NCBI GenBank assembly: GCA_947245585.1
Contig: CAMXPV010000015.1
Location: 1 to 64,000 of the forward strand
DNA length: 64,000 nt
From: an uncultured Lachnospiraceae bacterium
GTDB taxonomy: Bacteria > Bacillota > Clostridia > Lachnospirales > Lachnospiraceae
Direction: 5' to 3'
The position numbers and the translations under genes are program-made. The notes beneath the pieces were generated by a model that saw nothing but the letters and a program-made list of their open reading frames with translations, did not search any database and was not told where the DNA came from. Below are positions 1 to 64,000 of this stretch, in pieces; position 1 is the stretch's first letter, and each line of letters starts with the position of its first letter.

Positions 1-15
1 TGATTTTATTATATC

Positions 16-45
16 AAAAAAAGCCAGCTTTTGCTGACCTTTTTT
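16..45. terminator. Imperfect bidirectional terminator-like hairpin
   Basis: An A-run, an imperfect stem (AAGCCAGC against GCTGACCTT with a TTTT loop) and a T-run lie together. This looks like the end of a transcription unit outside the window, or the upstream border of the TnpB-like locus. The stem contains mismatches, so confidence is low. Confidence 0.35.
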
Positions 46-54
46 GACAGTCTG

Positions 55-77
55 TCGCAGAATACCCAATTCTGCGA
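55..77. repeat. Perfect 9-bp inverted repeat upstream of the TnpB-like gene
   Basis: TCGCAGAAT, a 5-base spacer and ATTCTGCGA form a perfect inverted repeat that ends 18 bases before the GTG start. A TTGACA sequence lies at 44-49, just in front. It could be an operator for the gene, or a remnant of an IS200/IS605-type left-end hairpin. The sequence alone does not decide between these. Confidence 0.6.
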
Positions 78-95
78 AATTATATTTATTAAGAC

Positions 96-1409
96 GTGGG
101 AGCAGAATACAGCGATATGCCGCCAAGCACCATATGTAAGACTATTCGTCAATATAACAGCGAGCCCGTTTCGGAAGCGGATATGAGAAAACTTCAGGAG
201 ATCGCGAAAGACTACGGCACGGTCAAAAACTATGTGTATCAGCGTTATGGCGGAATTGGGGGTTTGCCGAAACTCTATCCCGGTTACACCGTACAGAATG
301 AGATGACGGCAAGCGGTCTGCGGGCACAGCTTGGTCTGCCCTCGGTGTATTTTTATCTGGCAGTTTTTGATGCTCTTGGGGATATCAAGAACCAGTGGAC
401 CCAGGTCAAAAGCAGGATAGAAAAATGTGTTCGGGAAAATGAAAATCTGACACCGGAGGACAGACATTATCTGCGGTTTGTCATGAAGCAGAGCCATTGT
501 TTTGAAGCAATTCTTCTGGGAAAAGAAATGTTGCTTTCCGAGGAATGGGAAAAATCTTTTCAGGAAGTGCGGACGGGAGTGGAGGAAAAACGCCTGAATC
601 AATATTTGCGAAGGCATTTACACAAGCTTCACACCGATACAGTGGATGGATTTGCCGTTTCGGAAAAGGCGTACCGCTATGATGACCATGGAATTTATCT
701 GGCCATCAAGGAGAAAAGAAAGCGGGTTTTCATTCCCCTTACGGATAATAACCGCTATGCAAAACAGCTTTATGTCCGCATTTTTCCGGAGGATGGGAAC
801 ATCGTTATCCATGTGCCGGTAGAGGTAAAAGTCAGACAGAATGAGGATTATCAGAAAGAAGTCGGATTGGCGATGGGAATCCGCGCCATGTTTGTGACGG
901 ACGAAGGCAGTATTTACGGGGAAAAATACAGCGATTATCAGTATGCTCTTTCCGAGCATGTCAGGGAAGGCAACATTCGATATAGAAAAAACAAAGAGAA
1001 AAATCCAGGCAGGAAAAAGTATATGGCCGGCAGGGAAAGACTGGAAGCGGCTCTTCATACCTATATTAATGCGGAAATCAACCGTATGCTGCGGGCGGAA
1101 AAGCCGTGCGTATTGTATCTTCCAAAACTGCCTCAAAGTTCCAAAGCGGGCGTGAATAAAAGGATCAACAGCTCCGTCAGCATGTGGCAGAAGGGATATA
1201 TAAGAGACCGTTTGTTTCAGAAATGCAGAGAGCAGTCTATCGAACTGATCGAGGTAGTAGGGAAAGATATCAGCAACGAGTGCAGTAGCTGCGGCGCGAT
1301 CGGTCAAAAGACAAATGGCATTTTTACTTGTAAGGCTTGTGGGACGAAAATTCCCGAGAGGGAAAACGCTGCAAGGAATGCCTTGAAAAGAGGGCGGATA
1401 CGTTCATAA
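96..1409 (+). CDS. TnpB/Cas12f-like RNA-guided protein with inactivated RuvC site
   Basis: This is a TnpB (IS605 OrfB) family protein of 437 residues. In order it shows an N-terminal wedge-like region, a RuvC-I segment near 256-271, a RuvC-II segment near 338-346, a complete zinc ribbon (Cys396, Cys399, Cys412, Cys415) and a RuvC-III segment ending in NAARNAL. Aligned to the usual TnpB motifs, the catalytic acids are gone: G-I-D-L-G reads G-L-A-M-G (Ala259), the V-E-D-L Glu position is Pro343, and the D-x-N-A-A Asp position is Arg422. The reading frame is otherwise intact. In the family these acids cut DNA, while the rest binds guide RNA and target. I infer a nuclease-dead, RNA-guided DNA binder. 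The start is GTG at 96 or ATG at 117; neither has a strong ribosome site. No TnpA gene is visible in the window. A generic decayed transposase is the alternative. Confidence 0.85.
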   Translation: MGAEYSDMPPSTICKTIRQYNSEPVSEADMRKLQEIAKDYGTVKNYVYQRYGGIGGLPKLYPGYTVQNEMTASGLRAQLGLPSVYFYLAVFDALGDIKNQWTQVKSRIEKCVRENENLTPEDRHYLRFVMKQSHCFEAILLGKEMLLSEEWEKSFQEVRTGVEEKRLNQYLRRHLHKLHTDTVDGFAVSEKAYRYDDHGIYLAIKEKRKRVFIPLTDNNRYAKQLYVRIFPEDGNIVIHVPVEVKVRQNEDYQKEVGLAMGIRAMFVTDEGSIYGEKYSDYQYALSEHVREGNIRYRKNKEKNPGRKKYMAGRERLEAALHTYINAEINRMLRAEKPCVLYLPKLPQSSKAGVNKRINSSVSMWQKGYIRDRLFQKCREQSIELIEVVGKDISNECSSCGAIGQKTNGIFTCKACGTKIPERENAARNALKRGRIRS

Positions 1410-1461
1410 GGAAGGCTTTCACAGATGAATGTTTCTTTCGGGAAGCATTTTACCAAAACCG

Positions 1462-1740
1462 TTTCCGGGAGTAGGACTGTGGGAAAATTCTTTTGATAAA
1501 AACTAGCGTAACGGATTTGCGGTAACGCAAACTGTAACGCCGAACGGCATTAGAAGCCGGCTGCGGCCGGGTATTGGGTATGCCAGGACCCGAGGGAACT
1601 TCCGCAAGGAAGAAGTACCGGGAGCGAAGCGGATTTCCGCATCACCTGAATAGGTGACCAATATGCCATATTAATAAGCCGTGTAATAAAGCGAAATCGA
1701 GCGGGCACGGCGGAGTGGTTGTACCTTGATAATTTCATAT
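1462..1740 (+). ncRNA. Candidate guide (omega-type) RNA downstream of the dead TnpB
   Basis: The non-coding gap 1410-1821 is unusually rich in perfect hairpins in the same direction as the TnpB-like gene. They are TTTGCG-GTAA-CGCAAA (1516-1531), GCC/GGC (1539-1548), CCGG/CCGG (1557-1570), CCCG/CGGG enclosing CTTCC-GCAA-GGAAG (1589-1622), GCGG/CCGC (1629-1640), CACCT-GAAT-AGGTG (1643-1656), AATAT/ATATT (1660-1672) and GCCGTG/CACGGC (1678-1711). Several loops are GNRA-like. TnpB proteins normally use an RNA made from exactly this position, with the scaffold first and the guide at its 3' end. If that holds, the guide begins near 1712-1740. Boundaries are estimates; another structured RNA class cannot be excluded. 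Confidence 0.6.
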
Positions 1741-1760
1741 TTTACATCGGAGCTCTTTAG

Positions 1761-1789
1761 TTTACATTTCATCGATATAATGTTAGTAT
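1761..1789 (+). promoter_or_regulatory. Candidate sigma-A promoter of the AAA/PD-(D/E)XK gene
   Basis: TTTACA at 1761-1766 is followed after 17 bases by TAGTAT at 1784-1789. Additional TATAAT-like hexamers lie at 1776, 1787 and 1800. The region is AT-rich and sits directly before the GGAGGG ribosome site of the next gene. Which -10 is used is not certain. Confidence 0.45.
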
Positions 1790-1821
1790 AATAATACATT
1801 ATAATAGATGGAGGGAACACA

Positions 1822-3414
1822 GTGAAGCGTAGGTTCAATATCAATGGTTCATGTAACTTAAACCGACACTATATGGTAGAGATTGGGGATAGACTGAAAA
1901 AAATAAAAGAGAATTATGTGGATTATGGCAGTTACTTTGTCATAAACAAGGGTCGTCAGTATGGGAAGACCACTACGCTCCATGCATTGGCTGATTATTT
2001 GTCGGAAGACTATCTTGTTTTTTCACTGGATTTTCAGAAAATGCCGGATGAAAAGTTTGAAAGTGGGGAGACATTCTCTCGCGCTTTTGTAGGTATGTTG
2101 TGTGAGTCCCTTCAATATGAAGATGGGGAAGAACAGCAGAAAATGCGGGCAAGGCTCTCTGAGTTTATGACAGTTCATCCGAAAATAGGGATGGATGATC
2201 TGTTTAAGTTTCTGGGCGATATTTGCAGAAAAAATCCGCGCCCTATTGTGTTGATGATTGATGAAGTGGACAGCGCCGGAAACAATCAGGTGTTTGTCCA
2301 GTTTCTTGCCTTGTTAAGAGGCGCCTATCTGGATCGGGATCAGACACCAACCTTCCACTCGGTAATTCTTGCCGGAGTATATAGCATAAAAAATCTGAAA
2401 TTGAAACTCCGTCCCGAATCGGAACATCAATACAATAGTCCATGGAACATTGCGGCAGATTTTGATATTGATATGAGCTTTTCTGCGCGGGAGATCGCAG
2501 GAATGCTTGCCGAGTACGAGACAGACTACCATACGGGGATGGATGTACAGGACGTTGCGGAAGAAATTTACGCATACACTTCGGGTTACCCGGTACTGGT
2601 TTCCATGATCTGTAAACGCATTGACGAAAAGATTATGGGAAACGATGGATTTGAGGATGCGAAGAGAGCATGGTCAAAAGAGGGAATTGAGAAAGCGGTA
2701 GCCATGATATTAAAGGACAGTAATCTTCTGTTTGAGAGCATGGTCAAGCAGCTTGACACATACGAAGATCTCTATAAGATTATGGAGGATATTTTGTACT
2801 GTGGAAAACGGATTCCCTATAGCTTGGAGGAAAAATCCATTAACCTTGGCGTTATGTTTGGCTTCCTGAAAGAAGAGAACGGCCATGTGGCGGTGGCGAA
2901 CCGTCTGTTTGAGATGTGCCTTTTGAATTTGTTTATGGCAAAGGAAGCGATCCGCAGCGATGTCTACGCACAGGGCGGGAGTGACAGGATTGGTTTTATA
3001 AAAAACGATATACTGGATATGGATTTGGTGTTAAAAAAGTTTGTCGAGTATTTCACTGAAATATGCAGCCAGAAGGATGCAAAATTCATTGAAAAGAATG
3101 GAAGAAAATTTTTCCTTCTGTATTTGAAGCCCATTATAAACGGAAGCGGAAATTATTATCTGGAGGCGCAGACAAGGGACGAAAGGCGCACGGACGTGAT
3201 CGTGGACTACCGCGGCGAGCAGTTTATTGTGGAGTTAAAGATATGGCATGGCAATGAGTATAAGGAACGTGGCGAACAGCAGCTTACGGAATACTTGGAC
3301 TACTACCATAAGGATAAGGGATATATGTTGAGCTTTAACTTTAACAAGAATAAGGAAGTGGGCGTGAAAGAAGTCAAAGTCGGGAATAAGACGATTGTGG
3401 AAGCTGTTGTGTGA
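1822..3414 (+). CDS. AAA ATPase with C-terminal PD-(D/E)XK nuclease-like domain
   Basis: A 530-residue protein starting at GTG 1822, chosen for the GGAGGG at 1810-1815. The N-terminal half is an AAA-type ATPase: Walker A GRQYGKT near residue 50 and Walker B VLMIDEVD near 145. The C-terminal part has a PD-(D/E)XK signature near 455-480 (TDVIVDY, then the E-x-K motif in VELKIW, followed by GEQQLTEYL). Proteins of this architecture are abundant and multicopy in gut Firmicutes and Bacteroidetes. Their biological role is not established; nucleic-acid processing or defence is inferred from the domains only. It is codirectional with the dead TnpB and its candidate guide RNA but has its own promoter candidate and terminator. 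Confidence 0.8.
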   Translation: MKRRFNINGSCNLNRHYMVEIGDRLKKIKENYVDYGSYFVINKGRQYGKTTTLHALADYLSEDYLVFSLDFQKMPDEKFESGETFSRAFVGMLCESLQYEDGEEQQKMRARLSEFMTVHPKIGMDDLFKFLGDICRKNPRPIVLMIDEVDSAGNNQVFVQFLALLRGAYLDRDQTPTFHSVILAGVYSIKNLKLKLRPESEHQYNSPWNIAADFDIDMSFSAREIAGMLAEYETDYHTGMDVQDVAEEIYAYTSGYPVLVSMICKRIDEKIMGNDGFEDAKRAWSKEGIEKAVAMILKDSNLLFESMVKQLDTYEDLYKIMEDILYCGKRIPYSLEEKSINLGVMFGFLKEENGHVAVANRLFEMCLLNLFMAKEAIRSDVYAQGGSDRIGFIKNDILDMDLVLKKFVEYFTEICSQKDAKFIEKNGRKFFLLYLKPIINGSGNYYLEAQTRDERRTDVIVDYRGEQFIVELKIWHGNEYKERGEQQLTEYLDYYHKDKGYMLSFNFNKNKEVGVKEVKVGNKTIVEAVV

Positions 3415-3444
3415 GCGGTAAATAAAGAGGATTAGGTTAATAAG

Positions 3445-3490
3445 AGATCTGATGTAAGGTATGAAATTGCTTTATGTCAGATCTTTTTCT
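3445..3490 (+). terminator. Intrinsic terminator after the AAA ATPase gene
   Basis: AGATCTGA and TCAGATCT form a stem with a long loop, followed by TTTTTCT. It ends the ATPase transcription unit. It also argues that the next coding frame starts at 3530 rather than at the ATG at 3461, which sits inside the terminator loop. Confidence 0.7.
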
Positions 3491-3529
3491 ATGTGCGTTA
3501 GCGGAATGGAGCCAACCAGGATTTGTATT

Positions 3530-4868
3530 ATGAAAAAAAAGACATTATTATCCATCTTGGATTCGATGGAAAAAATAAATGATTCTGTCATAAAAAACAT
3601 AGATGCGGGTATGCCGGTGCCTATGGAAACATTGGTGGACTGTCAGGATTCCGCGATTGCGGTAGGTAATGAAATCGAACAGCAATACGGCAATACTGGA
3701 GAAGAGACCGTTCATTTGTTGGAGGCCTACTGCGAAAATTTGTATCAAATGAGCAGCAAATTGGAGGATGTTGCTTCCTGTAGGAAATTGGGAAAAAAGA
3801 TTCAAAAACAGTTGGTACAGATCAGGAACAGCATCAAATACAACCTCCTCGAAGATAAAAAGGAAGTCGTTTTCCTTCCCTACAAGGCTTCCATGTGGGA
3901 CTCCCTGGAGAGTGTATGGCGGGCGGCGGATGTCGATCCGAGCTGCGATGCCTATGTGATCCCGATTCCTTACTTTGACAAGAACCCGGACGGCAGTTTT
4001 CGCGAGGAGCATTATGAGGGGGACTTATATCCGAAGGATGTGCCGGTTACCCGTTATGATGAGTACGATCTGGAAGCACACCACCCGGATGTCATTTACA
4101 TAGTGTAATCACGTGACTAGCGTGCATCCCTATTTCTATTCTAAGAATCTGCGAAATTATACAAATAAATTAGTATATGTATCTTATTTTATATTAGGCG
4201 AAATAGAGCCGGATAATCAGGAGGCCATCGACGGCATGAAGCATTTCTATTTCACGCCGGGAACGATTTATGCAGACCAGGTGGTTGTCCAGTCTGAAAA
4301 CATGCGGCAGATTTATATCAATGAATACCTGAAAGCGGCAAAGGAGATGGGGCTGCCCGGCGAACATGTGGACAGGAAGTTTCTGGAAAAGAAATTTCTG
4401 GGGACAGGGTCGCCGAAGCTTGACAAAGTACAGAATACAAAGAAGGAAGATCTGGAGATACCGGTGGAGTGGCTGAAAATCATCGAGAAGCCGGACGGGA
4501 GCCTAAAGAAGATTGTTTTTTACAATACCAGTGTGAGCGCGCTTTTACAGCACAGCGAGAAGATGCTCAAAAAGATGGAGTCGGTGTTTGGGATATTCAA
4601 GGAAAAGAAAGACGAGGTGGCGTTATTTTGGAGACCACACCCCTTGATTCAGGCGACCATCGAGAGCATGAGGCCACAGCTTTGGGAGGCGTATCAGAAG
4701 ATCAGAGACAGATATATCGAGGAAGGTTGGGGAATCTATGATGATTCTGCGGAGCTAGACCGTGCTGTGGTATTGAGCGACGCGTATTATGGGGATCCCA
4801 GTTCGGTGGTGCAGTTGTGTCGGGAGAAGGGGATGTTGGTGATGGTGCAGAATGTGAATTGCTCATGA
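3530..4868 (+). pseudogene. CDP-glycerol glycerophosphotransferase-like gene, broken by a frameshifting deletion
   Basis: Two adjacent frames together make one protein of a family with CDP-glycerol:polyglycerophosphate glycerophosphotransferase-like C-terminal parts, acting on cell-wall glycopolymers. The first part (3530-4108) has a helical N-terminus and ends in PDVIYI. The second frame resumes with C-N-H-V-T-S-V-H-P around 4104-4130 and continues with FYSKNL, the WRPHP segment and YYGDPSSVV. The two parts meet at a junction where about 17 bases seem to be missing, which gives a TAA at 4106. That missing length is inferred from the expected residues between the segments. The start ATG 3530 is preceded by a weak AGG. 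Translation of the halves as separate peptides is possible but unlikely to be functional. Confidence 0.7.
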
Positions 4869-4929
4869 GTGATATGTGACGTGTTTTTTATATGGAAAAC
4901 AAGCAAAGGTATTAGTGGAGGTACTAAAA

Positions 4930-6486
4930 GTGGAGAGTACTAAGAGTAATATTTTTGAGTATATCGATGAGTTGGCGTGTGATCCAAATAGGAAAGTGGC
5001 GATCTGGGGAGCGGGAGAAACAGCGAAAATTCTTTTTGAATTAACGAATATTACTAAAGTTAATTGGTTGACAGTGATAGATGAAAAAAAAGCAGGTGAG
5101 CATTTTTATGGACATACCATAATTTGTCCTGACGAAGCGAATTTTAGAAGTATTACATCACTTGTCGTTACGCCACTTAAGGCACAGAAAGAGATAAGCG
5201 ATATTTTAAAAAATCAATATGCTTTTCAGGGAGAAATTATAAACATATATGAGAATGATGATGCTCCGTTTATTTATGAACAATCTTGGTTTGCTGAGTA
5301 TATGCAAAAAAGGTATAGAAAAAAACTTGAAATTATAAAAAACAAAGATGTGATTCGTATTGGTTATATTACAAGTCAAAATGAACTTTGGAATTTGTAA
5401 AGTTTTTATGAGGAAATAAAAAGGGATAAGAGATATTATTTTGAAGTAATTGCGCTGCCAAACTTTGAAAATACTCTCGAATCAAAAGAAAAATCCTGTG
5501 ATACCAATTATCAGTTTTTTGAAAGAAATGGCATCAATGTCGTTAGAGGCTATGATTCTTATCACAATCGATTTATCCCAATTGAAGAGTGGAATTACGA
5601 TATTTTGTTTTGGGATCAACCGGGAACGTGGGCAGGTATCAAAAAAGACATACCGATATATGCGTTCATTAAAAAGTTTCTTTTATGCTACGTACCCTAT
5701 GGGTATAAAGTTGCCGACGGACAAAAGGCTCATTATGGTTTGGACTATTATAATCTCTCGTGGAGAATATTTGCCGAAAGTGATTGGCATTATGAGCAGT
5801 TTAAAAAATTAGGGCAAGTAGAAGGTAAAAACGTCGTAGTGACCGGCTTCCCTAAATTAGATAAGTATTTAAAAAATGATAGAGATTATTCAGATTGGAA
5901 ACATGGAAAGAACGCGGAGAAAAGGGTAATCTGGGCATCTCATTGGACGTTTAGGAAGCCGGGGTGGGAGTACTCCACGTTTGACAGTAATTATAAGGAG
6001 TTTTTAAGGTATGCGTCTGCGCATAAGGAAATAGACTGGATTGTAAAGCCGCATCAAAGATTGTATTTTTGGGCTGTTGAAAGTGGATTGATGACAGAAA
6101 AAGAAATGAGGAATTATTTTGAAAGTTGGAATGCTTTAGACAATGCGGTGGTATGTGATGGCGGAAATTATATGGATATGTTTCTGACATCTGATGCGCT
6201 GATTACGGACTGTGGGTCATTTTTGGCGGAATATCTTCCAAGTAAAAAACCTGTTATACATTTGTATAAGGACACATGTAAATACAATGAAATCGGCAAT
6301 ATGATTACACAAACATATTACAGATGCAGGAGTTGGGACGAGATACAAAACACGATCGAGAGAGTCATTATACAGGAAGATGACTATTTGAAAGATCAAA
6401 GGCTGTCAATGTTAAAATACGTTGTGCCGAATCAGGAAGGCGCCGGGAGAGCAATTTTAGAAGAAATCAAGAGGACAGTCGCATAA
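4930..6486 (+). pseudogene. Glycerophosphotransferase-like gene with Rossmann-type N-terminal module, interrupted by in-frame TAA
   Basis: One continuous frame of 519 codons runs from GTG 4930 (GGAGG at 4917-4921) to 6486, with a single TAA at 5398-5400. Residues before and after the stop join smoothly (ELWNL, stop, SFYEEIKRD). The N-terminal module has the nucleotide-binding-like motif VAIWGAGETAKIL. The C-terminal part resembles CDP-glycerol glycerophosphotransferases: TGFPKLDK, VKPHQR, and LITDCGSFLAEYLPSKKPV. The stop is one base from AAA (Lys), so a nonsense mutation is the simplest reading. A sequencing error is possible, but neighbouring genes are damaged too. Confidence 0.75.
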
Positions 6487-6525
6487 AAGAATATGGGATG
6501 AAGAGTAGTATGAGAGGGAAAAGAA

Positions 6526-6990
6526 ATGAGTAAAATGCGGGTATTAATAAATGGGTTTGGCAGAATTGGACGGGCAATTACGCGTATCAATTTGGCGCAC
6601 GAGATATTTGAATTGGCTGCTATAAATGATATTAATCCGGACAATAAAAATATTGCGTATTTATTAAAGTATGACAGTACATTTGGAAGATTGGGAAATG
6701 AGATAAGCAGTGATGAAGAAAATTTATATATAGATGGAAAACCGATCAAATTATATCACAAATCGGCTGCCAAAGAATTGGATTTAGAAAATGTAGATAT
6801 TTTGATTGACTCATCCGGAATAAGGGAGAATATTCTTCAAATTGAAGAAATAGCAGAATCGTTACAGGACAAGCGTTTTATTATTACAAATATTGATTCC
6901 AAAAAGGCAAAGAATATTATTTTCGGGGTTAATCATGAACTGCTGAAAGAAGCTGAGACTACAGTTAGTATTTTTGTCTCCTTTTTATGA
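6526..6990 (+). pseudogene. Glyceraldehyde-3-phosphate dehydrogenase-like fragment, 3' part lost
   Basis: The first 150 residues match a GAPDH-type NAD-binding domain: INGFGRIGRAITR at the start, then INDINPDN, YLLKYDSTFG and IDSSG. It ends at ETTVS, exactly where the family continues into the catalytic S-N-A-S-C-T-T-N segment, and then runs into an unrelated frame. Usual length is about 335 residues, so the catalytic domain is missing. The fragment appears to be the left side of a deletion that joined it to the next gene near 6965-6975. Its position inside a glycan locus suggests a paralogue rather than the glycolytic enzyme. Confidence 0.75.
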
Positions 6991-7783
6991 TGGGGATGAT
7001 CCAGATGTTATTCCGGTTTACGAGTCATCTTTTCAATTTCAGAGTTTCTTTATTCAGGCTTATAAGAGGTTGATGGAAACATCATGTCAATATTTTCTAA
7101 TGGTTGCAGATGATATGATCATAAACCCGGCATACAATGAGTCAAATATTCTTACTTATTTAGGAATGGAAAATAAAAAGGCAGGTATAGACTATTCGCT
7201 TCCATTTAACAGGACAGGTGGTTTTGCATGGAGTCATGGCCGTTATAGCTCACAGCCGTTTTTCTCCAGGGCATCTGAGTGGAGAACGAGCCTTCCAACT
7301 TACGAGGAAGCGTTGAATCTATTTGCGGATTTTTGGGGCGAAAAGTATGCCGAAAAATATGGGAAAAATTTTTATGCGCCAATGATTGGAGAGTCAGAGG
7401 AAGAATTTCAGAAAGAAAAAGAGGATTTTTTGTTGAGAAATAAAGGAGAAGATATTCCATATCCAATGGCGCGCGGCTATTCAGATATTTTGTGTATCCG
7501 ACGTGATGTAGCTCAGATATTATTCCATAGAATGGGTATTTTTTCTGCGATGAATTTATTTGCGGAGTTAGCGATCCCAACCTCGATTGTGCTTACTGTC
7601 CCCAGAAATGAAGTTAGCTTTTTTTCCGGATTGCCGGACCGTTCCCGAAAAGTCATGTGGGATAAGGAAAAAATATCCGAATTTGCAGCGGCATGTAAAT
7701 CTAATTATAAAAACTTAACGGAAATCTGGGAGCGGTCATGGATGTATGCGCATCCGGTTAAGCTTTCAGGTTGGGAGGTCTGA
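6974..7783 (+). pseudogene. 5'-truncated gene of a cell-surface glycan locus, function unknown
   Basis: The frame is open upstream into the GAPDH-like fragment and reads VFLSPFYDGDDPDVIPVYES at its left end, which looks like an internal beta strand and loop rather than a natural N-terminus. No ribosome site precedes the TTG at 6974. About 270 residues remain, including YFLMVADDMIINP, reminiscent of an acidic DD motif of glycosyltransferases, and a long hydrophilic middle. I do not recognise the family with certainty. It ends 6 bases before the next gene, in operon-like spacing. It is probably inactive because its beginning was lost in the deletion. Confidence 0.6.
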
Positions 7784-7789
7784 CAATAC

Positions 7790-8998
7790 ATGAGATACCT
7801 TATTTTAGGAGGCGGGCCGGCGGGGCTGACTATGGCTCATCAGCTGCTAAGAAGAGGAGAGGATTCGTTTCTTGTTTTAGAAGCTGAAGAAGAGGCGGGA
7901 GGATTGTGCCGCAGTAAGCAGGTTGATGGGTATCCGCTAGATATTGGAGGTGGCCATTTTCTTGACGTGAAAAGGCCTAAGGTGAAGGAATTTTTGTTTT
8001 CATTTCTTGGGGAAGAAGAATGGGAATATTTTGAGCGGGACAGCCGCATAGAGATTGAGGGATATACGATTGGGCATCCTTTTGAAGCAAATATTTGGCA
8101 GTTTCCCATAACAGAACAGATTGCATACATTAAGTCGATTGCATATGCAGGCTGTAATACGGGGGAAGCAATGCCTGATGATTTTGTCAGTTGGATCACG
8201 TGGAAACTGGGGAAGCTGATTGCAGAGAACTATATGCTGCCATATAACCGTAAAATGTATGGCAATAATTTAAACATTTTAGGGACGGAGTGGCTAGATA
8301 AACTTCCGAATGTAAGTCTGGATGAAACATTGCGGTCTTGTTTGACACACCATGCCTATGGAACGCAGCCGGGACATGCACAGTTTTTATATCCGAAGCA
8401 TTATGGATACGGAGAAGTCTGGCTGCGGATGGCAGAGGTTTTGGGGGAACATATATTATATAGTCAGCCAGTTAAAAAGATAAATTTTAAAACGAAAACC
8501 GTGGAAACAGAAAATGGGGATAATTACTGTGCGGATCGGATTATTTCAACAATTCCCTAGAATACGTTTACAGAAATTTTAGGCATCCCAAAGGAATTAA
8601 GAGAAATTATTACAGGATTAAAACATACATCAGTTGAAATTCGTTATTTTCCTGAACATTTAGACACAAAGGCGCATTGGATTTATTGTCCTGATGCAAA
8701 ACTTGCATATCACCGTGTTTTAGTCAGACATAATTTTTGCAAAGGGAGAGGATATTGGACAGAAATAAACATGGAACGTGTTCAGAATGGCAATGGAGAT
8801 CAGATGGAACGTTTTATTAATACATACGCCTATCCAATAAATGATATAGGAAAAAATGCAAAAATGAAGAGATTGCTGATGTGGTGTAAAGAAAATGAAG
8901 TATATGGTTTGGGAAGATGGGGAGAACATCAGCATTATAACTCTGATGTTACCGTGGAAAAAGCGATGCAACTAGGAAATATCCTTTGTCAAACGTAG
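7790..8998 (+). pseudogene. UDP-galactopyranose mutase-like FAD protein, interrupted by in-frame TAG
   Basis: The N-terminus has the FAD dinucleotide-binding motif LGGGPAGLTMA, then LEAEEEAGGLCRS and DIGGGHF, typical of the UDP-galactopyranose mutase, protoporphyrinogen oxidase and amine oxidase superfamily. The frame is interrupted by TAG at 8558-8560 after IISTIP and continues without further stops to 8998 (NTFTEILGIP onward). In relatives this position is often Trp (STIPW), and TGG to TAG is a single change. The full frame would be about 402 residues, a normal size for the family. It follows the preceding gene by 6 bases. Likely role before decay: sugar-nucleotide or glycan redox step in surface polymer synthesis. 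Confidence 0.75.
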
Positions 8999-9028
8999 AA
9001 ATTAATTTAATTAGGTGAGGGAAATGAT

Positions 9029-10291
9029 ATGACAATGGTCTCGATCATCATCCCAGTATATAACGCAGAAAAATACATAGAAGAATGCCTGGACAGCCTG
9101 CTTGCCCAGACATATCCGGACTTTGAGATCATCTGTGTGGACGACGGCTCCGAGGACCGCTCTCTGGAAATCCTTCGCAGGTATGAAAACCAGGACGGCA
9201 GGATAACGGTTCTGACCCAGAAAAACCAGTATGCGGGCGTGGCGAGAAATACCGGCATGGAGCGGGCAACGGGGAAATATCTGCTGTTTTTGGATGCGGA
9301 TGATTTTTTCTGTGAGGACATGTTGGAACAGGCGTTGCATGAGGCGGAAAATAAACAAACGGAAATATTAGTGTTTGATGCTTACATATATGATGAAGTG
9401 CGCAAAGAGGTTAAGACAGGATCATGGACGGCCCTTTTAGCAGATCTTTTTGGAGATGGCGTTAAGACGGCAGCCGACGTTGCTGATGTTCTATATCAGT
9501 TTACGACGCCGTCTCCGTGGAACAAGTTGTTTTTGAGAGAGCATGTGGAAAAAAACAAATTACAGTTTCAGGAAATTAAGCGTGCTAACGACCTGTTTTT
9601 CACCTATGCAGCGTTATCGTGTGCAGATCGAATTGGGATATTTAGAAAGAAGCTGTTGTATTACAGAATCGGAAATGCGCAAAGCCTTCAGGGAAGCGTG
9701 GAAGATACGCCGGCTGTGTTTGCGTTGGCAGTATATGCCCTGCAGGATTTTCTGAAAGGCAGGAAACTGTGGGAAACATTTCGGACAGCATTTCAGGAGA
9801 TGGCGGCGGAACTATGCGTGAAGAACCTGAGTAAGATGAAATCCGAAAGGGCGTACCTGTATTTGATGGAAAAGTTGGGGATCGATGTACTGCCCCATCT
9901 GGAAATGGACAGGCAGGACAAGCGGCTAGAGGAATCGGTCAGGAAGAAAGAAAAAATTGTGGTATATGGCGCCGGTATGCTGGCTTCTGTGTTTGTAAGG
10001 ACACTGCTTATAAAATTTGGATATGAGTGCGGCGGGCTGCTGATTGCGGTTAGTTCCAGGGGAAATAATGTTTCGCAGATCTATGGGGTAACGGTGCAGG
10101 AGATGAAAGAAATTCCTGATGGGCAGAGAGGAAATTTGGTGGTGATCGTGGTTTCGGATGTAACGGTGCAGAAGGAGATAGAGGCCGTTTTGCGGACAGG
10201 ATGTTTTACAAATATTTTGAAGCTGGGATTTCAGGAGATGCTTGGCCTGATTGCGTATGGTGTGGAAGCAGGAGCAGAGGCGGCAGGATAG
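9029..10291 (+). CDS. GT2 glycosyltransferase with C-terminal Rossmann-like module
   Basis: A 420-residue protein. Residues 1-100 form a classic GT-A family 2 domain: VSIIIPVYNAEKYIEECLDS, CVDDGSEDRS, then the metal-binding FLDADDFF. Around residues 310-345 a second motif appears, IVVYGAGMLASVFVRTLL, a nucleotide-binding-like module also present in the genes at 4930 and 11373. The start ATG 9029 has GGTGAGG upstream. It is the first intact gene after the damaged block and is followed closely by a Stealth-type gene. It probably transfers an activated sugar onto a surface polysaccharide; the sugar is unknown. Confidence 0.85.
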   Translation: MTMVSIIIPVYNAEKYIEECLDSLLAQTYPDFEIICVDDGSEDRSLEILRRYENQDGRITVLTQKNQYAGVARNTGMERATGKYLLFLDADDFFCEDMLEQALHEAENKQTEILVFDAYIYDEVRKEVKTGSWTALLADLFGDGVKTAADVADVLYQFTTPSPWNKLFLREHVEKNKLQFQEIKRANDLFFTYAALSCADRIGIFRKKLLYYRIGNAQSLQGSVEDTPAVFALAVYALQDFLKGRKLWETFRTAFQEMAAELCVKNLSKMKSERAYLYLMEKLGIDVLPHLEMDRQDKRLEESVRKKEKIVVYGAGMLASVFVRTLLIKFGYECGGLLIAVSSRGNNVSQIYGVTVQEMKEIPDGQRGNLVVIVVSDVTVQKEIEAVLRTGCFTNILKLGFQEMLGLIAYGVEAGAEAAG

Positions 10292-10325
10292 CGTAGGATA
10301 AGGGAAAGCGAGGAAAATTGCAGGG

Positions 10326-11339
10326 ATGAACAGTGACATAGATATTGTCATACCGTGGGTGGACGGTTCCGATTCCGCATGGCGCAGAGAGAAGGACACA
10401 TGGTATCAAAAATTGAACCCGGATCAAAGTTCCAATTCCCATACACGTTATCAGAACTGGGAGAATTTAAAATATTGGTTTCGGGCAGTAGAAAAATTTA
10501 TGCCGTGGTTTCATAAAATATATTTTTTAACCTACGGGCATGTGCCGGATTTTCTGAGAGCAGATGACCCGCGCCTATGTGTGGTGAGGCATGAGGATTT
10601 TATTCCGGCGGAATTTCTTCCGACTTTTCAGGTGTGTGCCATTGAGATGAATCTTCACCGGATTCCGGGATTGGGTGAAAATATTCTGTATTTTAACGAT
10701 GATACGTTCCTGTTGAATTATGTAGGGGAGGATTACTATTTTCAGAATAATACGGTTTGCGATGAAGCGGTGGAGACACCTATCATTCCCCTGCTCTCGG
10801 GCAGCATTGCGAAGTACACGTGGAACATGCGCGCTCTGGATATTTCTATTATAAACAGACACTTTTCAAAAAGGAAGGTGCAGGAAGAGAACTACGATAA
10901 ATGGTTTTGCGCTTCTTACGGGGAATTGATGGAAAGGAACCGCTCTTTGCATTATTGGGATCACTTCGTAGGATTTCGGGATCCGCATCTGCCCAACGCA
11001 TTGAAAAAGGAGACATTTGAAAAGGTCTGGAAGGCAGAGCCGGAAATTTTACGGGAAACATGCAGGGCCAAATTCAGAAATTTTTCATGTGTGAATTACT
11101 GGCTTGCAAGATACTGGCAGCTTTGTGAAGGCAATTTTATTCCGAGGAGAACGCTTGGAAAATCTTATGTGGTAACGGCTGAAAATCATAAGGAAATCGC
11201 TGATGTCATCAGAACGCAGGCGCAGCCCATGATATGTCTGAATGAGGAGTGTTCTGCAGAAGAATTTGTACAGATTAAAGATGGGATCAATGCAGCTCTT
11301 GACAGTCTGCTTCCGGATCGATCATCTTTTGAAAAATAG
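10326..11339 (+). CDS. Stealth-family capsular polysaccharide phosphotransferase
   Basis: 337 residues with the conserved Stealth regions in order: IDIVIPWVDGSDSAW (near 5-20), RYQNWENLKYWFRAVEKF (near 41-60), the HEDFIP segment followed by PTFQVCAIEMNLHRIPGLGE and ILYFNDD (near 90-130), and a C-terminal block with HYWDHFVGFRDPHLPNA. Stealth proteins transfer hexose-1-phosphate units to make phosphodiester-linked surface polymers. The protein is cytoplasmic, without a signal peptide. An AGG lies before ATG 10326. It sits between two glycosyltransferases in one operon, which fits synthesis of a phosphoglycan. Confidence 0.88.
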   Translation: MNSDIDIVIPWVDGSDSAWRREKDTWYQKLNPDQSSNSHTRYQNWENLKYWFRAVEKFMPWFHKIYFLTYGHVPDFLRADDPRLCVVRHEDFIPAEFLPTFQVCAIEMNLHRIPGLGENILYFNDDTFLLNYVGEDYYFQNNTVCDEAVETPIIPLLSGSIAKYTWNMRALDISIINRHFSKRKVQEENYDKWFCASYGELMERNRSLHYWDHFVGFRDPHLPNALKKETFEKVWKAEPEILRETCRAKFRNFSCVNYWLARYWQLCEGNFIPRRTLGKSYVVTAENHKEIADVIRTQAQPMICLNEECSAEEFVQIKDGINAALDSLLPDRSSFEK

Positions 11340-11372
11340 GGAAATGTATAGCCGGAGACAGGAGATATTAAT

Positions 11373-12488
11373 ATGCAGTTAAGGAAAGGTTCCTTTACCG
11401 CAATGGCGGAGGATATTATAAAAGCAGACAGTAAAATTGTCATTTTTGGAGCCGGGGTGATTGGAAGCGTCGTTACGCCTGATATTTTATTGTCAAATGG
11501 CGTTGATTCCCGTGTGGAATGCTATATTGATAACGATCGGACAAGATGGGAAACCGATATGAAAATCGGCGGCAGGACCGTGAAAATATACAGCCCTGAC
11601 CGCTTAAAAGCCATAGGAAGCAATACGGTGATTTTAATAACGATGAGCAGGTATTATGATGCCTATGAGCAGCTACAATTGATGGAATGTACCAGGGAGA
11701 TGGTCTGCTATATGATTCCTATGCTGTGCATCGGAAATTTTTGTGGTAATACGGGAAAGGGAACATTAAAAATGACGGATGAGCCCGAGATCCCAAAAGT
11801 ATTACATTATATGTGGCTGGGTGGGAAGCCGCTGCCGGAGAAGTTAGAAAAATGTGTCGAAAGTTGGAAGACGTTTTGCTCTGATTACGAAATTATCCGG
11901 TGGGATGAAACGAATTATGACGTACATAAAAATGCTTTTATGGCGGAAGCCTATGATCATGGCAGATATGGATTTGTCCCGGATTTTGCAAGGTTGGATA
12001 TTTTGTACCAATACGGCGGAATCTATATGGATACAGACGTAGAAGTGATACGAGGGTTGGATGAATTGTTGTACCAGAAAGCATTTTGCGGGGTAGAAAA
12101 ATGGCAGGTTATCAATTTCGGTGGTTGCTGTGGCGCAGTAAAAGGTCACGCGGGATTAGAACCCTTTTTAGAGAGATGGAGCGGAAGAAAAATTTTAAGA
12201 GAAGACGGCACTTTGGACAGTCTTTCCAGTGGGCTGATCGATACGGAAGTTGCTTTAGAAGCCGGGTATCAGATCAATGGGGAAAACCAAACTGTTTTGG
12301 GAATTAATATTTATACATATGATTATTTTCATCCGTATGACTATATGTCAGGCATGATGCACAAAACCAACCATACATATTCCATCCACCATTTTAATGG
12401 AGGATGGTTAGATGAAAGTGCTTGTGCTAATAACAGGAAAACAGCAGAAATGTATGAGAAACTGGTGCAGTGTGCCATAACAGTATAG
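11373..12488 (+). CDS. DXD-type glycosyltransferase (sugar-binding DXD family) with N-terminal Rossmann-like module
   Basis: 371 residues. The N-terminal 110 residues carry KIVIFGAGVIGSVVT and a following acidic region (YIDNDRTRW), the same kind of module seen in two other proteins of this locus. From about residue 135 comes a Gly_transf_sug-type glycosyltransferase: PKVLHYMWLGGKPLPEK, VPDFARLDILYQYGGIYMDT containing the DTD metal motif, and a C-terminal HHFNGGW. An AGGAG precedes ATG 11373. It is the last gene of the surface glycan cluster. The donor and acceptor are unknown. Confidence 0.82.
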   Translation: MQLRKGSFTAMAEDIIKADSKIVIFGAGVIGSVVTPDILLSNGVDSRVECYIDNDRTRWETDMKIGGRTVKIYSPDRLKAIGSNTVILITMSRYYDAYEQLQLMECTREMVCYMIPMLCIGNFCGNTGKGTLKMTDEPEIPKVLHYMWLGGKPLPEKLEKCVESWKTFCSDYEIIRWDETNYDVHKNAFMAEAYDHGRYGFVPDFARLDILYQYGGIYMDTDVEVIRGLDELLYQKAFCGVEKWQVINFGGCCGAVKGHAGLEPFLERWSGRKILREDGTLDSLSSGLIDTEVALEAGYQINGENQTVLGINIYTYDYFHPYDYMSGMMHKTNHTYSIHHFNGGWLDESACANNRKTAEMYEKLVQCAITV

Positions 12489-12648
12489 GGAGGAAGGCGG
12501 GAGCGACACCTTCCACCATCTTGCAGAAAACTACCTACGCAGAAGAATGTAATAAGTTTTCAAGAAATTGTGGCCATGGACGCTAATCAATGATAAAATA
12601 AAAGCGGAAAGCCACTGATATAGAAAAAGGCTTCGGAATGGAGACAGC

Positions 12649-13695
12649 ATGAAAGCATATAGACTGCATGGAGTGGGAGATCTTCGCTTGGAGGAGGTAT
12701 CCTGTCCGCTGCCAAAATCGGGAGAGGTACTTTTACGGGTAAAGGCTGCGGGGATTTGCGGTTCCGATATACCGCGTATCTATCAGACGGGAACCTATCA
12801 TTTTCCGACGATACCGGGACATGAATTTGCAGGTGTGGTAGAGGAAGTAGGCGAGAACGTGAATGCTGAGTGGAAGGGGAAACGGGTAGGGATTTTTCCG
12901 TTGATTCCCTGTTATACCTGTGGCCCATGTCAGGACGAAAAGTATGAGATGTGCAGAAATTACGGCTATCTGGGGTCGCGTCAGGATGGTGGATTTGCCG
13001 AGTATGTGGCAGTTCCCGTAAAGAATCTGCTTGCGCTGCCTGAGGAGGTGACCTACGAGGAAGCTGCGATGTTGGAGCCTATGGCAGTGGCTGTTCATGC
13101 CATGAGAAAGGCGGCGCCTGCTGACGGGGAGCGTATAGCGATCTGCGGCTTGGGGACGATCGGCCTGTTTTTGCTGATGTTTTTATGGGAAGCAGGACAC
13201 AGAAACATCTATGTTATCGGAAATAAAGAATTTCAGAGACGGATGGCGGATCAGCTCGGTCTGTCGGCAGGTTTCTTTTGCGATAGCAGGAAGCAGGATG
13301 CAGAGACATGGTTGGCGGAGCAGACGGATGGCAAGGGTGTGAATGTATTTTTTGAATGCGTCGGAAAAAACGAGACGGTTGCACAGGCTGTTCGGATGAC
13401 TGTGCCCGGCGGACGGATTATGTTGGTGGGTAATCCGGCCTCGGATATGACTTTTCCCAAGGAAACTTATTGGAAAATTTTGAGAAATCAGCTTACTGTG
13501 TTCGGTACATGGAATTCCTCTTTTACCAACAGAGAGGACGATGACTGGCACTATGTATTAGAACGGTTGAAAGAAAGACGAATTGCACCAACGGAGTTTA
13601 TTACCCATCGACTACCGTTTGAAGAATTGGAAAAGGGCCTTGCGGTGATGCGGGAGAAGAAGGAAGAATATGGAAAAGTGATGGCCGGGAATTGA
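12649..13695 (+). CDS. Zinc-dependent sugar-alcohol dehydrogenase, GatD-like
   Basis: 348 residues of the medium-chain zinc alcohol dehydrogenase family. Catalytic zinc site: ICGSDIPRI and GHEFAGVVEEVG. Structural zinc cysteines are seen in CYTCGPCQDEKYEMC, and the NAD motif is GLGTIGLF. The pattern PGHEFAG, then LGSRQDGGFAEYV, is most like galactitol-1-phosphate 5-dehydrogenase. Such enzymes oxidise a sugar-alcohol phosphate to the ketose phosphate. No PTS or tagatose genes lie near it, so the substrate is inferred. It has its own terminator and may be monocistronic. Ribitol-5-phosphate or sorbitol dehydrogenase are alternatives. Confidence 0.75.
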   Translation: MKAYRLHGVGDLRLEEVSCPLPKSGEVLLRVKAAGICGSDIPRIYQTGTYHFPTIPGHEFAGVVEEVGENVNAEWKGKRVGIFPLIPCYTCGPCQDEKYEMCRNYGYLGSRQDGGFAEYVAVPVKNLLALPEEVTYEEAAMLEPMAVAVHAMRKAAPADGERIAICGLGTIGLFLLMFLWEAGHRNIYVIGNKEFQRRMADQLGLSAGFFCDSRKQDAETWLAEQTDGKGVNVFFECVGKNETVAQAVRMTVPGGRIMLVGNPASDMTFPKETYWKILRNQLTVFGTWNSSFTNREDDDWHYVLERLKERRIAPTEFITHRLPFEELEKGLAVMREKKEEYGKVMAGN

Positions 13696-13712
13696 TCTCC
13701 CGGCCCATTTTG
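13683..13712 (+). terminator. Intrinsic terminator overlapping the dehydrogenase stop
   Basis: GGCCGGGA and TCCCGGCC form a perfect 8-bp stem with a 7-base loop, followed by CATTTT. The stem includes the last codons of the dehydrogenase gene. It separates that gene from the convergent Rpn-like gene. Confidence 0.7.
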
Positions 13713-13726
13713 GCGGCTTAATTATT

Positions 13727-14695
13727 TTAGGTTGTTGATTCTCCCTGTTTTAATTGTTGAATCTCGGCGCGAAGCCGTTCGATGGCTTCCTCTTTTTCGG
13801 CAAGTGTTTTTTGGTAGGCCTGTATATCCTGTTCGTGCTCGATACGATTTTGTTCAATCGTTTTCTGGTAGGCACGAATATCCTCTTCGTATTCGATATG
13901 ATCCTGCTCGATCTTTCTCTCGTAATTGCGCAGATCCTGATAATATTCTTCCCGGTCAAGACAGCGCAGGCGGATTTCTTCCTCAGAGCTGTTGTAGAAT
14001 AAAGCCTTCGCGGCTTCGTATAAAGCCTCATCTTCTTCTGCTGTCATTCTCAGTTCCTCCCATGTTTTTGCTTTCATGAGCCTTGCCCAACTGTCGATGT
14101 GATACTGCCTGTCCTCCTGTGTGGCAAGTTCAATCCTTGTCAGGTCAGCAACATACAAAGTCAGGCTGTCGCTGTAGACATGATGGCTCTTTACGTTGAT
14201 CAGTTTATAAGCGGCATAGAACTCCGGATGTTCCGCAAAGAGGGTATAGTCCAAAAAGCCGATATGGACGGCAGGCTTTGCCTCCGCGTATTCCTGCCCT
14301 CTGTTCAGTTTGTCGTAGGTGCGGCATAAGTACATGACGGAGCGGTCCGGCCAGTTTAAACGGTTTGCCACCTGCATCTCCAGATTAATCCGCGTGCTGT
14401 CGTTTAGAAGCAGATGGATATCTAAGTGGAAGGCCTTGCTGCCGATGGCTTCGCCCAGAAGGATCGGGTTTGTGACTTCCACAGAATGTACCTCCGAGTC
14501 GGCAAGGTGGAGGAGAGAGCAGAGGAGTCCTTTGAGGGCCTTGTTATTTGACTGAAAAACCGCCCGAAACATGTAGTCGTTGGTCAAGCCAAAGGGGATG
14601 GGGCCGGAAGCCGCATCAAAGACCCTGTCGCGGATTGATTCGGAGATTCGTGATTTTTTTTGATTCCTGATTTGACAGTACTCGTTTTTGTTCAT
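13727..14695 (-). CDS. Rpn-family PD-(D/E)XK protein with repetitive coiled-coil tail
   Basis: Rpn / PDDEXK_2 type protein of about 322 residues, often annotated as recombination-promoting nuclease or putative transposase. The start is placed at ATG 14695 (AAGGAAA upstream on the minus strand), because the 60 codons before it have no family match. The motif FGLTNDYMFRAVFQ near the start and HLDIHLLLND followed by NLEMQV are the catalytic-core signatures (D, then E-x-Q). The C-terminal 75 residues are a charged coiled coil with about three imperfect copies of a unit ending EDIRAYQKTIEQNRIE. The family can cut DNA and stimulate recombination, and copy numbers differ among strains. No terminal inverted repeats mark it as a mobile element here. 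Confidence 0.8.
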   Translation of the reverse strand: MNKNEYCQIRNQKKSRISESIRDRVFDAASGPIPFGLTNDYMFRAVFQSNNKALKGLLCSLLHLADSEVHSVEVTNPILLGEAIGSKAFHLDIHLLLNDSTRINLEMQVANRLNWPDRSVMYLCRTYDKLNRGQEYAEAKPAVHIGFLDYTLFAEHPEFYAAYKLINVKSHHVYSDSLTLYVADLTRIELATQEDRQYHIDSWARLMKAKTWEELRMTAEEDEALYEAAKALFYNSSEEEIRLRCLDREEYYQDLRNYERKIEQDHIEYEEDIRAYQKTIEQNRIEHEQDIQAYQKTLAEKEEAIERLRAEIQQLKQGESTT

Positions 14696-15040
14696 AGATG
14701 TGTTTTCCTTTCGTAAGAAGCGGCGGGAAATGCCGCGGGTGATGTAAAATCCAAGAGAGAGGATTTTACGAGTGACAAAAGATAAAGAAATGAAATTTAG
14801 AAGCGGTACAGTCCTTTTGGGAAGCCTTATCGTATTCGCTGTACTAGATATAGCATAAAAGCAAAAGAAAGACAATGGCCTGAGAGAAATTAGTATGTAG
14901 AAAAATAGTGGACGATATATCGTTAATCAGAACAAAAACGCAAGATATAGAACAGAGTAAAAGCAAAGGGACATTTTGCCTCAAGATATGGTTTGTGCAG
15001 TTTTTCCATATATGATATAATAACCGCAACAGAAAAAGCT
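14696..15040. other. Intergenic region between divergent genes, with two perfect hairpins
   Basis: About 345 bases without a convincing gene. Next to the Rpn start are two perfect hairpins, GCGGC/GCCGC (14720-14736) and GTAAAATCC/GGATTTTAC (14744-14769); on the minus strand they would form the 5' leader of the Rpn mRNA. The rest is AT-rich and presumably contains divergent promoters. Confidence 0.45.
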
Positions 15041-15550
15041 TTGGAGGAATGGAACACGGACACACAAAGGCAAAACCACACCATAGATCCTGTGTATGAT
15101 GAGAATTCCAGAATTTTGATTTTGGGCAGCTTTCCTTCCGTCAAGTCGAGGGAACAACGTTTTTTCTACGGACACAAACAAAACCGCTTCTGGCGTGTAT
15201 TGGCGCAGGTGTTTGACTGTGAGGTGCCGGAGAGCGTGGAACAGAAGCGGGAGATGCTTCTGACCCATCATGTGGCGGTGTGGGATGTGATTGCAAGCTG
15301 TGAGATTACGGGTTCCTCAGATGCCAGCATTCATGATGTGGTACCCAATGATTTGTCTCCTATTTTATCTCAGGCAGACATTCGGGCAATTTATACCAAC
15401 GGCGGCAAGGCGCAGGAATTATATCGAAAATATATTTTTCCAACAAATCGGCGGGAGGCCGTTTCCCTGCCCTCTACCAGTCCCGCCAATGCGGGATATT
15501 CGCTTCAAAGGCTTGTGGAGGCGTGGAAGGCGATACGGGATATTTCATAA
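15041..15550 (+). CDS. DNA-deoxyinosine/uracil-mismatch glycosylase, MUG family
   Basis: A protein of about 169 residues of the single-domain hypoxanthine/uracil-DNA glycosylase family. It shows ILILGSFPSVKSRE, then FFYGHKQNRFWRVL, VWDVIASCEITGSSDASI and, near the end, LPSTSPANAGYSLQ. It removes deaminated bases in base-excision repair. The start is unclear: the frame has no ATG before the conserved HTIDPVYDENS segment, so TTG 15041 is taken. An ATG at 15049 with nearby GGAGG is in another frame, which would fit a one-base frameshift near 15065-15075. The leader of the MFS gene begins immediately after its stop. Confidence 0.75.
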   Translation: MEEWNTDTQRQNHTIDPVYDENSRILILGSFPSVKSREQRFFYGHKQNRFWRVLAQVFDCEVPESVEQKREMLLTHHVAVWDVIASCEITGSSDASIHDVVPNDLSPILSQADIRAIYTNGGKAQELYRKYIFPTNRREAVSLPSTSPANAGYSLQRLVEAWKAIRDIS

Positions 15551-15568
15551 ACAGGAGGATACGGAACA

Positions 15569-15607
15569 ATGATGTTGTGCATTGTAAATGCTCCATGCAG
15601 GGCTTGA
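15569..15607 (+). CDS. Leader peptide MMLCIVNAPCRA upstream of the MFS pump
   Basis: A 12-codon open frame with a strong ribosome site (AGGAGG at 15553-15558) and ATG 15569. Its last codons overlap the left arm of a perfect 10-bp hairpin (15591-15600 with 15613-15622). Short peptides placed this way before efflux or methylase genes commonly stall ribosomes in the presence of an antibiotic and open the downstream ribosome site. Function here is inferred from the arrangement only; the first of two adjacent ATGs may or may not be used. Confidence 0.5.
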   Translation: MMLCIVNAPCRA

Positions 15608-15686
15608 GGACACTGCATGGAGGAAAAGTCAGTAAATGACTTGGTCCTCAGGCTTTGCATCCTGATTTAGAATAAAAATCAAAGGA
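15591..15686 (+). promoter_or_regulatory. Nested-hairpin attenuator leader of the MFS gene
   Basis: Four structures can be drawn. CTCCATGCAG/CTGCATGGAG (15591-15600 with 15613-15622) is perfect. AAGTCA/TGACTT (15626-15631 with 15637-15642) is perfect. GCTTGAGGAC (15602-15611) can pair with GTCCTCAGGC (15644-15653), which competes with the first. Finally, CCTGATTT near 15660 can pair with AAATCAAAGG and bury the ribosome site of the MFS gene. Mutually exclusive pairings of this kind suggest translational attenuation. Confidence 0.5.
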
Positions 15687-15697
15687 GCAAAGTAAAA

Positions 15698-16990
15698 ATG
15701 AAAACAACAATAAAAGAGTTAAAAACGTTTTTGATTCTGTGGAGTACACAGTCTCTTTCCCAGCTTGGGAGCGCTATGACAGGTTTTGCGCTGACCCTCT
15801 GGCTTTATGAGAAGACTGGTTCCGCGCTGCAGACGGCGCTTTTGGCGGTGTGCAGTTATGCGCCCTATGTGGCAATGAGCATTTTTGCGGGCGCGCTCAG
15901 TGACAGATGGGATAAGAAGAAAGTGATGCTTGTCTGCGATACGTTGGCGGCGTGCAGTACGGTTGTTGTTCTTATTCTGCTGAGAGCAGAGCTATTAAGG
16001 CCGGTGCACATGTACCTGCTAAATGCCATTAACGGCTTGATGAACACGGTGCAGCAGCCTGCAAGCGATGTGGCGATGACCATGATTACGCCGAAAAAGC
16101 ACTACCAGAAGGCAAGCGGTATGCGATCCTTTTCCGGCTCTCTTGTGACGATTTTCAATCCGGTACTGGCGACGGCTTTATTTGCTTTTGGGGGAATGGA
16201 TATCGTCATATACGTGGATCTGACCACTTTTTTAATTGCTTTTTTCGCCCTTTTATTTGGAGTGAAGCTTACCAAAATAGAAAAGGAAGGGAAAGAAGAA
16301 AAAGAAACTTTTTTAGATTCCGTCAAGGCGGGACTCATTTGTCTGCGGGAACATGAGTTGGCGTTGGTTCTGATTCTTTTTTTGGCCGGGGTCAATTTTG
16401 TGGCATCTGCTTTTGATGCGGTGCTTCCGGCTTTGATACTGCCGCGGGCAAGCGGAGGAGAGACGGTTTTGGGTGTTGTCACTTCCTGCGCAGGAATCGC
16501 CATGCTGATAGGAAGTCTGGTGGTAACGGTACTGCCTGCGCCGAAAAACAGAATACGTGTGATTTACCTTACCATGTTATTTTCTCTGGGCACGGAGAAC
16601 TTTCTGCTAGCCTTTACCGAGAAGCCGGCGTTATGGTGCGCGGGTCAGATCATCGGATGGATGCTTGTGCCGCTTATGAATGCAAACCTGGATGTGATTA
16701 TCAGGACGACGATTCCGGTAGAGATGCAGGGGCGGGTGTATTCCAGCAGAAATACCCTGCAGTTTTTTACCATACCGATCGGACTGTCTATGGGCGGGTT
16801 TATGGTTGACAAGGTCTGTGAACCGCTGATGTCGTCAGCACCGGCTGACGGTGTAATGCCCCTTTTGTTTGGCAGGGGAAAAGGCTCGGGCGCGGCCATG
16901 ATGATGTTTATTCTCGGTGTGCTCGGTGTCGTAGTTTGTCTGGGATTCGGACAGATTTTGAGAAGATATACTTATACGGAAAAGGTATAA
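15698..16990 (+). CDS. MFS efflux transporter (MefA/EntS-like, MFS_3)
   Basis: 430 residues with about 12 hydrophobic segments and a central charged loop (near 200-215, KIEKEGKEEKE). Motifs of the family include GFALTLWLYEKTGSALQTALL and the loop 2-3 motif GALSDRWDKKKVM. Relatives include macrolide exporters of the Mef type and siderophore exporters. It acts in the cytoplasmic membrane as a proton-driven exporter. Its ribosome site AAAGGAG lies about 10 bases before ATG 15698 and may be hidden by the leader structure upstream. The leader peptide and hairpins favour induction by a ribosome-targeting compound; the substrate is unknown. Confidence 0.85.
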   Translation: MKTTIKELKTFLILWSTQSLSQLGSAMTGFALTLWLYEKTGSALQTALLAVCSYAPYVAMSIFAGALSDRWDKKKVMLVCDTLAACSTVVVLILLRAELLRPVHMYLLNAINGLMNTVQQPASDVAMTMITPKKHYQKASGMRSFSGSLVTIFNPVLATALFAFGGMDIVIYVDLTTFLIAFFALLFGVKLTKIEKEGKEEKETFLDSVKAGLICLREHELALVLILFLAGVNFVASAFDAVLPALILPRASGGETVLGVVTSCAGIAMLIGSLVVTVLPAPKNRIRVIYLTMLFSLGTENFLLAFTEKPALWCAGQIIGWMLVPLMNANLDVIIRTTIPVEMQGRVYSSRNTLQFFTIPIGLSMGGFMVDKVCEPLMSSAPADGVMPLLFGRGKGSGAAMMMFILGVLGVVVCLGFGQILRRYTYTEKV

Positions 16991-17035
16991 AGGCAGGATA
17001 AAAAGCAGAATATCAGGTAATGAAGTCAAGAAGAT

Positions 17036-17079
17036 GGAAGGGCTCGCCGAAACATAGAGGCGTGCTCTTCTTTTTCTTG
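17036..17079 (+). terminator. Intrinsic terminator after the MFS gene
   Basis: GAAGGGCTCGCC and GGCGTGCTCTTC form a stem with a few non-pairing bases, followed by TTTTTCTT. It ends the MFS transcription unit before the GH3 gene. Confidence 0.65.
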
Positions 17080-17184
17080 CATTTGGGGAAAGGGCCATGT
17101 TACACTGAGATCATATAGCGGGGTGTCCGGCGATATAGGAGAAGGCATCTGGACCCCCTCGGATAGGGAATGGAGGGTTATGGT

Positions 17185-19473
17185 ATGACGGCAGAAAAGA
17201 TCAGGGAGATCGTGTCACAAATGACGTTGGAGGAGAAGGCTTCCATGTGTTCCGGCGCTGATTTTTGGCATACGAAGGCGGTGGAACGTTTGGGGATTCC
17301 TGCCAGTATGGTGTCGGACGGACCGCACGGCCTGCGGAAACAGGATCAGGAGGGCGATCATCTGGGAGTCAACGAGAGCATTAAGGCGGTATGCTTTCCG
17401 GCGGGGTGTGGAACCGCGGCTTCTTTTAACAGGGAACTGTTAGAACAGATGGGAGAAACGTTGGGTGAGGAATGTCAGGCGGAGGGTGTCAGCGTTATTC
17501 TGGGTCCGGCCGTGAACATCAAGCGGTCCCCTCTCTGCGGGCGGAATTTTGAGTATTATTCTGAAGACCCATTTGTGGCCAGTGAGGCCGCAGGCGCTCT
17601 GATTCACGGCATTCAGAGCAAAAATGTGGGAACGAGTATTAAGCATTTTCTGGCTAACAATCAGGAGACAAGAAGAATGTCCTCTGATTCTAAAATAGGC
17701 GAGAGAGCGCTGCGGGAAATATATCTGGCGGCATTTGAAGGGGCGGTCAAGAAGGAGAAGCCGTGGACGGTGATGTGCTCCTATAACAAAATTAACGGTA
17801 CCTATGCGGCGGAAAACCATAAGTATCTGACGGAGGTCCTGCGGGATGAGTGGGGCTTTGAGGGATATGTGATGAGTGACTGGGGTGCGGTCAACAGTCG
17901 TGTGAAGGATCTGCAGGCAGGCCTTGATTTGGAAATGCCCTCCTCGGGAGGTTCCAATGATAAATTGATTGTGGGTGCGGTGCAGAGCGGCGAGCTGCCG
18001 GAAAAGGTACTGGATGCGGCGGTTGCGCGTATCCTGAATATTGTTTTCCGCTATGAAGAAAATCGGGATAAGACTGCGGTCTTTGACCGGGACCAGGATC
18101 ACGAGATGGCGCGCAAGGTGGCGCAGGAGACCATAGTGCTTTTAAAAAACGAAGGCGTTCTTCCGCTGTCTGAGACGGATGAGATTGCGTTTATCGGGAA
18201 ATATGCAAAAACACCCCGCTATCAGGGCGGCGGCAGCTCCCACATCAACAGCCATAAGATCACTTCGGCGTTGGATGTGGTGCAGGGAATGACGAACGTT
18301 GCCTACGCGCAGGGTTTTGATGACAAAGAGGATAAGACGGATGAGAAACTGCTTGCGGAGGCGGTCGAGGCAGCGAGAAAGGCGAAGGCTGCTGTGATTT
18401 TTGCCGGACTTCCCGATGCGTTTGAGTCGGAGGGCTTTGACCGTTCGCATATGAGGATGCCGGACTGCCAGAATGAGTTGATTGCCAAAGTGGCAGAAGT
18501 GCAGCCTAACACTGTGGTGGTACTGCACAATGGTTCTCCTGTGGAGATGCCTTGGGTACATCAGGTGAAGGGCATCGTGGAGGCGTATCTGGGCGGCCAG
18601 GCAGTGGGCGGCGCGGTCTGTGATATTTTGTTTGGCAAGGTGAACCCAAGTGCAAAGCTTCCGGAAACGTTTCCTTTAAGACTGGAAGATAATCCGTCCT
18701 ATCTTTTCTATATTGGCGAGAGAGATCAGGTGGAATACCGCGAGGGTGTTTTCGTGGGATACCGCTACTATGATAAGAAAAAAATGGAAGTCCTTTTTCC
18801 TTTCGGACATGGCCTCTCCTACACCACTTTTGCGTATTCGAACCTGCGGACGGATAAGGATTTCATGAAAGATACGGATACCATGGAAGTGTCTGTGGAC
18901 ATCAAGAACACCGGGGATGTGGCCGGAAAGGAAGTGGTGCAGCTCTATGTGGCGGACAGGGAAAGCACGGTGATCCGTCCGGTGAAGGAGCTGAAAGGGT
19001 TCGAGAAGGTGGAGCTTGCGCCCGGAGAGACGAAGACGGTTGTCTTCCGGTTGGATAAACGGGCATTTGCATACTATAGCGTAAAGATTCAAGATTGGTA
19101 TGTGGAGACGGGAGCCTTTGATTTGATGGTGGGCAGTTCCTCAAGGGATATCAGACTGACGAAGGAAGTGAACGTGGAATCCACGGGGAAGATCCCCTTT
19201 GTGTACACGACGGATACCACGATGGGGGATGTGCTCAAAGACCCTCGTGCACGGGAGATCGTAAAGGAATTGTTGAAGATGGATATCTTTGGCGGGCAAA
19301 AGGATCAGGTGGAGAGCAGCGCTGCCAGTGAAGCTATTTCGGCCGAAATGAATGAGGCTATGGCAGGATTTATGCCCCTGCGGGGTGCGCTCAGCTTTGG
19401 CGGCGACGGGAAGATTGATATGGCGGATATACAGGATCTGGTGGATCAATTGAATGCTCTGGAAGAAAGCTAA
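17185..19473 (+). CDS. GH3 beta-glucosidase-type glycoside hydrolase
   Basis: About 762 residues. The start at ATG 17185 is preferred because GGAGGG lies 8 bases before it; an ATG 15 bases further upstream lacks a site. The N-terminal GH3 barrel shows SDGPHGLRKQ and the nucleophile motif YVMSDWGAV (Asp near 230). The C-terminal GH3 domain follows, then a fibronectin-III-like domain (VSVDIKNTGDVAGKEVVQLY) and a 60-residue tail seen in Clostridia. It has no signal peptide, so it is cytoplasmic and acts on imported beta-linked oligosaccharides, releasing glucose or a related sugar. It appears to be monocistronic. Confidence 0.9.
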   Translation: MTAEKIREIVSQMTLEEKASMCSGADFWHTKAVERLGIPASMVSDGPHGLRKQDQEGDHLGVNESIKAVCFPAGCGTAASFNRELLEQMGETLGEECQAEGVSVILGPAVNIKRSPLCGRNFEYYSEDPFVASEAAGALIHGIQSKNVGTSIKHFLANNQETRRMSSDSKIGERALREIYLAAFEGAVKKEKPWTVMCSYNKINGTYAAENHKYLTEVLRDEWGFEGYVMSDWGAVNSRVKDLQAGLDLEMPSSGGSNDKLIVGAVQSGELPEKVLDAAVARILNIVFRYEENRDKTAVFDRDQDHEMARKVAQETIVLLKNEGVLPLSETDEIAFIGKYAKTPRYQGGGSSHINSHKITSALDVVQGMTNVAYAQGFDDKEDKTDEKLLAEAVEAARKAKAAVIFAGLPDAFESEGFDRSHMRMPDCQNELIAKVAEVQPNTVVVLHNGSPVEMPWVHQVKGIVEAYLGGQAVGGAVCDILFGKVNPSAKLPETFPLRLEDNPSYLFYIGERDQVEYREGVFVGYRYYDKKKMEVLFPFGHGLSYTTFAYSNLRTDKDFMKDTDTMEVSVDIKNTGDVAGKEVVQLYVADRESTVIRPVKELKGFEKVELAPGETKTVVFRLDKRAFAYYSVKIQDWYVETGAFDLMVGSSSRDIRLTKEVNVESTGKIPFVYTTDTTMGDVLKDPRAREIVKELLKMDIFGGQKDQVESSAASEAISAEMNEAMAGFMPLRGALSFGGDGKIDMADIQDLVDQLNALEES

Positions 19474-19514
19474 TTTATTGGTTTCATTAAAATGAAACGT
19501 CAGACTGGAAGGAG

Positions 19515-19562
19515 AACAGAGGCCGTCAATTTGACGGCCTCTGTTGATGCGTTTTATTTTTT
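19515..19562. terminator. Bidirectional terminator between GH3 and pyrG
   Basis: AACAGAGGCCGTCAA (19515-19529) and TTGACGGCCTCTGTT (19531-19545) are perfectly complementary. A T-rich stretch follows on the plus strand and overlaps the 3' end of pyrG. It separates two convergent genes. Confidence 0.75.
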
Positions 19563-21158
19563 GTACTGCAATGCAGCTTCCACAAATCCCTTAAAGAGCG
19601 GATGGGGCCTGTTCGGCCTGGATTTTAATTCCGGGTGGGCCTGCGTGGCTACGAAGAAAGGATGATCTGAAAGTTCACACATTTCCACGATGCGTCCGTC
19701 AGGGGAAATGCCGGAAAGCCGCATGCCTTTTTCCGTAAGTACGGCGCGATAGTCGTTGTTGACCTCGTAACGGTGCCTGTGCCTTTCATGGATGGTGTCT
19801 TCACCATAAAGTGCATAAGCCTTGGAAGACTTGTCCAGGACACAGGGATAAGAGCCCAGACGCAGTGTGCCGCCGATGTCTTCCACACCGTTCTGGTCGG
19901 GCATCAGCGCGATCACGGGGTGGGTCGTGGAAGGGTCAAGTTCGATGCTGTGGGCATCGTTAAAGCCGATTACATTTCTGGCAAACTCTACAATGGCTAA
20001 CTGCATGCCGAGGCAGAGTCCGAGGAAAGGTATTTTATGTTCTCTGGCGTAAGTGATGGCTTCGATTTTGCCCTCAATGCCCCGGTCGCCAAAACCACCG
20101 GGCACCAGAATGCCGTTCACATCATGGAGGATGGAATCCACATTTTCTCTGGAGACAGTTTCGGAGTCAACCCATTTGATATCCACCACGCAGCGATGGG
20201 AGATGCCTCCGTGTTTCAGGGCTTCCACCACGCTGATGTAAGCGTCGTGGAGTTGGGTATACTTTCCTACCAGAGCAATGGTCACGGAATCGGTAGGAGT
20301 CCGCAAAGCCTCCACCATGGCTTTCCAGTCGGTCAGGTCGGGTTCCGGGCAATCCAGATTCAGACACTCACAGGCTACCTGGGCCAGATGCTCTTCTTCC
20401 ATGGCGAGGGGCGCTTCGTAGATATATTCCACGTCCAGATTCTGGAGGACATGATTATTGGGTACATTACAAAACAGCGCGATCTTATCCTTGATACCCT
20501 GATCTAACGGGTGTTCGCTGCGGCATACGATGATGTCGGGCTGGATACCCATACCCTGCAGATCTTTGACGCTGGCCTGTGTGGGTTTCGTCTTCAGCTC
20601 CTCAGAGGCGCTAAGATAGGGAATCAGCGTAACGTGAATCAAAATTGCGTTTTCCCGGCCAACCTCGTGCTGGAACTGACGTATGGATTCCAAAAAGGGC
20701 TGGCTTTCAATGTCGCCCACGGTGCCGCCTACCTCAATGATGGCGATGCGGGTTTCCTGATCGGTAAAGTTACGGTAGAACCGGCTCTTTATTTCATTTG
20801 TGATATGGGGGATTACCTGAACGGTGCCGCCGCCGTAGTCGCCCCGCCGTTCTTTTTGCAGAACGGACCAATATACTTTACCCGTGGTCACATTGGAGTT
20901 CTTGTCCAGATTTTCATCGATGAAACGTTCGTAGTGGCCAAGATCCAGATCTGTCTCGGTGCCGTCCTCCGTAACAAAAACTTCGCCGTGTTGGATCGGG
21001 TTCATGGTTCCCGGATCAATGTTGATATAGGGGTCGAATTTTTGCATGGTTACCTTGTAACCGCGCGCTTTTAAAAGTCTTCCCAGTGATGCCGCCGTGA
21101 TTCCCTTGCCGAGACCCGACACGACGCCGCCGGTGACGAATACATATTTTACTGCCAT
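19554..21158 (-). CDS. pyrG: CTP synthase
   Basis: 534 residues from ATG 21158, chosen because AAAGGAC lies 7 bases upstream and an earlier in-frame ATG would overlap that site. The N-terminal synthetase domain begins [15 protein letters not shown] with the ATP P-loop; [12 protein letters not shown] and [16 protein letters not shown] follow. The C-terminal glutamine amidotransferase has the nucleophile motif LGLCLGMQ and the catalytic His-Pro-Glu in QAHPEL. It makes CTP from UTP, ATP and glutamine in the cytoplasm. It is transcribed divergently from ftsH. The length is normal. Confidence 0.97.
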
Positions 21159-21303
21159 AAGTTTGTCCTTTCTTGTGCTCACATCTCTTGTTATTATAAG
21201 AAAAATCCGACGGAAAATCTATACTAAAAAGGAAAATTAGAGAAAAAAGGGGAAAAACTTTATAATACTTTAAGAGATGTGTGCACAAATTCACAAAATT
21301 CTC

Positions 21304-21333
21304 ATTGATTTCTAGTTTTTCCTACTATATAGT
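21304..21333 (+). promoter_or_regulatory. Candidate promoter of ftsH
   Basis: TTGATT at 21304-21309 and TATAGT at 21328-21333 are separated by 18 bases, about 60 bases before the start codon. A second TATAGT lies at 21338. The pyrG promoter must also lie within this 236-base divergent region, but I could not fix it. Confidence 0.4.
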
Positions 21334-21394
21334 TATGTATAGTGGTGCAAAATGGAGTGCATAGATTACAGCAGAAAGAGAGGATGCCCTTTCT

Positions 21395-23581
21395 ATGGCA
21401 AATGTAAATAAAACAGATAACGTAAATCAATATGACAATGGCGGTGCGCCCGGGCCCGGCGGTCCGGCGGGTTCTGGAGGCCCGGGAGGCCCAGGTGGTC
21501 CTGGAGGCCCTGGCGGTCCTGGCGGAAACAATGGCGATCCGCGTAAGCAAAGTTTAATTATGTTGGTGATTGCGGCCCTGGTCACCCTTCTGTGTGTCAG
21601 CTTCTTTATGAAGATGATGACGGGAGCCACCAATCAAGAAATCACATACAATGAATTTGTGAAGATGGTGGAAGAGGGAAAAATAGAGAGTGTTGAGGTG
21701 GGTTCAGACCGGATTACCATTTATCCGAAGGCACAACAGAAGGTCTCCGCGTTCCCTTATGTCTACGGCATGGGTACGAGCAGTTATTATACGGGTAAGA
21801 TGGAGGATGATGCCACACTGGCGGACAGGCTGTTGAAGCACAATGTGGAGATGAACAAGGAAGTTTCGGACAGCTCCGGCATGATCATGACGATTCTTCT
21901 GTACTATATTCTCCCCGTTCTTTTGATGTGGGGATTGTTAAGCCTGCTTTTCCGCCGCATGGGCGGCAAGGGAGGCCCTATGGGCGTGGGCAAGAGCACG
22001 GCAAAAGCCTATGTGCAGAAGGAGACAGGTATCACGTTTCAGGATGTGGCAGGGGAGGACGAGGCGAAGGAGTCCCTTGTCGAGGTGGTGGATTTTCTGC
22101 ACAATCCCGGCAAGTATTCAAAAATTGGCGCAAGGCTTCCCAAGGGTGCGCTTTTGGTGGGCCCTCCCGGGACAGGTAAGACGCTTCTGGCAAAGGCGGT
22201 GGCAGGAGAGGCGCATGTGCCGTTCTTTTCCCTGTCTGGTTCAGATTTTATAGAATTGTATGTGGGCGTGGGTGCGTCCCGTGTCCGCGACCTGTTCAAG
22301 GAGGCGGAGAAAAACGCTCCCTGCATTGTGTTTATAGATGAGATCGATGCCATTGGCAGAAGCCGGGACTCCAAATACGGCGGTGGCAACGAGGAGCGGG
22401 AGCAGACTTTGAACCAACTTCTTTCCGAGATGGATGGTTTTGACGGGAAAAAAGGAATTATCATTCTGGCGGCTACCAACAGGCCGGAGATTTTGGATAA
22501 AGCGCTGCTGCGTCCGGGCCGCTTTGACAGACGGATCATTGTGGATAAGCCGGATCTGAAAGGGCGTGTGGAAATTTTAAAAGTGCACTCCAAGGATGTG
22601 CTGATGGACGATTCCGTGGATTTGAATGAGATTGCCCTCGCCACTTCGGGAGCGGTGGGCTCTGACCTGGCGAATATGATCAATGAGGCGGCCATCAATG
22701 CCGTGAAGCTTGGCAGGGAGTATGTGAGTCAGAAGGATCTCTTTGACGCAGTGGAGCAGGTACTTGTGGGCAAGGAGAAAAAGGACCGCGTCATGAGCAA
22801 GGAGGAGCGAAAGATTGTCTCCTATCACGAGGTGGGACATGCTCTTGTGAGCGCACTGCAGAAAAATTCGGAGCCGGTGCAGAAAATTACCATCGTGCCC
22901 CGCACCATGGGCGCGCTCGGCTATGTCATGCATGTGCCGGAGGAGGAGAAATACCTGGATACGGAGGCGGAGCTTCGGGACAGACTGGTGAGTCTGTTAG
23001 GCGGACGCGCGGCGGAGGAAATTGTGTTTGACACTGTGACCACCGGCGCGGCCAACGATATTGAACAGGCTACGAGCATTGCACGGAATATGATTACCCG
23101 TTTTGGCATGAGCAAGAAGTTTGGGTTGATGGGACTGGCCACGGTGGAAAGCCAGTATCTGGACGGCAGGGCTTCCCTGACTTGTTCCGATGCGACGGCG
23201 GCGGATATCGATACTGAAGTGATGAAGGTGCTTCATGAAAGTTATAAAAAGGCAAAGAAACTTCTGAAAGAAAACCGGGAGATCATGGATAAACTGGCGG
23301 CTCACTTGATCGAGAAGGAAACCATTACGGGCAAGGAGTTTATGAAGATTTACCGGAAAGAGAAAGGGCTTCCGGAGCCGGTAGAGGAGGAAGAAAAAAA
23401 GACTGAGGACGCGAAGAAGGAGCAGCCAAAGCCACAACAGAGCGGACCGCAGCCTCAACCGCAGTTTCAACCGCAGGATGCGCCGCCTTCGGGTAATGTG
23501 CAGGGGCCGCAGGAACCACCTGTGAACAGGGGGCTGTTTTCGCAGGCGCCGGATTCGCAAAACCGTGAGAACGAAGGATAA
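21395..23581 (+). CDS. ftsH: ATP-dependent zinc metalloprotease FtsH
   Basis: 728 residues. Two membrane segments (near 53-72 and 160-185) flank an extracytoplasmic domain. The AAA module has Walker A GPPGTGKT, Walker B CIVFIDEIDAIG and the second region of homology with RPGRFDRR. The zinc site is HEVGH. It degrades membrane and soluble regulatory proteins. Two oddities stand out: the cytoplasmic N-terminus carries a collagen-like run of Gly-Gly-Pro repeats (near residues 17-43), and the C-terminus ends in a Gln/Pro-rich tail of about 60 residues. The ATG has AGAGAGG upstream. uvrC follows after 6 bases, probably in the same operon. Confidence 0.95.
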   Translation: MANVNKTDNVNQYDNGGAPGPGGPAGSGGPGGPGGPGGPGGPGGNNGDPRKQSLIMLVIAALVTLLCVSFFMKMMTGATNQEITYNEFVKMVEEGKIESVEVGSDRITIYPKAQQKVSAFPYVYGMGTSSYYTGKMEDDATLADRLLKHNVEMNKEVSDSSGMIMTILLYYILPVLLMWGLLSLLFRRMGGKGGPMGVGKSTAKAYVQKETGITFQDVAGEDEAKESLVEVVDFLHNPGKYSKIGARLPKGALLVGPPGTGKTLLAKAVAGEAHVPFFSLSGSDFIELYVGVGASRVRDLFKEAEKNAPCIVFIDEIDAIGRSRDSKYGGGNEEREQTLNQLLSEMDGFDGKKGIIILAATNRPEILDKALLRPGRFDRRIIVDKPDLKGRVEILKVHSKDVLMDDSVDLNEIALATSGAVGSDLANMINEAAINAVKLGREYVSQKDLFDAVEQVLVGKEKKDRVMSKEERKIVSYHEVGHALVSALQKNSEPVQKITIVPRTMGALGYVMHVPEEEKYLDTEAELRDRLVSLLGGRAAEEIVFDTVTTGAANDIEQATSIARNMITRFGMSKKFGLMGLATVESQYLDGRASLTCSDATAADIDTEVMKVLHESYKKAKKLLKENREIMDKLAAHLIEKETITGKEFMKIYRKEKGLPEPVEEEEKKTEDAKKEQPKPQQSGPQPQPQFQPQDAPPSGNVQGPQEPPVNRGLFSQAPDSQNRENEG

Positions 23582-23587
23582 AGACGC

Positions 23588-25453
23588 ATGTTCAACGTTG
23601 ACGAGGAATTAAAGAAACTTCCCAATTCGCCTGGCGTATATATGATGCACGACGACAGCGACACGATCATTTATGTAGGCAAAGCGGTGAATCTGCATAA
23701 CCGGGTGCGCTCGTACTTCCGCAAAATTGTGGGACGGGGTCCGCAGATTGACAGAATGGTGGAGCAGATTGCACGCTTTGACTATATTGTGACGGACTCG
23801 GAACTGGAGGCTTTGGTTTTAGAGAACAACTTGATTAAGGAGTACAGTCCGAAGTACAACACGATGTTGAAGGACGATAAGACTTATCCTTATATCAAGG
23901 TAACCATGGGGGAGGAATATCCGCGCATCCTCATCTCGCGTGAGATGAAAAAGGACAAATCAAAATATTTTGGCCCCTATACCAGTGCGGGCGCAGTAAA
24001 AGACACCATTGATCTGATGAATAAGCTTTATCAATTGAAAACCTGCAACCGCAAGCTTCCGCGGGATATGGGGTCGGAGCGGCCATGTCTGAATTATCAT
24101 ATCAAGCAGTGTGCGGCCCCCTGTCAGGGATATATCAGCAAAGAAGAGTATCGGGCGCGGATTGATCAGGCATTGGATTTTCTAAACGGAAATTATAAGC
24201 CCATGCTCCGTGAATTGGAACAAAAAATGACAGAATCGTCAGAAAGAATGGAGTATGAGGAGGCAGCCGGATACAGGGATTTGTATAACAGCGTAAAGAG
24301 TGTGGCACAGAAGCAGAAAATTACCGATTCCGACGGCGAGGATAAGGATATCATTGCCATGGCGGGAGAAGAATATGAGGCTGTGGTACAGGTGTTTTTT
24401 GTGCGTGACGGAAAACTGATCGGCAGAGAACATTTTTATATGACCCATGTGGAGGATTGCGGTCACGCGCAGATTCTCCTTGATTTTGTAAAACAATTTT
24501 ATGCGGGAACACCCTATATTCCGAAGGAGCTGATGCTGCAGGAGGAGATTGCGGACATTGAAATTCTGGAAAAATGGCTCTCGGCGAGAAAGGGCGGCAG
24601 GGTGTATATCCGTGTGCCGAAAAAGGGCGCGAAGGAAAAGCTGGTGGAGCTCGCGGCACAGAATGCGGCGCTTATTTTGAGTCAGGATAAGGAACGAATC
24701 CGCAGGGAGGAAGGCAGAACCATCGGCGCAATGAAAGAGATTGCAGCCCTCCTTGATCTGGATGATGTGAGCCGCATGGAGGCCTATGACATATCGAATA
24801 TCAGCGGATTTGCCAATGTGGGTTCCATGGTGGTTTTTGAGAAGGGAAAGGCCAAGCGCAGTGATTACCGCAAGTTTCGGATTCAATCCGTGTCCGGCCC
24901 GGACGATTATGCCTGCATGAAGGAGGTGCTGACGAGACGTTTCCTTCACGGCATGGAGGAGAAGGAGGAGCTGGACCGCAGGCAGGTGGATCATCAGTTT
25001 GGAAGCTTTACGAAATTTCCTGATCTTCTGTTGATGGACGGCGGCAAGGGGCAGGTCAACATCGCCCTGCAGGTACTTTCCGAGCTGCATCTGGATATTC
25101 CCGTCTGCGGCATGGTGAAGGACGACAACCACCGAACGAGGGGGCTGTATTATCAGAATGTGGAAATTCCCATTGACACCCGGTCGGAGGGCTTTAAATT
25201 GGTGACCAGAATACAGGACGAGGCCCACCGATTCGCCATCGAGTACCACCGCTCCCTGCGCTCCAAAGCGCAGGTGAAATCGGCGCTCGATGAGATTCCC
25301 GGCGTAGGGCCGGCGAGGAGAAAGGCGCTGATGCGCCATTTTGGCTCCATCAATGAGATTAAGGAGGCATCGGTGGAGAAACTCTGCGAGGTGCAGGAAA
25401 TCCCAGAGCACATCGGAAAGCAGATTTATGACTTTTTTCGGGCGAAGCAGTAG
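23588..25453 (+). CDS. uvrC: Excinuclease ABC subunit C
   Basis: 621 residues. The N-terminal GIY-YIG endonuclease domain has SPGVYMM and [14 protein letters not shown]. The UVR motif for UvrB contact is near 205-235 ([13 protein letters not shown]). The RNase H-like nuclease domain contains [12 protein letters not shown] and [10 protein letters not shown]. The C-terminus has tandem helix-hairpin-helix motifs ([18 protein letters not shown]). It makes both cuts around bulky DNA lesions in nucleotide-excision repair. It starts 6 bases after ftsH. Length and motifs are complete. Confidence 0.96.
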
Positions 25454-25526
25454 CCGCGGCTTTGGTTGTATGGTAAGATGTATAGGGTAAAACCTGTAGC
25501 AAGTTTAGTGTGTTGAGGAGGAAACT

Positions 25527-26468
25527 ATGGCAAGCATCAGTTTGACAAAGGTAATTGAAAAATTTAAATGGGAAAACCTGACGCCCGAGATTGATATCTC
25601 AAAGATTAAGGTGACACAGCCGGACATTAACAGGCCGGCGTTGCAGTTGGCGGGTTATTTCGAGCACTTTGAGACGACGCGTCTGCAGATTGTCGGATTT
25701 GTGGAATACTCTTATATGAACGGGTTGGACGAGGAGAGGCAGCGGGAGATCTTTGAAAAGCTTCTGAACAATCCCCTGCCGGGCATTCTGTTTTGCAGAG
25801 AGCTGTATCCGAATGAAATTTTCAGGGAGGTGGCGGTCAAGTATGGCGTGCCGCTTCTGATGAGCAGGAAAGCGACATCGGCCTGCATGGCGGAAGTGAT
25901 CCGTTGGCTGAATGTGAAACTTGCTCCCTGCATCTCCGTGCACGGTGTGTTGGTAGATGTTTACGGCGAGGGTGTTTTGATTACAGGTGAGAGCGGCATC
26001 GGTAAATCAGAGGCGGCGCTTGAGCTGATTAAGAGAGGCCACCGTCTGGTGACCGACGATGTGGTGGAGATCAGGCGTGTGAGTGAGGATACGCTGATCG
26101 GTTCCGCGCCGGATATCACGAAGCATTTTATAGAGCTGCGGGGTATCGGCATTGTGGATGTGAAGGCATTGTTCGGTGCATCCAGCGTCAGGGACACTCA
26201 GAATATTGATCTTGTAATCCGTCTGGAGGATTGGGATAAAGATAAAGAGTATGACCGCCTGGGTCTGGAGGAGGAGTATACGGAGTATCTGGGTAACCGC
26301 GTGGTATGTCACAGCATTCCCATCAGACCGGGACGTAATCTGGCGATCATCTGTGAGTCTGCGGCTGTCAATCACAGACAGAAGAAGATGGGATATAACG
26401 CGGCGCAGGAACTCTATAAGCGCGTGCAGAATTCTTTGGCCCATGGGCGCGAAGAGGACGAGGACTAA
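25527..26468 (+). CDS. hprK: HPr kinase/phosphorylase
   Basis: 313 residues with Walker A GESGIGKSEAALEL near 155, followed by the HRLVTDDVVE segment, and the HprK signature ELRGIGIVDVKALFG near 205. It phosphorylates Ser46 of HPr and Crh at high glycolytic flux and reverses this at low flux, controlling CcpA-dependent catabolite repression. GAGGAGG precedes the ATG. A Crh-like target with Ser46 is encoded about 3.8 kb downstream in the same gene string. Confidence 0.96.
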   Translation: MASISLTKVIEKFKWENLTPEIDISKIKVTQPDINRPALQLAGYFEHFETTRLQIVGFVEYSYMNGLDEERQREIFEKLLNNPLPGILFCRELYPNEIFREVAVKYGVPLLMSRKATSACMAEVIRWLNVKLAPCISVHGVLVDVYGEGVLITGESGIGKSEAALELIKRGHRLVTDDVVEIRRVSEDTLIGSAPDITKHFIELRGIGIVDVKALFGASSVRDTQNIDLVIRLEDWDKDKEYDRLGLEEEYTEYLGNRVVCHSIPIRPGRNLAIICESAAVNHRQKKMGYNAAQELYKRVQNSLAHGREEDED

Positions 26469-26486
26469 TAAAAGGAGAGGGATAGT

Positions 26487-27425
26487 ATGGCGAATTATGT
26501 ATTTGGGGTAGACGTAGGTGGAACTTCGGTAAAGATGGGATTGTTTGACAAGGACGGCAATGTATTGGACAAGTGGGAGATTCCCACAAGGACAGCGGAC
26601 GGTGGGAAACATATTCTTCCCGATATCGCGGCGAGTATCAGGGAAAAGATGGCGGATAAATCGCTTGCAAAGGAAGATGTTGTAGGCGTTGGCATCGGCG
26701 TGCCGGGCCCTGTGGAAAAAAGCGGAGTGGTTCACAAAGCCGTTAATTTAGGGTGGTCAGAGATGAACATGAAGGAAGAACTCACGGCGCTTCTTGACGG
26801 CATGCGCGTGGAGGGCGGCAATGATGCCAATGTGGCGGCTCTCGGAGAGATGTGGAAGGGCGGCGGCCAGGGACACAAAAACCTGGTGGCGGTTACCCTT
26901 GGTACCGGTGTTGGCGGCGGCATTATTGTAAACGGAGAGATTATGACGGGCGCTATGGGTGCAGGCGGTGAGATCGGCCATATTCACGTGGAGGATCATG
27001 AGACGGAAGCCTGCGGCTGTGGGAATTACGGCTGCCTGGAGGAGTATGCTTCCGCTACGGGAATTACCAGACTGGCCAACCGGGCGCTAAAGGCTAGCGA
27101 TAAAGACAGTGTTTTGAGAAACGGCGAGGTGTCCGCTAAGACTGTGTTTGACGCGGTGAAGGCGGGCGACGAGTTGGCGATAGAGATTGCGAAACAGTTT
27201 GGCGAGTATCTGGGCAAGGGCCTGGGCGTGATTGCAGGAATCATCAATCCGGAAATTTTTGTGATTGGCGGCGGTGTGTCCAAGGCAGGCGAGGTGCTTT
27301 TCGACTATATTAAACCTTCGTTTGAGAGAACGGCCTTTCAGGGCAGCAAGGATGTGATCTTTGCGCTTGCCACACTGGGAAACGACGCGGGGATTTACGG
27401 CGCGGCCCGTCTGGTATTAGGATAA
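26487..27425 (+). CDS. glcK: ROK-family glucokinase
   Basis: 312 residues. The ATP motif is FGVDVGGTSVKMGLFD; GVGIGVPGPV and EVGGG-like GAGGEIGHI follow; the ROK zinc motif is CGCGNYGCLEEYAS. It phosphorylates glucose to glucose-6-phosphate in the cytoplasm, which suits an organism that takes up glucosides through ABC importers and cuts them inside the cell. AAAGGAGAGGG precedes ATG 26487, 18 bases after hprK. Other hexoses or N-acetylated sugars are possible substrates. Confidence 0.9.
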   Translation: MANYVFGVDVGGTSVKMGLFDKDGNVLDKWEIPTRTADGGKHILPDIAASIREKMADKSLAKEDVVGVGIGVPGPVEKSGVVHKAVNLGWSEMNMKEELTALLDGMRVEGGNDANVAALGEMWKGGGQGHKNLVAVTLGTGVGGGIIVNGEIMTGAMGAGGEIGHIHVEDHETEACGCGNYGCLEEYASATGITRLANRALKASDKDSVLRNGEVSAKTVFDAVKAGDELAIEIAKQFGEYLGKGLGVIAGIINPEIFVIGGGVSKAGEVLFDYIKPSFERTAFQGSKDVIFALATLGNDAGIYGAARLVLG

Positions 27426-27490
27426 ATTGGGCGAATGTATATGGTCCGTCTGGGATATATTAAATAGAAAGAAGTGAGCAGGGGTAGAAA

Positions 27491-28402
27491 TTGAGTGCAT
27501 CAATGTATGAACATATCAGGACAATCGTTCCGGAGGAGAGACTTTTATTTCACGAGCCTATGAGCAAGCACACCACGTTCCGGGTGGGCGGTGAGGCTGA
27601 GTGTATGATCGTTGTAGAGACCAAGGACGAGTTGGCGAAGATTATTTCTTATCTGGGACGGTTAGAGCAGGATTATTTTATCCTGGGAAATGGAAGCAAT
27701 CTGTTAGTGGGGGATAAAGGCTACCGGGGCATTATCGTGAAAATGGGAAAGCGGATGGGAGGCATTCGCGTAGAGCAGAATCACATTGCCGTGGGTGCGG
27801 GCGCGCCCCTCTCGTTGGTTTCCACGGTAGCAAAAGAAAAGGGCTTGAGCGGTTTGGAGTTTGCGGCGGGGATTCCGGGCACTGTGGGCGGAGCCATTGT
27901 GATGAACGCCGGCGCTTACGGCGGAGAGATGAAGCAGATTGTGCAAATGGTTCGTGTGATGGACAAAGAGGGCCAGATACTGACTTTGGATAATGACACT
28001 ATGGAATTTGGCTACCGCACCAGTATCATCAGAGACAGACCTTTTATCGTACTGGGGACAGTTCTCAAGCTGACGCCCGGCAATGAGGACGAGATCGGCG
28101 CGAAGATGGAGGAACTGATGAAACAGCGGAAGAGCAAACAGCCGTTGGAATATCCAAGCGCGGGCAGTACTTTTAAAAGGCCGGATGGGTATTATGCGGG
28201 AAAGCTGATTATGGATGCAGGGCTTCGCGGGTATCGGATCGGTGGCGCGCAGGTGTCGGAGAAGCACTGTGGCTTTGTGATTAATGCCGGAGGGGCGACG
28301 GCAGCGGATATTAAGGAAGTAATTGAAGAGGTACAGGAACGCGTGCGGGATCGGTTTCATGTCAGACTGGAACCGGAGGTCGTTTTTCTAGGAGATTTTT
28401 AG
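27491..28402 (+). CDS. murB: UDP-N-acetylenolpyruvoylglucosamine reductase
   Basis: 303 residues. FAD-binding region: TTFRVGGEAECMIV and GNGSNLLV, then GAPLS and GLEFAAGIPGTVGGAIVMNAGAYGGE. The substrate domain contains YRTSII and the C-terminal AGSTFKRP and VSEKHCGFVINAGGATA, the short type II form. It reduces enolpyruvyl-UDP-GlcNAc to UDP-MurNAc in peptidoglycan synthesis. TTG 27491 with AGGGG upstream is taken as the start; ATG 27503 is possible. Confidence 0.95.
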   Translation: MSASMYEHIRTIVPEERLLFHEPMSKHTTFRVGGEAECMIVVETKDELAKIISYLGRLEQDYFILGNGSNLLVGDKGYRGIIVKMGKRMGGIRVEQNHIAVGAGAPLSLVSTVAKEKGLSGLEFAAGIPGTVGGAIVMNAGAYGGEMKQIVQMVRVMDKEGQILTLDNDTMEFGYRTSIIRDRPFIVLGTVLKLTPGNEDEIGAKMEELMKQRKSKQPLEYPSAGSTFKRPDGYYAGKLIMDAGLRGYRIGGAQVSEKHCGFVINAGGATAADIKEVIEEVQERVRDRFHVRLEPEVVFLGDF

Positions 28403-28429
28403 TACAGAAGAAAGAGGCATACGGACAAC

Positions 28430-29287
28430 ATGAGATTTGTGATCGTGACAGGAATGAGCGGTTCAGGGAAACGAACCGCTATGAAGATGTTGGAAGATGT
28501 GGGTTTTTACTGCGTGGATAATCTGCCTGTGGCGTTGATTGAGAAGTTTGCGGAGCTGATTACAACGCCCGCAAGCGAAGTCAACAAGGTTGCGCTTGGA
28601 CTTGATGTGCGCGCGGATCAGGCCTTTGGCGGTGTGCGAAGCACTCTGGACCAACTGAAAGAGAACGGGTATCTCTTTGAGATTCTTTTTATGGAGGCTG
28701 ATGACAATGTTCTGTTGAAGCGCTATAAGGAGACCAGAAGGCTACACCCCCTTTCTCCTGAGGGCAGAGTGGAGGAGGGGATTCACAGGGAACGGGAGAT
28801 CTTAAAGGAGATCCGGGAGAAGGCGGATTATATTATTGACACGTCTCACCTCCTTACCAGAGAGCTCAAAGAGGAGATTGACAATATATTTGTCAGAAAC
28901 AAGGAATACAATTCCCTGATTGTCACAATTCTTTCCTTCGGTTTTAAAAAAGGGATTCCGGCGGATGCCGATCTGGTTTTTGACGTGCGGTTTCTGCCAA
29001 ATCCATTCTATATTGATGAATTGAAGTACAAAACGGGAAATGACAAAGAAGTGCAGGATTATGTGATGGGCTTTACCGAAGCGGGAATTTTTTTGCAGAA
29101 GCTTATGGATATGTTGGACTTTCTGATTCCCAATTATGTCAAGGAAGGCAAGCATCAGTTGGTGATTGGCATTGGATGCACCGGCGGTAAGCACAGGAGC
29201 GTGACTCTCGCAAATGCGCTGTTTGCGCAGATGAAGGATCATGGTACTTACGGCGTGAAACTGTATCATCGGGATGTGGATAAATAG
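28430..29287 (+). CDS. rapZ: RNase adapter / nucleotide-binding protein RapZ (YvcJ)
   Basis: 285 residues. The N-terminal P-loop domain begins FVIVTGMSGSGKRTAM; the family usually has Ser or Thr after the P-loop Lys, here Arg. VGFYCVDNLP follows. The C-terminal domain has DVRFLPNPFY and the signature IGIGCTGGKHRSV. In other bacteria the protein binds nucleotides or amino-sugar phosphates and influences competence or small-RNA decay. It lies between murB and whiA, as in many Clostridia, but without the yvcK gene found between them in Bacillus. Confidence 0.93.
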   Translation: MRFVIVTGMSGSGKRTAMKMLEDVGFYCVDNLPVALIEKFAELITTPASEVNKVALGLDVRADQAFGGVRSTLDQLKENGYLFEILFMEADDNVLLKRYKETRRLHPLSPEGRVEEGIHREREILKEIREKADYIIDTSHLLTRELKEEIDNIFVRNKEYNSLIVTILSFGFKKGIPADADLVFDVRFLPNPFYIDELKYKTGNDKEVQDYVMGFTEAGIFLQKLMDMLDFLIPNYVKEGKHQLVIGIGCTGGKHRSVTLANALFAQMKDHGTYGVKLYHRDVDK

Positions 29288-29297
29288 AGGATGAACT

Positions 29298-30200
29298 ATG
29301 TCTTTTTCCGGGAGTGTAAAGGAAGAACTCGCGGCCCATATAAGTTCTGCCAGACATTGCCAACTCGCGGAGACTGCCGCACTTTTGCTCTTTAGCGGCG
29401 GCGTCTGCGACGGGGGGCGGCATCTTTGTCTGGACACGGAAAATGAGGCAGTTGCGAGAAAGTGCTTTACATTATTAAGAAAAACATTTAATATAGATAC
29501 TGTTATGCAGGGTAAACAGAGAGCGATTCCTGATGACGAGACGGAGCGCAGAGTGATACAGGCATTGTATCTTGCGAAGGAGAAGAATGGGGAGATAAGG
29601 CTGACTGAACCGGTCAACCACCTTCTGGTTAAGAGTTCCTGTTGCGCGAGAGCCTATCTGCGCGGCGCTTTTTTATGTGTGGGTTCCATGAGCGACCCGA
29701 AAAAAGGCTATCATCTTGAGTTTGTCTGTGACGAGAAGGCACAGGCGTTACAGCTGCAGGAGATGCTTTCGGAGTTTCAGATCGAAGCCAGAATCATAGG
29801 GCGCAAAAAGTATCATGTCGTCTATCTGAAAGAGGGCGCAGGCATTGTGGATCTGCTTAACGTAATGGGCGCGCATGTATCTTTGATGGAATTGGAAAAT
29901 ATGAGAATCCTGAAAGAGATGCGCAACTCCATTAACAGGAGGGTAAACTGTGAGACGGCCAATATTTCCAAAACGGTGAATGCGGCCGGCAGACAGATTG
30001 AGGATATTCTTCTGATCAGAGACAGGTATGGATTTGAAAATCTGCCGGACAATCTGCGGCAGATGGCAGAGGTGCGGTTAGAGTACCCGGATGCGGCCCT
30101 GAAAGAGTTGGGCGGGTATTTGGAACCGGTTGTGGGGAAATCTGGGGTCAATCATAGATTGCGCAGGCTGAGCGAAATTGCTGACAAAATTAGATCATAA
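29298..30200 (+). CDS. whiA: WhiA-type DNA-binding protein
   Basis: 300 residues. An N-terminal LAGLIDADG-like homing-endonuclease fold (starting SFSGSVKEELAAH, with CCARAYLRGAFLCVGSMSDP) lacks nuclease function in this family. A C-terminal helix-turn-helix carries NCETANISKTVNAA and AEVRLEYPDAALKELG. It regulates division and chromosome-related genes in Gram-positive bacteria. It starts 10 bases after rapZ and is followed by the Crh-like gene; the order matches Bacillus yvcJ-yvcK-yvcL-crh without yvcK. Confidence 0.94.
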   Translation: MSFSGSVKEELAAHISSARHCQLAETAALLLFSGGVCDGGRHLCLDTENEAVARKCFTLLRKTFNIDTVMQGKQRAIPDDETERRVIQALYLAKEKNGEIRLTEPVNHLLVKSSCCARAYLRGAFLCVGSMSDPKKGYHLEFVCDEKAQALQLQEMLSEFQIEARIIGRKKYHVVYLKEGAGIVDLLNVMGAHVSLMELENMRILKEMRNSINRRVNCETANISKTVNAAGRQIEDILLIRDRYGFENLPDNLRQMAEVRLEYPDAALKELGGYLEPVVGKSGVNHRLRRLSEIADKIRS

Positions 30201-30244
30201 TAAGAGACGGTATGTCTCGAAAAGAAAAAGAGGAGGAAAATATT

Positions 30245-30499
30245 ATGATTCAGAAGTCAATCCAGATTAAACTGGAGACGGGCCTTGAGGCGCGTCCGGT
30301 GGCCATGCTGGTGCAGGTAGCAAGTCAGTTTGACAGCACTATCTACCTTGGTTCTGATAACAGAAAGGTAAACGCAAAGAGCATCATGGGTATGATGAGC
30401 ATGGGACTTGAGAGCGGTGCGGAGGTAGTTGTGACTGCGGACGGAACCGACGAGGAGACTGCGGTTGCGCAGATCGAAAAATTCTTGACCACCAAATAG
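30245..30499 (+). CDS. Crh-like HPr paralogue with Glu15 replacing the PTS histidine
   Basis: An 84-residue HPr-fold protein. The start ATG 30245 is set by AGGAGG at 30231-30236. In HPr the active-site motif is GLHARP with His15; here it reads GLEARP, with Glu at exactly position 15 (codon GAG at 30287). The regulatory serine is present at position 46 (AKSIMGMMSMGL). It therefore cannot take a phosphate from enzyme I but can be a substrate of the HprK encoded upstream. Bacillus Crh has Gln15 and sits at the same place after whiA. I infer a catabolite-repression partner of CcpA rather than a transport component. Confidence 0.88.
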   Translation: MIQKSIQIKLETGLEARPVAMLVQVASQFDSTIYLGSDNRKVNAKSIMGMMSMGLESGAEVVVTADGTDEETAVAQIEKFLTTK

Positions 30500-30541
30500 G
30501 ATGGGTGCGGCAGGATTGACATTTGATAAGGCATAATTGCA

Positions 30542-30580
30542 GGCTGTTCAGAGTCGGATTCTGGACAGCCGTTTCTTTCT
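30542..30580 (+). terminator. Intrinsic terminator after the Crh-like gene
   Basis: GGCTGTTCAGA pairs with TCTGGACAGCC (one G-T wobble), followed by GTTTCTTTCTT. It closes the hprK-to-Crh gene string and lies before the lipid kinase ribosome site. Confidence 0.65.
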
Positions 30581-30600
30581 TATATAGCAGGAGGGCGGGC

Positions 30601-31503
30601 ATGGCAAAACAGATGCTTTTCGTCTATAATCCCAGAGCGGGAAAGGCGCAAATCAGAAGTAATCTTCTGGATATCATTGATACGTTCGTAAAGGCGGGCT
30701 ATGAAGTGACGGCTTACCCGACGCAGGCGGCAGGTGACGCTGTCAAGGCTGTGCGCGAGAGAAGAGATGGTTATGAAATTGTTGTCTGCAGCGGCGGCGA
30801 CGGGACATTGGACGAGGTGGTGTCGGGCATGATGAAGTCGAAAGAGAGGCTTCCCGTTGGATATGTTCCGGCAGGCAGTACAAACGACTTTGCGAACAGT
30901 CTGGGCATTCCCAAGAATATGCTGCAGGCGGCGGATGTGGTGGTGAATGGCCGGACCTTTGCCTGCGACGTGGGAAGGTTTAACCACAACACATTTATCT
31001 ATGTGGCCGCATTCGGGATCTTTACGGACGTGTCCTACGGAACGCCCCAGGATACAAAAAACGTGCTCGGCCATGCGGCTTATCTGATCGAGGGGGTAAA
31101 ACGACTTCCTTCCGTGCGCTCTTGCCCATTGAAGATTACCTGTAAGGAAAGCGTGATCGAGGGGGAATTTCTCTATGGCATGATCACGAATTCCCATTCT
31201 GTCGGAGGGTTCCGGGGAATTACGGGGCAGAATGTGGCGCTAGATGATGGCCTGTTTGAAGTGACGCTGATTCGGAAGCCTTCAAACCCGCTTGAAATCA
31301 ATAATATTATCCGCGCGCTAGTAGATAAGCGTGTGAAATCGGAGCATATTTATACGTTTACCACCGAAAAACTGAAAGTGGAATCGGAGGAGCCGGTGGC
31401 GTGGACGCTGGATGGGGAATTTGGCGGGGAACATCTGACGGTGGAGATTGAAAGCTGGCATCAGGCGCTTGAAATCAGGGTTCCTAAGGAGGCAGAAGGA
31501 TAA
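30601..31503 (+). CDS. Diacylglycerol/lipid kinase family protein
   Basis: 300 residues from ATG 30601, chosen because AGGAGG at 30590-30595 lies just before it. LFVYNPRAGKAQ at the start and CSGGDGTLDEVVSGMM near 60-75 are the DAGK catalytic motifs; VGYVPAGSTNDFANSLG follows. Family members phosphorylate diacylglycerol or related lipids at the inner membrane face and recycle lipid from wall-polymer synthesis. The exact lipid is unknown (DgkB- or YegS-like). Confidence 0.88.
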   Translation: MAKQMLFVYNPRAGKAQIRSNLLDIIDTFVKAGYEVTAYPTQAAGDAVKAVRERRDGYEIVVCSGGDGTLDEVVSGMMKSKERLPVGYVPAGSTNDFANSLGIPKNMLQAADVVVNGRTFACDVGRFNHNTFIYVAAFGIFTDVSYGTPQDTKNVLGHAAYLIEGVKRLPSVRSCPLKITCKESVIEGEFLYGMITNSHSVGGFRGITGQNVALDDGLFEVTLIRKPSNPLEINNIIRALVDKRVKSEHIYTFTTEKLKVESEEPVAWTLDGEFGGEHLTVEIESWHQALEIRVPKEAEG

Positions 31504-31638
31504 GGGGCAGACGCGGTGAAGACAATGGCACAGACGCGGCACAGTTATTGACTTTCTTAGGACTGGCTGTTAAAATAAAAGTTGGATTCCAGATGATGGA
31601 AAGTAATAAAAAATTTTAATAGAAAGGAAGTAAACATT

Positions 31639-32607
31639 ATGGCATTAGTAACAACAACCGAAATGTTTAAGAAGGCTTATAACGGCGGCTATGCGGTCGG
31701 TGCCTTCAACGTAAACAACATGGAGATCGTTCAGGGTATTACCGAGGCGGCAGGCGAGTTGAAGAGCCCCGTTATCCTGCAGGTTTCCAAGGGTGCGCGC
31801 GCTTACGCGAACCACACCTATCTGGTGAAACTGGTTGAGGCGGCTGTAGCGGAGAATCCTGAGATCCCGATTGCTCTGCACCTGGATCACGGCGATACCT
31901 TCGAGCTTTGTAAGTCCTGTATCGACGGCGGATTCACCTCCGTTATGATCGACGCTTCCTCCAAGTCTTTTGAGGACAACATTGCATTGACCAAGCAGGT
32001 CGTTGAGTATGCACATGCCAACGGCGTAGTGGTTGAGGCTGAGCTTGGTACTCTGGCAGGTGTTGAGGATGAGGTCGTTGTAGAGTCCGGTAAAGAGTCT
32101 TACACCCGTCCGGAGGAAGTTGAGGAGTTCGTAGACAAGACTGGCTGTGATTCCCTCGCTATCGCTATCGGCACATCCCACGGCGCATACAAGTTCACTG
32201 CCGCACAGTGTACGAGAAATGCTGATGGTATCCTGGTTCCCCCTCCGCTTCGCTTCGATGTGTTGGAGGAGTGCATTAAGAGACTGCCCGGTTTCCCGAT
32301 CGTGCTTCACGGTTCTTCTTCCGTGCCGCAGGAGTTCGTAAAGATGGTAAACCAGTATGGCGGAAATATGCCCGATGCAGTGGGTATTCCGGAGGAACAG
32401 CTGCGTAAGGCTGCTGAACTTGCAGTATGTAAGATCAACATTGACTCCGATATCCGTCTGGCTATGACAGGTAATATCCGCAAATACTTTGCGGAGCATC
32501 CGGATCACTTTGATCCCCGTCAGTATCTGAAGCCCGCCAGACAGGCCGTTAAGGACATGGTTGCTCACAAGATTAAGAACGTACTTGGTTCCGACGGTAA
32601 GGCGTAA
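31639..32607 (+). CDS. fba: Class II fructose-bisphosphate aldolase
   Basis: 322 residues with VGAFNVNNMEIVQGI, the zinc-binding HLDHGD, SVMIDASSKSFEDN, EAELGTLAG and, near the end, VLHGSSSVP and KINIDSDIR. It splits fructose-1,6-bisphosphate into two triose phosphates in glycolysis. AGAAAGGAAGT lies before the ATG and its own terminator follows, so it is probably monocistronic and strongly expressed. Confidence 0.94.
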   Translation: MALVTTTEMFKKAYNGGYAVGAFNVNNMEIVQGITEAAGELKSPVILQVSKGARAYANHTYLVKLVEAAVAENPEIPIALHLDHGDTFELCKSCIDGGFTSVMIDASSKSFEDNIALTKQVVEYAHANGVVVEAELGTLAGVEDEVVVESGKESYTRPEEVEEFVDKTGCDSLAIAIGTSHGAYKFTAAQCTRNADGILVPPPLRFDVLEECIKRLPGFPIVLHGSSSVPQEFVKMVNQYGGNMPDAVGIPEEQLRKAAELAVCKINIDSDIRLAMTGNIRKYFAEHPDHFDPRQYLKPARQAVKDMVAHKIKNVLGSDGKA

Positions 32608-32631
32608 ACCACAAATAGTTATATGAGAAAT

Positions 32632-32668
32632 AAAACCGACATGGCCGTGTTGTGGTCATGTCGGTTTT
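32632..32668. terminator. Bidirectional terminator between fba and the AGCS symporter
   Basis: AAAACCGACATG and CATGTCGGTTTT are perfectly complementary, giving an A-run and a T-run on either side of the stem. It serves both convergent genes. Confidence 0.85.
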
Positions 32669-32674
32669 GTATAG

Positions 32675-34168
32675 TTACTTATACATCTTCTTCAATTCTT
32701 CCGCATGTGTCTCTTCGATGTCTGAAAAAGCGGAAAGCATCGGCTTCACTTCTTCCTTTTTCAACATCCGCGCCACATAGTTTCTCGTAATCTTCATGAC
32801 AACAGGCGATAAGCTCAGGACACCGATCAGGTTGGGAATCGCCATCAGGCCGTTAAAGGTATCGGAGAGATCCCATGCCAATCCGAGATTCATGGTTGCG
32901 CCCACATAGATCATCAGCACGAACACGATTTTGTAGGCAATCATGGATTTTGTGCCGAAGAGATATTCCCATGCCTTGGAACCGTAGTGACTCCAGCCAA
33001 GCACGGTGGAGAATGCGAACAGCAGAATGGCGATTGCAATGAACATGGGGCCTGCACTGCCAAATCTCGTGGCGAAAGCCTCACCTACCAGGGCGGAACC
33101 CTCGGAGGAGCTCAAAACTGCGCCGGTTTCCAGATCAACCAGACCGGAGGAGAGTACCACGAAAGCGGTCAGCGTGCAGACGATCATGGTGTCTGCAAAC
33201 ACCTCAAAGATACCCCACATACCCTGGCGCACAGGTTCTTTTACATTGGAACTGGAGTGAACCATAACAGAGGAACCAAGTCCCGCTTCGTTGGAGAACA
33301 CGCCGCGCTTCATACCCCAGGTAAGCGCCATCTTTACGCCGGAACCGACAATGCCGCCGCCCACTGCACGCAGTCCGAAGGCACCCCGGAAAATTGCGGA
33401 GAAAATAGCGCCGCACTGATCAATATTCATAATGAAGATGATTAAAGCGCCTATTATATAGATGATTGCCATAAAGGGCACAAGCTTCTCCGTAACGGAT
33501 GCAATACGCTTTAGGCCGCCTACAATAACCAGAGCCGCGAGAATCAGAAGGATGATGCCTGTCACATAAGTAGGAATACCGAAAGCCGACTTCATGTTGC
33601 CGGAGATGGAGTTGATCTGGCTCATGTTGCCGATGCCGAAAGATGCCATCACGCAGAAAATGGAAAACAGGACGGCCAGTACCGCACCAACTTGCTTAAA
33701 GCCTTTGTAGGAGCCGAGGCCATCTTTTAAATAGTACATGGCACCGCCGGACCACTCGTTCCGCTCGTTCTTGCGACGGTAGTAGATACCCAGTACGTTT
33801 TCGGAATAGTTGGTCATCATGCCGAAGAAAGCAACGATCCACATCCAAAAAATGGCGCCGGGGCCGCCGGCAATCAACGCACTTGCCACACCTACAATAT
33901 TGCCGGTTCCGATGGTAGCGGCCAGAGCCGTACACAGCGACTGGAACTGGGAAATGGACTGATCCTCCTTGTCCGTGTGCTTGGTGATGTGTTTATCGTG
34001 AAAAATACCGCCGATGGTATTTTTAAACCAGTGCCCAATATGGGACAACTGAAAAAATTTGGTAAGGACTGTCATCAGAATGCCCGTACCGACGAGCAGC
34101 ACCAACATGGGGATTCCCCACACGAAGCCGTTAATGGCGCTGTTCACCTTAGTGATCATTTCTACCAT
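32675..34168 (-). CDS. Alanine/glycine:cation symporter (AGCS family)
   Basis: 497 residues from ATG 34168 (GAGGAGG upstream on the minus strand). Many hydrophobic segments; signature segments are LCTALAATIGTGNIVGVA, GGPGAIFWMWIVAFFGMMT, NEWSGGAMYYL and MKRGVFSNEAGLGS. It imports alanine or glycine with Na+ or H+. The C-terminus ends in a charged cytoplasmic tail. The leader upstream contains a good promoter followed by an intrinsic terminator, which suggests attenuation of transcription. Confidence 0.92.
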   Translation of the reverse strand: MVEMITKVNSAINGFVWGIPMLVLLVGTGILMTVLTKFFQLSHIGHWFKNTIGGIFHDKHITKHTDKEDQSISQFQSLCTALAATIGTGNIVGVASALIAGGPGAIFWMWIVAFFGMMTNYSENVLGIYYRRKNERNEWSGGAMYYLKDGLGSYKGFKQVGAVLAVLFSIFCVMASFGIGNMSQINSISGNMKSAFGIPTYVTGIILLILAALVIVGGLKRIASVTEKLVPFMAIIYIIGALIIFIMNIDQCGAIFSAIFRGAFGLRAVGGGIVGSGVKMALTWGMKRGVFSNEAGLGSSVMVHSSSNVKEPVRQGMWGIFEVFADTMIVCTLTAFVVLSSGLVDLETGAVLSSSEGSALVGEAFATRFGSAGPMFIAIAILLFAFSTVLGWSHYGSKAWEYLFGTKSMIAYKIVFVLMIYVGATMNLGLAWDLSDTFNGLMAIPNLIGVLSLSPVVMKITRNYVARMLKKEEVKPMLSAFSDIEETHAEELKKMYK

Positions 34169-34229
34169 AATACATTTCCTCCTCACTTCCTGCATGTGTG
34201 TTCCATTGATATCCTATAAGGAAAAAAGG

Positions 34230-34336
34230 CGCAGACATCTGAACCAAATGTCTACGTCGACGGTTGTGGAACACTTATTCACATGGTAAAGATTTCTACG
34301 GTATTCAAGTATACCATAAGACCATGTATCTGGCAA
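34230..34336 (-). promoter_or_regulatory. Promoter plus leader terminator of the AGCS gene
   Basis: On the minus strand, TTGCCA (34336-34331) and TATACT (34313-34308) are 17 bases apart. About 45 bases beyond, CGTAGACAT and ATGTCTGCG (34256-34230) form a 9-bp stem with one wobble pair, followed by CCTTTTTT. The terminator lies between the promoter and the ribosome site, as in an attenuator. I do not recognise a known riboswitch or T-box in the short leader. Confidence 0.6.
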
Positions 34337-34402
34337 GGAAAAATTGTATACATGGATAATGAGCTGTGCAAAAAACCGGAAATTTACCCCAGAAAAGGGA
34401 GG

Positions 34403-34432
34403 ATGCCAAGTAAAGTTTCCCTTACTTGGCAT
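34403..34432. other. Orphan hairpin in the region between AGCS and GH51
   Basis: ATGCCAAGTAA and TTACTTGGCAT form a perfect 11-bp stem with an 8-base loop, followed by TTATTATG. No gene is read toward it on the plus strand nearby, and it lies upstream of the AGCS promoter. It could end a small transcript. Bases 34433-34586 are AT-rich and contain no other recognisable feature apart from the end of the GH51 gene. Confidence 0.5.
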
Positions 34433-34586
34433 TTATTATGAAAAAGTTTTTTAATTAATTGGCAAATTTTTTATCAGCTTTGCTTTGCTGTATCTTATGG
34501 TTTTAGTATACGGAGCAGAAATGTCTAAATCGTGATTCTAAAATGAAGTTTTTTAAAATTAAATATGAACAATTTATGAACGAACG

Positions 34587-36110
<1,524 letters not shown>

Positions 36111-36218
36111 TTAATACCTTTATTCTATCAAAAGCGGCGAAAATATCTATATCCTTTCTTGCGCCATATTTGACTTTTCTTCCGGTGTTGGTGTATGGTG
36201 GAGAAAAGGAGGGAAACT

Positions 36219-36992
36219 ATGTTTCACACAGGCTATTGCGATTATAACCGGTTCAATCCGGACTGCGACAAAATTAATCGTCCGGAGGGCAGCGGGGATT
36301 ATCTATTTCTCTACTTTATGACACCCATGAAGGTACAGATCGGCGGCCGGACGCATATGACAAAAGAAGGCGCATTTTTGCTGTATACACCGGGAGAGGC
36401 GCAGATATATCAGGCGGTTGGCCGGTTTAAAAACAGTTTCGTGCATTTTACCTGCGACGATGACGGTTTCCTTGCGGCCTACGATCTTCCTGTCAACAGA
36501 ATTGTTTATCCGCCCTACCCGGATACTATAAATGCCCTGTTTAAATCAATTTATGTGGAGAGCGTGACAAAACAGGACTATTATCAGGAGCAGACTGATA
36601 AATTGATGCACCAACTGTTTATTCTTTTTTCCAGACAGCTTCATACGTTTCCGAAGGGAAGGGATATTCAGGCCGATCTTTTTGAACAGTTTAAGAAGGC
36701 AAGAATTGAAATTCTGACTCATATTGACAGAAAATGGGATGCGGACAGTATGGCGGCGTTGACGAACCTGGGGACAAGCCAGTTTTATAATTACTATAAG
36801 CTGTTTTTTAACCGTTCGCCCAAATCCGAATTGTTGGACGCACGTCTGGAGCGGTCGAAATACCTGCTCCGGGTAGAGAAAATGCCTGTAGGGCAGGCGG
36901 CTTTGCAGGCAGGGTTTGACAGTCTGCCGCATTTCACCCGCTACTTTAAAAAGATGTGCGGGATGACGCCCTCGGAGTACGGACGTTCTTAA
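36219..36992 (+). CDS. AraC-family transcriptional regulator
   Basis: About 257 residues from ATG 36219 (AGGAGGG upstream). The N-terminus is a cupin-like ligand-sensing domain. The C-terminus has two helix-turn-helix units: DSMAALTNLGTSQFYNYYK, and the signature AALQAGFDSLPHFTRYFKKM ending GMTPSEYGRS. It lies divergent from the GH51 gene, with about 130 bases between them, so arabino-oligosaccharide-responsive control is likely but inferred. Confidence 0.88.
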   Translation: MFHTGYCDYNRFNPDCDKINRPEGSGDYLFLYFMTPMKVQIGGRTHMTKEGAFLLYTPGEAQIYQAVGRFKNSFVHFTCDDDGFLAAYDLPVNRIVYPPYPDTINALFKSIYVESVTKQDYYQEQTDKLMHQLFILFSRQLHTFPKGRDIQADLFEQFKKARIEILTHIDRKWDADSMAALTNLGTSQFYNYYKLFFNRSPKSELLDARLERSKYLLRVEKMPVGQAALQAGFDSLPHFTRYFKKMCGMTPSEYGRS

Positions 36993-37017
36993 ATATCTAT
37001 TATTTTTTGTGCTTGAC

Positions 37018-37053
37018 ATATGCTTAACGGCGATAACTCGCCGCTAAGCATAT
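37018..37053. terminator. Strong hairpin after the AraC gene
   Basis: ATATGCTTA plus CGGCGA and TCGCCG plus TAAGCATAT form a long stem with one internal mismatch and a TAAC loop. A modest T-rich stretch follows (TTATTTCTATT). It probably terminates the AraC unit; it could also serve as an operator for the next gene. Confidence 0.55.
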
Positions 37054-37081
37054 ATGCTTATTTCTATTATATACTTGTCGT

Positions 37082-37100
37082 ATAGATCATTTTGATCTAT
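37082..37100. promoter_or_regulatory. Palindromic operator candidate upstream of the unknown gene
   Basis: ATAGATCA-TTT-TGATCTAT is a perfect 8-bp inverted repeat with a 3-base spacer. It lies about 30 bases before the ATG and directly after a TATTATATAC -10-like sequence. The arrangement fits a repressor-binding site overlapping the transcription start. Confidence 0.5.
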
Positions 37101-37129
37101 CAATATCATTCAGAAAGGAAACAGGTATT

Positions 37130-38251
37130 ATGGGAAAATCAAGCACAATTCAGGAACAACAGAAAACAAACGAGGCATTTCAGAAGTACATTGACGACAT
37201 GACCAAAAACATGGCCACAAGGCAGGAGGGGCTTGTCGGACAATTGGGGGAGATGGAAAACAAGCACTATGTCGGTTTTTCAGACAAGGCGCTGTTGGTA
37301 GAGGGAAGATACAGCCATCTCACAACCGTAAGCGAGTGGTCGTTAAAATCTGTTAACGCAATTATTGACGCCTGCTCTAAGGCGCTTTTCGGGGATAAAA
37401 AGAGTTCCCCGGAGGGAAGTACGATTGCGGAGACAGACGAAAAAACCAGCGAATCCATAAAGGCGATCAAGAGCCGCGAGGCATACATAGCCAGTGAAGC
37501 CTTTGAGGTGGTGCAGGCGATCATAGGAACCTTTAACAGTGCAACCACAACCAGCGTGGAACAGAAAATAGACGTAAAGCCCATTGCACCGGGAATGACC
37601 ATGTTTATCGGAGTGGAAAACAATTCCTTTTCTTCGCAAAGCTTTTTAAAGAATGAAAAGATTATACAGACCATTTTTGTCTTTAAAGTGTGCTATTCGA
37701 TTGCGGAGGGCAAGCAGCAGTCGGCGCTGAGTGATTTGCAGATGTATGAGGATCAGAAAGCAAGATTTCGCAAGATCATTGAAGATTTGGGCAAAAAGGA
37801 GATAGAACTGGAACTGGATGATCCGGATTATGACGAGAAGTTTAATAAACTGGAAAGCCGCGCAGAGTTGATGCTGAGACATCTGGATGTAATCACGCAG
37901 AAGATCAGGGAGCTTAACTCTCTGCAGCTCGAGCAGGATAAGGCTGACTGCAAACAGATCGTGGAGCGGATGCAGGTAAAACGTCTTGCGGTTGCCTGTG
38001 CAAGGAATGGTTATGAACAGACATCAACGGGATTTAACTGTACGCTTTCCAAAGATGCGATAGCAGATCGGATCAGGGCGTATACGCCGCGAACGGCACA
38101 TCTTGTCTATGTTAGTAAAACGGATTTTGTGGGAGGGCATTATGAAGCTGTTTTTGCATCGAATAATCCGATTGACCAAGATCAGGTAGATCAGTGGGTT
38201 GAAAGAGCGTTGACAGGACAAGGAAATTTTTACTTTGACATAAACGCATAG
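37130..38251 (+). CDS. Unrecognised 373-residue protein
   Basis: I do not recognise this family. It has no signal peptide. The N-terminal third is helical and polar; around residues 120-190 it is more hydrophobic (EAFEVVQAIIGTF, then GMTMFIGVENNSF and IIQTIFVFKVCYSIA); residues 200-290 are strongly charged and likely coiled coil (KARFRKIIEDLGKKEIELELDD onward). The C-terminal 80 residues look globular (RIRAYTPRTAHLVYVSKTDF). A helical bundle with a central hydrophobic segment can belong to pore-forming or membrane-associating proteins, but that is a guess. AGAAAGGAAACAGG precedes ATG 37130. It is monocistronic, with a palindrome before and a terminator after it. Confidence 0.75.
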   Translation: MGKSSTIQEQQKTNEAFQKYIDDMTKNMATRQEGLVGQLGEMENKHYVGFSDKALLVEGRYSHLTTVSEWSLKSVNAIIDACSKALFGDKKSSPEGSTIAETDEKTSESIKAIKSREAYIASEAFEVVQAIIGTFNSATTTSVEQKIDVKPIAPGMTMFIGVENNSFSSQSFLKNEKIIQTIFVFKVCYSIAEGKQQSALSDLQMYEDQKARFRKIIEDLGKKEIELELDDPDYDEKFNKLESRAELMLRHLDVITQKIRELNSLQLEQDKADCKQIVERMQVKRLAVACARNGYEQTSTGFNCTLSKDAIADRIRAYTPRTAHLVYVSKTDFVGGHYEAVFASNNPIDQDQVDQWVERALTGQGNFYFDINA

Positions 38252-38260
38252 GAATCACTG

Positions 38261-38302
38261 AAAAGTGCCCTTGGGCAGAAATTTTGCCTAAAGGCACTTT
38301 TT
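38261..38302. terminator. Bidirectional terminator between the unknown gene and cyclophilin
   Basis: AAAAGTGCC and GGCACTTTTT with the inner arms GGCA/TGCC form a long stem. It ends the two convergent genes. Confidence 0.8.
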
Positions 38303-38314
38303 CGGAGAAACTCG

Positions 38315-38839
38315 TTAGAGTTTCTCCGGCTCGGGATATTCCACCCCAAATGTCTCAACGGTAACGGTCTGCATGATCTGATCTTCCAACGGTCTGTCCT
38401 CATAATCAGTCGCCGTCTCGGCAATCTTATTTACATTTTCCAACCCTTCAATCACTTTTCCAAACGCCGCATAAGCGCCGTCCAAATGAGGGCTTGTCTT
38501 GTGCATGATAAAAAACTGGCTGCCCGCGGAATCAGGGTGCATGCTTCTCGCCATAGAGAGAACGCCCGCCGTATGTTTTAAGTCGTTGTCAAAACCGTTT
38601 TGCCGAAATTCCCCTTTGATCGAGTAGCCGGGGCCGCCCATGCCGGTGCCCTCCGGGTCACCGCCCTGAATCATAAAGCCCTTGATGACACGGTGAAAAA
38701 TAAGGCCGTCGTAAAAGCCTGCGTTGATCAGGCTGATAAAATTGTTGACGGAAACGGGCGCGATATCGGGATATAATTCCGCTTTGATCACGTCGCCATT
38801 TGCCATTGTAAAAGTTACAATCGGATTTTGTTCTGCCAT
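38315..38839 (-). CDS. Cyclophilin-type peptidyl-prolyl cis-trans isomerase
   Basis: 174 residues with the cyclophilin core: PVSVNNFISLINAGFYDGLIFHRVIKGFMIQGGDP, carrying the catalytic Arg, then LSMARSMHPDSAGSQFFI and AYAAFGKVIEGLENV. (The first segment is written in shortened form by its landmarks PVSVNNF, FHRV and GFMIQGGDP.) No signal peptide, so it is cytoplasmic. It speeds proline isomerisation in folding. AAAGGA lies before the ATG on the minus strand. Confidence 0.94.
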   Translation of the reverse strand: MAEQNPIVTFTMANGDVIKAELYPDIAPVSVNNFISLINAGFYDGLIFHRVIKGFMIQGGDPEGTGMGGPGYSIKGEFRQNGFDNDLKHTAGVLSMARSMHPDSAGSQFFIMHKTSPHLDGAYAAFGKVIEGLENVNKIAETATDYEDRPLEDQIMQTVTVETFGVEYPEPEKL

Positions 38840-38947
38840 ATAAAAATTCCTTTCCTAAATGCAAGATTAGTAGTAAACTAAAATTCTATTATACAAAATA
38901 CCACAGAAAATCGGACAAGTCAAAGGCTTGCCGGGGATGGCGGTTTT

Positions 38948-39673
38948 ATGCTGAAAAAAATACAGAATCCTTTGTGGGAACGTCCTTTATATATCACAGA
39001 TCAGACGGAAACTTATGCCGCTTTGCGAAAGCAGGACTGCTATGTGCTGCCTTGTCTTCAGGAAAACAATCGGGGAGAAACTTTTCCGGGCGCGCGCTAT
39101 GTTGTGGAGAAATGGGAGGAGGTCGATTTTTCATCCCTTGACAGAATCTATAGAAGACTGGCCGGTCTGCCGTGGGAGATACTGGAGACAGACCGTCTTT
39201 TGGTGCGGGAGACGACGGTGCAGGATGTGGATTCTTTTTATCAGATTTATGCAGAGCCTTCCATTACCGCGTATATGGAAGAGCTTTGCAAGGATAAAGA
39301 TGAGGAAACTGCCCGTATAGAAAGCTATATAGAGACAATCTATGCTTTTTACGGTTTTGGGATGTGGACGGTGTTAGAGAAACAAAGCAAAAAGGTAATC
39401 GGCAGGGCAGGGATTAGTTGGAGGGAAGGTTATGATCTGCCGGAATTAGGCTTTGTGATCGGTGTGCCGTGGCAGGGGAAAGGCTATGCCTATGAGGTGT
39501 GCAAAGCCATTTTGGACTATACGCGGGAAGAATTGGAAATGACGAAAGTGTTTTCGTTAGCGCGGCCGGGAAATGAGAAGTCGGTGAGACTGTGTGAAAA
39601 ACTGGGATTTGTACCCGGCGGGGAGACAGAACTTGACGGGATCAGGCATCTGATGTTTGTAAAAGAGCTGTGA
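38948..39673 (+). CDS. GNAT-family N-acetyltransferase with N-terminal extension
   Basis: 241 residues. The C-terminal 160 residues form a RimJ/RimL-like acetyltransferase: LETDRLLVRETTVQDVDSFY, ELGFVIGVPWQGKGYAYEVC (acetyl-CoA pyrophosphate loop QGKGYA) and NEKSVRLCEKLGFVPGG. The first 70 residues are an extra region (LWERPLYITDQTETYAALRK) often seen in clostridial relatives. Substrate unknown. It is separated from cyclophilin by a short divergent promoter region. Confidence 0.82.
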   Translation: MLKKIQNPLWERPLYITDQTETYAALRKQDCYVLPCLQENNRGETFPGARYVVEKWEEVDFSSLDRIYRRLAGLPWEILETDRLLVRETTVQDVDSFYQIYAEPSITAYMEELCKDKDEETARIESYIETIYAFYGFGMWTVLEKQSKKVIGRAGISWREGYDLPELGFVIGVPWQGKGYAYEVCKAILDYTREELEMTKVFSLARPGNEKSVRLCEKLGFVPGGETELDGIRHLMFVKEL

Positions 39674-39742
39674 CTTAGACATTGACGGAAACAGGAAAGA
39701 AGGGGTAAACTGTTTGGGACGCGTATGAGGAGGACACAGATT

Positions 39743-40678
39743 ATGAAAAAACCGAGGATAAAATTAGAAGTTCGGAATTCGTTTCTGCTGCTGCTCACGG
39801 CCCTTGTCTGGGGCGTGGCTTTTGTGGCGCAGAGGCAGGGAGGTGCGTCGGCGGGGCCTTATACTTTTAACTGTATCCGCTCTTTTCTGGGCGGGTTTGT
39901 GCTTTTGCCGGTGATCCCGTTTCTGGATAAGGTCACGGGAAATCAAAAGCGGCCGACAAAAGAGGATCGGCGCACATTATCAGTGGGCGGCGCGATTTGC
40001 GGGCTGATCCTGTTTGTGGCGAGCACGTTTCAGCAGATGGGCATGTATTACGGAACCACGGCGGGCAAGGCGGGGTTTCTGACGGCGTGTTATATTCTTC
40101 TGGTGCCGGTGCTTGGTATTTTTTTTGGGAAAAAATGCGGTTGGAATGTCTGGGTCAGTATTTTGGTGGCGGTCGTGGGGCTTTATTTTTTATGTCTGAA
40201 AGACAGCTTTTCCTTGCAGCTCTGTGACGGGTTGGTGCTTTTGTGCGCGGTCTGCTTTTCCGTACATATTATGGTGGTGGATCATTTTTCTCCGTTGGTG
40301 GATGGGGTGCGCATGGCCTGCATTCAGTTTTTTGTGTGCGGGGCGTGGGGAATGTTTCCGATGGTCGCCGTAGAGATACCACAGATGGGACCGACGGCAT
40401 GGTTACAGTCTCTGGGGAGCATCGACGTGTGGATTCCCATTTTGTATGCGGGCATTATGTCCTGCGGCGTTGGCTATACTTTGCAGATCGTGGGACAAAA
40501 CGGGATTAATCCTGCGATTGCTTCTTTGCTGATGAGTCTGGAGTCGGTTTTCTCGGTACTGGCCGGTATGTTACTTTTGCAGGAAACGATGAGCGGCAGG
40601 GAGATTTTGGGCTGTGTGTTAGTCTTTGCGGCGGTGATCTTTGCCCAGTTGAATTTCGGAAAACAGAAAAATAAATAG
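39743..40678 (+). CDS. EamA/DMT-family transporter
   Basis: About 311 residues from ATG 39743 (GAGGAGG upstream). Ten hydrophobic segments in two EamA repeats; TALVWGVAFVAQRQG in the first and the C-terminal ESVFSVLAGMLLLQETMSGREILGC are typical. It exports or imports small metabolites such as amino acids across the inner membrane; the substrate is not predictable. Confidence 0.85.
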   Translation: MKKPRIKLEVRNSFLLLLTALVWGVAFVAQRQGGASAGPYTFNCIRSFLGGFVLLPVIPFLDKVTGNQKRPTKEDRRTLSVGGAICGLILFVASTFQQMGMYYGTTAGKAGFLTACYILLVPVLGIFFGKKCGWNVWVSILVAVVGLYFLCLKDSFSLQLCDGLVLLCAVCFSVHIMVVDHFSPLVDGVRMACIQFFVCGAWGMFPMVAVEIPQMGPTAWLQSLGSIDVWIPILYAGIMSCGVGYTLQIVGQNGINPAIASLLMSLESVFSVLAGMLLLQETMSGREILGCVLVFAAVIFAQLNFGKQKNK

Positions 40679-40722
40679 ATTGTATTAAATTGTATACAAT
40701 AATACATTCATACAAAAAACGC

Positions 40723-40807
40723 TTGACATGGTCAGATGGCGGTGCTACAATGCAAAGCATAAAAGCAAAGGCGCTTTGAGGAAACTCAAGGCGCCTTCTT
40801 TTTATGC
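40723..40807 (+). promoter_or_regulatory. Promoter and leader hairpin/terminator of the amt gene
   Basis: TTGACA (40723-40728) and TACAAT (40746-40751) are 17 bases apart, a near-consensus sigma-A promoter. The leader then folds: AAGGCGCTTTGAG-GAAA-CTCAAGGCGCCTT (40768-40797, one wobble) followed by CTTTTT is an intrinsic terminator before the ribosome site. Flanking GCATAAAAG and CTTTTTATGC can extend the hairpin and draw the T-run into the stem. Read-through control by nitrogen status is plausible but unproven. Confidence 0.6.
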
Positions 40808-40823
40808 GAGAGGAGGAAGTGTT

Positions 40824-42590
40824 ATGGAAGAATTGATGGAGGTTGTAAACGGTCAGATATTCGGCGTTTGGTTTCTGATCGGCGCGGCATTGGTTTTCTG
40901 GATGCAGGCGGGTTTTGCGATGGTGGAGACGGGCTTTACCAGAGCGAAGAATGCGGGAAACATCATCATGAAGAATCTGATGGATTTCTGTATCGGCACG
41001 GTGATGTTTATCGTGATTGGTTTTGGGCTTTTGTTGGGAGAGGACCTTATGGGGCTGATCGGCAAACCCGGGTTCGACATTTTCACAACTTATGAGAGCT
41101 TTGACTGGTCTAACTTCGTGTTTAATCTGGTGTTCTGCGCGACCACCGCGACGATCGTTTCCGGCGCGATGGCGGAACGGACGAAGTTCTTAAGTTACTG
41201 TGTGTATTCTGGTGTGATCTCAGCGCTGATCTATCCCATTGAGGCACACTGGATCTGGGGCGGCGGTTGGCTGTCACAGATTGGTTTTCACGATTTTGCG
41301 GGTTCCTGTGCAATCCATATGGTAGGCGGTATTTCCGCTCTGGTGGGCGCGAAGATATTGGGGCCCCGTATCGGTAAATTTAATACGGATAAGGACGGAA
41401 AGGTGACGAAGGTAAATGCCTTTCCGGGGCACAGCATTCCGCTTGGCGCGCTTGGTGTGTTCATTCTCTGGCTTGGTTGGTATGGATTTAACGGCGCGGC
41501 GGCCACAAGTGTGGAGCAGCTAGGCTCCATCTTTGTGACCACGACGATTGCCCCTGCGGTGGCAACGGTGGTTTGTATGATATTTACATGGATCAAATTC
41601 GGAAAGCCGGATGTTTCCATGTGCCTGAATGCTTCTCTGGCAGGGCTTGTAGCAATCACCGCTCCCTGCGACGTGACAGACGCTTTTGGCGCTATTGTGA
41701 TCGGCGCAGTGGCAGGCCTTTTGGTAGTGTTTGGTGTATGGCTTCTGGATTACAAGCTGCGGATCGACGATCCGGTGGGAGCCGTGGCGGTACATATGAT
41801 GAATGGTATCTGGGGAACTATTTCCGTTGGCTTTTTTGCAACAAATACCGCGCCGGGCTATTCGATTGCGGATGCTTCCGGGACAGAGCTTACCGGGTTG
41901 CTTTATGGCGGCGGCTTTAAGCTTTTGGGTTTGCAGCTGATTGGATTTGCCTCGGTGGCGGCGTGGACGTTTGTGACAATCACGATTGTGTTTTTGGTAA
42001 TCAAGGCCACGATCGGGCTGCGGGCTTCTCAGGAGGAGGAAATCGTAGGTCTGGACGCTACGGAACACGGTTTGGCTTCCGCTTACTCCGGTTTCAGTAT
42101 TATGGATGTATCGGGCGCTATGGTCATGGATGTGAATGAGAATACAAGCCTTGGTGTGGAGGACTATGAGACCGCTTCGCAGATACAGAAAGACGCGGCA
42201 GTGAAGGTGGCGCAGGTGCCGATGGCTTCCGCTACGGGCATGTATAAGGTGGCAATCATTGCGAAACTGTCAAGATACGACAAGCTGCGCAAGGCGATGA
42301 ACGATCTGGGCGTGACGGGCATGACGGTGACACAGGTCATGGGCTGCGGCGTTCAGAAGGGTGCGGGTGAAAAATACCGCGGCGTAGAGATGGATGCAAC
42401 CCTTCTGCCGAAGGTAAAGGTGGAAGTAGTGGTAAGCAAGATCCCTGTGGAAGCAGTGGTGGAAGCTGCCAAGAAAACCCTCTATACCGGTCATATTGGA
42501 GATGGCAAGATCTTTGTCTACAATGTAGATAAGGTGGTTAAGGTTCGCACGGGCGAAGAGGATTTTGACGCCCTGCAGGATGTGGAGTAA
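40824..42590 (+). CDS. amt: Ammonium transporter Amt fused to a PII signalling domain
   Basis: 588 residues from ATG 40824 (GAGGAGG upstream). The first 430 residues are an 11-helix Amt channel: [39 protein letters not shown] and [16 protein letters not shown], with the pore histidines. The C-terminal 110 residues are a PII (GlnB/GlnK) domain: [44 protein letters not shown]. The T-loop reads YRGVEMDA, so the tyrosine uridylylated in enterobacterial PII (Tyr51) appears replaced by Met. The channel carries ammonium; the fused PII probably gates it in response to ATP, ADP and 2-oxoglutarate. Confidence 0.93.
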
Positions 42591-42625
42591 GCTTACATCT
42601 ATATCCCTTAGTTTGTATATATGGT

Positions 42626-42668
42626 CAGAACGAATCCCCGGCGCTCCACCGTCTGGGGATTCGTTCTG
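42626..42668 (+). terminator. Intrinsic terminator after amt
   Basis: CAGAACGAATCCCC and GGGGATTCGTTCTG form a perfect 14-bp stem with a 15-base loop. Only a short T-stretch follows, but the stem is very stable. Confidence 0.7.
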
Positions 42669-42793
42669 TTGTGGAATAAAACAGTGCCCGGGCACGGGAA
42701 AGTAAAATGGGCTGTGCGACAATTCAAGTTGCGGAATAACGGAATTTAGTGTAAAATAGAAACTGTCGGTGCGAAAGGAAAGGGAATGTCACT

Positions 42794-43732
42794 ATGAATA
42801 CCGGAACAAAAAAGAAAAAACAGATACAGTTCCGCTATTATGAGATCCCACAGGGGGAGCCCTGTCTGGCGCTGCTTGGGGAGGCATGGGTGCGTCGGTA
42901 TGGAGATGGTGTGGATTGTCTGCATTTCCATAATTATATGGAGATCGGGTTCTGCTATGACGGCAGAGGCGCGATGGTGTTGGATGACGACGAAGTCCCA
43001 TATCAGGGAAATATGTTTACGATTATACCGAAGAACTATCCGCATAATACGGACAGCGAAAATTTTTCCTACAGCAAATGGGAGTATTTGTTTGTCGATG
43101 TGGAGGAGCTTCTTCAGGACGCTTACCGGGACAACAAAATGTTTGCGGACGAATTGGCAATTCTCATCAATAACCGGGCATGGGCAGTGGAGGTATCCAA
43201 GTATCCTGAAGCGGGCGGACTGATTTGCAGTATTATGGAAGAAATGCGTTATAAGAAGGAACTGTATACGGAGAGTGTCAGAGGGATGCTCCTGTCGCTT
43301 TTGATTAATATTGCAAGGATGAACCAGAAGCCGGCCGGCAGAGTCAAAAAGCAGAGCATGGGAGTTTCCCAGATGACAGTGGCGCTGCATTATATTGGCA
43401 AACACTATGCGGAAGACTTGACAATCGGGGATCTGGCGGCGGTCAGCCATATGTCCGAGACGAATTTCCGCCGTGTCTTCCAGAAAACGATGAATATGAC
43501 GCCCTCCGACTACCTGAATCTGGTGCGGGTGCAGGGAGCCTGTGAATATATGAAGAAGAGTACCGACAGTATGGAAATGGTGGCCGAAAAAAGCGGTTTT
43601 CAGTCGGTCTCCACCTTTAACCGCAATTTTAAGAAGGTGTTGGGAATCACGCCGTATCAGTGGAAAATTCATCCGGAGAACTACGAGGCAAAGCTGCTCA
43701 ACTATAATATTTCTGCATATAAAGGGTGGTAA
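42794..43732 (+). CDS. AraC-family regulator upstream of the sugar ABC operon
   Basis: 312 residues. The N-terminal cupin sensor contains CLHFHNYMEIGFCYDGRGAM. The C-terminal double helix-turn-helix has LTIGDLAAVSHMSETNFRRVF and the signature VAEKSGFQSVSTFNRNFKKVLGITP, here given in parts. AAAGGAAAGGG precedes the ATG. It directly precedes a solute-binding protein, two permeases and a GH2 enzyme, so it most likely activates that operon in response to the imported galactoside. Confidence 0.88.
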   Translation: MNTGTKKKKQIQFRYYEIPQGEPCLALLGEAWVRRYGDGVDCLHFHNYMEIGFCYDGRGAMVLDDDEVPYQGNMFTIIPKNYPHNTDSENFSYSKWEYLFVDVEELLQDAYRDNKMFADELAILINNRAWAVEVSKYPEAGGLICSIMEEMRYKKELYTESVRGMLLSLLINIARMNQKPAGRVKKQSMGVSQMTVALHYIGKHYAEDLTIGDLAAVSHMSETNFRRVFQKTMNMTPSDYLNLVRVQGACEYMKKSTDSMEMVAEKSGFQSVSTFNRNFKKVLGITPYQWKIHPENYEAKLLNYNISAYKGW

Positions 43733-43786
43733 TTAATGCTTATTTTGCTGATAAGGTGGAAAAAGAAAATACCGTAAATTCGCACA

Positions 43787-43800
43787 CTTAAACGTTTAAG
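43787..43800. promoter_or_regulatory. Perfect 14-bp palindrome before the ABC operon
   Basis: CTTAAACGTTTAAG is fully self-complementary with a central CG, the layout of LacI/CcpA-type operators, though it does not match the catabolite-responsive consensus exactly. TATAAT at 43870-43875 lies 70 bases downstream. Further on, AAAAGCC and GGCTTTT (43898-43931) can form a leader hairpin. The remaining bases of 43733-43999 show nothing else. Confidence 0.5.
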
Positions 43801-43999
43801 ACGAAATTTGATGGTCGAATTTGCACATTTTTTGATTTTTGCTAACAACACACTAGAGATATATTGAGTTATAATTCATATGTAATCAGCCAAAAAAGCC
43901 GCATAGTTATACAAAATGACGAAAGGCTTTTGGGCGTTGAGCACATAGAAACAAAATCGTGCGCAAAGTGCACAAAAAACAAAATGGGAGGAAGTAAAT

Positions 44000-45391
44000 A
44001 TGAAAAGAAAGATTTTGGCAGCTTTATTGGCATCTACCATGGTTCTTTCCCTGGTAGGATGCGGCGGCGGTTCTTCTGAGACACCTGCAGCTCCTGCAGC
44101 AGACGGCGGCGCAGCGACAGAGGAAGCAGCTCCTGCGGCGGACAGCGGCGCAGCAACAGAAGAGGCGGCTCCCGCGGCAGACGCGGCAGCAGGCGGAGAA
44201 GAGACCCTGACTGTATGGTGTTGGGATCCCGCGTTCAACTTAAACGCAATGTACGAAGCAGAGAAGGTTTATCAGAAAGATCATCCGAATTTCAAGTTGG
44301 ATGTAATTGAGACTCCCTGGGATGATATTCAGACTAAGCTGAGCACAGCGGCAGTTTCCGGAGATCTGAGCACATTGCCTGACATTTTCTTAATGCAGGA
44401 TAATGCGTTCCAGAAAAACGTAATCGCTTTTCCGGATGTATGCATGGATCTGACAAACAGCGGAATCGACTATTCCCAGTTTGCGGCAGGTAAGACAGCT
44501 TATTCCGTAATCGACGGCAAGAACTACGGCGTACCTTTCGATAACGGCGCAGTGGTAGCATGCTATCGTACAGACGTTCTGGAGCAGGCAGGTTTGACGA
44601 TCGACGATTTCACAGACATCACTTTTGACCAGTATATTGAGAACGGTAAGAAGGTTCTGGACGCAACAGGCAAGCCCCTCATCTCCATGCAGGCAGGTGA
44701 GTGTGACCTGATTATGATGATGTTACAGTCCGCAGGCGCTTCCCTCTTTAACGAGGACGGCACGGCGAACATCGTAGGTAACGATACTTTAAGGATTGTT
44801 ATGGAGACCTACAAGTCCCTGAAAGATGCAGGCGTACTCACTGAGGTGAACAGTTGGGATGAGTATGTAGGTGATTTCGTAAGCGGCAACGTAGCAGGTA
44901 CGATCAACGGATGTTGGATCATGGCTTCTATCCAGACTGCAGAGGATCAGAAGGGTAACTGGGCGATCACCAATATGCCTAGTCTGGTAGGCGCAAACGG
45001 CGCAACCAACTACTCCAACAACGGCGGTTCTTCCTGGGCAGTAACCACGAAGTGCGCGAATCCGGATCTGGCATGCGACTTCCTTGCAAAGACTTTTGCA
45101 GGCAGCACAGAGCTGTATGACAATATCCTTCCCAGTGGCGCTCTTGCAACTTGGGCACCCGCAGGTGATTCCGATGCGTACGGCGCACCCAACGATTTCT
45201 TCGGCGGCGACGCAGTATCCGCTAAGATTGTAGATTTTGCAACCAAGGTTCCCAGCAACATCACAGGCGCTTACTACTATGAGGCTCGTAACGCGGTTGC
45301 AACCGCTATCACGAACTACATCAACGGCGCAGACCTTGACTCCGAGCTCCAGACCGCAGAGCAGACTGTGAACTCCTATATGCAGCAGTAA
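44000..45391 (+). CDS. Sugar ABC transporter solute-binding lipoprotein
   Basis: 463 residues. Signal peptide with lipobox L-V-G-C, lipid-anchored at Cys21. Residues 25-70 form a low-complexity Ala/Pro/Glu linker with repeats like APAADxGAATEEA. The mature part is a CUT1-type binding protein (LTVWCWDPAFNLNAMYEAEK, PDIFLMQDNAFQKN, GKNYGVPFDNGAVVACYRTD). It captures an oligosaccharide outside the cell for the two permeases downstream. GGGAGGAAGT precedes ATG 44000. A terminator just after it probably gives this gene more transcript than the permeases. Confidence 0.92.
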   Translation: MKRKILAALLASTMVLSLVGCGGGSSETPAAPAADGGAATEEAAPAADSGAATEEAAPAADAAAGGEETLTVWCWDPAFNLNAMYEAEKVYQKDHPNFKLDVIETPWDDIQTKLSTAAVSGDLSTLPDIFLMQDNAFQKNVIAFPDVCMDLTNSGIDYSQFAAGKTAYSVIDGKNYGVPFDNGAVVACYRTDVLEQAGLTIDDFTDITFDQYIENGKKVLDATGKPLISMQAGECDLIMMMLQSAGASLFNEDGTANIVGNDTLRIVMETYKSLKDAGVLTEVNSWDEYVGDFVSGNVAGTINGCWIMASIQTAEDQKGNWAITNMPSLVGANGATNYSNNGGSSWAVTTKCANPDLACDFLAKTFAGSTELYDNILPSGALATWAPAGDSDAYGAPNDFFGGDAVSAKIVDFATKVPSNITGAYYYEARNAVATAITNYINGADLDSELQTAEQTVNSYMQQ

Positions 45392-45431
45392 TGGGTCATG
45401 CAGATTATAAATTATAAGTAACAAGTAACAC

Positions 45432-45466
45432 AGGGGAATAGTTTCTACAAGCTGTTCCCCTTTTTT
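45432..45466 (+). terminator. Intercistronic terminator between binding protein and permeases
   Basis: AGGGGAATAG and CTGTTCCCCT pair with one wobble or mismatch and are followed by TTTTTT. Such partial terminators after a binding-protein gene are common and set the ratio of binding protein to permease. Confidence 0.75.
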
Positions 45467-45495
45467 ACTCCAACGATAGAGAAGGAGGGGTTTTT

Positions 45496-46386
45496 TTGAG
45501 CAAGCCAAAAAAAATGACGCTTAGTAAAAAACAGAATTTAATGGGGTGGTTTTTTCTTTTGCCCGGCGCACTCCTGATATTTATCATGAGCTTTCTGCCG
45601 ATGTTCAGAGCCTTGCTTTTATCGTTCAAGTCGGGCGTTGGCGCAAATATGAAATGGTGCGGTATTTCCAATTATATTCGTATGTTTCAGGACACGGTAT
45701 TTGTCCAATCTATTAAAAATACATTTTTATATTTGTTAATTCAGGTGCCGATCATGTTGGTTTTTGCATTGATCTTGGCGTCTATCCTGAACAATAAGGA
45801 TTTGAAATTTAAAGGACTTTTTCGGACGATGATCTTTTTGCCCTGTGCGACTTCGCTGGTGGCATATGCAATTATCTTCCGGTCCCTTTTTGCTAATAAC
45901 GGTCTTGTCAATTTGCTTTTTGTCAAGTTGGGGATTTTAGACCAGCCCTACGCATTTCTGACAAATACGACGAGTGCGCGTATCGTTATCGTCATTGCGC
46001 TGTTGTGGCGGTGGACGGGATATAATATGGTATTCTATCTTTCCGGCTTACAGAACATTGAGTATTCCGTATATGAGGCGGCTAAGATTGACGGCGCGTC
46101 GGCGGTACAGTCCTTTTTCAAAATCACGGTGCCGTTGTTAAAGCCCACGATCCTGCTGACGGCGATCATGTCCACCAACGGAACATTACAGCTGTTCGAC
46201 GAGTCTGTCAACCTGACAAAAGGCGGCCCGGCGAATACATCGATCACAATGTCGCATTACATATATGATATGTCCTTTAAGTATGTGCCCAACTTCGGGT
46301 ACTCGGCGGCAATGTCCTTCTTAATTTTGATTTTGGTTGCCATTCTGGCATTCCTGCAGATGAAAGTAGGTGATAAGCGTGACTAG
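45496..46386 (+). CDS. Sugar ABC transporter permease (MalF-like)
   Basis: 296 residues, six membrane segments. The inner-membrane permease loop EAA motif is YEAAKIDGASAVQSFFKITVP. TTG 45496 is the start, with GGAGGGG upstream. It forms the channel with the following permease. No ATPase gene is in the cluster, so a shared MsmX-type ATPase encoded elsewhere is expected. Confidence 0.9.
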   Translation: MSKPKKMTLSKKQNLMGWFFLLPGALLIFIMSFLPMFRALLLSFKSGVGANMKWCGISNYIRMFQDTVFVQSIKNTFLYLLIQVPIMLVFALILASILNNKDLKFKGLFRTMIFLPCATSLVAYAIIFRSLFANNGLVNLLFVKLGILDQPYAFLTNTTSARIVIVIALLWRWTGYNMVFYLSGLQNIEYSVYEAAKIDGASAVQSFFKITVPLLKPTILLTAIMSTNGTLQLFDESVNLTKGGPANTSITMSHYIYDMSFKYVPNFGYSAAMSFLILILVAILAFLQMKVGDKRD

Positions 46387-47191
46387 GGCGAAGATTAGAA
46401 AGTTTTTCATGTACGCATTCCTGATTATTGTATCGTTTGTATCGGTGTTTCCGCTGTACTGGATGGTAAGCGCGGCGACGAACAAGAGCGCGGATGTCAT
46501 TTCCGGACGGTTGATTCCAGGCACTTATTTTATGGAAAACTGGAAAAACCTGATAGCGGCGCAGAATATAGGGAGAGCCTTCGGGAACTCTTTCAAGTAT
46601 GCGTTGATTCTGACGTTTGTTTCACTTGTTGTCAGCTCTCTTGCGGGTTATGGGTTTGAAATTTTCCATGACAAGGCCAAGGATACGCTGATGAGTATTA
46701 TTCTTCTGGCTATGATGGTGCCTTTTGTGGCGACGATGATTCCGCTGTTTCAGATGATTTCCAAGGCGGGTTGGCTGAACACGACGATCGGATTTATCCT
46801 GCCGACGATTTCCACGCCGTTTCTGATCATGATGTTTCGGCAGAGCGCAAGGTCTTTCCCTCACGATATTATGGAGGCGGCCAGAATTGACGGGTTATCC
46901 GAGATTCGTATTTTCTTCCAGATGTTTATACCGACCATGCGCTCTACCTATGCCGCGGCCATGACCATCACCTTCATGAACGCGTGGAACAGCTATTTGT
47001 GGCCCAAGGTAATTATGACGGACGCAACCAGCCAGACAATGCCCATGGTAGTGGCGAACCTGACGGAGGGTTACGTGACGGATTATGGTATGCTGATGTT
47101 GGCCGTATTGATCTGTACCCTGCCTACAGCAGTTGTATTCTTCTGCTTACAGAAGGCGTTTGCGGAAGGTATTACCGGAGCAGTGAAATAG
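46379..47191 (+). CDS. Sugar ABC transporter permease (MalG-like)
   Basis: About 270 residues with six membrane segments and the EAA motif MEAARIDGLSEIRIFFQMFIP. GTG 46379 is taken as the start (AGTAGG 9 bases upstream); it overlaps the end of the preceding gene by 8 bases, which suggests translational coupling. GTG 46370 is an alternative. Partner of the MalF-like permease. Confidence 0.9.
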   Translation: MTRAKIRKFFMYAFLIIVSFVSVFPLYWMVSAATNKSADVISGRLIPGTYFMENWKNLIAAQNIGRAFGNSFKYALILTFVSLVVSSLAGYGFEIFHDKAKDTLMSIILLAMMVPFVATMIPLFQMISKAGWLNTTIGFILPTISTPFLIMMFRQSARSFPHDIMEAARIDGLSEIRIFFQMFIPTMRSTYAAAMTITFMNAWNSYLWPKVIMTDATSQTMPMVVANLTEGYVTDYGMLMLAVLICTLPTAVVFFCLQKAFAEGITGAVK

Positions 47192-47210
47192 AGAAGGAAG
47201 GTGTCGAAAC

Positions 47211-50200
47211 ATGGCGCAGTTTGACTTTAATAAAGTAAAAGATCCTCAGTTTTTTAAGGAAAACGTACTTCCTGCCCGGGCAGCCCTGACACTTTATGCG
47301 AACGGGCAGGAGGCGGCGTGTGAAAAGAGCAGCCTGACGCAGTTTCTTGACGGTGTCTGGAAATTTTCCTATGCGGTAAATATGGACTCTGCTGTAAAAG
47401 AATTTGAGAAAGAGGAGTATGACTGCAGGCCGTGGGCGGACATCCGCGTGCCTGCCCATATCCAGATGGAAGGGTACGACATACCGCAGTATGCCAACAC
47501 GCAGTATCCGTGGGATGGCAGGGAGGAAATTTTACCGGGAGAGATTCCGGAACGGTTTAATCCGGTGGCAAGCTATGTGAAATATTTTGAGGTGCCGGAG
47601 CGTATGCGGGGTCAGGAAATCCGTATCGTTTTTGAGGGTGTGGAAAGTGGTATGGCGCTTTGGTGTAACGGTGCCTATGTGGGTTACAGCGAGGACAGCT
47701 TTACTCCGTCTGAGTTTGACCTGACCCCTTACCTTCATGACGGTGAAAATAAACTGGCCGTTCAGGTCTTCAAGTGGACTTCTTCAAGTTGGTGTGAGGA
47801 TCAGGACTTTTATCGTTTTTCTGGTATTTACAGAAGCGTGTACCTGTATGCGGTTCCTGTTGTTCATGTGGAAGATATGGAGATCAGGACACTTTTTGCA
47901 GGCGATGATTTCGGGCAGGCGAGGCTTGCCGTGCGCTGTAAGACAAAAGGGGAAGGCATCTGCAGATTCCGTTTCAGGGACGGCGGGGCAACGCTTTTTG
48001 AGAGAGAGCAGAAAGCGGAACCAGAGATGGCGTTTGAGGAGATCATAGAGAAGCCGAAGCTTTGGAGCGCAGAAGAACCTTACTTATACCAGTTGGAAGT
48101 GACTTGTGTCGATGGAGCGGGGAAGACATCGGAGTATGTTTCTCAGGTTGTGGGTTTCCGCAAGTTTGAGATGAAGAATCACAGAATGCTTTTGAACGGA
48201 AAACGCATTGTGTTTAAAGGCGCGAACCGACATGACTTCAGTTCCGTATCGGGAAGACATATCTCTTACAAGGAACTTGTGAAAGATGTGGTGACCATGA
48301 AGCGCAACAATATCAATGCGATCCGCACCAGCCACTATCCGGATGACGAGCGGCTCTATGAGCTCTGTGACCGCTACGGCTTGTACCTGATTGCGGAGAG
48401 CAATTTGGAGTCTCACGGAACATGGGACGCTTACCTAAAGGGAAAGAAAGATATGTCCTTCGTTGTGCCGGATGATAAGCCGGAATGGAAGGATATGATG
48501 TTTGACCGCATCAATTCCTGCTATCAGAGAGATAAAAACCATCCGGCCGTGCTGATCTGGTCTGTGGGAAATGAGTCCTTCGGCGGAGAGACGATTTTTG
48601 AAATGTCGGAGCTGTTCCGCAAGTTGGATGACACCAGACTGGTGCACTATGAGGGCGTGTTTAACGACAGGCGTTACAATGACTCCTCCGATATGGAGAG
48701 CCGCATGTACGCGAAAGTGACAGATATCGAAGAATATCTGGCTAATGGGGACGGCAAGCCATTTATTTGCTGTGAGTATACCCATGCCATGGGCAATTCC
48801 TGCGGCGCGATGCACAAGTACACGGAATTGGCAGATAAAGAAAATTCCGCTTATCAGGGCGGCTTTATCTGGGATTATATTGACCAGTCGATATACAAGA
48901 AGGACCGTTACGGAAAGTGGTTTCAGGCCTACGGCGGCGATTTCGGAGAGAGGCCCACGGACTATAATTTCAGCGGAAACGGCATCGCTTACGGCGGAGA
49001 GCGGGAAGCGTCGCCCAAAATGCAGGCGGTGAAATATAATTATCAGAATATTGCCGTGACGGTAACCAAAGATCATTTTGAAGTGTGGAATAAGAATCTT
49101 TTTGTCTCTACAGATACATTCCGGTGTGTGGCGGAACTTTTGCGGGACGGGATTGGAATAGAGCGAAAAGAGCTTACGGATGTTTCGGCTGCCCCCGCAA
49201 GCAGGGCGACTTATCCTGCGCCTTTTGCATTGCCGGATGTGCCGGGAGAGTATGCGGTGACCATTTCCTTCTCTTTGAAGGAGGATACGCTCTGGGCTGA
49301 GGCGGGCCACGAAGTGGCTTTCGGGCAGGCGGTGATCGGAAGAGTCGATGCGCCTGCGGAAGAGAAGAAAAAACCTTTTACCGTGATATGGGGCAATGAT
49401 AATGTCGGTGTGCGGGGAGAGGACTTTGACGTGTTGTTTGCGGAACCTGCCGGCGCGTCGTCAGCATTTGGGTTGGTTTCTTACCGCTATGCGGGTAAAG
49501 AGTTAATTGAGGCAACACCCAGGCCTAATTTCTGGCGTGCGCCTACGGATAACGACGAAGGCAACAATATGACTAGCAGACAGGGTCAGTGGAAACTGGC
49601 AAGTCTTTATGCGAGCGGTAAGGGCATGGGCAGGAAGTTGGATGTGCCCGGAAGAGCTTTTGAAAATCCTATTGTCAAGGAAGAGAAGGATCATGTCAGC
49701 GTGACCTACCTCTATGATCTCCAGACGACGCCGTCCGCATTCTGCCAGTTAAATTATAAGGTATATGGGGATGGAAGCATTCGGACCACGCTCACCTATG
49801 ACCCGGTGGAGGGGCTTTCGGATATGCCGGAATTTGGCGTGCTGTTTAAGCTAAACGCCGACTACGACAGACTGGAGTGGTACGGCTTCGGACCGGAGGA
49901 GACTTACGCGGACAGGGATCAGGGCGCGAAGTTGGGCGTTTACCGCAACAAAGTGGCAGACAACATGGCAGCTTACCTTGTACCGCAGGAGTGCGGCAAT
50001 AAAATGAAAGTCCGTTGGGCTAAGGTGACGGACAGGCAGGGACGGGGTATGATGTTTACGGGGGACGAAATGAATTTTTCGGCGCTTCCCTATACGCCCC
50101 ATGAGATTGAAAATGCAAAACATGCCTATGAACTGCCGCCTGTGCATTATACAGTGGTGCGCGCGGCGCTCGGACAGATGGGTGTCGGCGGAGACGATAG

Positions 50201-50282
50201 TTGGGGCGCACCGGTGCACCCGGAGTACCATCTGAAAGCAGATGGGAAGATGAGCTTTAGTTTTACCTTCCGGGGAATTTGA
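47211..50282 (+). CDS. lacZ: GH2 beta-galactosidase (LacZ-type)
   Basis: 1023 residues, normal for the long LacZ type. Domains in order: sugar-binding (QYPWDG), jelly-roll with SYVKYFEVPE, immunoglobulin-like, the TIM barrel with GANRHDF, acid/base Glu in LIWSVGNES, nucleophile Glu in PFICCEYTHAMGNS, then a C-terminal beta-galactosidase small-chain domain (RAPTDNDEGNNM). No signal peptide. It hydrolyses beta-galactosides brought in by the ABC importer encoded directly upstream (20-base gap), giving galactose and glucose. AAGGAAGG precedes the ATG. Confidence 0.93.
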   Translation: MAQFDFNKVKDPQFFKENVLPARAALTLYANGQEAACEKSSLTQFLDGVWKFSYAVNMDSAVKEFEKEEYDCRPWADIRVPAHIQMEGYDIPQYANTQYPWDGREEILPGEIPERFNPVASYVKYFEVPERMRGQEIRIVFEGVESGMALWCNGAYVGYSEDSFTPSEFDLTPYLHDGENKLAVQVFKWTSSSWCEDQDFYRFSGIYRSVYLYAVPVVHVEDMEIRTLFAGDDFGQARLAVRCKTKGEGICRFRFRDGGATLFEREQKAEPEMAFEEIIEKPKLWSAEEPYLYQLEVTCVDGAGKTSEYVSQVVGFRKFEMKNHRMLLNGKRIVFKGANRHDFSSVSGRHISYKELVKDVVTMKRNNINAIRTSHYPDDERLYELCDRYGLYLIAESNLESHGTWDAYLKGKKDMSFVVPDDKPEWKDMMFDRINSCYQRDKNHPAVLIWSVGNESFGGETIFEMSELFRKLDDTRLVHYEGVFNDRRYNDSSDMESRMYAKVTDIEEYLANGDGKPFICCEYTHAMGNSCGAMHKYTELADKENSAYQGGFIWDYIDQSIYKKDRYGKWFQAYGGDFGERPTDYNFSGNGIAYGGEREASPKMQAVKYNYQNIAVTVTKDHFEVWNKNLFVSTDTFRCVAELLRDGIGIERKELTDVSAAPASRATYPAPFALPDVPGEYAVTISFSLKEDTLWAEAGHEVAFGQAVIGRVDAPAEEKKKPFTVIWGNDNVGVRGEDFDVLFAEPAGASSAFGLVSYRYAGKELIEATPRPNFWRAPTDNDEGNNMTSRQGQWKLASLYASGKGMGRKLDVPGRAFENPIVKEEKDHVSVTYLYDLQTTPSAFCQLNYKVYGDGSIRTTLTYDPVEGLSDMPEFGVLFKLNADYDRLEWYGFGPEETYADRDQGAKLGVYRNKVADNMAAYLVPQECGNKMKVRWAKVTDRQGRGMMFTGDEMNFSALPYTPHEIENAKHAYELPPVHYTVVRAALGQMGVGGDDSWGAPVHPEYHLKADGKMSFSFTFRGI

Positions 50283-50300
50283 GTTATTATGAAAGATAAG

Positions 50301-50332
50301 AAAAGGGACAGTCTGCAGAGACTGTCTCTTTT
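50301..50332. terminator. Bidirectional terminator between lacZ and cotH-like gene
   Basis: AAAAGGGACAGTCT-GCAG-AGACTGTCTCTTTT forms a nearly perfect stem with A- and T-runs on the two sides. It serves both convergent genes. Confidence 0.85.
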
Positions 50333-50340
50333 GCTGTACA

Positions 50341-52185
50341 CTATTGCAGATACAAGGTTATATCCTCATAGACGGGGAGATATTCGGATAATGGTGTGCA
50401 ATCCCACCCGTAAATCCAACCGTCATATGTTTGCGTATCATACTCCGGAAGCATATCGGGGGACAGGAGGGAGCCATCCTGCACATGGATAACGCTTTCC
50501 ACCCCATCAATAACACATGTTACGCTATGAAAGCCCACAGGAGTGTCCTCGTAGGAGATCTCTTCCATACCAAACCGTCGATTCAGGAAATTGATCCGCT
50601 TCGCCAGAAAAAATTTCAGATAGCGGATATTGTTGTCGAAGGAGGCGTAATGTCCCGCCTGATTCTCGGCATAATCCCAACGAAAGCTGTCTAGCAGAAC
50701 GGATTGTCTGACCTGATCTGCATAGAGGTCTATTTTTTCGTAGAGCAGCGTTTCCAATCGGGGTAAAAGATCTCTGTAGGTGGTTTGAAGGATGCTTTGG
50801 TATGCAGGCAGCTCGTAAAGCTGTTCGTCCCATGAAAGGACGGCCGTGGTGGCGCGGTTCCTGCTCATGGAGAGCACTGTGGTCTCATCGTAATTGAGCC
50901 AGACATTTCCCATCTCTTCGCGGTCAACGCTGTCAGATTCCCCCAACACGCTGTCGAAATCCCAGACAGGCCCGGCGTAAATTTTTTCGTCGCCGCGCTT
51001 TTTATAAAAATAGCAGCTAGTGATAAACGCATCTGAATTTAGAGCGGTTTCCTCTATCAAAAACCGTCTGGCAAAAGAATCCGCATCTATGTACTGCAAA
51101 ACGCGCGCGTCCTGACAGTTCAACAAATTTTCAATATTTTGAAAAATGTCCCTGATGTAGGCGGCCTCTTCCAAAGATGCATTGTCGGGCGACGTGATCA
51201 CGAAACTGTTTTTCTCTTCGGTTACGAATCCGCAGGAGGAATCCTCAATGGCAACGTCCTTTTCGATAATGTAGCCTCCGGAAATATCAGGAGGATTGGC
51301 GGAGGGGTCTGTGAGATAGCCGCGCAGGGATTCTTCGGCGTAGGGCTCGTAAGTTTCATAGACCAGATCATTTTCTTTTTCCAAATCGTCGATGTCGATT
51401 CTGTTCGTTCCCACATCAATTTTTTCACATACCAGATAGTTGCCGCGGTATTCGCCGTCAATATAGAGGTCGGCCCACTCGCAGCCGGAGGAGAAGGCAA
51501 GGCCGGCATCTTTTGAAAAATCGTAAAGAAGTTTGTTGGTAATTTTTGTCGCTTCACCGGCATTGGCGATCAGGATCCATTTTTTATCGGGTTCCATGCC
51601 GCACAATCCGGTCTTTTTGGCCAGTTTCAGAAAATAGGGCTTTTTTTCAAGTTTCCACGTGGAGTTGCCCCTGCCCTTGATGAAATTTCCGGGTTCGTCG
51701 TAAGAAATATCACCGTTTGGGGTGACAACCCGGACGTTTGTTTCGACAAAATTGTCCTTGGATATAGCATCCAGGGATTCCGTTTCTAAGTCTAAAAAGA
51801 TGGTGTGCAGATTGGCGGAATGTTTCAGGCAAATTTTAATAGTGGTTTGGGAGCTGTCCTCCGGACCGGAAAGCAATAGTTCGTGAACAGTGTCATATTG
51901 CAGCGCGGTTTTGGCGGAGTCTGCCTGTGCCCACTGTAGTCCTGCGCCCAACGTAAGTTTGTCTGCGGCGGCATAAGAGGGGAGAAAGAAATAGGCGATC
52001 CCGTCCTTTTCCCAACTCTTGATCGTCTCATTTGCGGCAAGATGCAGCTCCAATTGATTCCCATTATCCTGTCTTGTGAGGTGGAACGCTGTGCTTTGGG
52101 GAAAAATAAAATACAGATAAAATGCGGTCAGTAGTAATGCGGCTAAGATACACAGCATCCAACCGCGTTTTTTCGATGCTTTCAA
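50341..52185 (-). CDS. CotH kinase-family membrane protein
   Basis: About 614 residues. TTG 52185 is taken as the start because AGGAG lies 8 bases before it; longer in-frame starts run into the divergent pyk region. A single N-terminal membrane anchor (WMLCILAALLLTAFYLYFIF) puts the bulk outside. The CotH core has the signature FIKGRGNSTWKLEKKPY, then DKKWILIANAGEATKITN, SSGCEWADLYIDGEYRGNYLV and AGPVWDFDSVLGES. CotH-like proteins are atypical secreted kinases, first known from spore coats and also frequent in gut Firmicutes surface proteins. The substrate here is unknown. Confidence 0.85.
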   Translation of the reverse strand: MKASKKRGWMLCILAALLLTAFYLYFIFPQSTAFHLTRQDNGNQLELHLAANETIKSWEKDGIAYFFLPSYAAADKLTLGAGLQWAQADSAKTALQYDTVHELLLSGPEDSSQTTIKICLKHSANLHTIFLDLETESLDAISKDNFVETNVRVVTPNGDISYDEPGNFIKGRGNSTWKLEKKPYFLKLAKKTGLCGMEPDKKWILIANAGEATKITNKLLYDFSKDAGLAFSSGCEWADLYIDGEYRGNYLVCEKIDVGTNRIDIDDLEKENDLVYETYEPYAEESLRGYLTDPSANPPDISGGYIIEKDVAIEDSSCGFVTEEKNSFVITSPDNASLEEAAYIRDIFQNIENLLNCQDARVLQYIDADSFARRFLIEETALNSDAFITSCYFYKKRGDEKIYAGPVWDFDSVLGESDSVDREEMGNVWLNYDETTVLSMSRNRATTAVLSWDEQLYELPAYQSILQTTYRDLLPRLETLLYEKIDLYADQVRQSVLLDSFRWDYAENQAGHYASFDNNIRYLKFFLAKRINFLNRRFGMEEISYEDTPVGFHSVTCVIDGVESVIHVQDGSLLSPDMLPEYDTQTYDGWIYGWDCTPLSEYLPVYEDITLYLQ

Positions 52186-52343
52186 GATATATACTCCTCG
52201 TTGGTCAATGTCTGCTTTCAGTCTACCATGTTCGATTGTGAATGACCAGAATATTTTCCCCGACAATGGGTATTTATTTTAGAAAAGAATATGATAAAAT
52301 AACAGGCAGAACAGAAAAAATAAATCGGAAGACGGAGGTAACG

Positions 52344-53777
52344 ATGCGTAAAACAAAGATAGTTTGTACGTTGGGGCCTTCCACGGATCACGAGGAAGTG
52401 CTGCGGCAGATGATGGCGGAAGGTATGGATGTTGCGCGGTGTAATTTTTCCCATGGGACTTATGAGGACCACAGGAGAAGGATGGACACGGTGAAGAAGC
52501 TTCGCAAGGAGGTGGGCAGACCGGTGGCGATTCTGCTTGACACGAAGGGCCCGGAAGTCCGCGTGAAGAATTTTAAGGAGGGAAAGGTTACCCTGGAAGA
52601 AGGACAGCTTTTTACGCTGACAGCCGATGAGGTGGAGGGCACAAAGGACATAGTGAGCGTGACTTATAACCGGCTCTATGAGGATTTGGAAGAAGGTATG
52701 CGGGTGCTCATTGACGATGGCCTGATCGAAATGAAAGTGGAAAAGGTGGATAAGACGAACATTGTATGCCGTGTCATCAACGGCGGAACCGTTTCCAACC
52801 ACAAGGGCGTCAATGTGCCCGATGTGGATCTTTCCATGCCCTATATCAGCGAGAAGGACAGGGAGGACATTCTCTTTGGCATCGAGCAGGATGTGGACTT
52901 TATCGCGGCCTCCTTTGTGCAGAAAAAGGAGGATATTTTACAGCTTCGAAAACTCCTGGAGAAGAACGGCGGAGAGGATATTAAGATAATTGCAAAGATC
53001 GAGAACGCGCAGGGTGTGGCGAACATCGACGATATCGTGGAGGTATCTGACGGCGTTATGGTAGCCAGAGGTGATATGGGCGTGGAGATTCCTTATGAGG
53101 ATGTGCCCGTGATCCAGAAAGAGATGATCAAGAAGGTATACCGTGCGGGTAAGCAGGTGATCACGGCTACGCAGATGTTGGAGTCCATGATTAAAAACCC
53201 GCGACCTACCAGGGCGGAGACCACCGATGTTGCCAACGCTGTCTATGACGGCACCAGTGCTATTATGCTCTCCGGCGAGACGGCGGCGGGCACATATCCT
53301 GTGGAGGCGGTAAAGACCATGGTCAGAATAGCGGAGCGGACCGAGCAGGATGTGGATTACCGGAAACGGTTTTTCCTGTTGGAGCGGGAAGCGAACCCCG
53401 ATGTGACGGATGCAATCTGTCATGCCACCTGTACCACGGCCCTTGACTTGAATGCAAAGGCCATTGTGACGGTTACCAAGTCCGGCAGATCGGCGAGAAT
53501 GATATCCCGCTACCGCCCTATGAGCGATATCATAGGCTGCGCCACCACCGAAAAGGTGTGCCGGCAGTTGGCCTTAAGCTGGGGCGTGACCCCTCTTTTG
53601 ATCAAGGAGGAGAAGGATGCCTATGTGCTGTTTGATAAGGCCATTGCCGCGGCACAGAAGAAAGGGCTGCTTGAGAAGGGAGACCTGACGGTTATCACTT
53701 CCGGTATTCCCATCGGCATTTCCGGTACGACAAATATGATTAAGGTGCAGATTGTAGAGGAATTGGGCCGGAAATAA
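52344..53777 (+). CDS. pyk: Pyruvate kinase
   Basis: 477 residues from ATG 52344 (GGAGG upstream). Motifs: RKTKIVCTLGPSTDHEE, the barrel region AILLDTKGPEVR, the catalytic IIAKIENAQGVANID, VARGDMGVEIPYE and ATQMLESMIKNPRPTRAE. It lacks the extra C-terminal PEP-utiliser domain of Bacillus enzymes. It makes pyruvate and ATP in the last step of glycolysis. Its 3' end overlaps the convergent phosphoesterase gene by 38 bases. Confidence 0.95.
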   Translation: MRKTKIVCTLGPSTDHEEVLRQMMAEGMDVARCNFSHGTYEDHRRRMDTVKKLRKEVGRPVAILLDTKGPEVRVKNFKEGKVTLEEGQLFTLTADEVEGTKDIVSVTYNRLYEDLEEGMRVLIDDGLIEMKVEKVDKTNIVCRVINGGTVSNHKGVNVPDVDLSMPYISEKDREDILFGIEQDVDFIAASFVQKKEDILQLRKLLEKNGGEDIKIIAKIENAQGVANIDDIVEVSDGVMVARGDMGVEIPYEDVPVIQKEMIKKVYRAGKQVITATQMLESMIKNPRPTRAETTDVANAVYDGTSAIMLSGETAAGTYPVEAVKTMVRIAERTEQDVDYRKRFFLLEREANPDVTDAICHATCTTALDLNAKAIVTVTKSGRSARMISRYRPMSDIIGCATTEKVCRQLALSWGVTPLLIKEEKDAYVLFDKAIAAAQKKGLLEKGDLTVITSGIPIGISGTTNMIKVQIVEELGRK

Positions 53778-54591
53778 CTTCTCTGGCCACATAGAGCGTG
53801 CTGTCGGCTCTGGCGTTCATACACCATTTTACCAATGTCATAGAGAGACGTTCGATTTCAATGCAGGTAATGCAGCGGGGGTGGACGCAGCTTCCCGTGT
53901 TATAATACCGGGCCGGTTCGTCGGGAAGGACGGGCCGGTGTGTGTGCCCGGTGATCAGGATGCGGCGGTTTTCCTTTGCCCACCTGTTCAGACGGGTTTC
54001 GCATTGGGTTTTCACACGGTAATTTTTTGCGGCGCTGGTGGGGTCTAATACACCCAGGTTTTCCAACGGATTCCAGACATATCGGACAAGAAAGCGGGAG
54101 AGGGGCCAGAGGGTGGAGTTGAGAAGACTGGCCTGATGTCCGTGGGTCAAGTAGAGGGAAATGCGGGGCGCACTGTTCGGCAAGGCGCCGGTTGTCAAAA
54201 TGATTCCCTCGTGAAAACAGAGAGGAGAAAGAAGAGGCTGCAGCCTCTTCTTTCTTTTGACAATATCGTGATTGCCATAGAGCAGATAAAGTCGGTTTTC
54301 CTGATGGAACTGTTGGAAAAGCCAGAAAACGTTGCTGTGAATATCCATGATATTCTTTATGCTTCTGTTTTCCCACAGCTCGTCGCCATCGCCCAATTCA
54401 ATATAGGTAAACCCCTGTCGGTAATAGTGTTCCAGAGCGGCGAAGTACAAATGTTGGTTTTTTAAAAAGTTATCGGAGGAGTTCCCGATGCCCCGGTGAC
54501 AGTCACTCATCAGCACATACCGCGAGCGGTTTGAAAGCGGCAGCATGGGAGCATTTAGAAAGGCGCGGTTTAAGCGCCCGTAGGCTCCCAT
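53740..54591 (-). CDS. Calcineurin-like metallophosphoesterase
   Basis: About 283 residues from ATG 54591, whose AAGGAG lies in the end of the upstream gene. Metal motifs: VLMSDCHRGIG, IELGDGDELWE, LLYGNHDIV and TGHTHRPVL, the classic D-x-H, GD, GNHD and GHTH set. Related enzymes cut phosphodiesters, including the UDP-diacylglucosamine hydrolase LpxH. This organism type has no lipid A, so the substrate is open. It overlaps the stop region of the DUF4474 gene closely (operon) and overlaps pyk by 38 bases at the 3' end. Confidence 0.85.
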   Translation of the reverse strand: MGAYGRLNRAFLNAPMLPLSNRSRYVLMSDCHRGIGNSSDNFLKNQHLYFAALEHYYRQGFTYIELGDGDELWENRSIKNIMDIHSNVFWLFQQFHQENRLYLLYGNHDIVKRKKRLQPLLSPLCFHEGIILTTGALPNSAPRISLYLTHGHQASLLNSTLWPLSRFLVRYVWNPLENLGVLDPTSAAKNYRVKTQCETRLNRWAKENRRILITGHTHRPVLPDEPARYYNTGSCVHPRCITCIEIERLSMTLVKWCMNARADSTLYVAREVISGPIPLQSAP

Positions 54592-54593
54592 AT

Positions 54594-55502
54594 TCAACAC
54601 TCCTTACAGTGCTGCCTGTGACAGCGTTTGTGGAAGCGGCGCAGCCGGAGAAGCCGGCGAAAGGCAACAGGAAGATAGAAGTACAGATACAGAATGCGAT
54701 CCTCCGTACAGACGAAAGGCCTGGTAACCCAACGATACAATTTGCAGAATAATCTGTTTTTCCACTGGGAGAAACGGCGCCAGAAGCGTGTGAGCAGATT
54801 GAAATGCTGGCTGTCATTTCCGTTAAAAACAAAGCAGACGCTTAATCCGTTTATGGAAATCCCATCCCTTTGACAACCGGCCTGCTCCAATCCTTTCACA
54901 AAGGCGGAGAGCATTTCCCGGTTCGGAAAATGAATGCAGGATTCCATGGACAACTCCTCTGGCCTTGAGAAATATCCCACCAGAAAGGCGGTAAGCCACC
55001 AGTGACGCTCGGCATTGTGGACGCATTCCTTTTTGCGATTGCACAGACAGAAGGAGCAGTCTAGCATCTCGTCTTTGTCTGCGCAGGAGAACCATGTGCT
55101 CTTATACTCTTTTTCCGGGATTGTGGTATCGGCATGATAGATGCCGATTTCCGCACCGGTATTGATACCGTACTGCCCTTTCCAGAATTCGATCAGCCAG
55201 GTTCTTCCCCGGTAATCGAAATAGACCGGAAGGGCATCAAAGACCATTTGAAAACGGGGAGCCATATAGTCATAGAGCCATGTGTACCCTGCCTTTTTTT
55301 GCGGTGCATCGATTGTGGAGGAAAAGAACCCGCAGTCACAGTGGAAACGGTAACCGAAGGGATATACTAACTCATCCAGAAGAGAGCATTTGGTACAACA
55401 GTCCATGCCGCTTACTTTGCAGATAATTTTTTTTCGGCGGCAGTGGAGGAAAATACAGCCCAGAAGGGCGATAAACAGGAGAATAAAGAGTAAAAAATAC
55501 AT
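54594..55502 (-). CDS. DUF4474-type membrane-anchored protein
   Basis: 302 residues: an N-terminal membrane segment (LLFILLFIALLGCIFL), a cysteine-rich stretch (DCCTKCSLLDE) and a DUF4474-like domain with FGYRFHCDCGFFSSTIDAPQ, YDYMAPRFQMVFDALPVYFD and LIEFWKGQYGINTGAEIGIY. A second cysteine cluster CSFCLCNRKKEC follows. The function is unknown; the cysteines may bind metal. It shares an operon with the phosphoesterase gene, whose start lies at its stop codon. Confidence 0.75.
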   Translation of the reverse strand: MYFLLFILLFIALLGCIFLHCRRKKIICKVSGMDCCTKCSLLDELVYPFGYRFHCDCGFFSSTIDAPQKKAGYTWLYDYMAPRFQMVFDALPVYFDYRGRTWLIEFWKGQYGINTGAEIGIYHADTTIPEKEYKSTWFSCADKDEMLDCSFCLCNRKKECVHNAERHWWLTAFLVGYFSRPEELSMESCIHFPNREMLSAFVKGLEQAGCQRDGISINGLSVCFVFNGNDSQHFNLLTRFWRRFSQWKNRLFCKLYRWVTRPFVCTEDRILYLYFYLPVAFRRLLRLRRFHKRCHRQHCKEC

Positions 55503-55578
55503 AATTGAATTCCTATGCGGTTTTACTCTATTTTATGTCGTTTCTTGTAGAAATGTGCACAAAGACAGCGTGTCCGGG

Positions 55579-56562
55579 CTAGGGGATCAGGAACAGACAG
55601 GCCGCAGGCACAGTCACAAGACTTAACACGGTGGTCAGGATAATGCCCTGCGAGATAGAGTCGGTCTCCATATCCAACTGCTTGGCCAACATAAGGGGCA
55701 TGTTAGCAGCAGGAACGGCAGCCATCAATAGCATGGTGTTCAGAATCAACGGGTTGTCGATCAGTCGGCGCATCATGAGCAGGCAGCCGATGGGGACAAG
55801 GATCTGGCGGATCAGGGTGAAGAGATAAAGTTTTGGGTGGGAAAAAATTTCCTTCGGTGCAATCTGTGCAACGGAAACACCCAATACCAACATGGATAAA
55901 AGCGTCGTGGCGCGCCCTGTGTAGGAGAGGGCGGAGGATAGAATGACGGGCACGGGAAAATCGCCAAGGTAAAAAATAACCGTAAGTGCAGCGGAAATTG
56001 TGCCGGCATTGACCAATTTTTGCAGGCGGCCGGTCGGGGGCAGCGGTGATTCGCTCTTAGACTGGCCTGCGGAACCTGCCGCATTCCCTTCCATCTGACC
56101 GCGCGCGGCTCTCTGCAGCAGGGAAATACCCAATGTATATATCAGAAGATTGAAAAGCAGGTTAAAGATTGACACATAGATCAGTGACTGGCTCCCCAAC
56201 ACCGCCGAGGCCAATGGGATGCCGATAAAACCTACGTTGCCGAAAATAGTGAGCATTTGATAAGCATAGTGAAGATCCTTTGGCACGCGAAGAAGACAGG
56301 GGATCAGGAAGCCAACGGCGATCAGGATGGCAAAGACAGCCGCATAGACGGCCAGGGCAATCCCCAGTTCCTGCAGGGAGGCTTTTGGCCCGTCTTCAAG
56401 GGCAGAGCATATTAACAGGGCCGGATTGGTGATGTTGATGATCAGGCCCGAGAGCTGTTTGGAGCCTTCTTCCGACAGTAGTCCGCGCCGGAAAAGAATC
56501 ATGCCGATGCCGATCAATATGAAAATGATAACCATTTGCTGTAACACAACCGTAATGCTCAT
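55579..56562 (-). CDS. AEC-family (auxin efflux carrier-like) permease
   Basis: 327 residues, about ten membrane segments, with the family pattern LSGLIINITNPALLICSAL near the start and TIFGNVGFIGIPLASAVLG in the middle. A polar linker near 160-180 separates the halves. Family members move small organic acids such as malate or malonate, or amino acids. AGAGGGAA lies before the ATG. The substrate is unknown. Confidence 0.87.
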   Translation of the reverse strand: MSITVVLQQMVIIFILIGIGMILFRRGLLSEEGSKQLSGLIINITNPALLICSALEDGPKASLQELGIALAVYAAVFAILIAVGFLIPCLLRVPKDLHYAYQMLTIFGNVGFIGIPLASAVLGSQSLIYVSIFNLLFNLLIYTLGISLLQRAARGQMEGNAAGSAGQSKSESPLPPTGRLQKLVNAGTISAALTVIFYLGDFPVPVILSSALSYTGRATTLLSMLVLGVSVAQIAPKEIFSHPKLYLFTLIRQILVPIGCLLMMRRLIDNPLILNTMLLMAAVPAANMPLMLAKQLDMETDSISQGIILTTVLSLVTVPAACLFLIP

Positions 56563-56621
56563 GCTGTTCCCTCTTTCCCGAATGAACTTATCAATTTATC
56601 AGAAATCATATTTGATTGTAG

Positions 56622-58241
<1,620 letters not shown>

Positions 58242-58259
58242 AAAGGAAACCGGATAGGA

Positions 58260-60470
58260 ATGAACATTACTTATAACGAAAAGAACCGAATCTTTAAACT
58301 GGACACGCCCCATACAAGTTATTGTATTGGCGTTGTGGATGTTGAGAACTTTCTGGGGCATGTCTATTATGGCAGAAAGCTGTCGAATGACGATCTGGCC
58401 TACCTGATGCGGATCGGGGAACCGCCCTTTGTGCCGTCGGAAAACAACAGGGACAGAACTTCCTTTTTGGATACTTTTCCTATGGAATATACAGGTCATA
58501 ATCTTGGAGATTACAGAGACAGCACGCTTTCTGTGCGTACCCTGTCGGGCCATACGGGCGTGTCTTTAGCCTATGTGTCGCATCGCATTTACGACGGGAA
58601 GGAGCCGCTTACAGGACTGCCTGCAACGTTTGGCGAAAAGGACGAATGCAGGACGTTGGAGATTACCTGTGAGGATAAGGTATTAAAATTGCAGGTTGTG
58701 TTGTCTTACAGTATTTTTGCGGACACGGATGCGATCGCCAGAAGCGTTCGTGTAGCAAATCAAAGCGGCGAGGCGGTTTATCTTACCAAGGTGATGAGCG
58801 CCTGTATCGATATGGATAACGATTGTTATGAAATGATAACCCTGCACGGTTCCTGGGCGAGAGAGCGTGCGATTTCCACCTATCCGATCAGGAAGGGGAA
58901 GCAGAGTGTTGGATCGGTGCGCGGCGAGTCAAGCCATCAGGAGCACCCTTTTATGGCGTGGAAGAGTCCGAAGGCCACGGAGGAAACAGGGGATGTCTAT
59001 GCCATGAATTTTGTCTACTCGGGGAATTTCCTCGCCCAGATCGAGGAGAGCCAGTTTGGCAGTATCCGTGCCATGATGGGCATTCATCCGGAGGACTTTT
59101 GTTGGAAGTTAGAGCCGGGGGACAGCTTTCAGGCTCCGGAGGTTATCTGCATATATTCGGCTGAGGGGCTTGGCGGCATGACGAGAAACTTCCATGACCT
59201 CTATCGCAATCATTTGATCCGGGGTGTCTATAAGGATAAAAAGCGGCCCGTGCTTATCAACAACTGGGAGGCGACTTATTTTGACTTTGACACAAACAAG
59301 CTTCTGGGGATTGCGAGGCAGGCTTCCGCGCTCGGTATCGAGATGTTGGTGATGGACGACGGGTGGTTTGGCCATAGGAATGACGATAACACTAGCCTTG
59401 GAGACTGGTTTGTCAATGAGTCGAAGATTGACGGCGGATTGAAACATCTGGTAGATGAGGTCAATAAGCTGGGGATGAAGTTTGGTATTTGGGTAGAGCC
59501 GGAAATGATTTCTCCTGAGTCTGATTTATACAGAGAACATCCCGACTGGGCGATTCAGATTCCCGGCAGGGTGGGGAGCCTTGGAAGGAACCAGTACGTG
59601 CTTGATCTGACCAGAAAGGAAGTGCGCGACTGCATTTATGATAGGATCGCGGCCGTTTTGCGAAGCGCGAATATCGAGTATGTGAAGTGGGATATGAACA
59701 GGCAGCTTTCCGACTTCGGCAGTTACGGTCTTCCGGCGGACAGGCAGGGAGAATTGATACATAGGCAGACCCTTGCGCTCTATGAGATGCAGGATCGGCT
59801 GACAAAAGATTTCCCGAATCTGCTTTTGGAGAACTGCTCCGGCGGCGGCGCAAGATTCGATCCGGGTATGCTTTACTACAGTCCGCAGATTTGGTGTTCC
59901 GACGATGCGGATGCGGTAGAACGGCTGTCGATTCAAGCGGGCACGGCGATGATCTATCCGCTGTCTACCATGGGCGCGCATGTTTCCGACTGCCCCAATC
60001 ACACGGTGGGCAGGACGACGCCCTTTAAGACAAGGGGGTATGTGGCTTTGGCCGGAACCTTTGGCTATGAACTGGATGTGACGAAGATTCCGGAAAAAGA
60101 TCGGGAGATGATCCCCGAACAGGTGGCCATGTATCATAAGTACAACGATCTTGTGCGGCAGGGAGATTATTACCGCATCGCCCACTATGCCGACAATCAT
60201 TTCTATGATTGCTATGCGGTGGTGGCGAAGGACAAGAGCGAGGCGCTGGTCACGTACATTCAGGTGTTGGGCAGGCCGAATTTCCATAGCAGACGAATCT
60301 GCATACCGGGACTTGACCCGGACAGAACCTATGTGATTGAGAATGCGGCGGACTGGCCAGAGATCGGGCAGATTGAGTACCGGGGCGATACCCTGCATTA
60401 TGCGGGCATCAATATCCCGCCACTTTGGGGTGATTTTCTCGGAAAGCTTATTCATCTCAAGGCGCGGTAA
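58260..60470 (+). CDS. GH36 alpha-galactosidase
   Basis: 736 residues. N-terminal beta-supersandwich, then the catalytic barrel: LVMDDGWFGHRNDDNTSLGD, KFGIWVEPEMISPES, the nucleophile Asp in EYVKWDMNRQ and the acid/base Asp in PQIWCSDDADAVER. It has no signal peptide. It releases galactose from raffinose-type sugars or galactomannan fragments inside the cell. It lies 18 bases after glpK and 38 bases before the aminotransferase; a shared transcript is possible. Confidence 0.94.
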   Translation: MNITYNEKNRIFKLDTPHTSYCIGVVDVENFLGHVYYGRKLSNDDLAYLMRIGEPPFVPSENNRDRTSFLDTFPMEYTGHNLGDYRDSTLSVRTLSGHTGVSLAYVSHRIYDGKEPLTGLPATFGEKDECRTLEITCEDKVLKLQVVLSYSIFADTDAIARSVRVANQSGEAVYLTKVMSACIDMDNDCYEMITLHGSWARERAISTYPIRKGKQSVGSVRGESSHQEHPFMAWKSPKATEETGDVYAMNFVYSGNFLAQIEESQFGSIRAMMGIHPEDFCWKLEPGDSFQAPEVICIYSAEGLGGMTRNFHDLYRNHLIRGVYKDKKRPVLINNWEATYFDFDTNKLLGIARQASALGIEMLVMDDGWFGHRNDDNTSLGDWFVNESKIDGGLKHLVDEVNKLGMKFGIWVEPEMISPESDLYREHPDWAIQIPGRVGSLGRNQYVLDLTRKEVRDCIYDRIAAVLRSANIEYVKWDMNRQLSDFGSYGLPADRQGELIHRQTLALYEMQDRLTKDFPNLLLENCSGGGARFDPGMLYYSPQIWCSDDADAVERLSIQAGTAMIYPLSTMGAHVSDCPNHTVGRTTPFKTRGYVALAGTFGYELDVTKIPEKDREMIPEQVAMYHKYNDLVRQGDYYRIAHYADNHFYDCYAVVAKDKSEALVTYIQVLGRPNFHSRRICIPGLDPDRTYVIENAADWPEIGQIEYRGDTLHYAGINIPPLWGDFLGKLIHLKAR

Positions 60471-60508
60471 AGCAGGTTTGCGATTGAAAAAGAAAGAGGG
60501 TAACGGTA

Positions 60509-61693
60509 ATGATTGTACAGAAGTATAAAGATATGTTAAAAGGAAAATCAGTGATCCGGCAGCTTTCCGAGTTTGCCACGGCGCGGGGAAAAGAGATTGG
60601 CTATGAGAATGTGTTTGATTACAGTCTCGGCAATCCGTCTGTGCCTGTGCCGCAGGAATTTACGGACATTATGATTAAAATGCTGCAGCAAAAAAATCCT
60701 ATGGAACTGCACGGCTACAGCCAGAGTCTTGGTATCCCTTCCGTCAGGGAGAAGGTGGCGGCTTCCCTCAACAAGAGATTCGGGATGAATTATACGGGGA
60801 ATCATATTTTTATGACCACCGGCGCGGCGGGGGCCATTGCCCATGCCCTGCGGTGCGTGTCGGAGCCGGGGGATGAAGTTCTCACCTTTGCGCCCTATTT
60901 TCCGGAGTACGGGCCCTATGTGAATCTGACAGGGGCAAAGTTAAAGGTGGTGCCTGCGGACACAGAAAGTTTTCAGGTGAATTTTGATGCGTTTGAGGAG
61001 ATGCTCACAGAGAAGGTGGCGGCGGTTCTTATTAATACGCCGAACAACCCGTCGGGCATGGTATACTCTACGGAGACGATTCAAAAGCTTGCCCGGATTA
61101 TGGAGGAAAAACAAAAGCAGTATGGACATGATATTTTCCTGATTTCGGACGAACCATACAGGGAGATTGTGTTTGCGGGTGTGGATGTCCCTTATCCGTC
61201 AGCGTTCTATGATAACTCGCTTTCCTGCTATTCCTTTTCCAAGTCCCTTTCTCTTCCCGGAGAGCGGATTGGCTATGTGGCGGTGAATCCGAAGTGCACG
61301 GATGCGGATGTGATCAGCGTGATGTGCAGCCAGATTTCCAGAGGAACGGGACACAACTGCCCGCCCTCCATCATTCAGCTTGCGGTGGCCGAAGTGCTTG
61401 ACCTGACGGCAGATCTTTCGGTGTATGAGACAAATATGAATATTTTATATCAGGAGCTGACAAGCCTTGGATTTGAATGTGTGCGTCCGGGCGGGACTTT
61501 CTACATCTTCCCGAAGGCCCCGGAGGCGGATGCGGTGGCGTTTTCCGAGAAGGCAAAGAAGTATGACCTGATCGTCGTGCCCAGCGACACTTTTGGCGTG
61601 GAAGGGTATTTCAGACTTGCTTACTGTATCGACACGGAGAAGGTGGAGCGTTCTCTTGACGCGTTTCGGAGGCTCATGAAAGAGATGTATTAA
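60509..61693 (+). CDS. PLP-dependent class I/II aminotransferase
   Basis: 394 residues. MTTGAAGAIAHALRCV, INTPNNPSGMVYS, ISDEPYREIVF and the Schiff-base lysine in YSFSKSLSLPGERIGYVA are clear. The C-terminal Arg for substrate carboxylate is in FRLAYCID. It probably acts on aspartate or a related amino acid. AGAGGG lies before ATG 60509. Confidence 0.9.
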   Translation: MIVQKYKDMLKGKSVIRQLSEFATARGKEIGYENVFDYSLGNPSVPVPQEFTDIMIKMLQQKNPMELHGYSQSLGIPSVREKVAASLNKRFGMNYTGNHIFMTTGAAGAIAHALRCVSEPGDEVLTFAPYFPEYGPYVNLTGAKLKVVPADTESFQVNFDAFEEMLTEKVAAVLINTPNNPSGMVYSTETIQKLARIMEEKQKQYGHDIFLISDEPYREIVFAGVDVPYPSAFYDNSLSCYSFSKSLSLPGERIGYVAVNPKCTDADVISVMCSQISRGTGHNCPPSIIQLAVAEVLDLTADLSVYETNMNILYQELTSLGFECVRPGGTFYIFPKAPEADAVAFSEKAKKYDLIVVPSDTFGVEGYFRLAYCIDTEKVERSLDAFRRLMKEMY

Positions 61694-61740
61694 ACACGGC
61701 GGCAGAAATGTAAGCCAACAGACAGGAAAGGGTGTTTACT

Positions 61741-62595
61741 ATGATGTATCAGGCAGGACTGGTTCTGGAGGGCGGCGGTATGAAAGGCGTTTATACTGCC
61801 GGTGTCCTGGACTTTTTTATGGATAAGGAAATTTGGTTTGCAAGCTGCTACGGCGTTTCGGCGGGAGCTTGTCATCTTTGCAATTACATGTCGGGACAGC
61901 GGGGACGGTCTTTGCGTATCAGCGTCAATTATCTGGATATGAAGCAGTACTGCGGCGGATGGAGCTTGCTTCGGACGGGAGATTTGTTTGGCGTGGATAT
62001 GAATTACAGCCTGATTCCCAATTATCTGGATCCCTATGACTTTGATGCGGCCGCCAGATTTGAGGGAAAGGCCTTTGCGGTGGCTACGAATATCAGAACG
62101 GGAAAACCGGACTATCTGCCGATGAAGGATCTGCGAAAGGATATCATAGCAGTGAGGGCTTCCAGTTCCCTTCCGTTGGTGTCCCGAAATGTGGAGGTGG
62201 AAGGGGAGCTGTATCTGGACGGCGGTATCAGCGATCCCATTCCGGTCAGGCAGTCCGGACGGGACGGAAACCGGAAAAATGTGATTATTATGACAAAGGA
62301 GGAGGGCTTTGTCAGAGAACCTGTCGGTGCCCAGCTTGCGCTGTTAAAGGCGCGTTACCTGCGCTATCCCAAAGTGTATGAGCTGATGCGGGAACGGCAT
62401 CTGTCCTACAATGCCACCGTGCAGTATATTGAGGAGAAGCAGAAAAAGGGAGAGCTGTTTGTGATCCGCCCGAAACGGAAAAGCGAAGTCGGCAGAATCG
62501 AGAAGGATAAGGAAAAGATGAGGGCGCTCTATGAGGAGGGCTATCTTGACGCGCAGGAATGCTATGCGGAACTGATGGAATATTTACGTGGATAA
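61741..62595 (+). CDS. Patatin-like phospholipase (RssA/YjjU-type)
   Basis: About 284 residues from ATG 61741 (AGGAAAGG upstream). The oxyanion hole GLVLEGGGMKGVYTAGVLD, the nucleophile elbow YGVSAGA (G-x-S-x-G) and the catalytic Asp in YLDGGISDPIPV form the patatin dyad. It has a C-terminal basic helical part. It likely hydrolyses acyl chains of membrane lipids. It starts about 48 bases after the aminotransferase. Confidence 0.88.
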   Translation: MMYQAGLVLEGGGMKGVYTAGVLDFFMDKEIWFASCYGVSAGACHLCNYMSGQRGRSLRISVNYLDMKQYCGGWSLLRTGDLFGVDMNYSLIPNYLDPYDFDAAARFEGKAFAVATNIRTGKPDYLPMKDLRKDIIAVRASSSLPLVSRNVEVEGELYLDGGISDPIPVRQSGRDGNRKNVIIMTKEEGFVREPVGAQLALLKARYLRYPKVYELMRERHLSYNATVQYIEEKQKKGELFVIRPKRKSEVGRIEKDKEKMRALYEEGYLDAQECYAELMEYLRG

Positions 62596-62675
62596 TCTGT
62601 AAGATTTTCGAGTTGTACTGCTCATCAATATATATAAATATAATAGAACGATAGAAAGAAAGGATAAAGTATGGA

Positions 62676-63500
62676 ATGGATATCATAGAAATTTTAAAGG
62701 CGGTGCTCTTTGGCATTGTGGAGGGCATCACGGAATGGCTTCCCATCAGCAGTACCGGGCACATGATTCTTCTAAATGAGTTTGTGACCTTGAACGTGAG
62801 CGAGGATTTTTGGGAAATGTTTCTCGTGGTGATTCAGTTGGGGGCGATTTTGGCGGTAGTGCTCCTTTTCTGGAATAAAATTTTTCCTTTTCATTTTAAG
62901 GAAAAGCCGGTGGTGCAGAAGGATATTTTTATCCTCTGGTTTAAAATTCTGGTGGCCTGTATTCCGGCAGCAGTGATAGGGCTGGCTTTTGACGATGTGC
63001 TGGATGCTCTTTTTTATAACCCGTGGTGTGTGGCAATCGCCCTGATTGTGTTTGGTGTCGCCTTTCTTGTGATTGAGAACCGAAACAAATCCGTGCGGCC
63101 AAAGATTACAAAACTCAGTGAGATCACTTACACAACTGCGCTGCTGATTGGCGTTTTTCAGCTGATTGCGGCTGTCTTTCCGGGGACGTCCCGCTCCGGG
63201 GCAACCATACTGGGGGCGTTAATGATCGGCGTATCGAGGACGGTTGCGGCGGAATTTACCTTCTTTTTGGCAATTCCCGTGATGTTGGGGGCAAGTCTTT
63301 TGAAGCTCGTCAAGTTCGGCTTTGCATTTACGAAAGATGAGATTGTCATTCTGGCAGTGGGAATGGCAGTGGCTTTTGGGGTGTCGGTGGCAGTGATCCG
63401 GTTCCTGATGGGATATATAAAAAAGCATGATTTTAAAGTATTTGGATGGTATCGTATCGTGCTCGGCGCGGTGGTGCTCTTATACTTTACATGCTGTTAA
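62676..63500 (+). CDS. uppP: Undecaprenyl-diphosphatase
   Basis: 274 residues, about eight membrane segments. BacA-family motifs: GIVEGITEWLPISSTGHMIL near residue 15 and FPGTSRSGATILGALMIG near 170. It recycles undecaprenyl pyrophosphate to the monophosphate for peptidoglycan and wall-polymer synthesis and confers bacitracin tolerance. An AAAGGA lies 12 bases before ATG 62676, and AT-rich -10-like sequences are upstream. Confidence 0.94.
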   Translation: MDIIEILKAVLFGIVEGITEWLPISSTGHMILLNEFVTLNVSEDFWEMFLVVIQLGAILAVVLLFWNKIFPFHFKEKPVVQKDIFILWFKILVACIPAAVIGLAFDDVLDALFYNPWCVAIALIVFGVAFLVIENRNKSVRPKITKLSEITYTTALLIGVFQLIAAVFPGTSRSGATILGALMIGVSRTVAAEFTFFLAIPVMLGASLLKLVKFGFAFTKDEIVILAVGMAVAFGVSVAVIRFLMGYIKKHDFKVFGWYRIVLGAVVLLYFTCC

Positions 63501-63590
63501 ATCCATAAAATATAGGGTTCTTGCAGGGCTTTTCTGTCAATTCGTATAAGATTTTATAATAAAAATTAACTATTTGTTACAGATTGTTAG

Positions 63591-63619
63591 TTGACAGTCC
63601 CGCATAATTGGGATAATAT
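63591..63619 (+). promoter_or_regulatory. Near-consensus sigma-A promoter of the DUF6465-like gene
   Basis: TTGACA (63591-63596) and TAATAT (63614-63619) are separated by exactly 17 bases, about 58 bases before the start codon at 63677. The quality of the match suggests strong expression. Confidence 0.7.
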
Positions 63620-63676
63620 ACACATATGAAAAGGCTGATTTAGATTTATAAGTAGGAGTGGGGAAGGAGAGTACCA

Positions 63677-64000
63677 ATGGCAGAGATCAAGAAACCGGCC
63701 GTAAAGCCGGAAGCTACGAAAGCGGCAGATACAAAGACATCGACAGTGACAACACCAGTGGCAGCACCTGCGGCAAAAGCTGCGCCTGTAGCAGAGAAAG
63801 CTAAGGCGGAGACCAAGACAGAAGTAAAAGAGACGGCGGCTAAGAAGCCGGGCAGAAAACCGTCAGCTAAGAAGCCGGGCAGAAAGCCGGCGGCAGCGAA
63901 GAAGGAGACAACTAAGACTACTACAACCAGAAAAGCGGCTGTGAAAGAGACAATTCATGTACAGTTTGCGGGCAAGACCTATTCTGCAGATGAATTGGTT
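63677..64000 (+). CDS. Histone-H1-like, lysine/alanine-rich DUF6465-type protein (partial)
   Basis: 108 residues are visible and the frame runs off the window. The first 85 residues are almost only Lys, Ala, Thr, Pro and Glu, with two copies of the motif AAKKPGRKP / SAKKPGRKP, which resembles AT-hook and H1-tail sequences. A structured part then begins (ETIHVQFAGKTYSADELV), typical of the DUF6465 domain seen in Lachnospiraceae. GGAAGGAGAG precedes ATG 63677. A basic tail of this type suggests DNA binding or nucleoid compaction; this is inferred, not shown. Confidence 0.75.
   Translation, partial: MAEIKKPAVKPEATKAADTKTSTVTTPVAAPAAKAAPVAEKAKAETKTEVKETAAKKPGRKPSAKKPGRKPAAAKKETTKTTTTRKAAVKETIHVQFAGKTYSADELV

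Follow-up and report, generated by a model that had tools for sequence, protein, structure and literature searches.

A TnpB-like family that lacks the RuvC triad, with a candidate guide-scaffold RNA, at invertible-promoter surface loci, mostly of Lachnospiraceae

Catalytically dead relatives of the TnpB nuclease can act through a guide, as oppF-TldR does, and the multi-copy capsule loci of Bacteroides combine invertible promoters with the Mpi invertase and the head genes UpxY and UpxZ. In flagellin-remodelling prophages, guide–target pairing has been shown for fliC-TldR (PMC13418256). The nearest described system to the family analysed here is formed by the csrA-TldRs of Oscillibacter and Flavonifractor, which occur in multiple copies per genome behind a hin-type invertase and a short promoter inversion, have csrA and fliC as neighbours and a FliA-dependent promoter, and carry guides that target fliC reading frames (PMC13418256).

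Our family resembles the csrA-TldRs in joining a dead TnpB to an adjacent RNA in gut Clostridia, with an upstream inversion, several copies and surface-structure genes; it differs in its glycan and surface-protein genes, its mostly tyrosine recombinases, its sigma-A-type promoters and the fact that targets were not found. With fliC-TldR and oppF-TldR it shares a dead RuvC domain, a guide-scaffold-type RNA, a non-transposon surface gene and, in one copy (L192), a phage setting, whereas it has other neighbours and an invertible promoter, and our searches found no guide–target pairing. Its likeness to the Bacteroides capsule loci lies in the invertible promoter, the regulatory head gene and the multi-copy surface-polysaccharide loci, the head gene being here a dead TnpB with a scaffold RNA. 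The features that characterize TldRs, namely an inactivated RuvC triad, an adjacent covarying RNA and a stable link to non-transposon genes, are found in this family, and a TldR-like role, which would involve RNA-guided DNA binding and repression, is likely for the dead TnpB (dTnpB); the adjacent RNA is, by its position and by analogy, the putative guide scaffold. The family would then link inversion of DNA with regulation that is RNA-guided (or RNA-anchored), two routes by which bacteria vary their surface.

The window, that is, the whole 64,000-nucleotide stretch analysed, encodes a nuclease-dead TnpB-like protein at 117..1409 on the plus strand, the ATG at 117 being a likelier start than that of the frame at 96-1409 used earlier. 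The window frame comprises 437 codons and has the TnpB fold over its full length. The D/E/D triad of the active TnpB nuclease of IS200/IS605 or IS607 elements is absent from it: at the corresponding positions stand Ala259 (codon 870..872, plus strand) for the expected RuvC-I Asp, Pro343 (1122..1124, plus) for the RuvC-II Glu and Arg422 (1359..1361, plus) for the RuvC-III Asp. The zinc-ribbon cysteines C396, C399, C412 and C415 (1281..1340, plus) are invariant across a 45-row family alignment. A second copy in the same genome (C30:29178-30518) is 46% identical to the window protein. A Cas12f or other type V effector would be accompanied by a CRISPR array; among the 20 of 30 repeat families listed for window positions 1-16000, none consists of near-identical direct repeats at regular spacing, the contig starting just upstream.

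The earlier note had claimed that these three replacements occur in an intact frame, and the alignment confirms it; loss of the triad is moreover a property of the whole clade and is not isolated to the window gene. None of 89 aligned rows, the window among them, has an acid at the first or second position, and at the third none of the 88 rows that are readable has one. The first position holds Ala in 62 rows and Ser in 27; the second Pro (48), Val (34), Ala (4), Ile (2) or Met (1); and the third Lys (63) or Arg (25), with one row truncated, so that it is basic wherever readable. These rows derive from 80 retained of 172 stretches, together with matches from the window's own genome and family; L064, with a stop within its given coordinates, was omitted from alignment A2. 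In a contig scan, 172 stretches of the genome collection encode a relative, and by record title these are mostly Lachnospiraceae, which agrees with the gut Firmicute setting proposed before. A class-wide profile search at E 1e-20 matched 4 of 391 genomes, the own genome included and two of them carrying intact TnpBs, and a family-wide search matched 7 of 200, again including the own genome and one with merely a short fragment. One Sporofaciens genome holds seven near-full-length copies of the dTnpB gene and a short fragment. A more distant homologue, L112 (G205:C1:42813-44114), has a weaker match to the RNA model described below beside it and likewise lacks the triad acids, so the 89 rows do not span the full depth of the dead clade.

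In a tree of 60 rows, a branch with support of 98/95 separates 54 dead rows from six comparator rows; two intact TnpBs of the same class lie nearest to the dead rows, and the root is uncertain because the outgroup branches are long. L214 was omitted from the comparator counts and from the tree, and the comparator TMA L195 is placed with the intact group yet has Gln at the third position. The nearest intact relatives found, L211 and L212, match nearly the entire length of the dead-family profile (E 3e-79 and 7e-76) and keep the triad (GIDKG, VMEQL/VMENL, AD/SD), in contrast to the family, and their match to the scaffold model is not significant. The dead TnpB and its scaffold were apparently recruited one time, in a Lachnospiraceae-centred lineage. 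Among homologues dN/dS has a median of 0.093 and a range of 0.06-0.25 over 37 non-independent pairs at 80-97% identity, and lies at 0.079-0.127 for three pairs involving the window protein; the check proposed earlier thus came out in favour of purifying selection.

Directly 3' of the gene lies a conserved RNA in two parts: a 5' part at 1420..1543 on the plus strand (CACAGATGAATG ... GATAAAAA), kept among close relatives, and an omegaRNA-like scaffold core at 1544..1672, also plus (ACGGCATTAGAAG ... CCAATATGCCATATT), defined by covariance model. This model, R1, scores 137.4 bits at 1544-1672, its sole match in the window at E 0.1, the window being among its 33 sequences. A profile of ten closely related sequences, window included, places the RNA downstream of the dTnpB gene in 88 of 89 loci, and the covariance model recovers it at the one locus missed (L002). 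The RNA alignment, A1, drew 33 sequences from the 70 loci whose core was clean, 19 of the 89 lacking one by pattern; the consensus fold of these 33 cores has 32 pairs, with two-sided changes in 21. In nine genomes every covariance-model match, among them that of the own second copy, adjoins a dTnpB gene, and no orphan scaffold RNAs were found there at E 0.01 among the 150 first-look candidates scored per genome. In Rfam, window positions 1-4000 gave nothing above threshold (Thr_leader was sub-threshold at E 0.59), and because Rfam models gave no such match, the name omegaRNA is given by analogy: the RNA lies where a TnpB omegaRNA would and broadly resembles one.

Some features of individual RNAs deserve mention. 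In several copies (L122, L123, L125, L126 and L133) the last motif of the scaffold, about GTATATGTGCCTTATT, recurs a few tens of bases further on, possibly as a duplicated scaffold end. L211, L212 and L192 had no Rfam match at gathering score, which leaves unsupported the idea that L211 might be an IStron carrying a group I intron. The scaffold model has no significant match in L211 or L212, the one hit, at E 0.5 in L212, lying away from the gene. By eye, L211 (9139-9400) and L212 (about 7090-7350, minus strand) have a common 3' region that ends in GTACATATTTTTAGAACCAG and is followed by unrelated flanks, as would be expected for element ends with guides beyond.

Upstream, most loci of this family are invertible-promoter loci, in which inverted repeats flank a promoter found in both orientations. 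After three loci whose upstream DNA was too short had been set aside, inverted-repeat pairs agreeing in at least 19 of 22 bases were present in 70 of 93. None of the 93 Markov-shuffled sequences had such a pair, nor did any of 75 real windows taken 2.5 kb downstream; at a few loci, L071, L075, L085 and L090 for example, the best pair may be a different repeat. The other 23 have no pair under this rule, although some, such as L011, have one further upstream. Comparison of homologous loci exposes the inversion itself: a 417 bp segment is inverted between L022 and L027 (92% on the minus strand) with colinear flanks, a 160 bp segment between L138 and L140, again with colinear flanks, and a 166 bp segment between L067 and L066. 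A perfect TTGACA-17-TATAAT promoter points towards the gene in 6 loci and away from it in 10; under a looser cut, 70 loci divide into 9 ON, 30 OFF and 31 unclear. In the own second copy (row L002) a perfect promoter faces the gene.

The segment is about 1.1-1.5 kb long in a subset of loci, and in 12 of the 13 long-segment loci with a tyrosine recombinase gene, including all seven clear calls, recombinase strand and promoter direction agree; in L007 they disagree. Among the 89 loci, recombinase genes were of the tyrosine type in 27 and of the serine type in 6, counted in clusters with one member of each scanned. Paralogous copies within one genome have similar switches. For L123 and L125, two copies of one genome, the alignment is confined to -1564 to about +305, a span that runs from just outside the switch to the end of the scaffold, which suggests that switch, gene and RNA may move or convert as a single unit amid unrelated flanks.

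The window itself retains one putative recombination site, TCGCAGAATACCCAATTCTGCGAAA, at 55..79 (no strand assigned), with palindromic arms and an asymmetric core. It equals the gene-proximal site of L011 over 25 bases, the distal site of L011 being its exact reverse complement, and the sites of L012-L018 differ from it by 0-2 bases. Because the window contig (G000:C15) begins 54 bases upstream of this site, inside what relatives have as the invertible segment, it carries that one site only and its promoter direction is unreadable. The contigs of L015 and L016 also begin at this site, and contig starts at a recombination site fit mixed orientations in the sequenced populations, without being proof of them.

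On the other side of the RNA lie surface genes. By our own ORF calling, 223 of 228 genes counted as the next three of at least 120 aa are on the dTnpB strand, and a simple rule, applied without a positive control, found a terminator-like site within 150 nt past the scaffold in 0 of 78 loci. The commonest arrangement among relatives puts a surface gene first after the RNA: a gene of the 'ERYKKKDML' type is first in 44 of 89 loci and present downstream in 55, the one member scanned having no Pfam match. Other scanned neighbours include a cytidylyltransferase fusion, LicD and ATP-grasp proteins, and aminotransferases, epimerases and secreted-looking proteins were recognized by eye. The earlier note suggested a domestication whose neighbours differ from the flagellin and opp genes of known TldRs, and this holds, as surface-glycan and surface-protein genes follow; simple regular expressions, run without a positive control, found a flagellin or csrA motif in 0 of 109 loci. 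That note had missed the informative parts of the locus, namely its scaffold RNA, its invertible promoter and its setting in a surface operon.

In the window the operon looks damaged, as judged from its reading frames, because an ORF for an AAA_35 ATPase with a sub-threshold PD-(D/E)XK tail (1822..3414, plus) intervenes between RNA and surface operon and because the first surface gene is split. The ATPase ORF is perhaps a later insertion. In the C30 copy (L139) a different extra ORF lies between scaffold RNA and first surface gene, and a similar 'TTGATAATTTCATATTTTA' stretch precedes the extra ORF at each of the two own loci, perhaps marking a shared insertion hot spot. The counterpart of the surface gene that most often comes first ('ERYKKKDMLQTVD...', homology by eye) occupies 3461..4868 on the plus strand as two ORFs, 3461-4108 and 4113-4868, an interruption relative to homologues of about 800-860 aa that reflects either decay or assembly error. 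Surface-glycan genes follow at 4876..12488 (plus), with other ORFs and fragments among them: Glyphos_transf (5605-6486, plus), GT2 (9029-10291, plus), Stealth (10326-11339, plus) and Gly_transf_sug/Caps_synth (11373-12488, plus). A 154-aa ORF among them (6526-6990) matches the N-terminal domain of glyceraldehyde-3-phosphate dehydrogenase, and a long ORF on the minus strand (13727-14875) carries C-terminal repeats of the 'EQNRIEHEQDIQAYQKT' type.

Taken together, sequence comparison supports the loss of the triad, purifying selection on the gene, a scaffold RNA, an invertible promoter and a co-directional operon, and these suggest a mechanism in which co-transcription, RNP formation, DNA binding, target identity and sign of regulation are inferred. 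A site-specific recombinase would flip a segment bearing a strong sigma-A-type promoter. In the ON orientation this promoter would transcribe the dTnpB gene, then the scaffold RNA and then the surface genes, and in the opposite orientation all three would be silent. Protein and scaffold would form an RNP that does not cleave DNA. Produced only while the operon that encodes it is ON, this RNP would work in trans at other loci, perhaps by means of a short, seed-length guide. We thus give roughly even chances to the dTnpB and its RNA forming an RNA-guided, TldR-like DNA-binding regulator at the head of phase-variable surface operons. If its RNP does silence other surface loci, this would be an RNA-based way to express only one surface type at any time, and the proposal is testable because several hosts are, by record title, named and deposited strains.

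The segment directly 3' of the scaffold, where a TnpB guide would lie (1673..1692, plus), is variable, and the 20 bases there have no second match in the own genome at up to 3 mismatches for either own copy. In most groups compared this segment is poorly conserved, with the exceptions of L084 and L085, which are identical, L011 and L012, which share 14 bases, and L019 and L021, which are similar with a one-base indel. Genome-wide pattern searches covered four 20-base guides in three genomes and one 14-base string in two. As raw pattern counts, one guide of G201 gave two 3-mismatch matches against one for the reversed-pattern control, one guide of G204 gave one 3-mismatch match against none, and the 14-base string common to L011 and L012 gave one 1-mismatch match in each of two genomes, with none in the control.

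Against the paralogous loci, guides of 21 copies from four genomes showed overall no advantage over guides taken from other sources (own against control means of 11.29 and 11.49, 12.29 and 11.52, 10.50 and 10.90, and 10.00 and 10.53, with 90 bases around each scaffold end masked), and the matches were AT-rich and 6-15 nt long. For surface genes the corresponding means were 10.14 and 9.69, 10.29 and 9.52, 8.00 and 8.91, and 7.33 and 8.98, in a test in which the own side excluded a copy's own locus, controls took all loci and the surroundings of scaffold ends fell outside coverage; the means of G201 and G203, slightly above control but within one SD, were treated as noise. As scaffold ends were masked or uncovered in both matching tests, targets there would be hidden, and all guide searches were blind to guides of about 10 nt. 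Guides of about that length, or targets outside the sequences tested, are possible. Because the usual 3'-guide model found no support and short guides are possible, we hold the guided regulator at even chances and a role in cis, considered next, as possible though rather doubtful. Of the earlier overall interpretation, the triad loss, the selected gene and the separate domestication stand, and the part that made the protein an RNA-guided transcription factor is not borne out to the same degree, guide targets not having been found in our searches.

In such a cis role, dTnpB would bind the scaffold within the operon transcript and control elongation, translation or stability, with no guide-target DNA. 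The position of the scaffold is consistent with this: it sits between the dTnpB gene and genes nearly always on the same strand, 78 loci have no terminator-like site past it under the simple rule, the stretch after the scaffold end is AU-rich, and the next gene starts within 60 nt of that end in 34 of 96 loci (in 12 of the 96 a following gene is absent under the rule used). That the guide-position segment is mostly unconserved, that searches found no targets and that orphan scaffolds are absent in nine genomes point the same way. Other long polysaccharide operons have leader elements or dedicated antiterminators in that place (UpxY, LoaP, EAR). An RNA adjoining the downstream gene is, however, expected anyway from the right end of a TnpB element, a guide of about 10 nt would have gone unnoticed in all the searches made, and characterised dead TnpBs, oppF-TldR among them, work through guides. 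For the fliC and csrA groups this is stated in PMC13418256. The narrower form, in which a guide-independent RNP on the nascent leader, just ahead of the first surface gene, governs how a long surface operon turned on by the invertible promoter is elongated or translated, we regard as a tentative proposal, a little less probable still. Action in cis would put the TnpB/Cas12 lineage to a new purpose, on RNA rather than guided to DNA.

It is improbable, in our view, that what the dTnpB and its RNA control is the recombination switch, for instance by attaching close to its inverted repeats and biasing or blocking inversion so that one surface operon is locked. The gene does adjoin a switch in 70 of 93 loci, and the switches of paralogous copies in one genome are alike; a guide excess is nevertheless absent in the switch region (own means 8.3-9.3, control means 8.3-9.0), and invertible promoters without TnpB are common.

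More improbable again is a relic, a once-mobile TnpB element that was inactivated and now hitch-hikes with recombining surface cassettes. The confined alignment of L123 with L125 and the interrupted first surface gene of the window would suit such a history, but selection is evident in the low median dN/dS, in the replacement of the same residues throughout the 89 rows, where all 88 that are readable at the third position have Lys or Arg, and in RNA helices maintained by covariation. Finally, a nuclease still active through a rearranged site is hardly credible: such sites reportedly exist in TnpBs (Altae-Tran 2023), and E69, D217, E335 and E379 are invariant in the 45-row alignment, but the triad is non-acidic in all readable rows, always basic at the third position, and D217 and E335 also occur, by eye, in the intact L211 and L212 and so are not new replacement acids, E379 being unaccounted for. 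The active-site check proposed earlier thus found the acids absent in register, with a site elsewhere in the fold kept as this last rival.

One copy of the family, L192, lies on a 41.5 kb IMG/VR contig that carries a TerL match, an integrase, a holin and an endolysin, then a DNA invertase; this recombinase scores 47 bits against the Mpi model, whose cut-off is 272. By eye, a palindromic repeat pair surrounds a TTGACA...TATAGT promoter upstream of the dTnpB gene and facing it. The protein is 46% identical and has N, P and K at the three triad positions, and the covariance model places the scaffold RNA beside its gene. The module parallels the prophage fliC-TldR, and 20 nt past the scaffold begins a gene of the common first type, followed by one of the cytidylyltransferase type.
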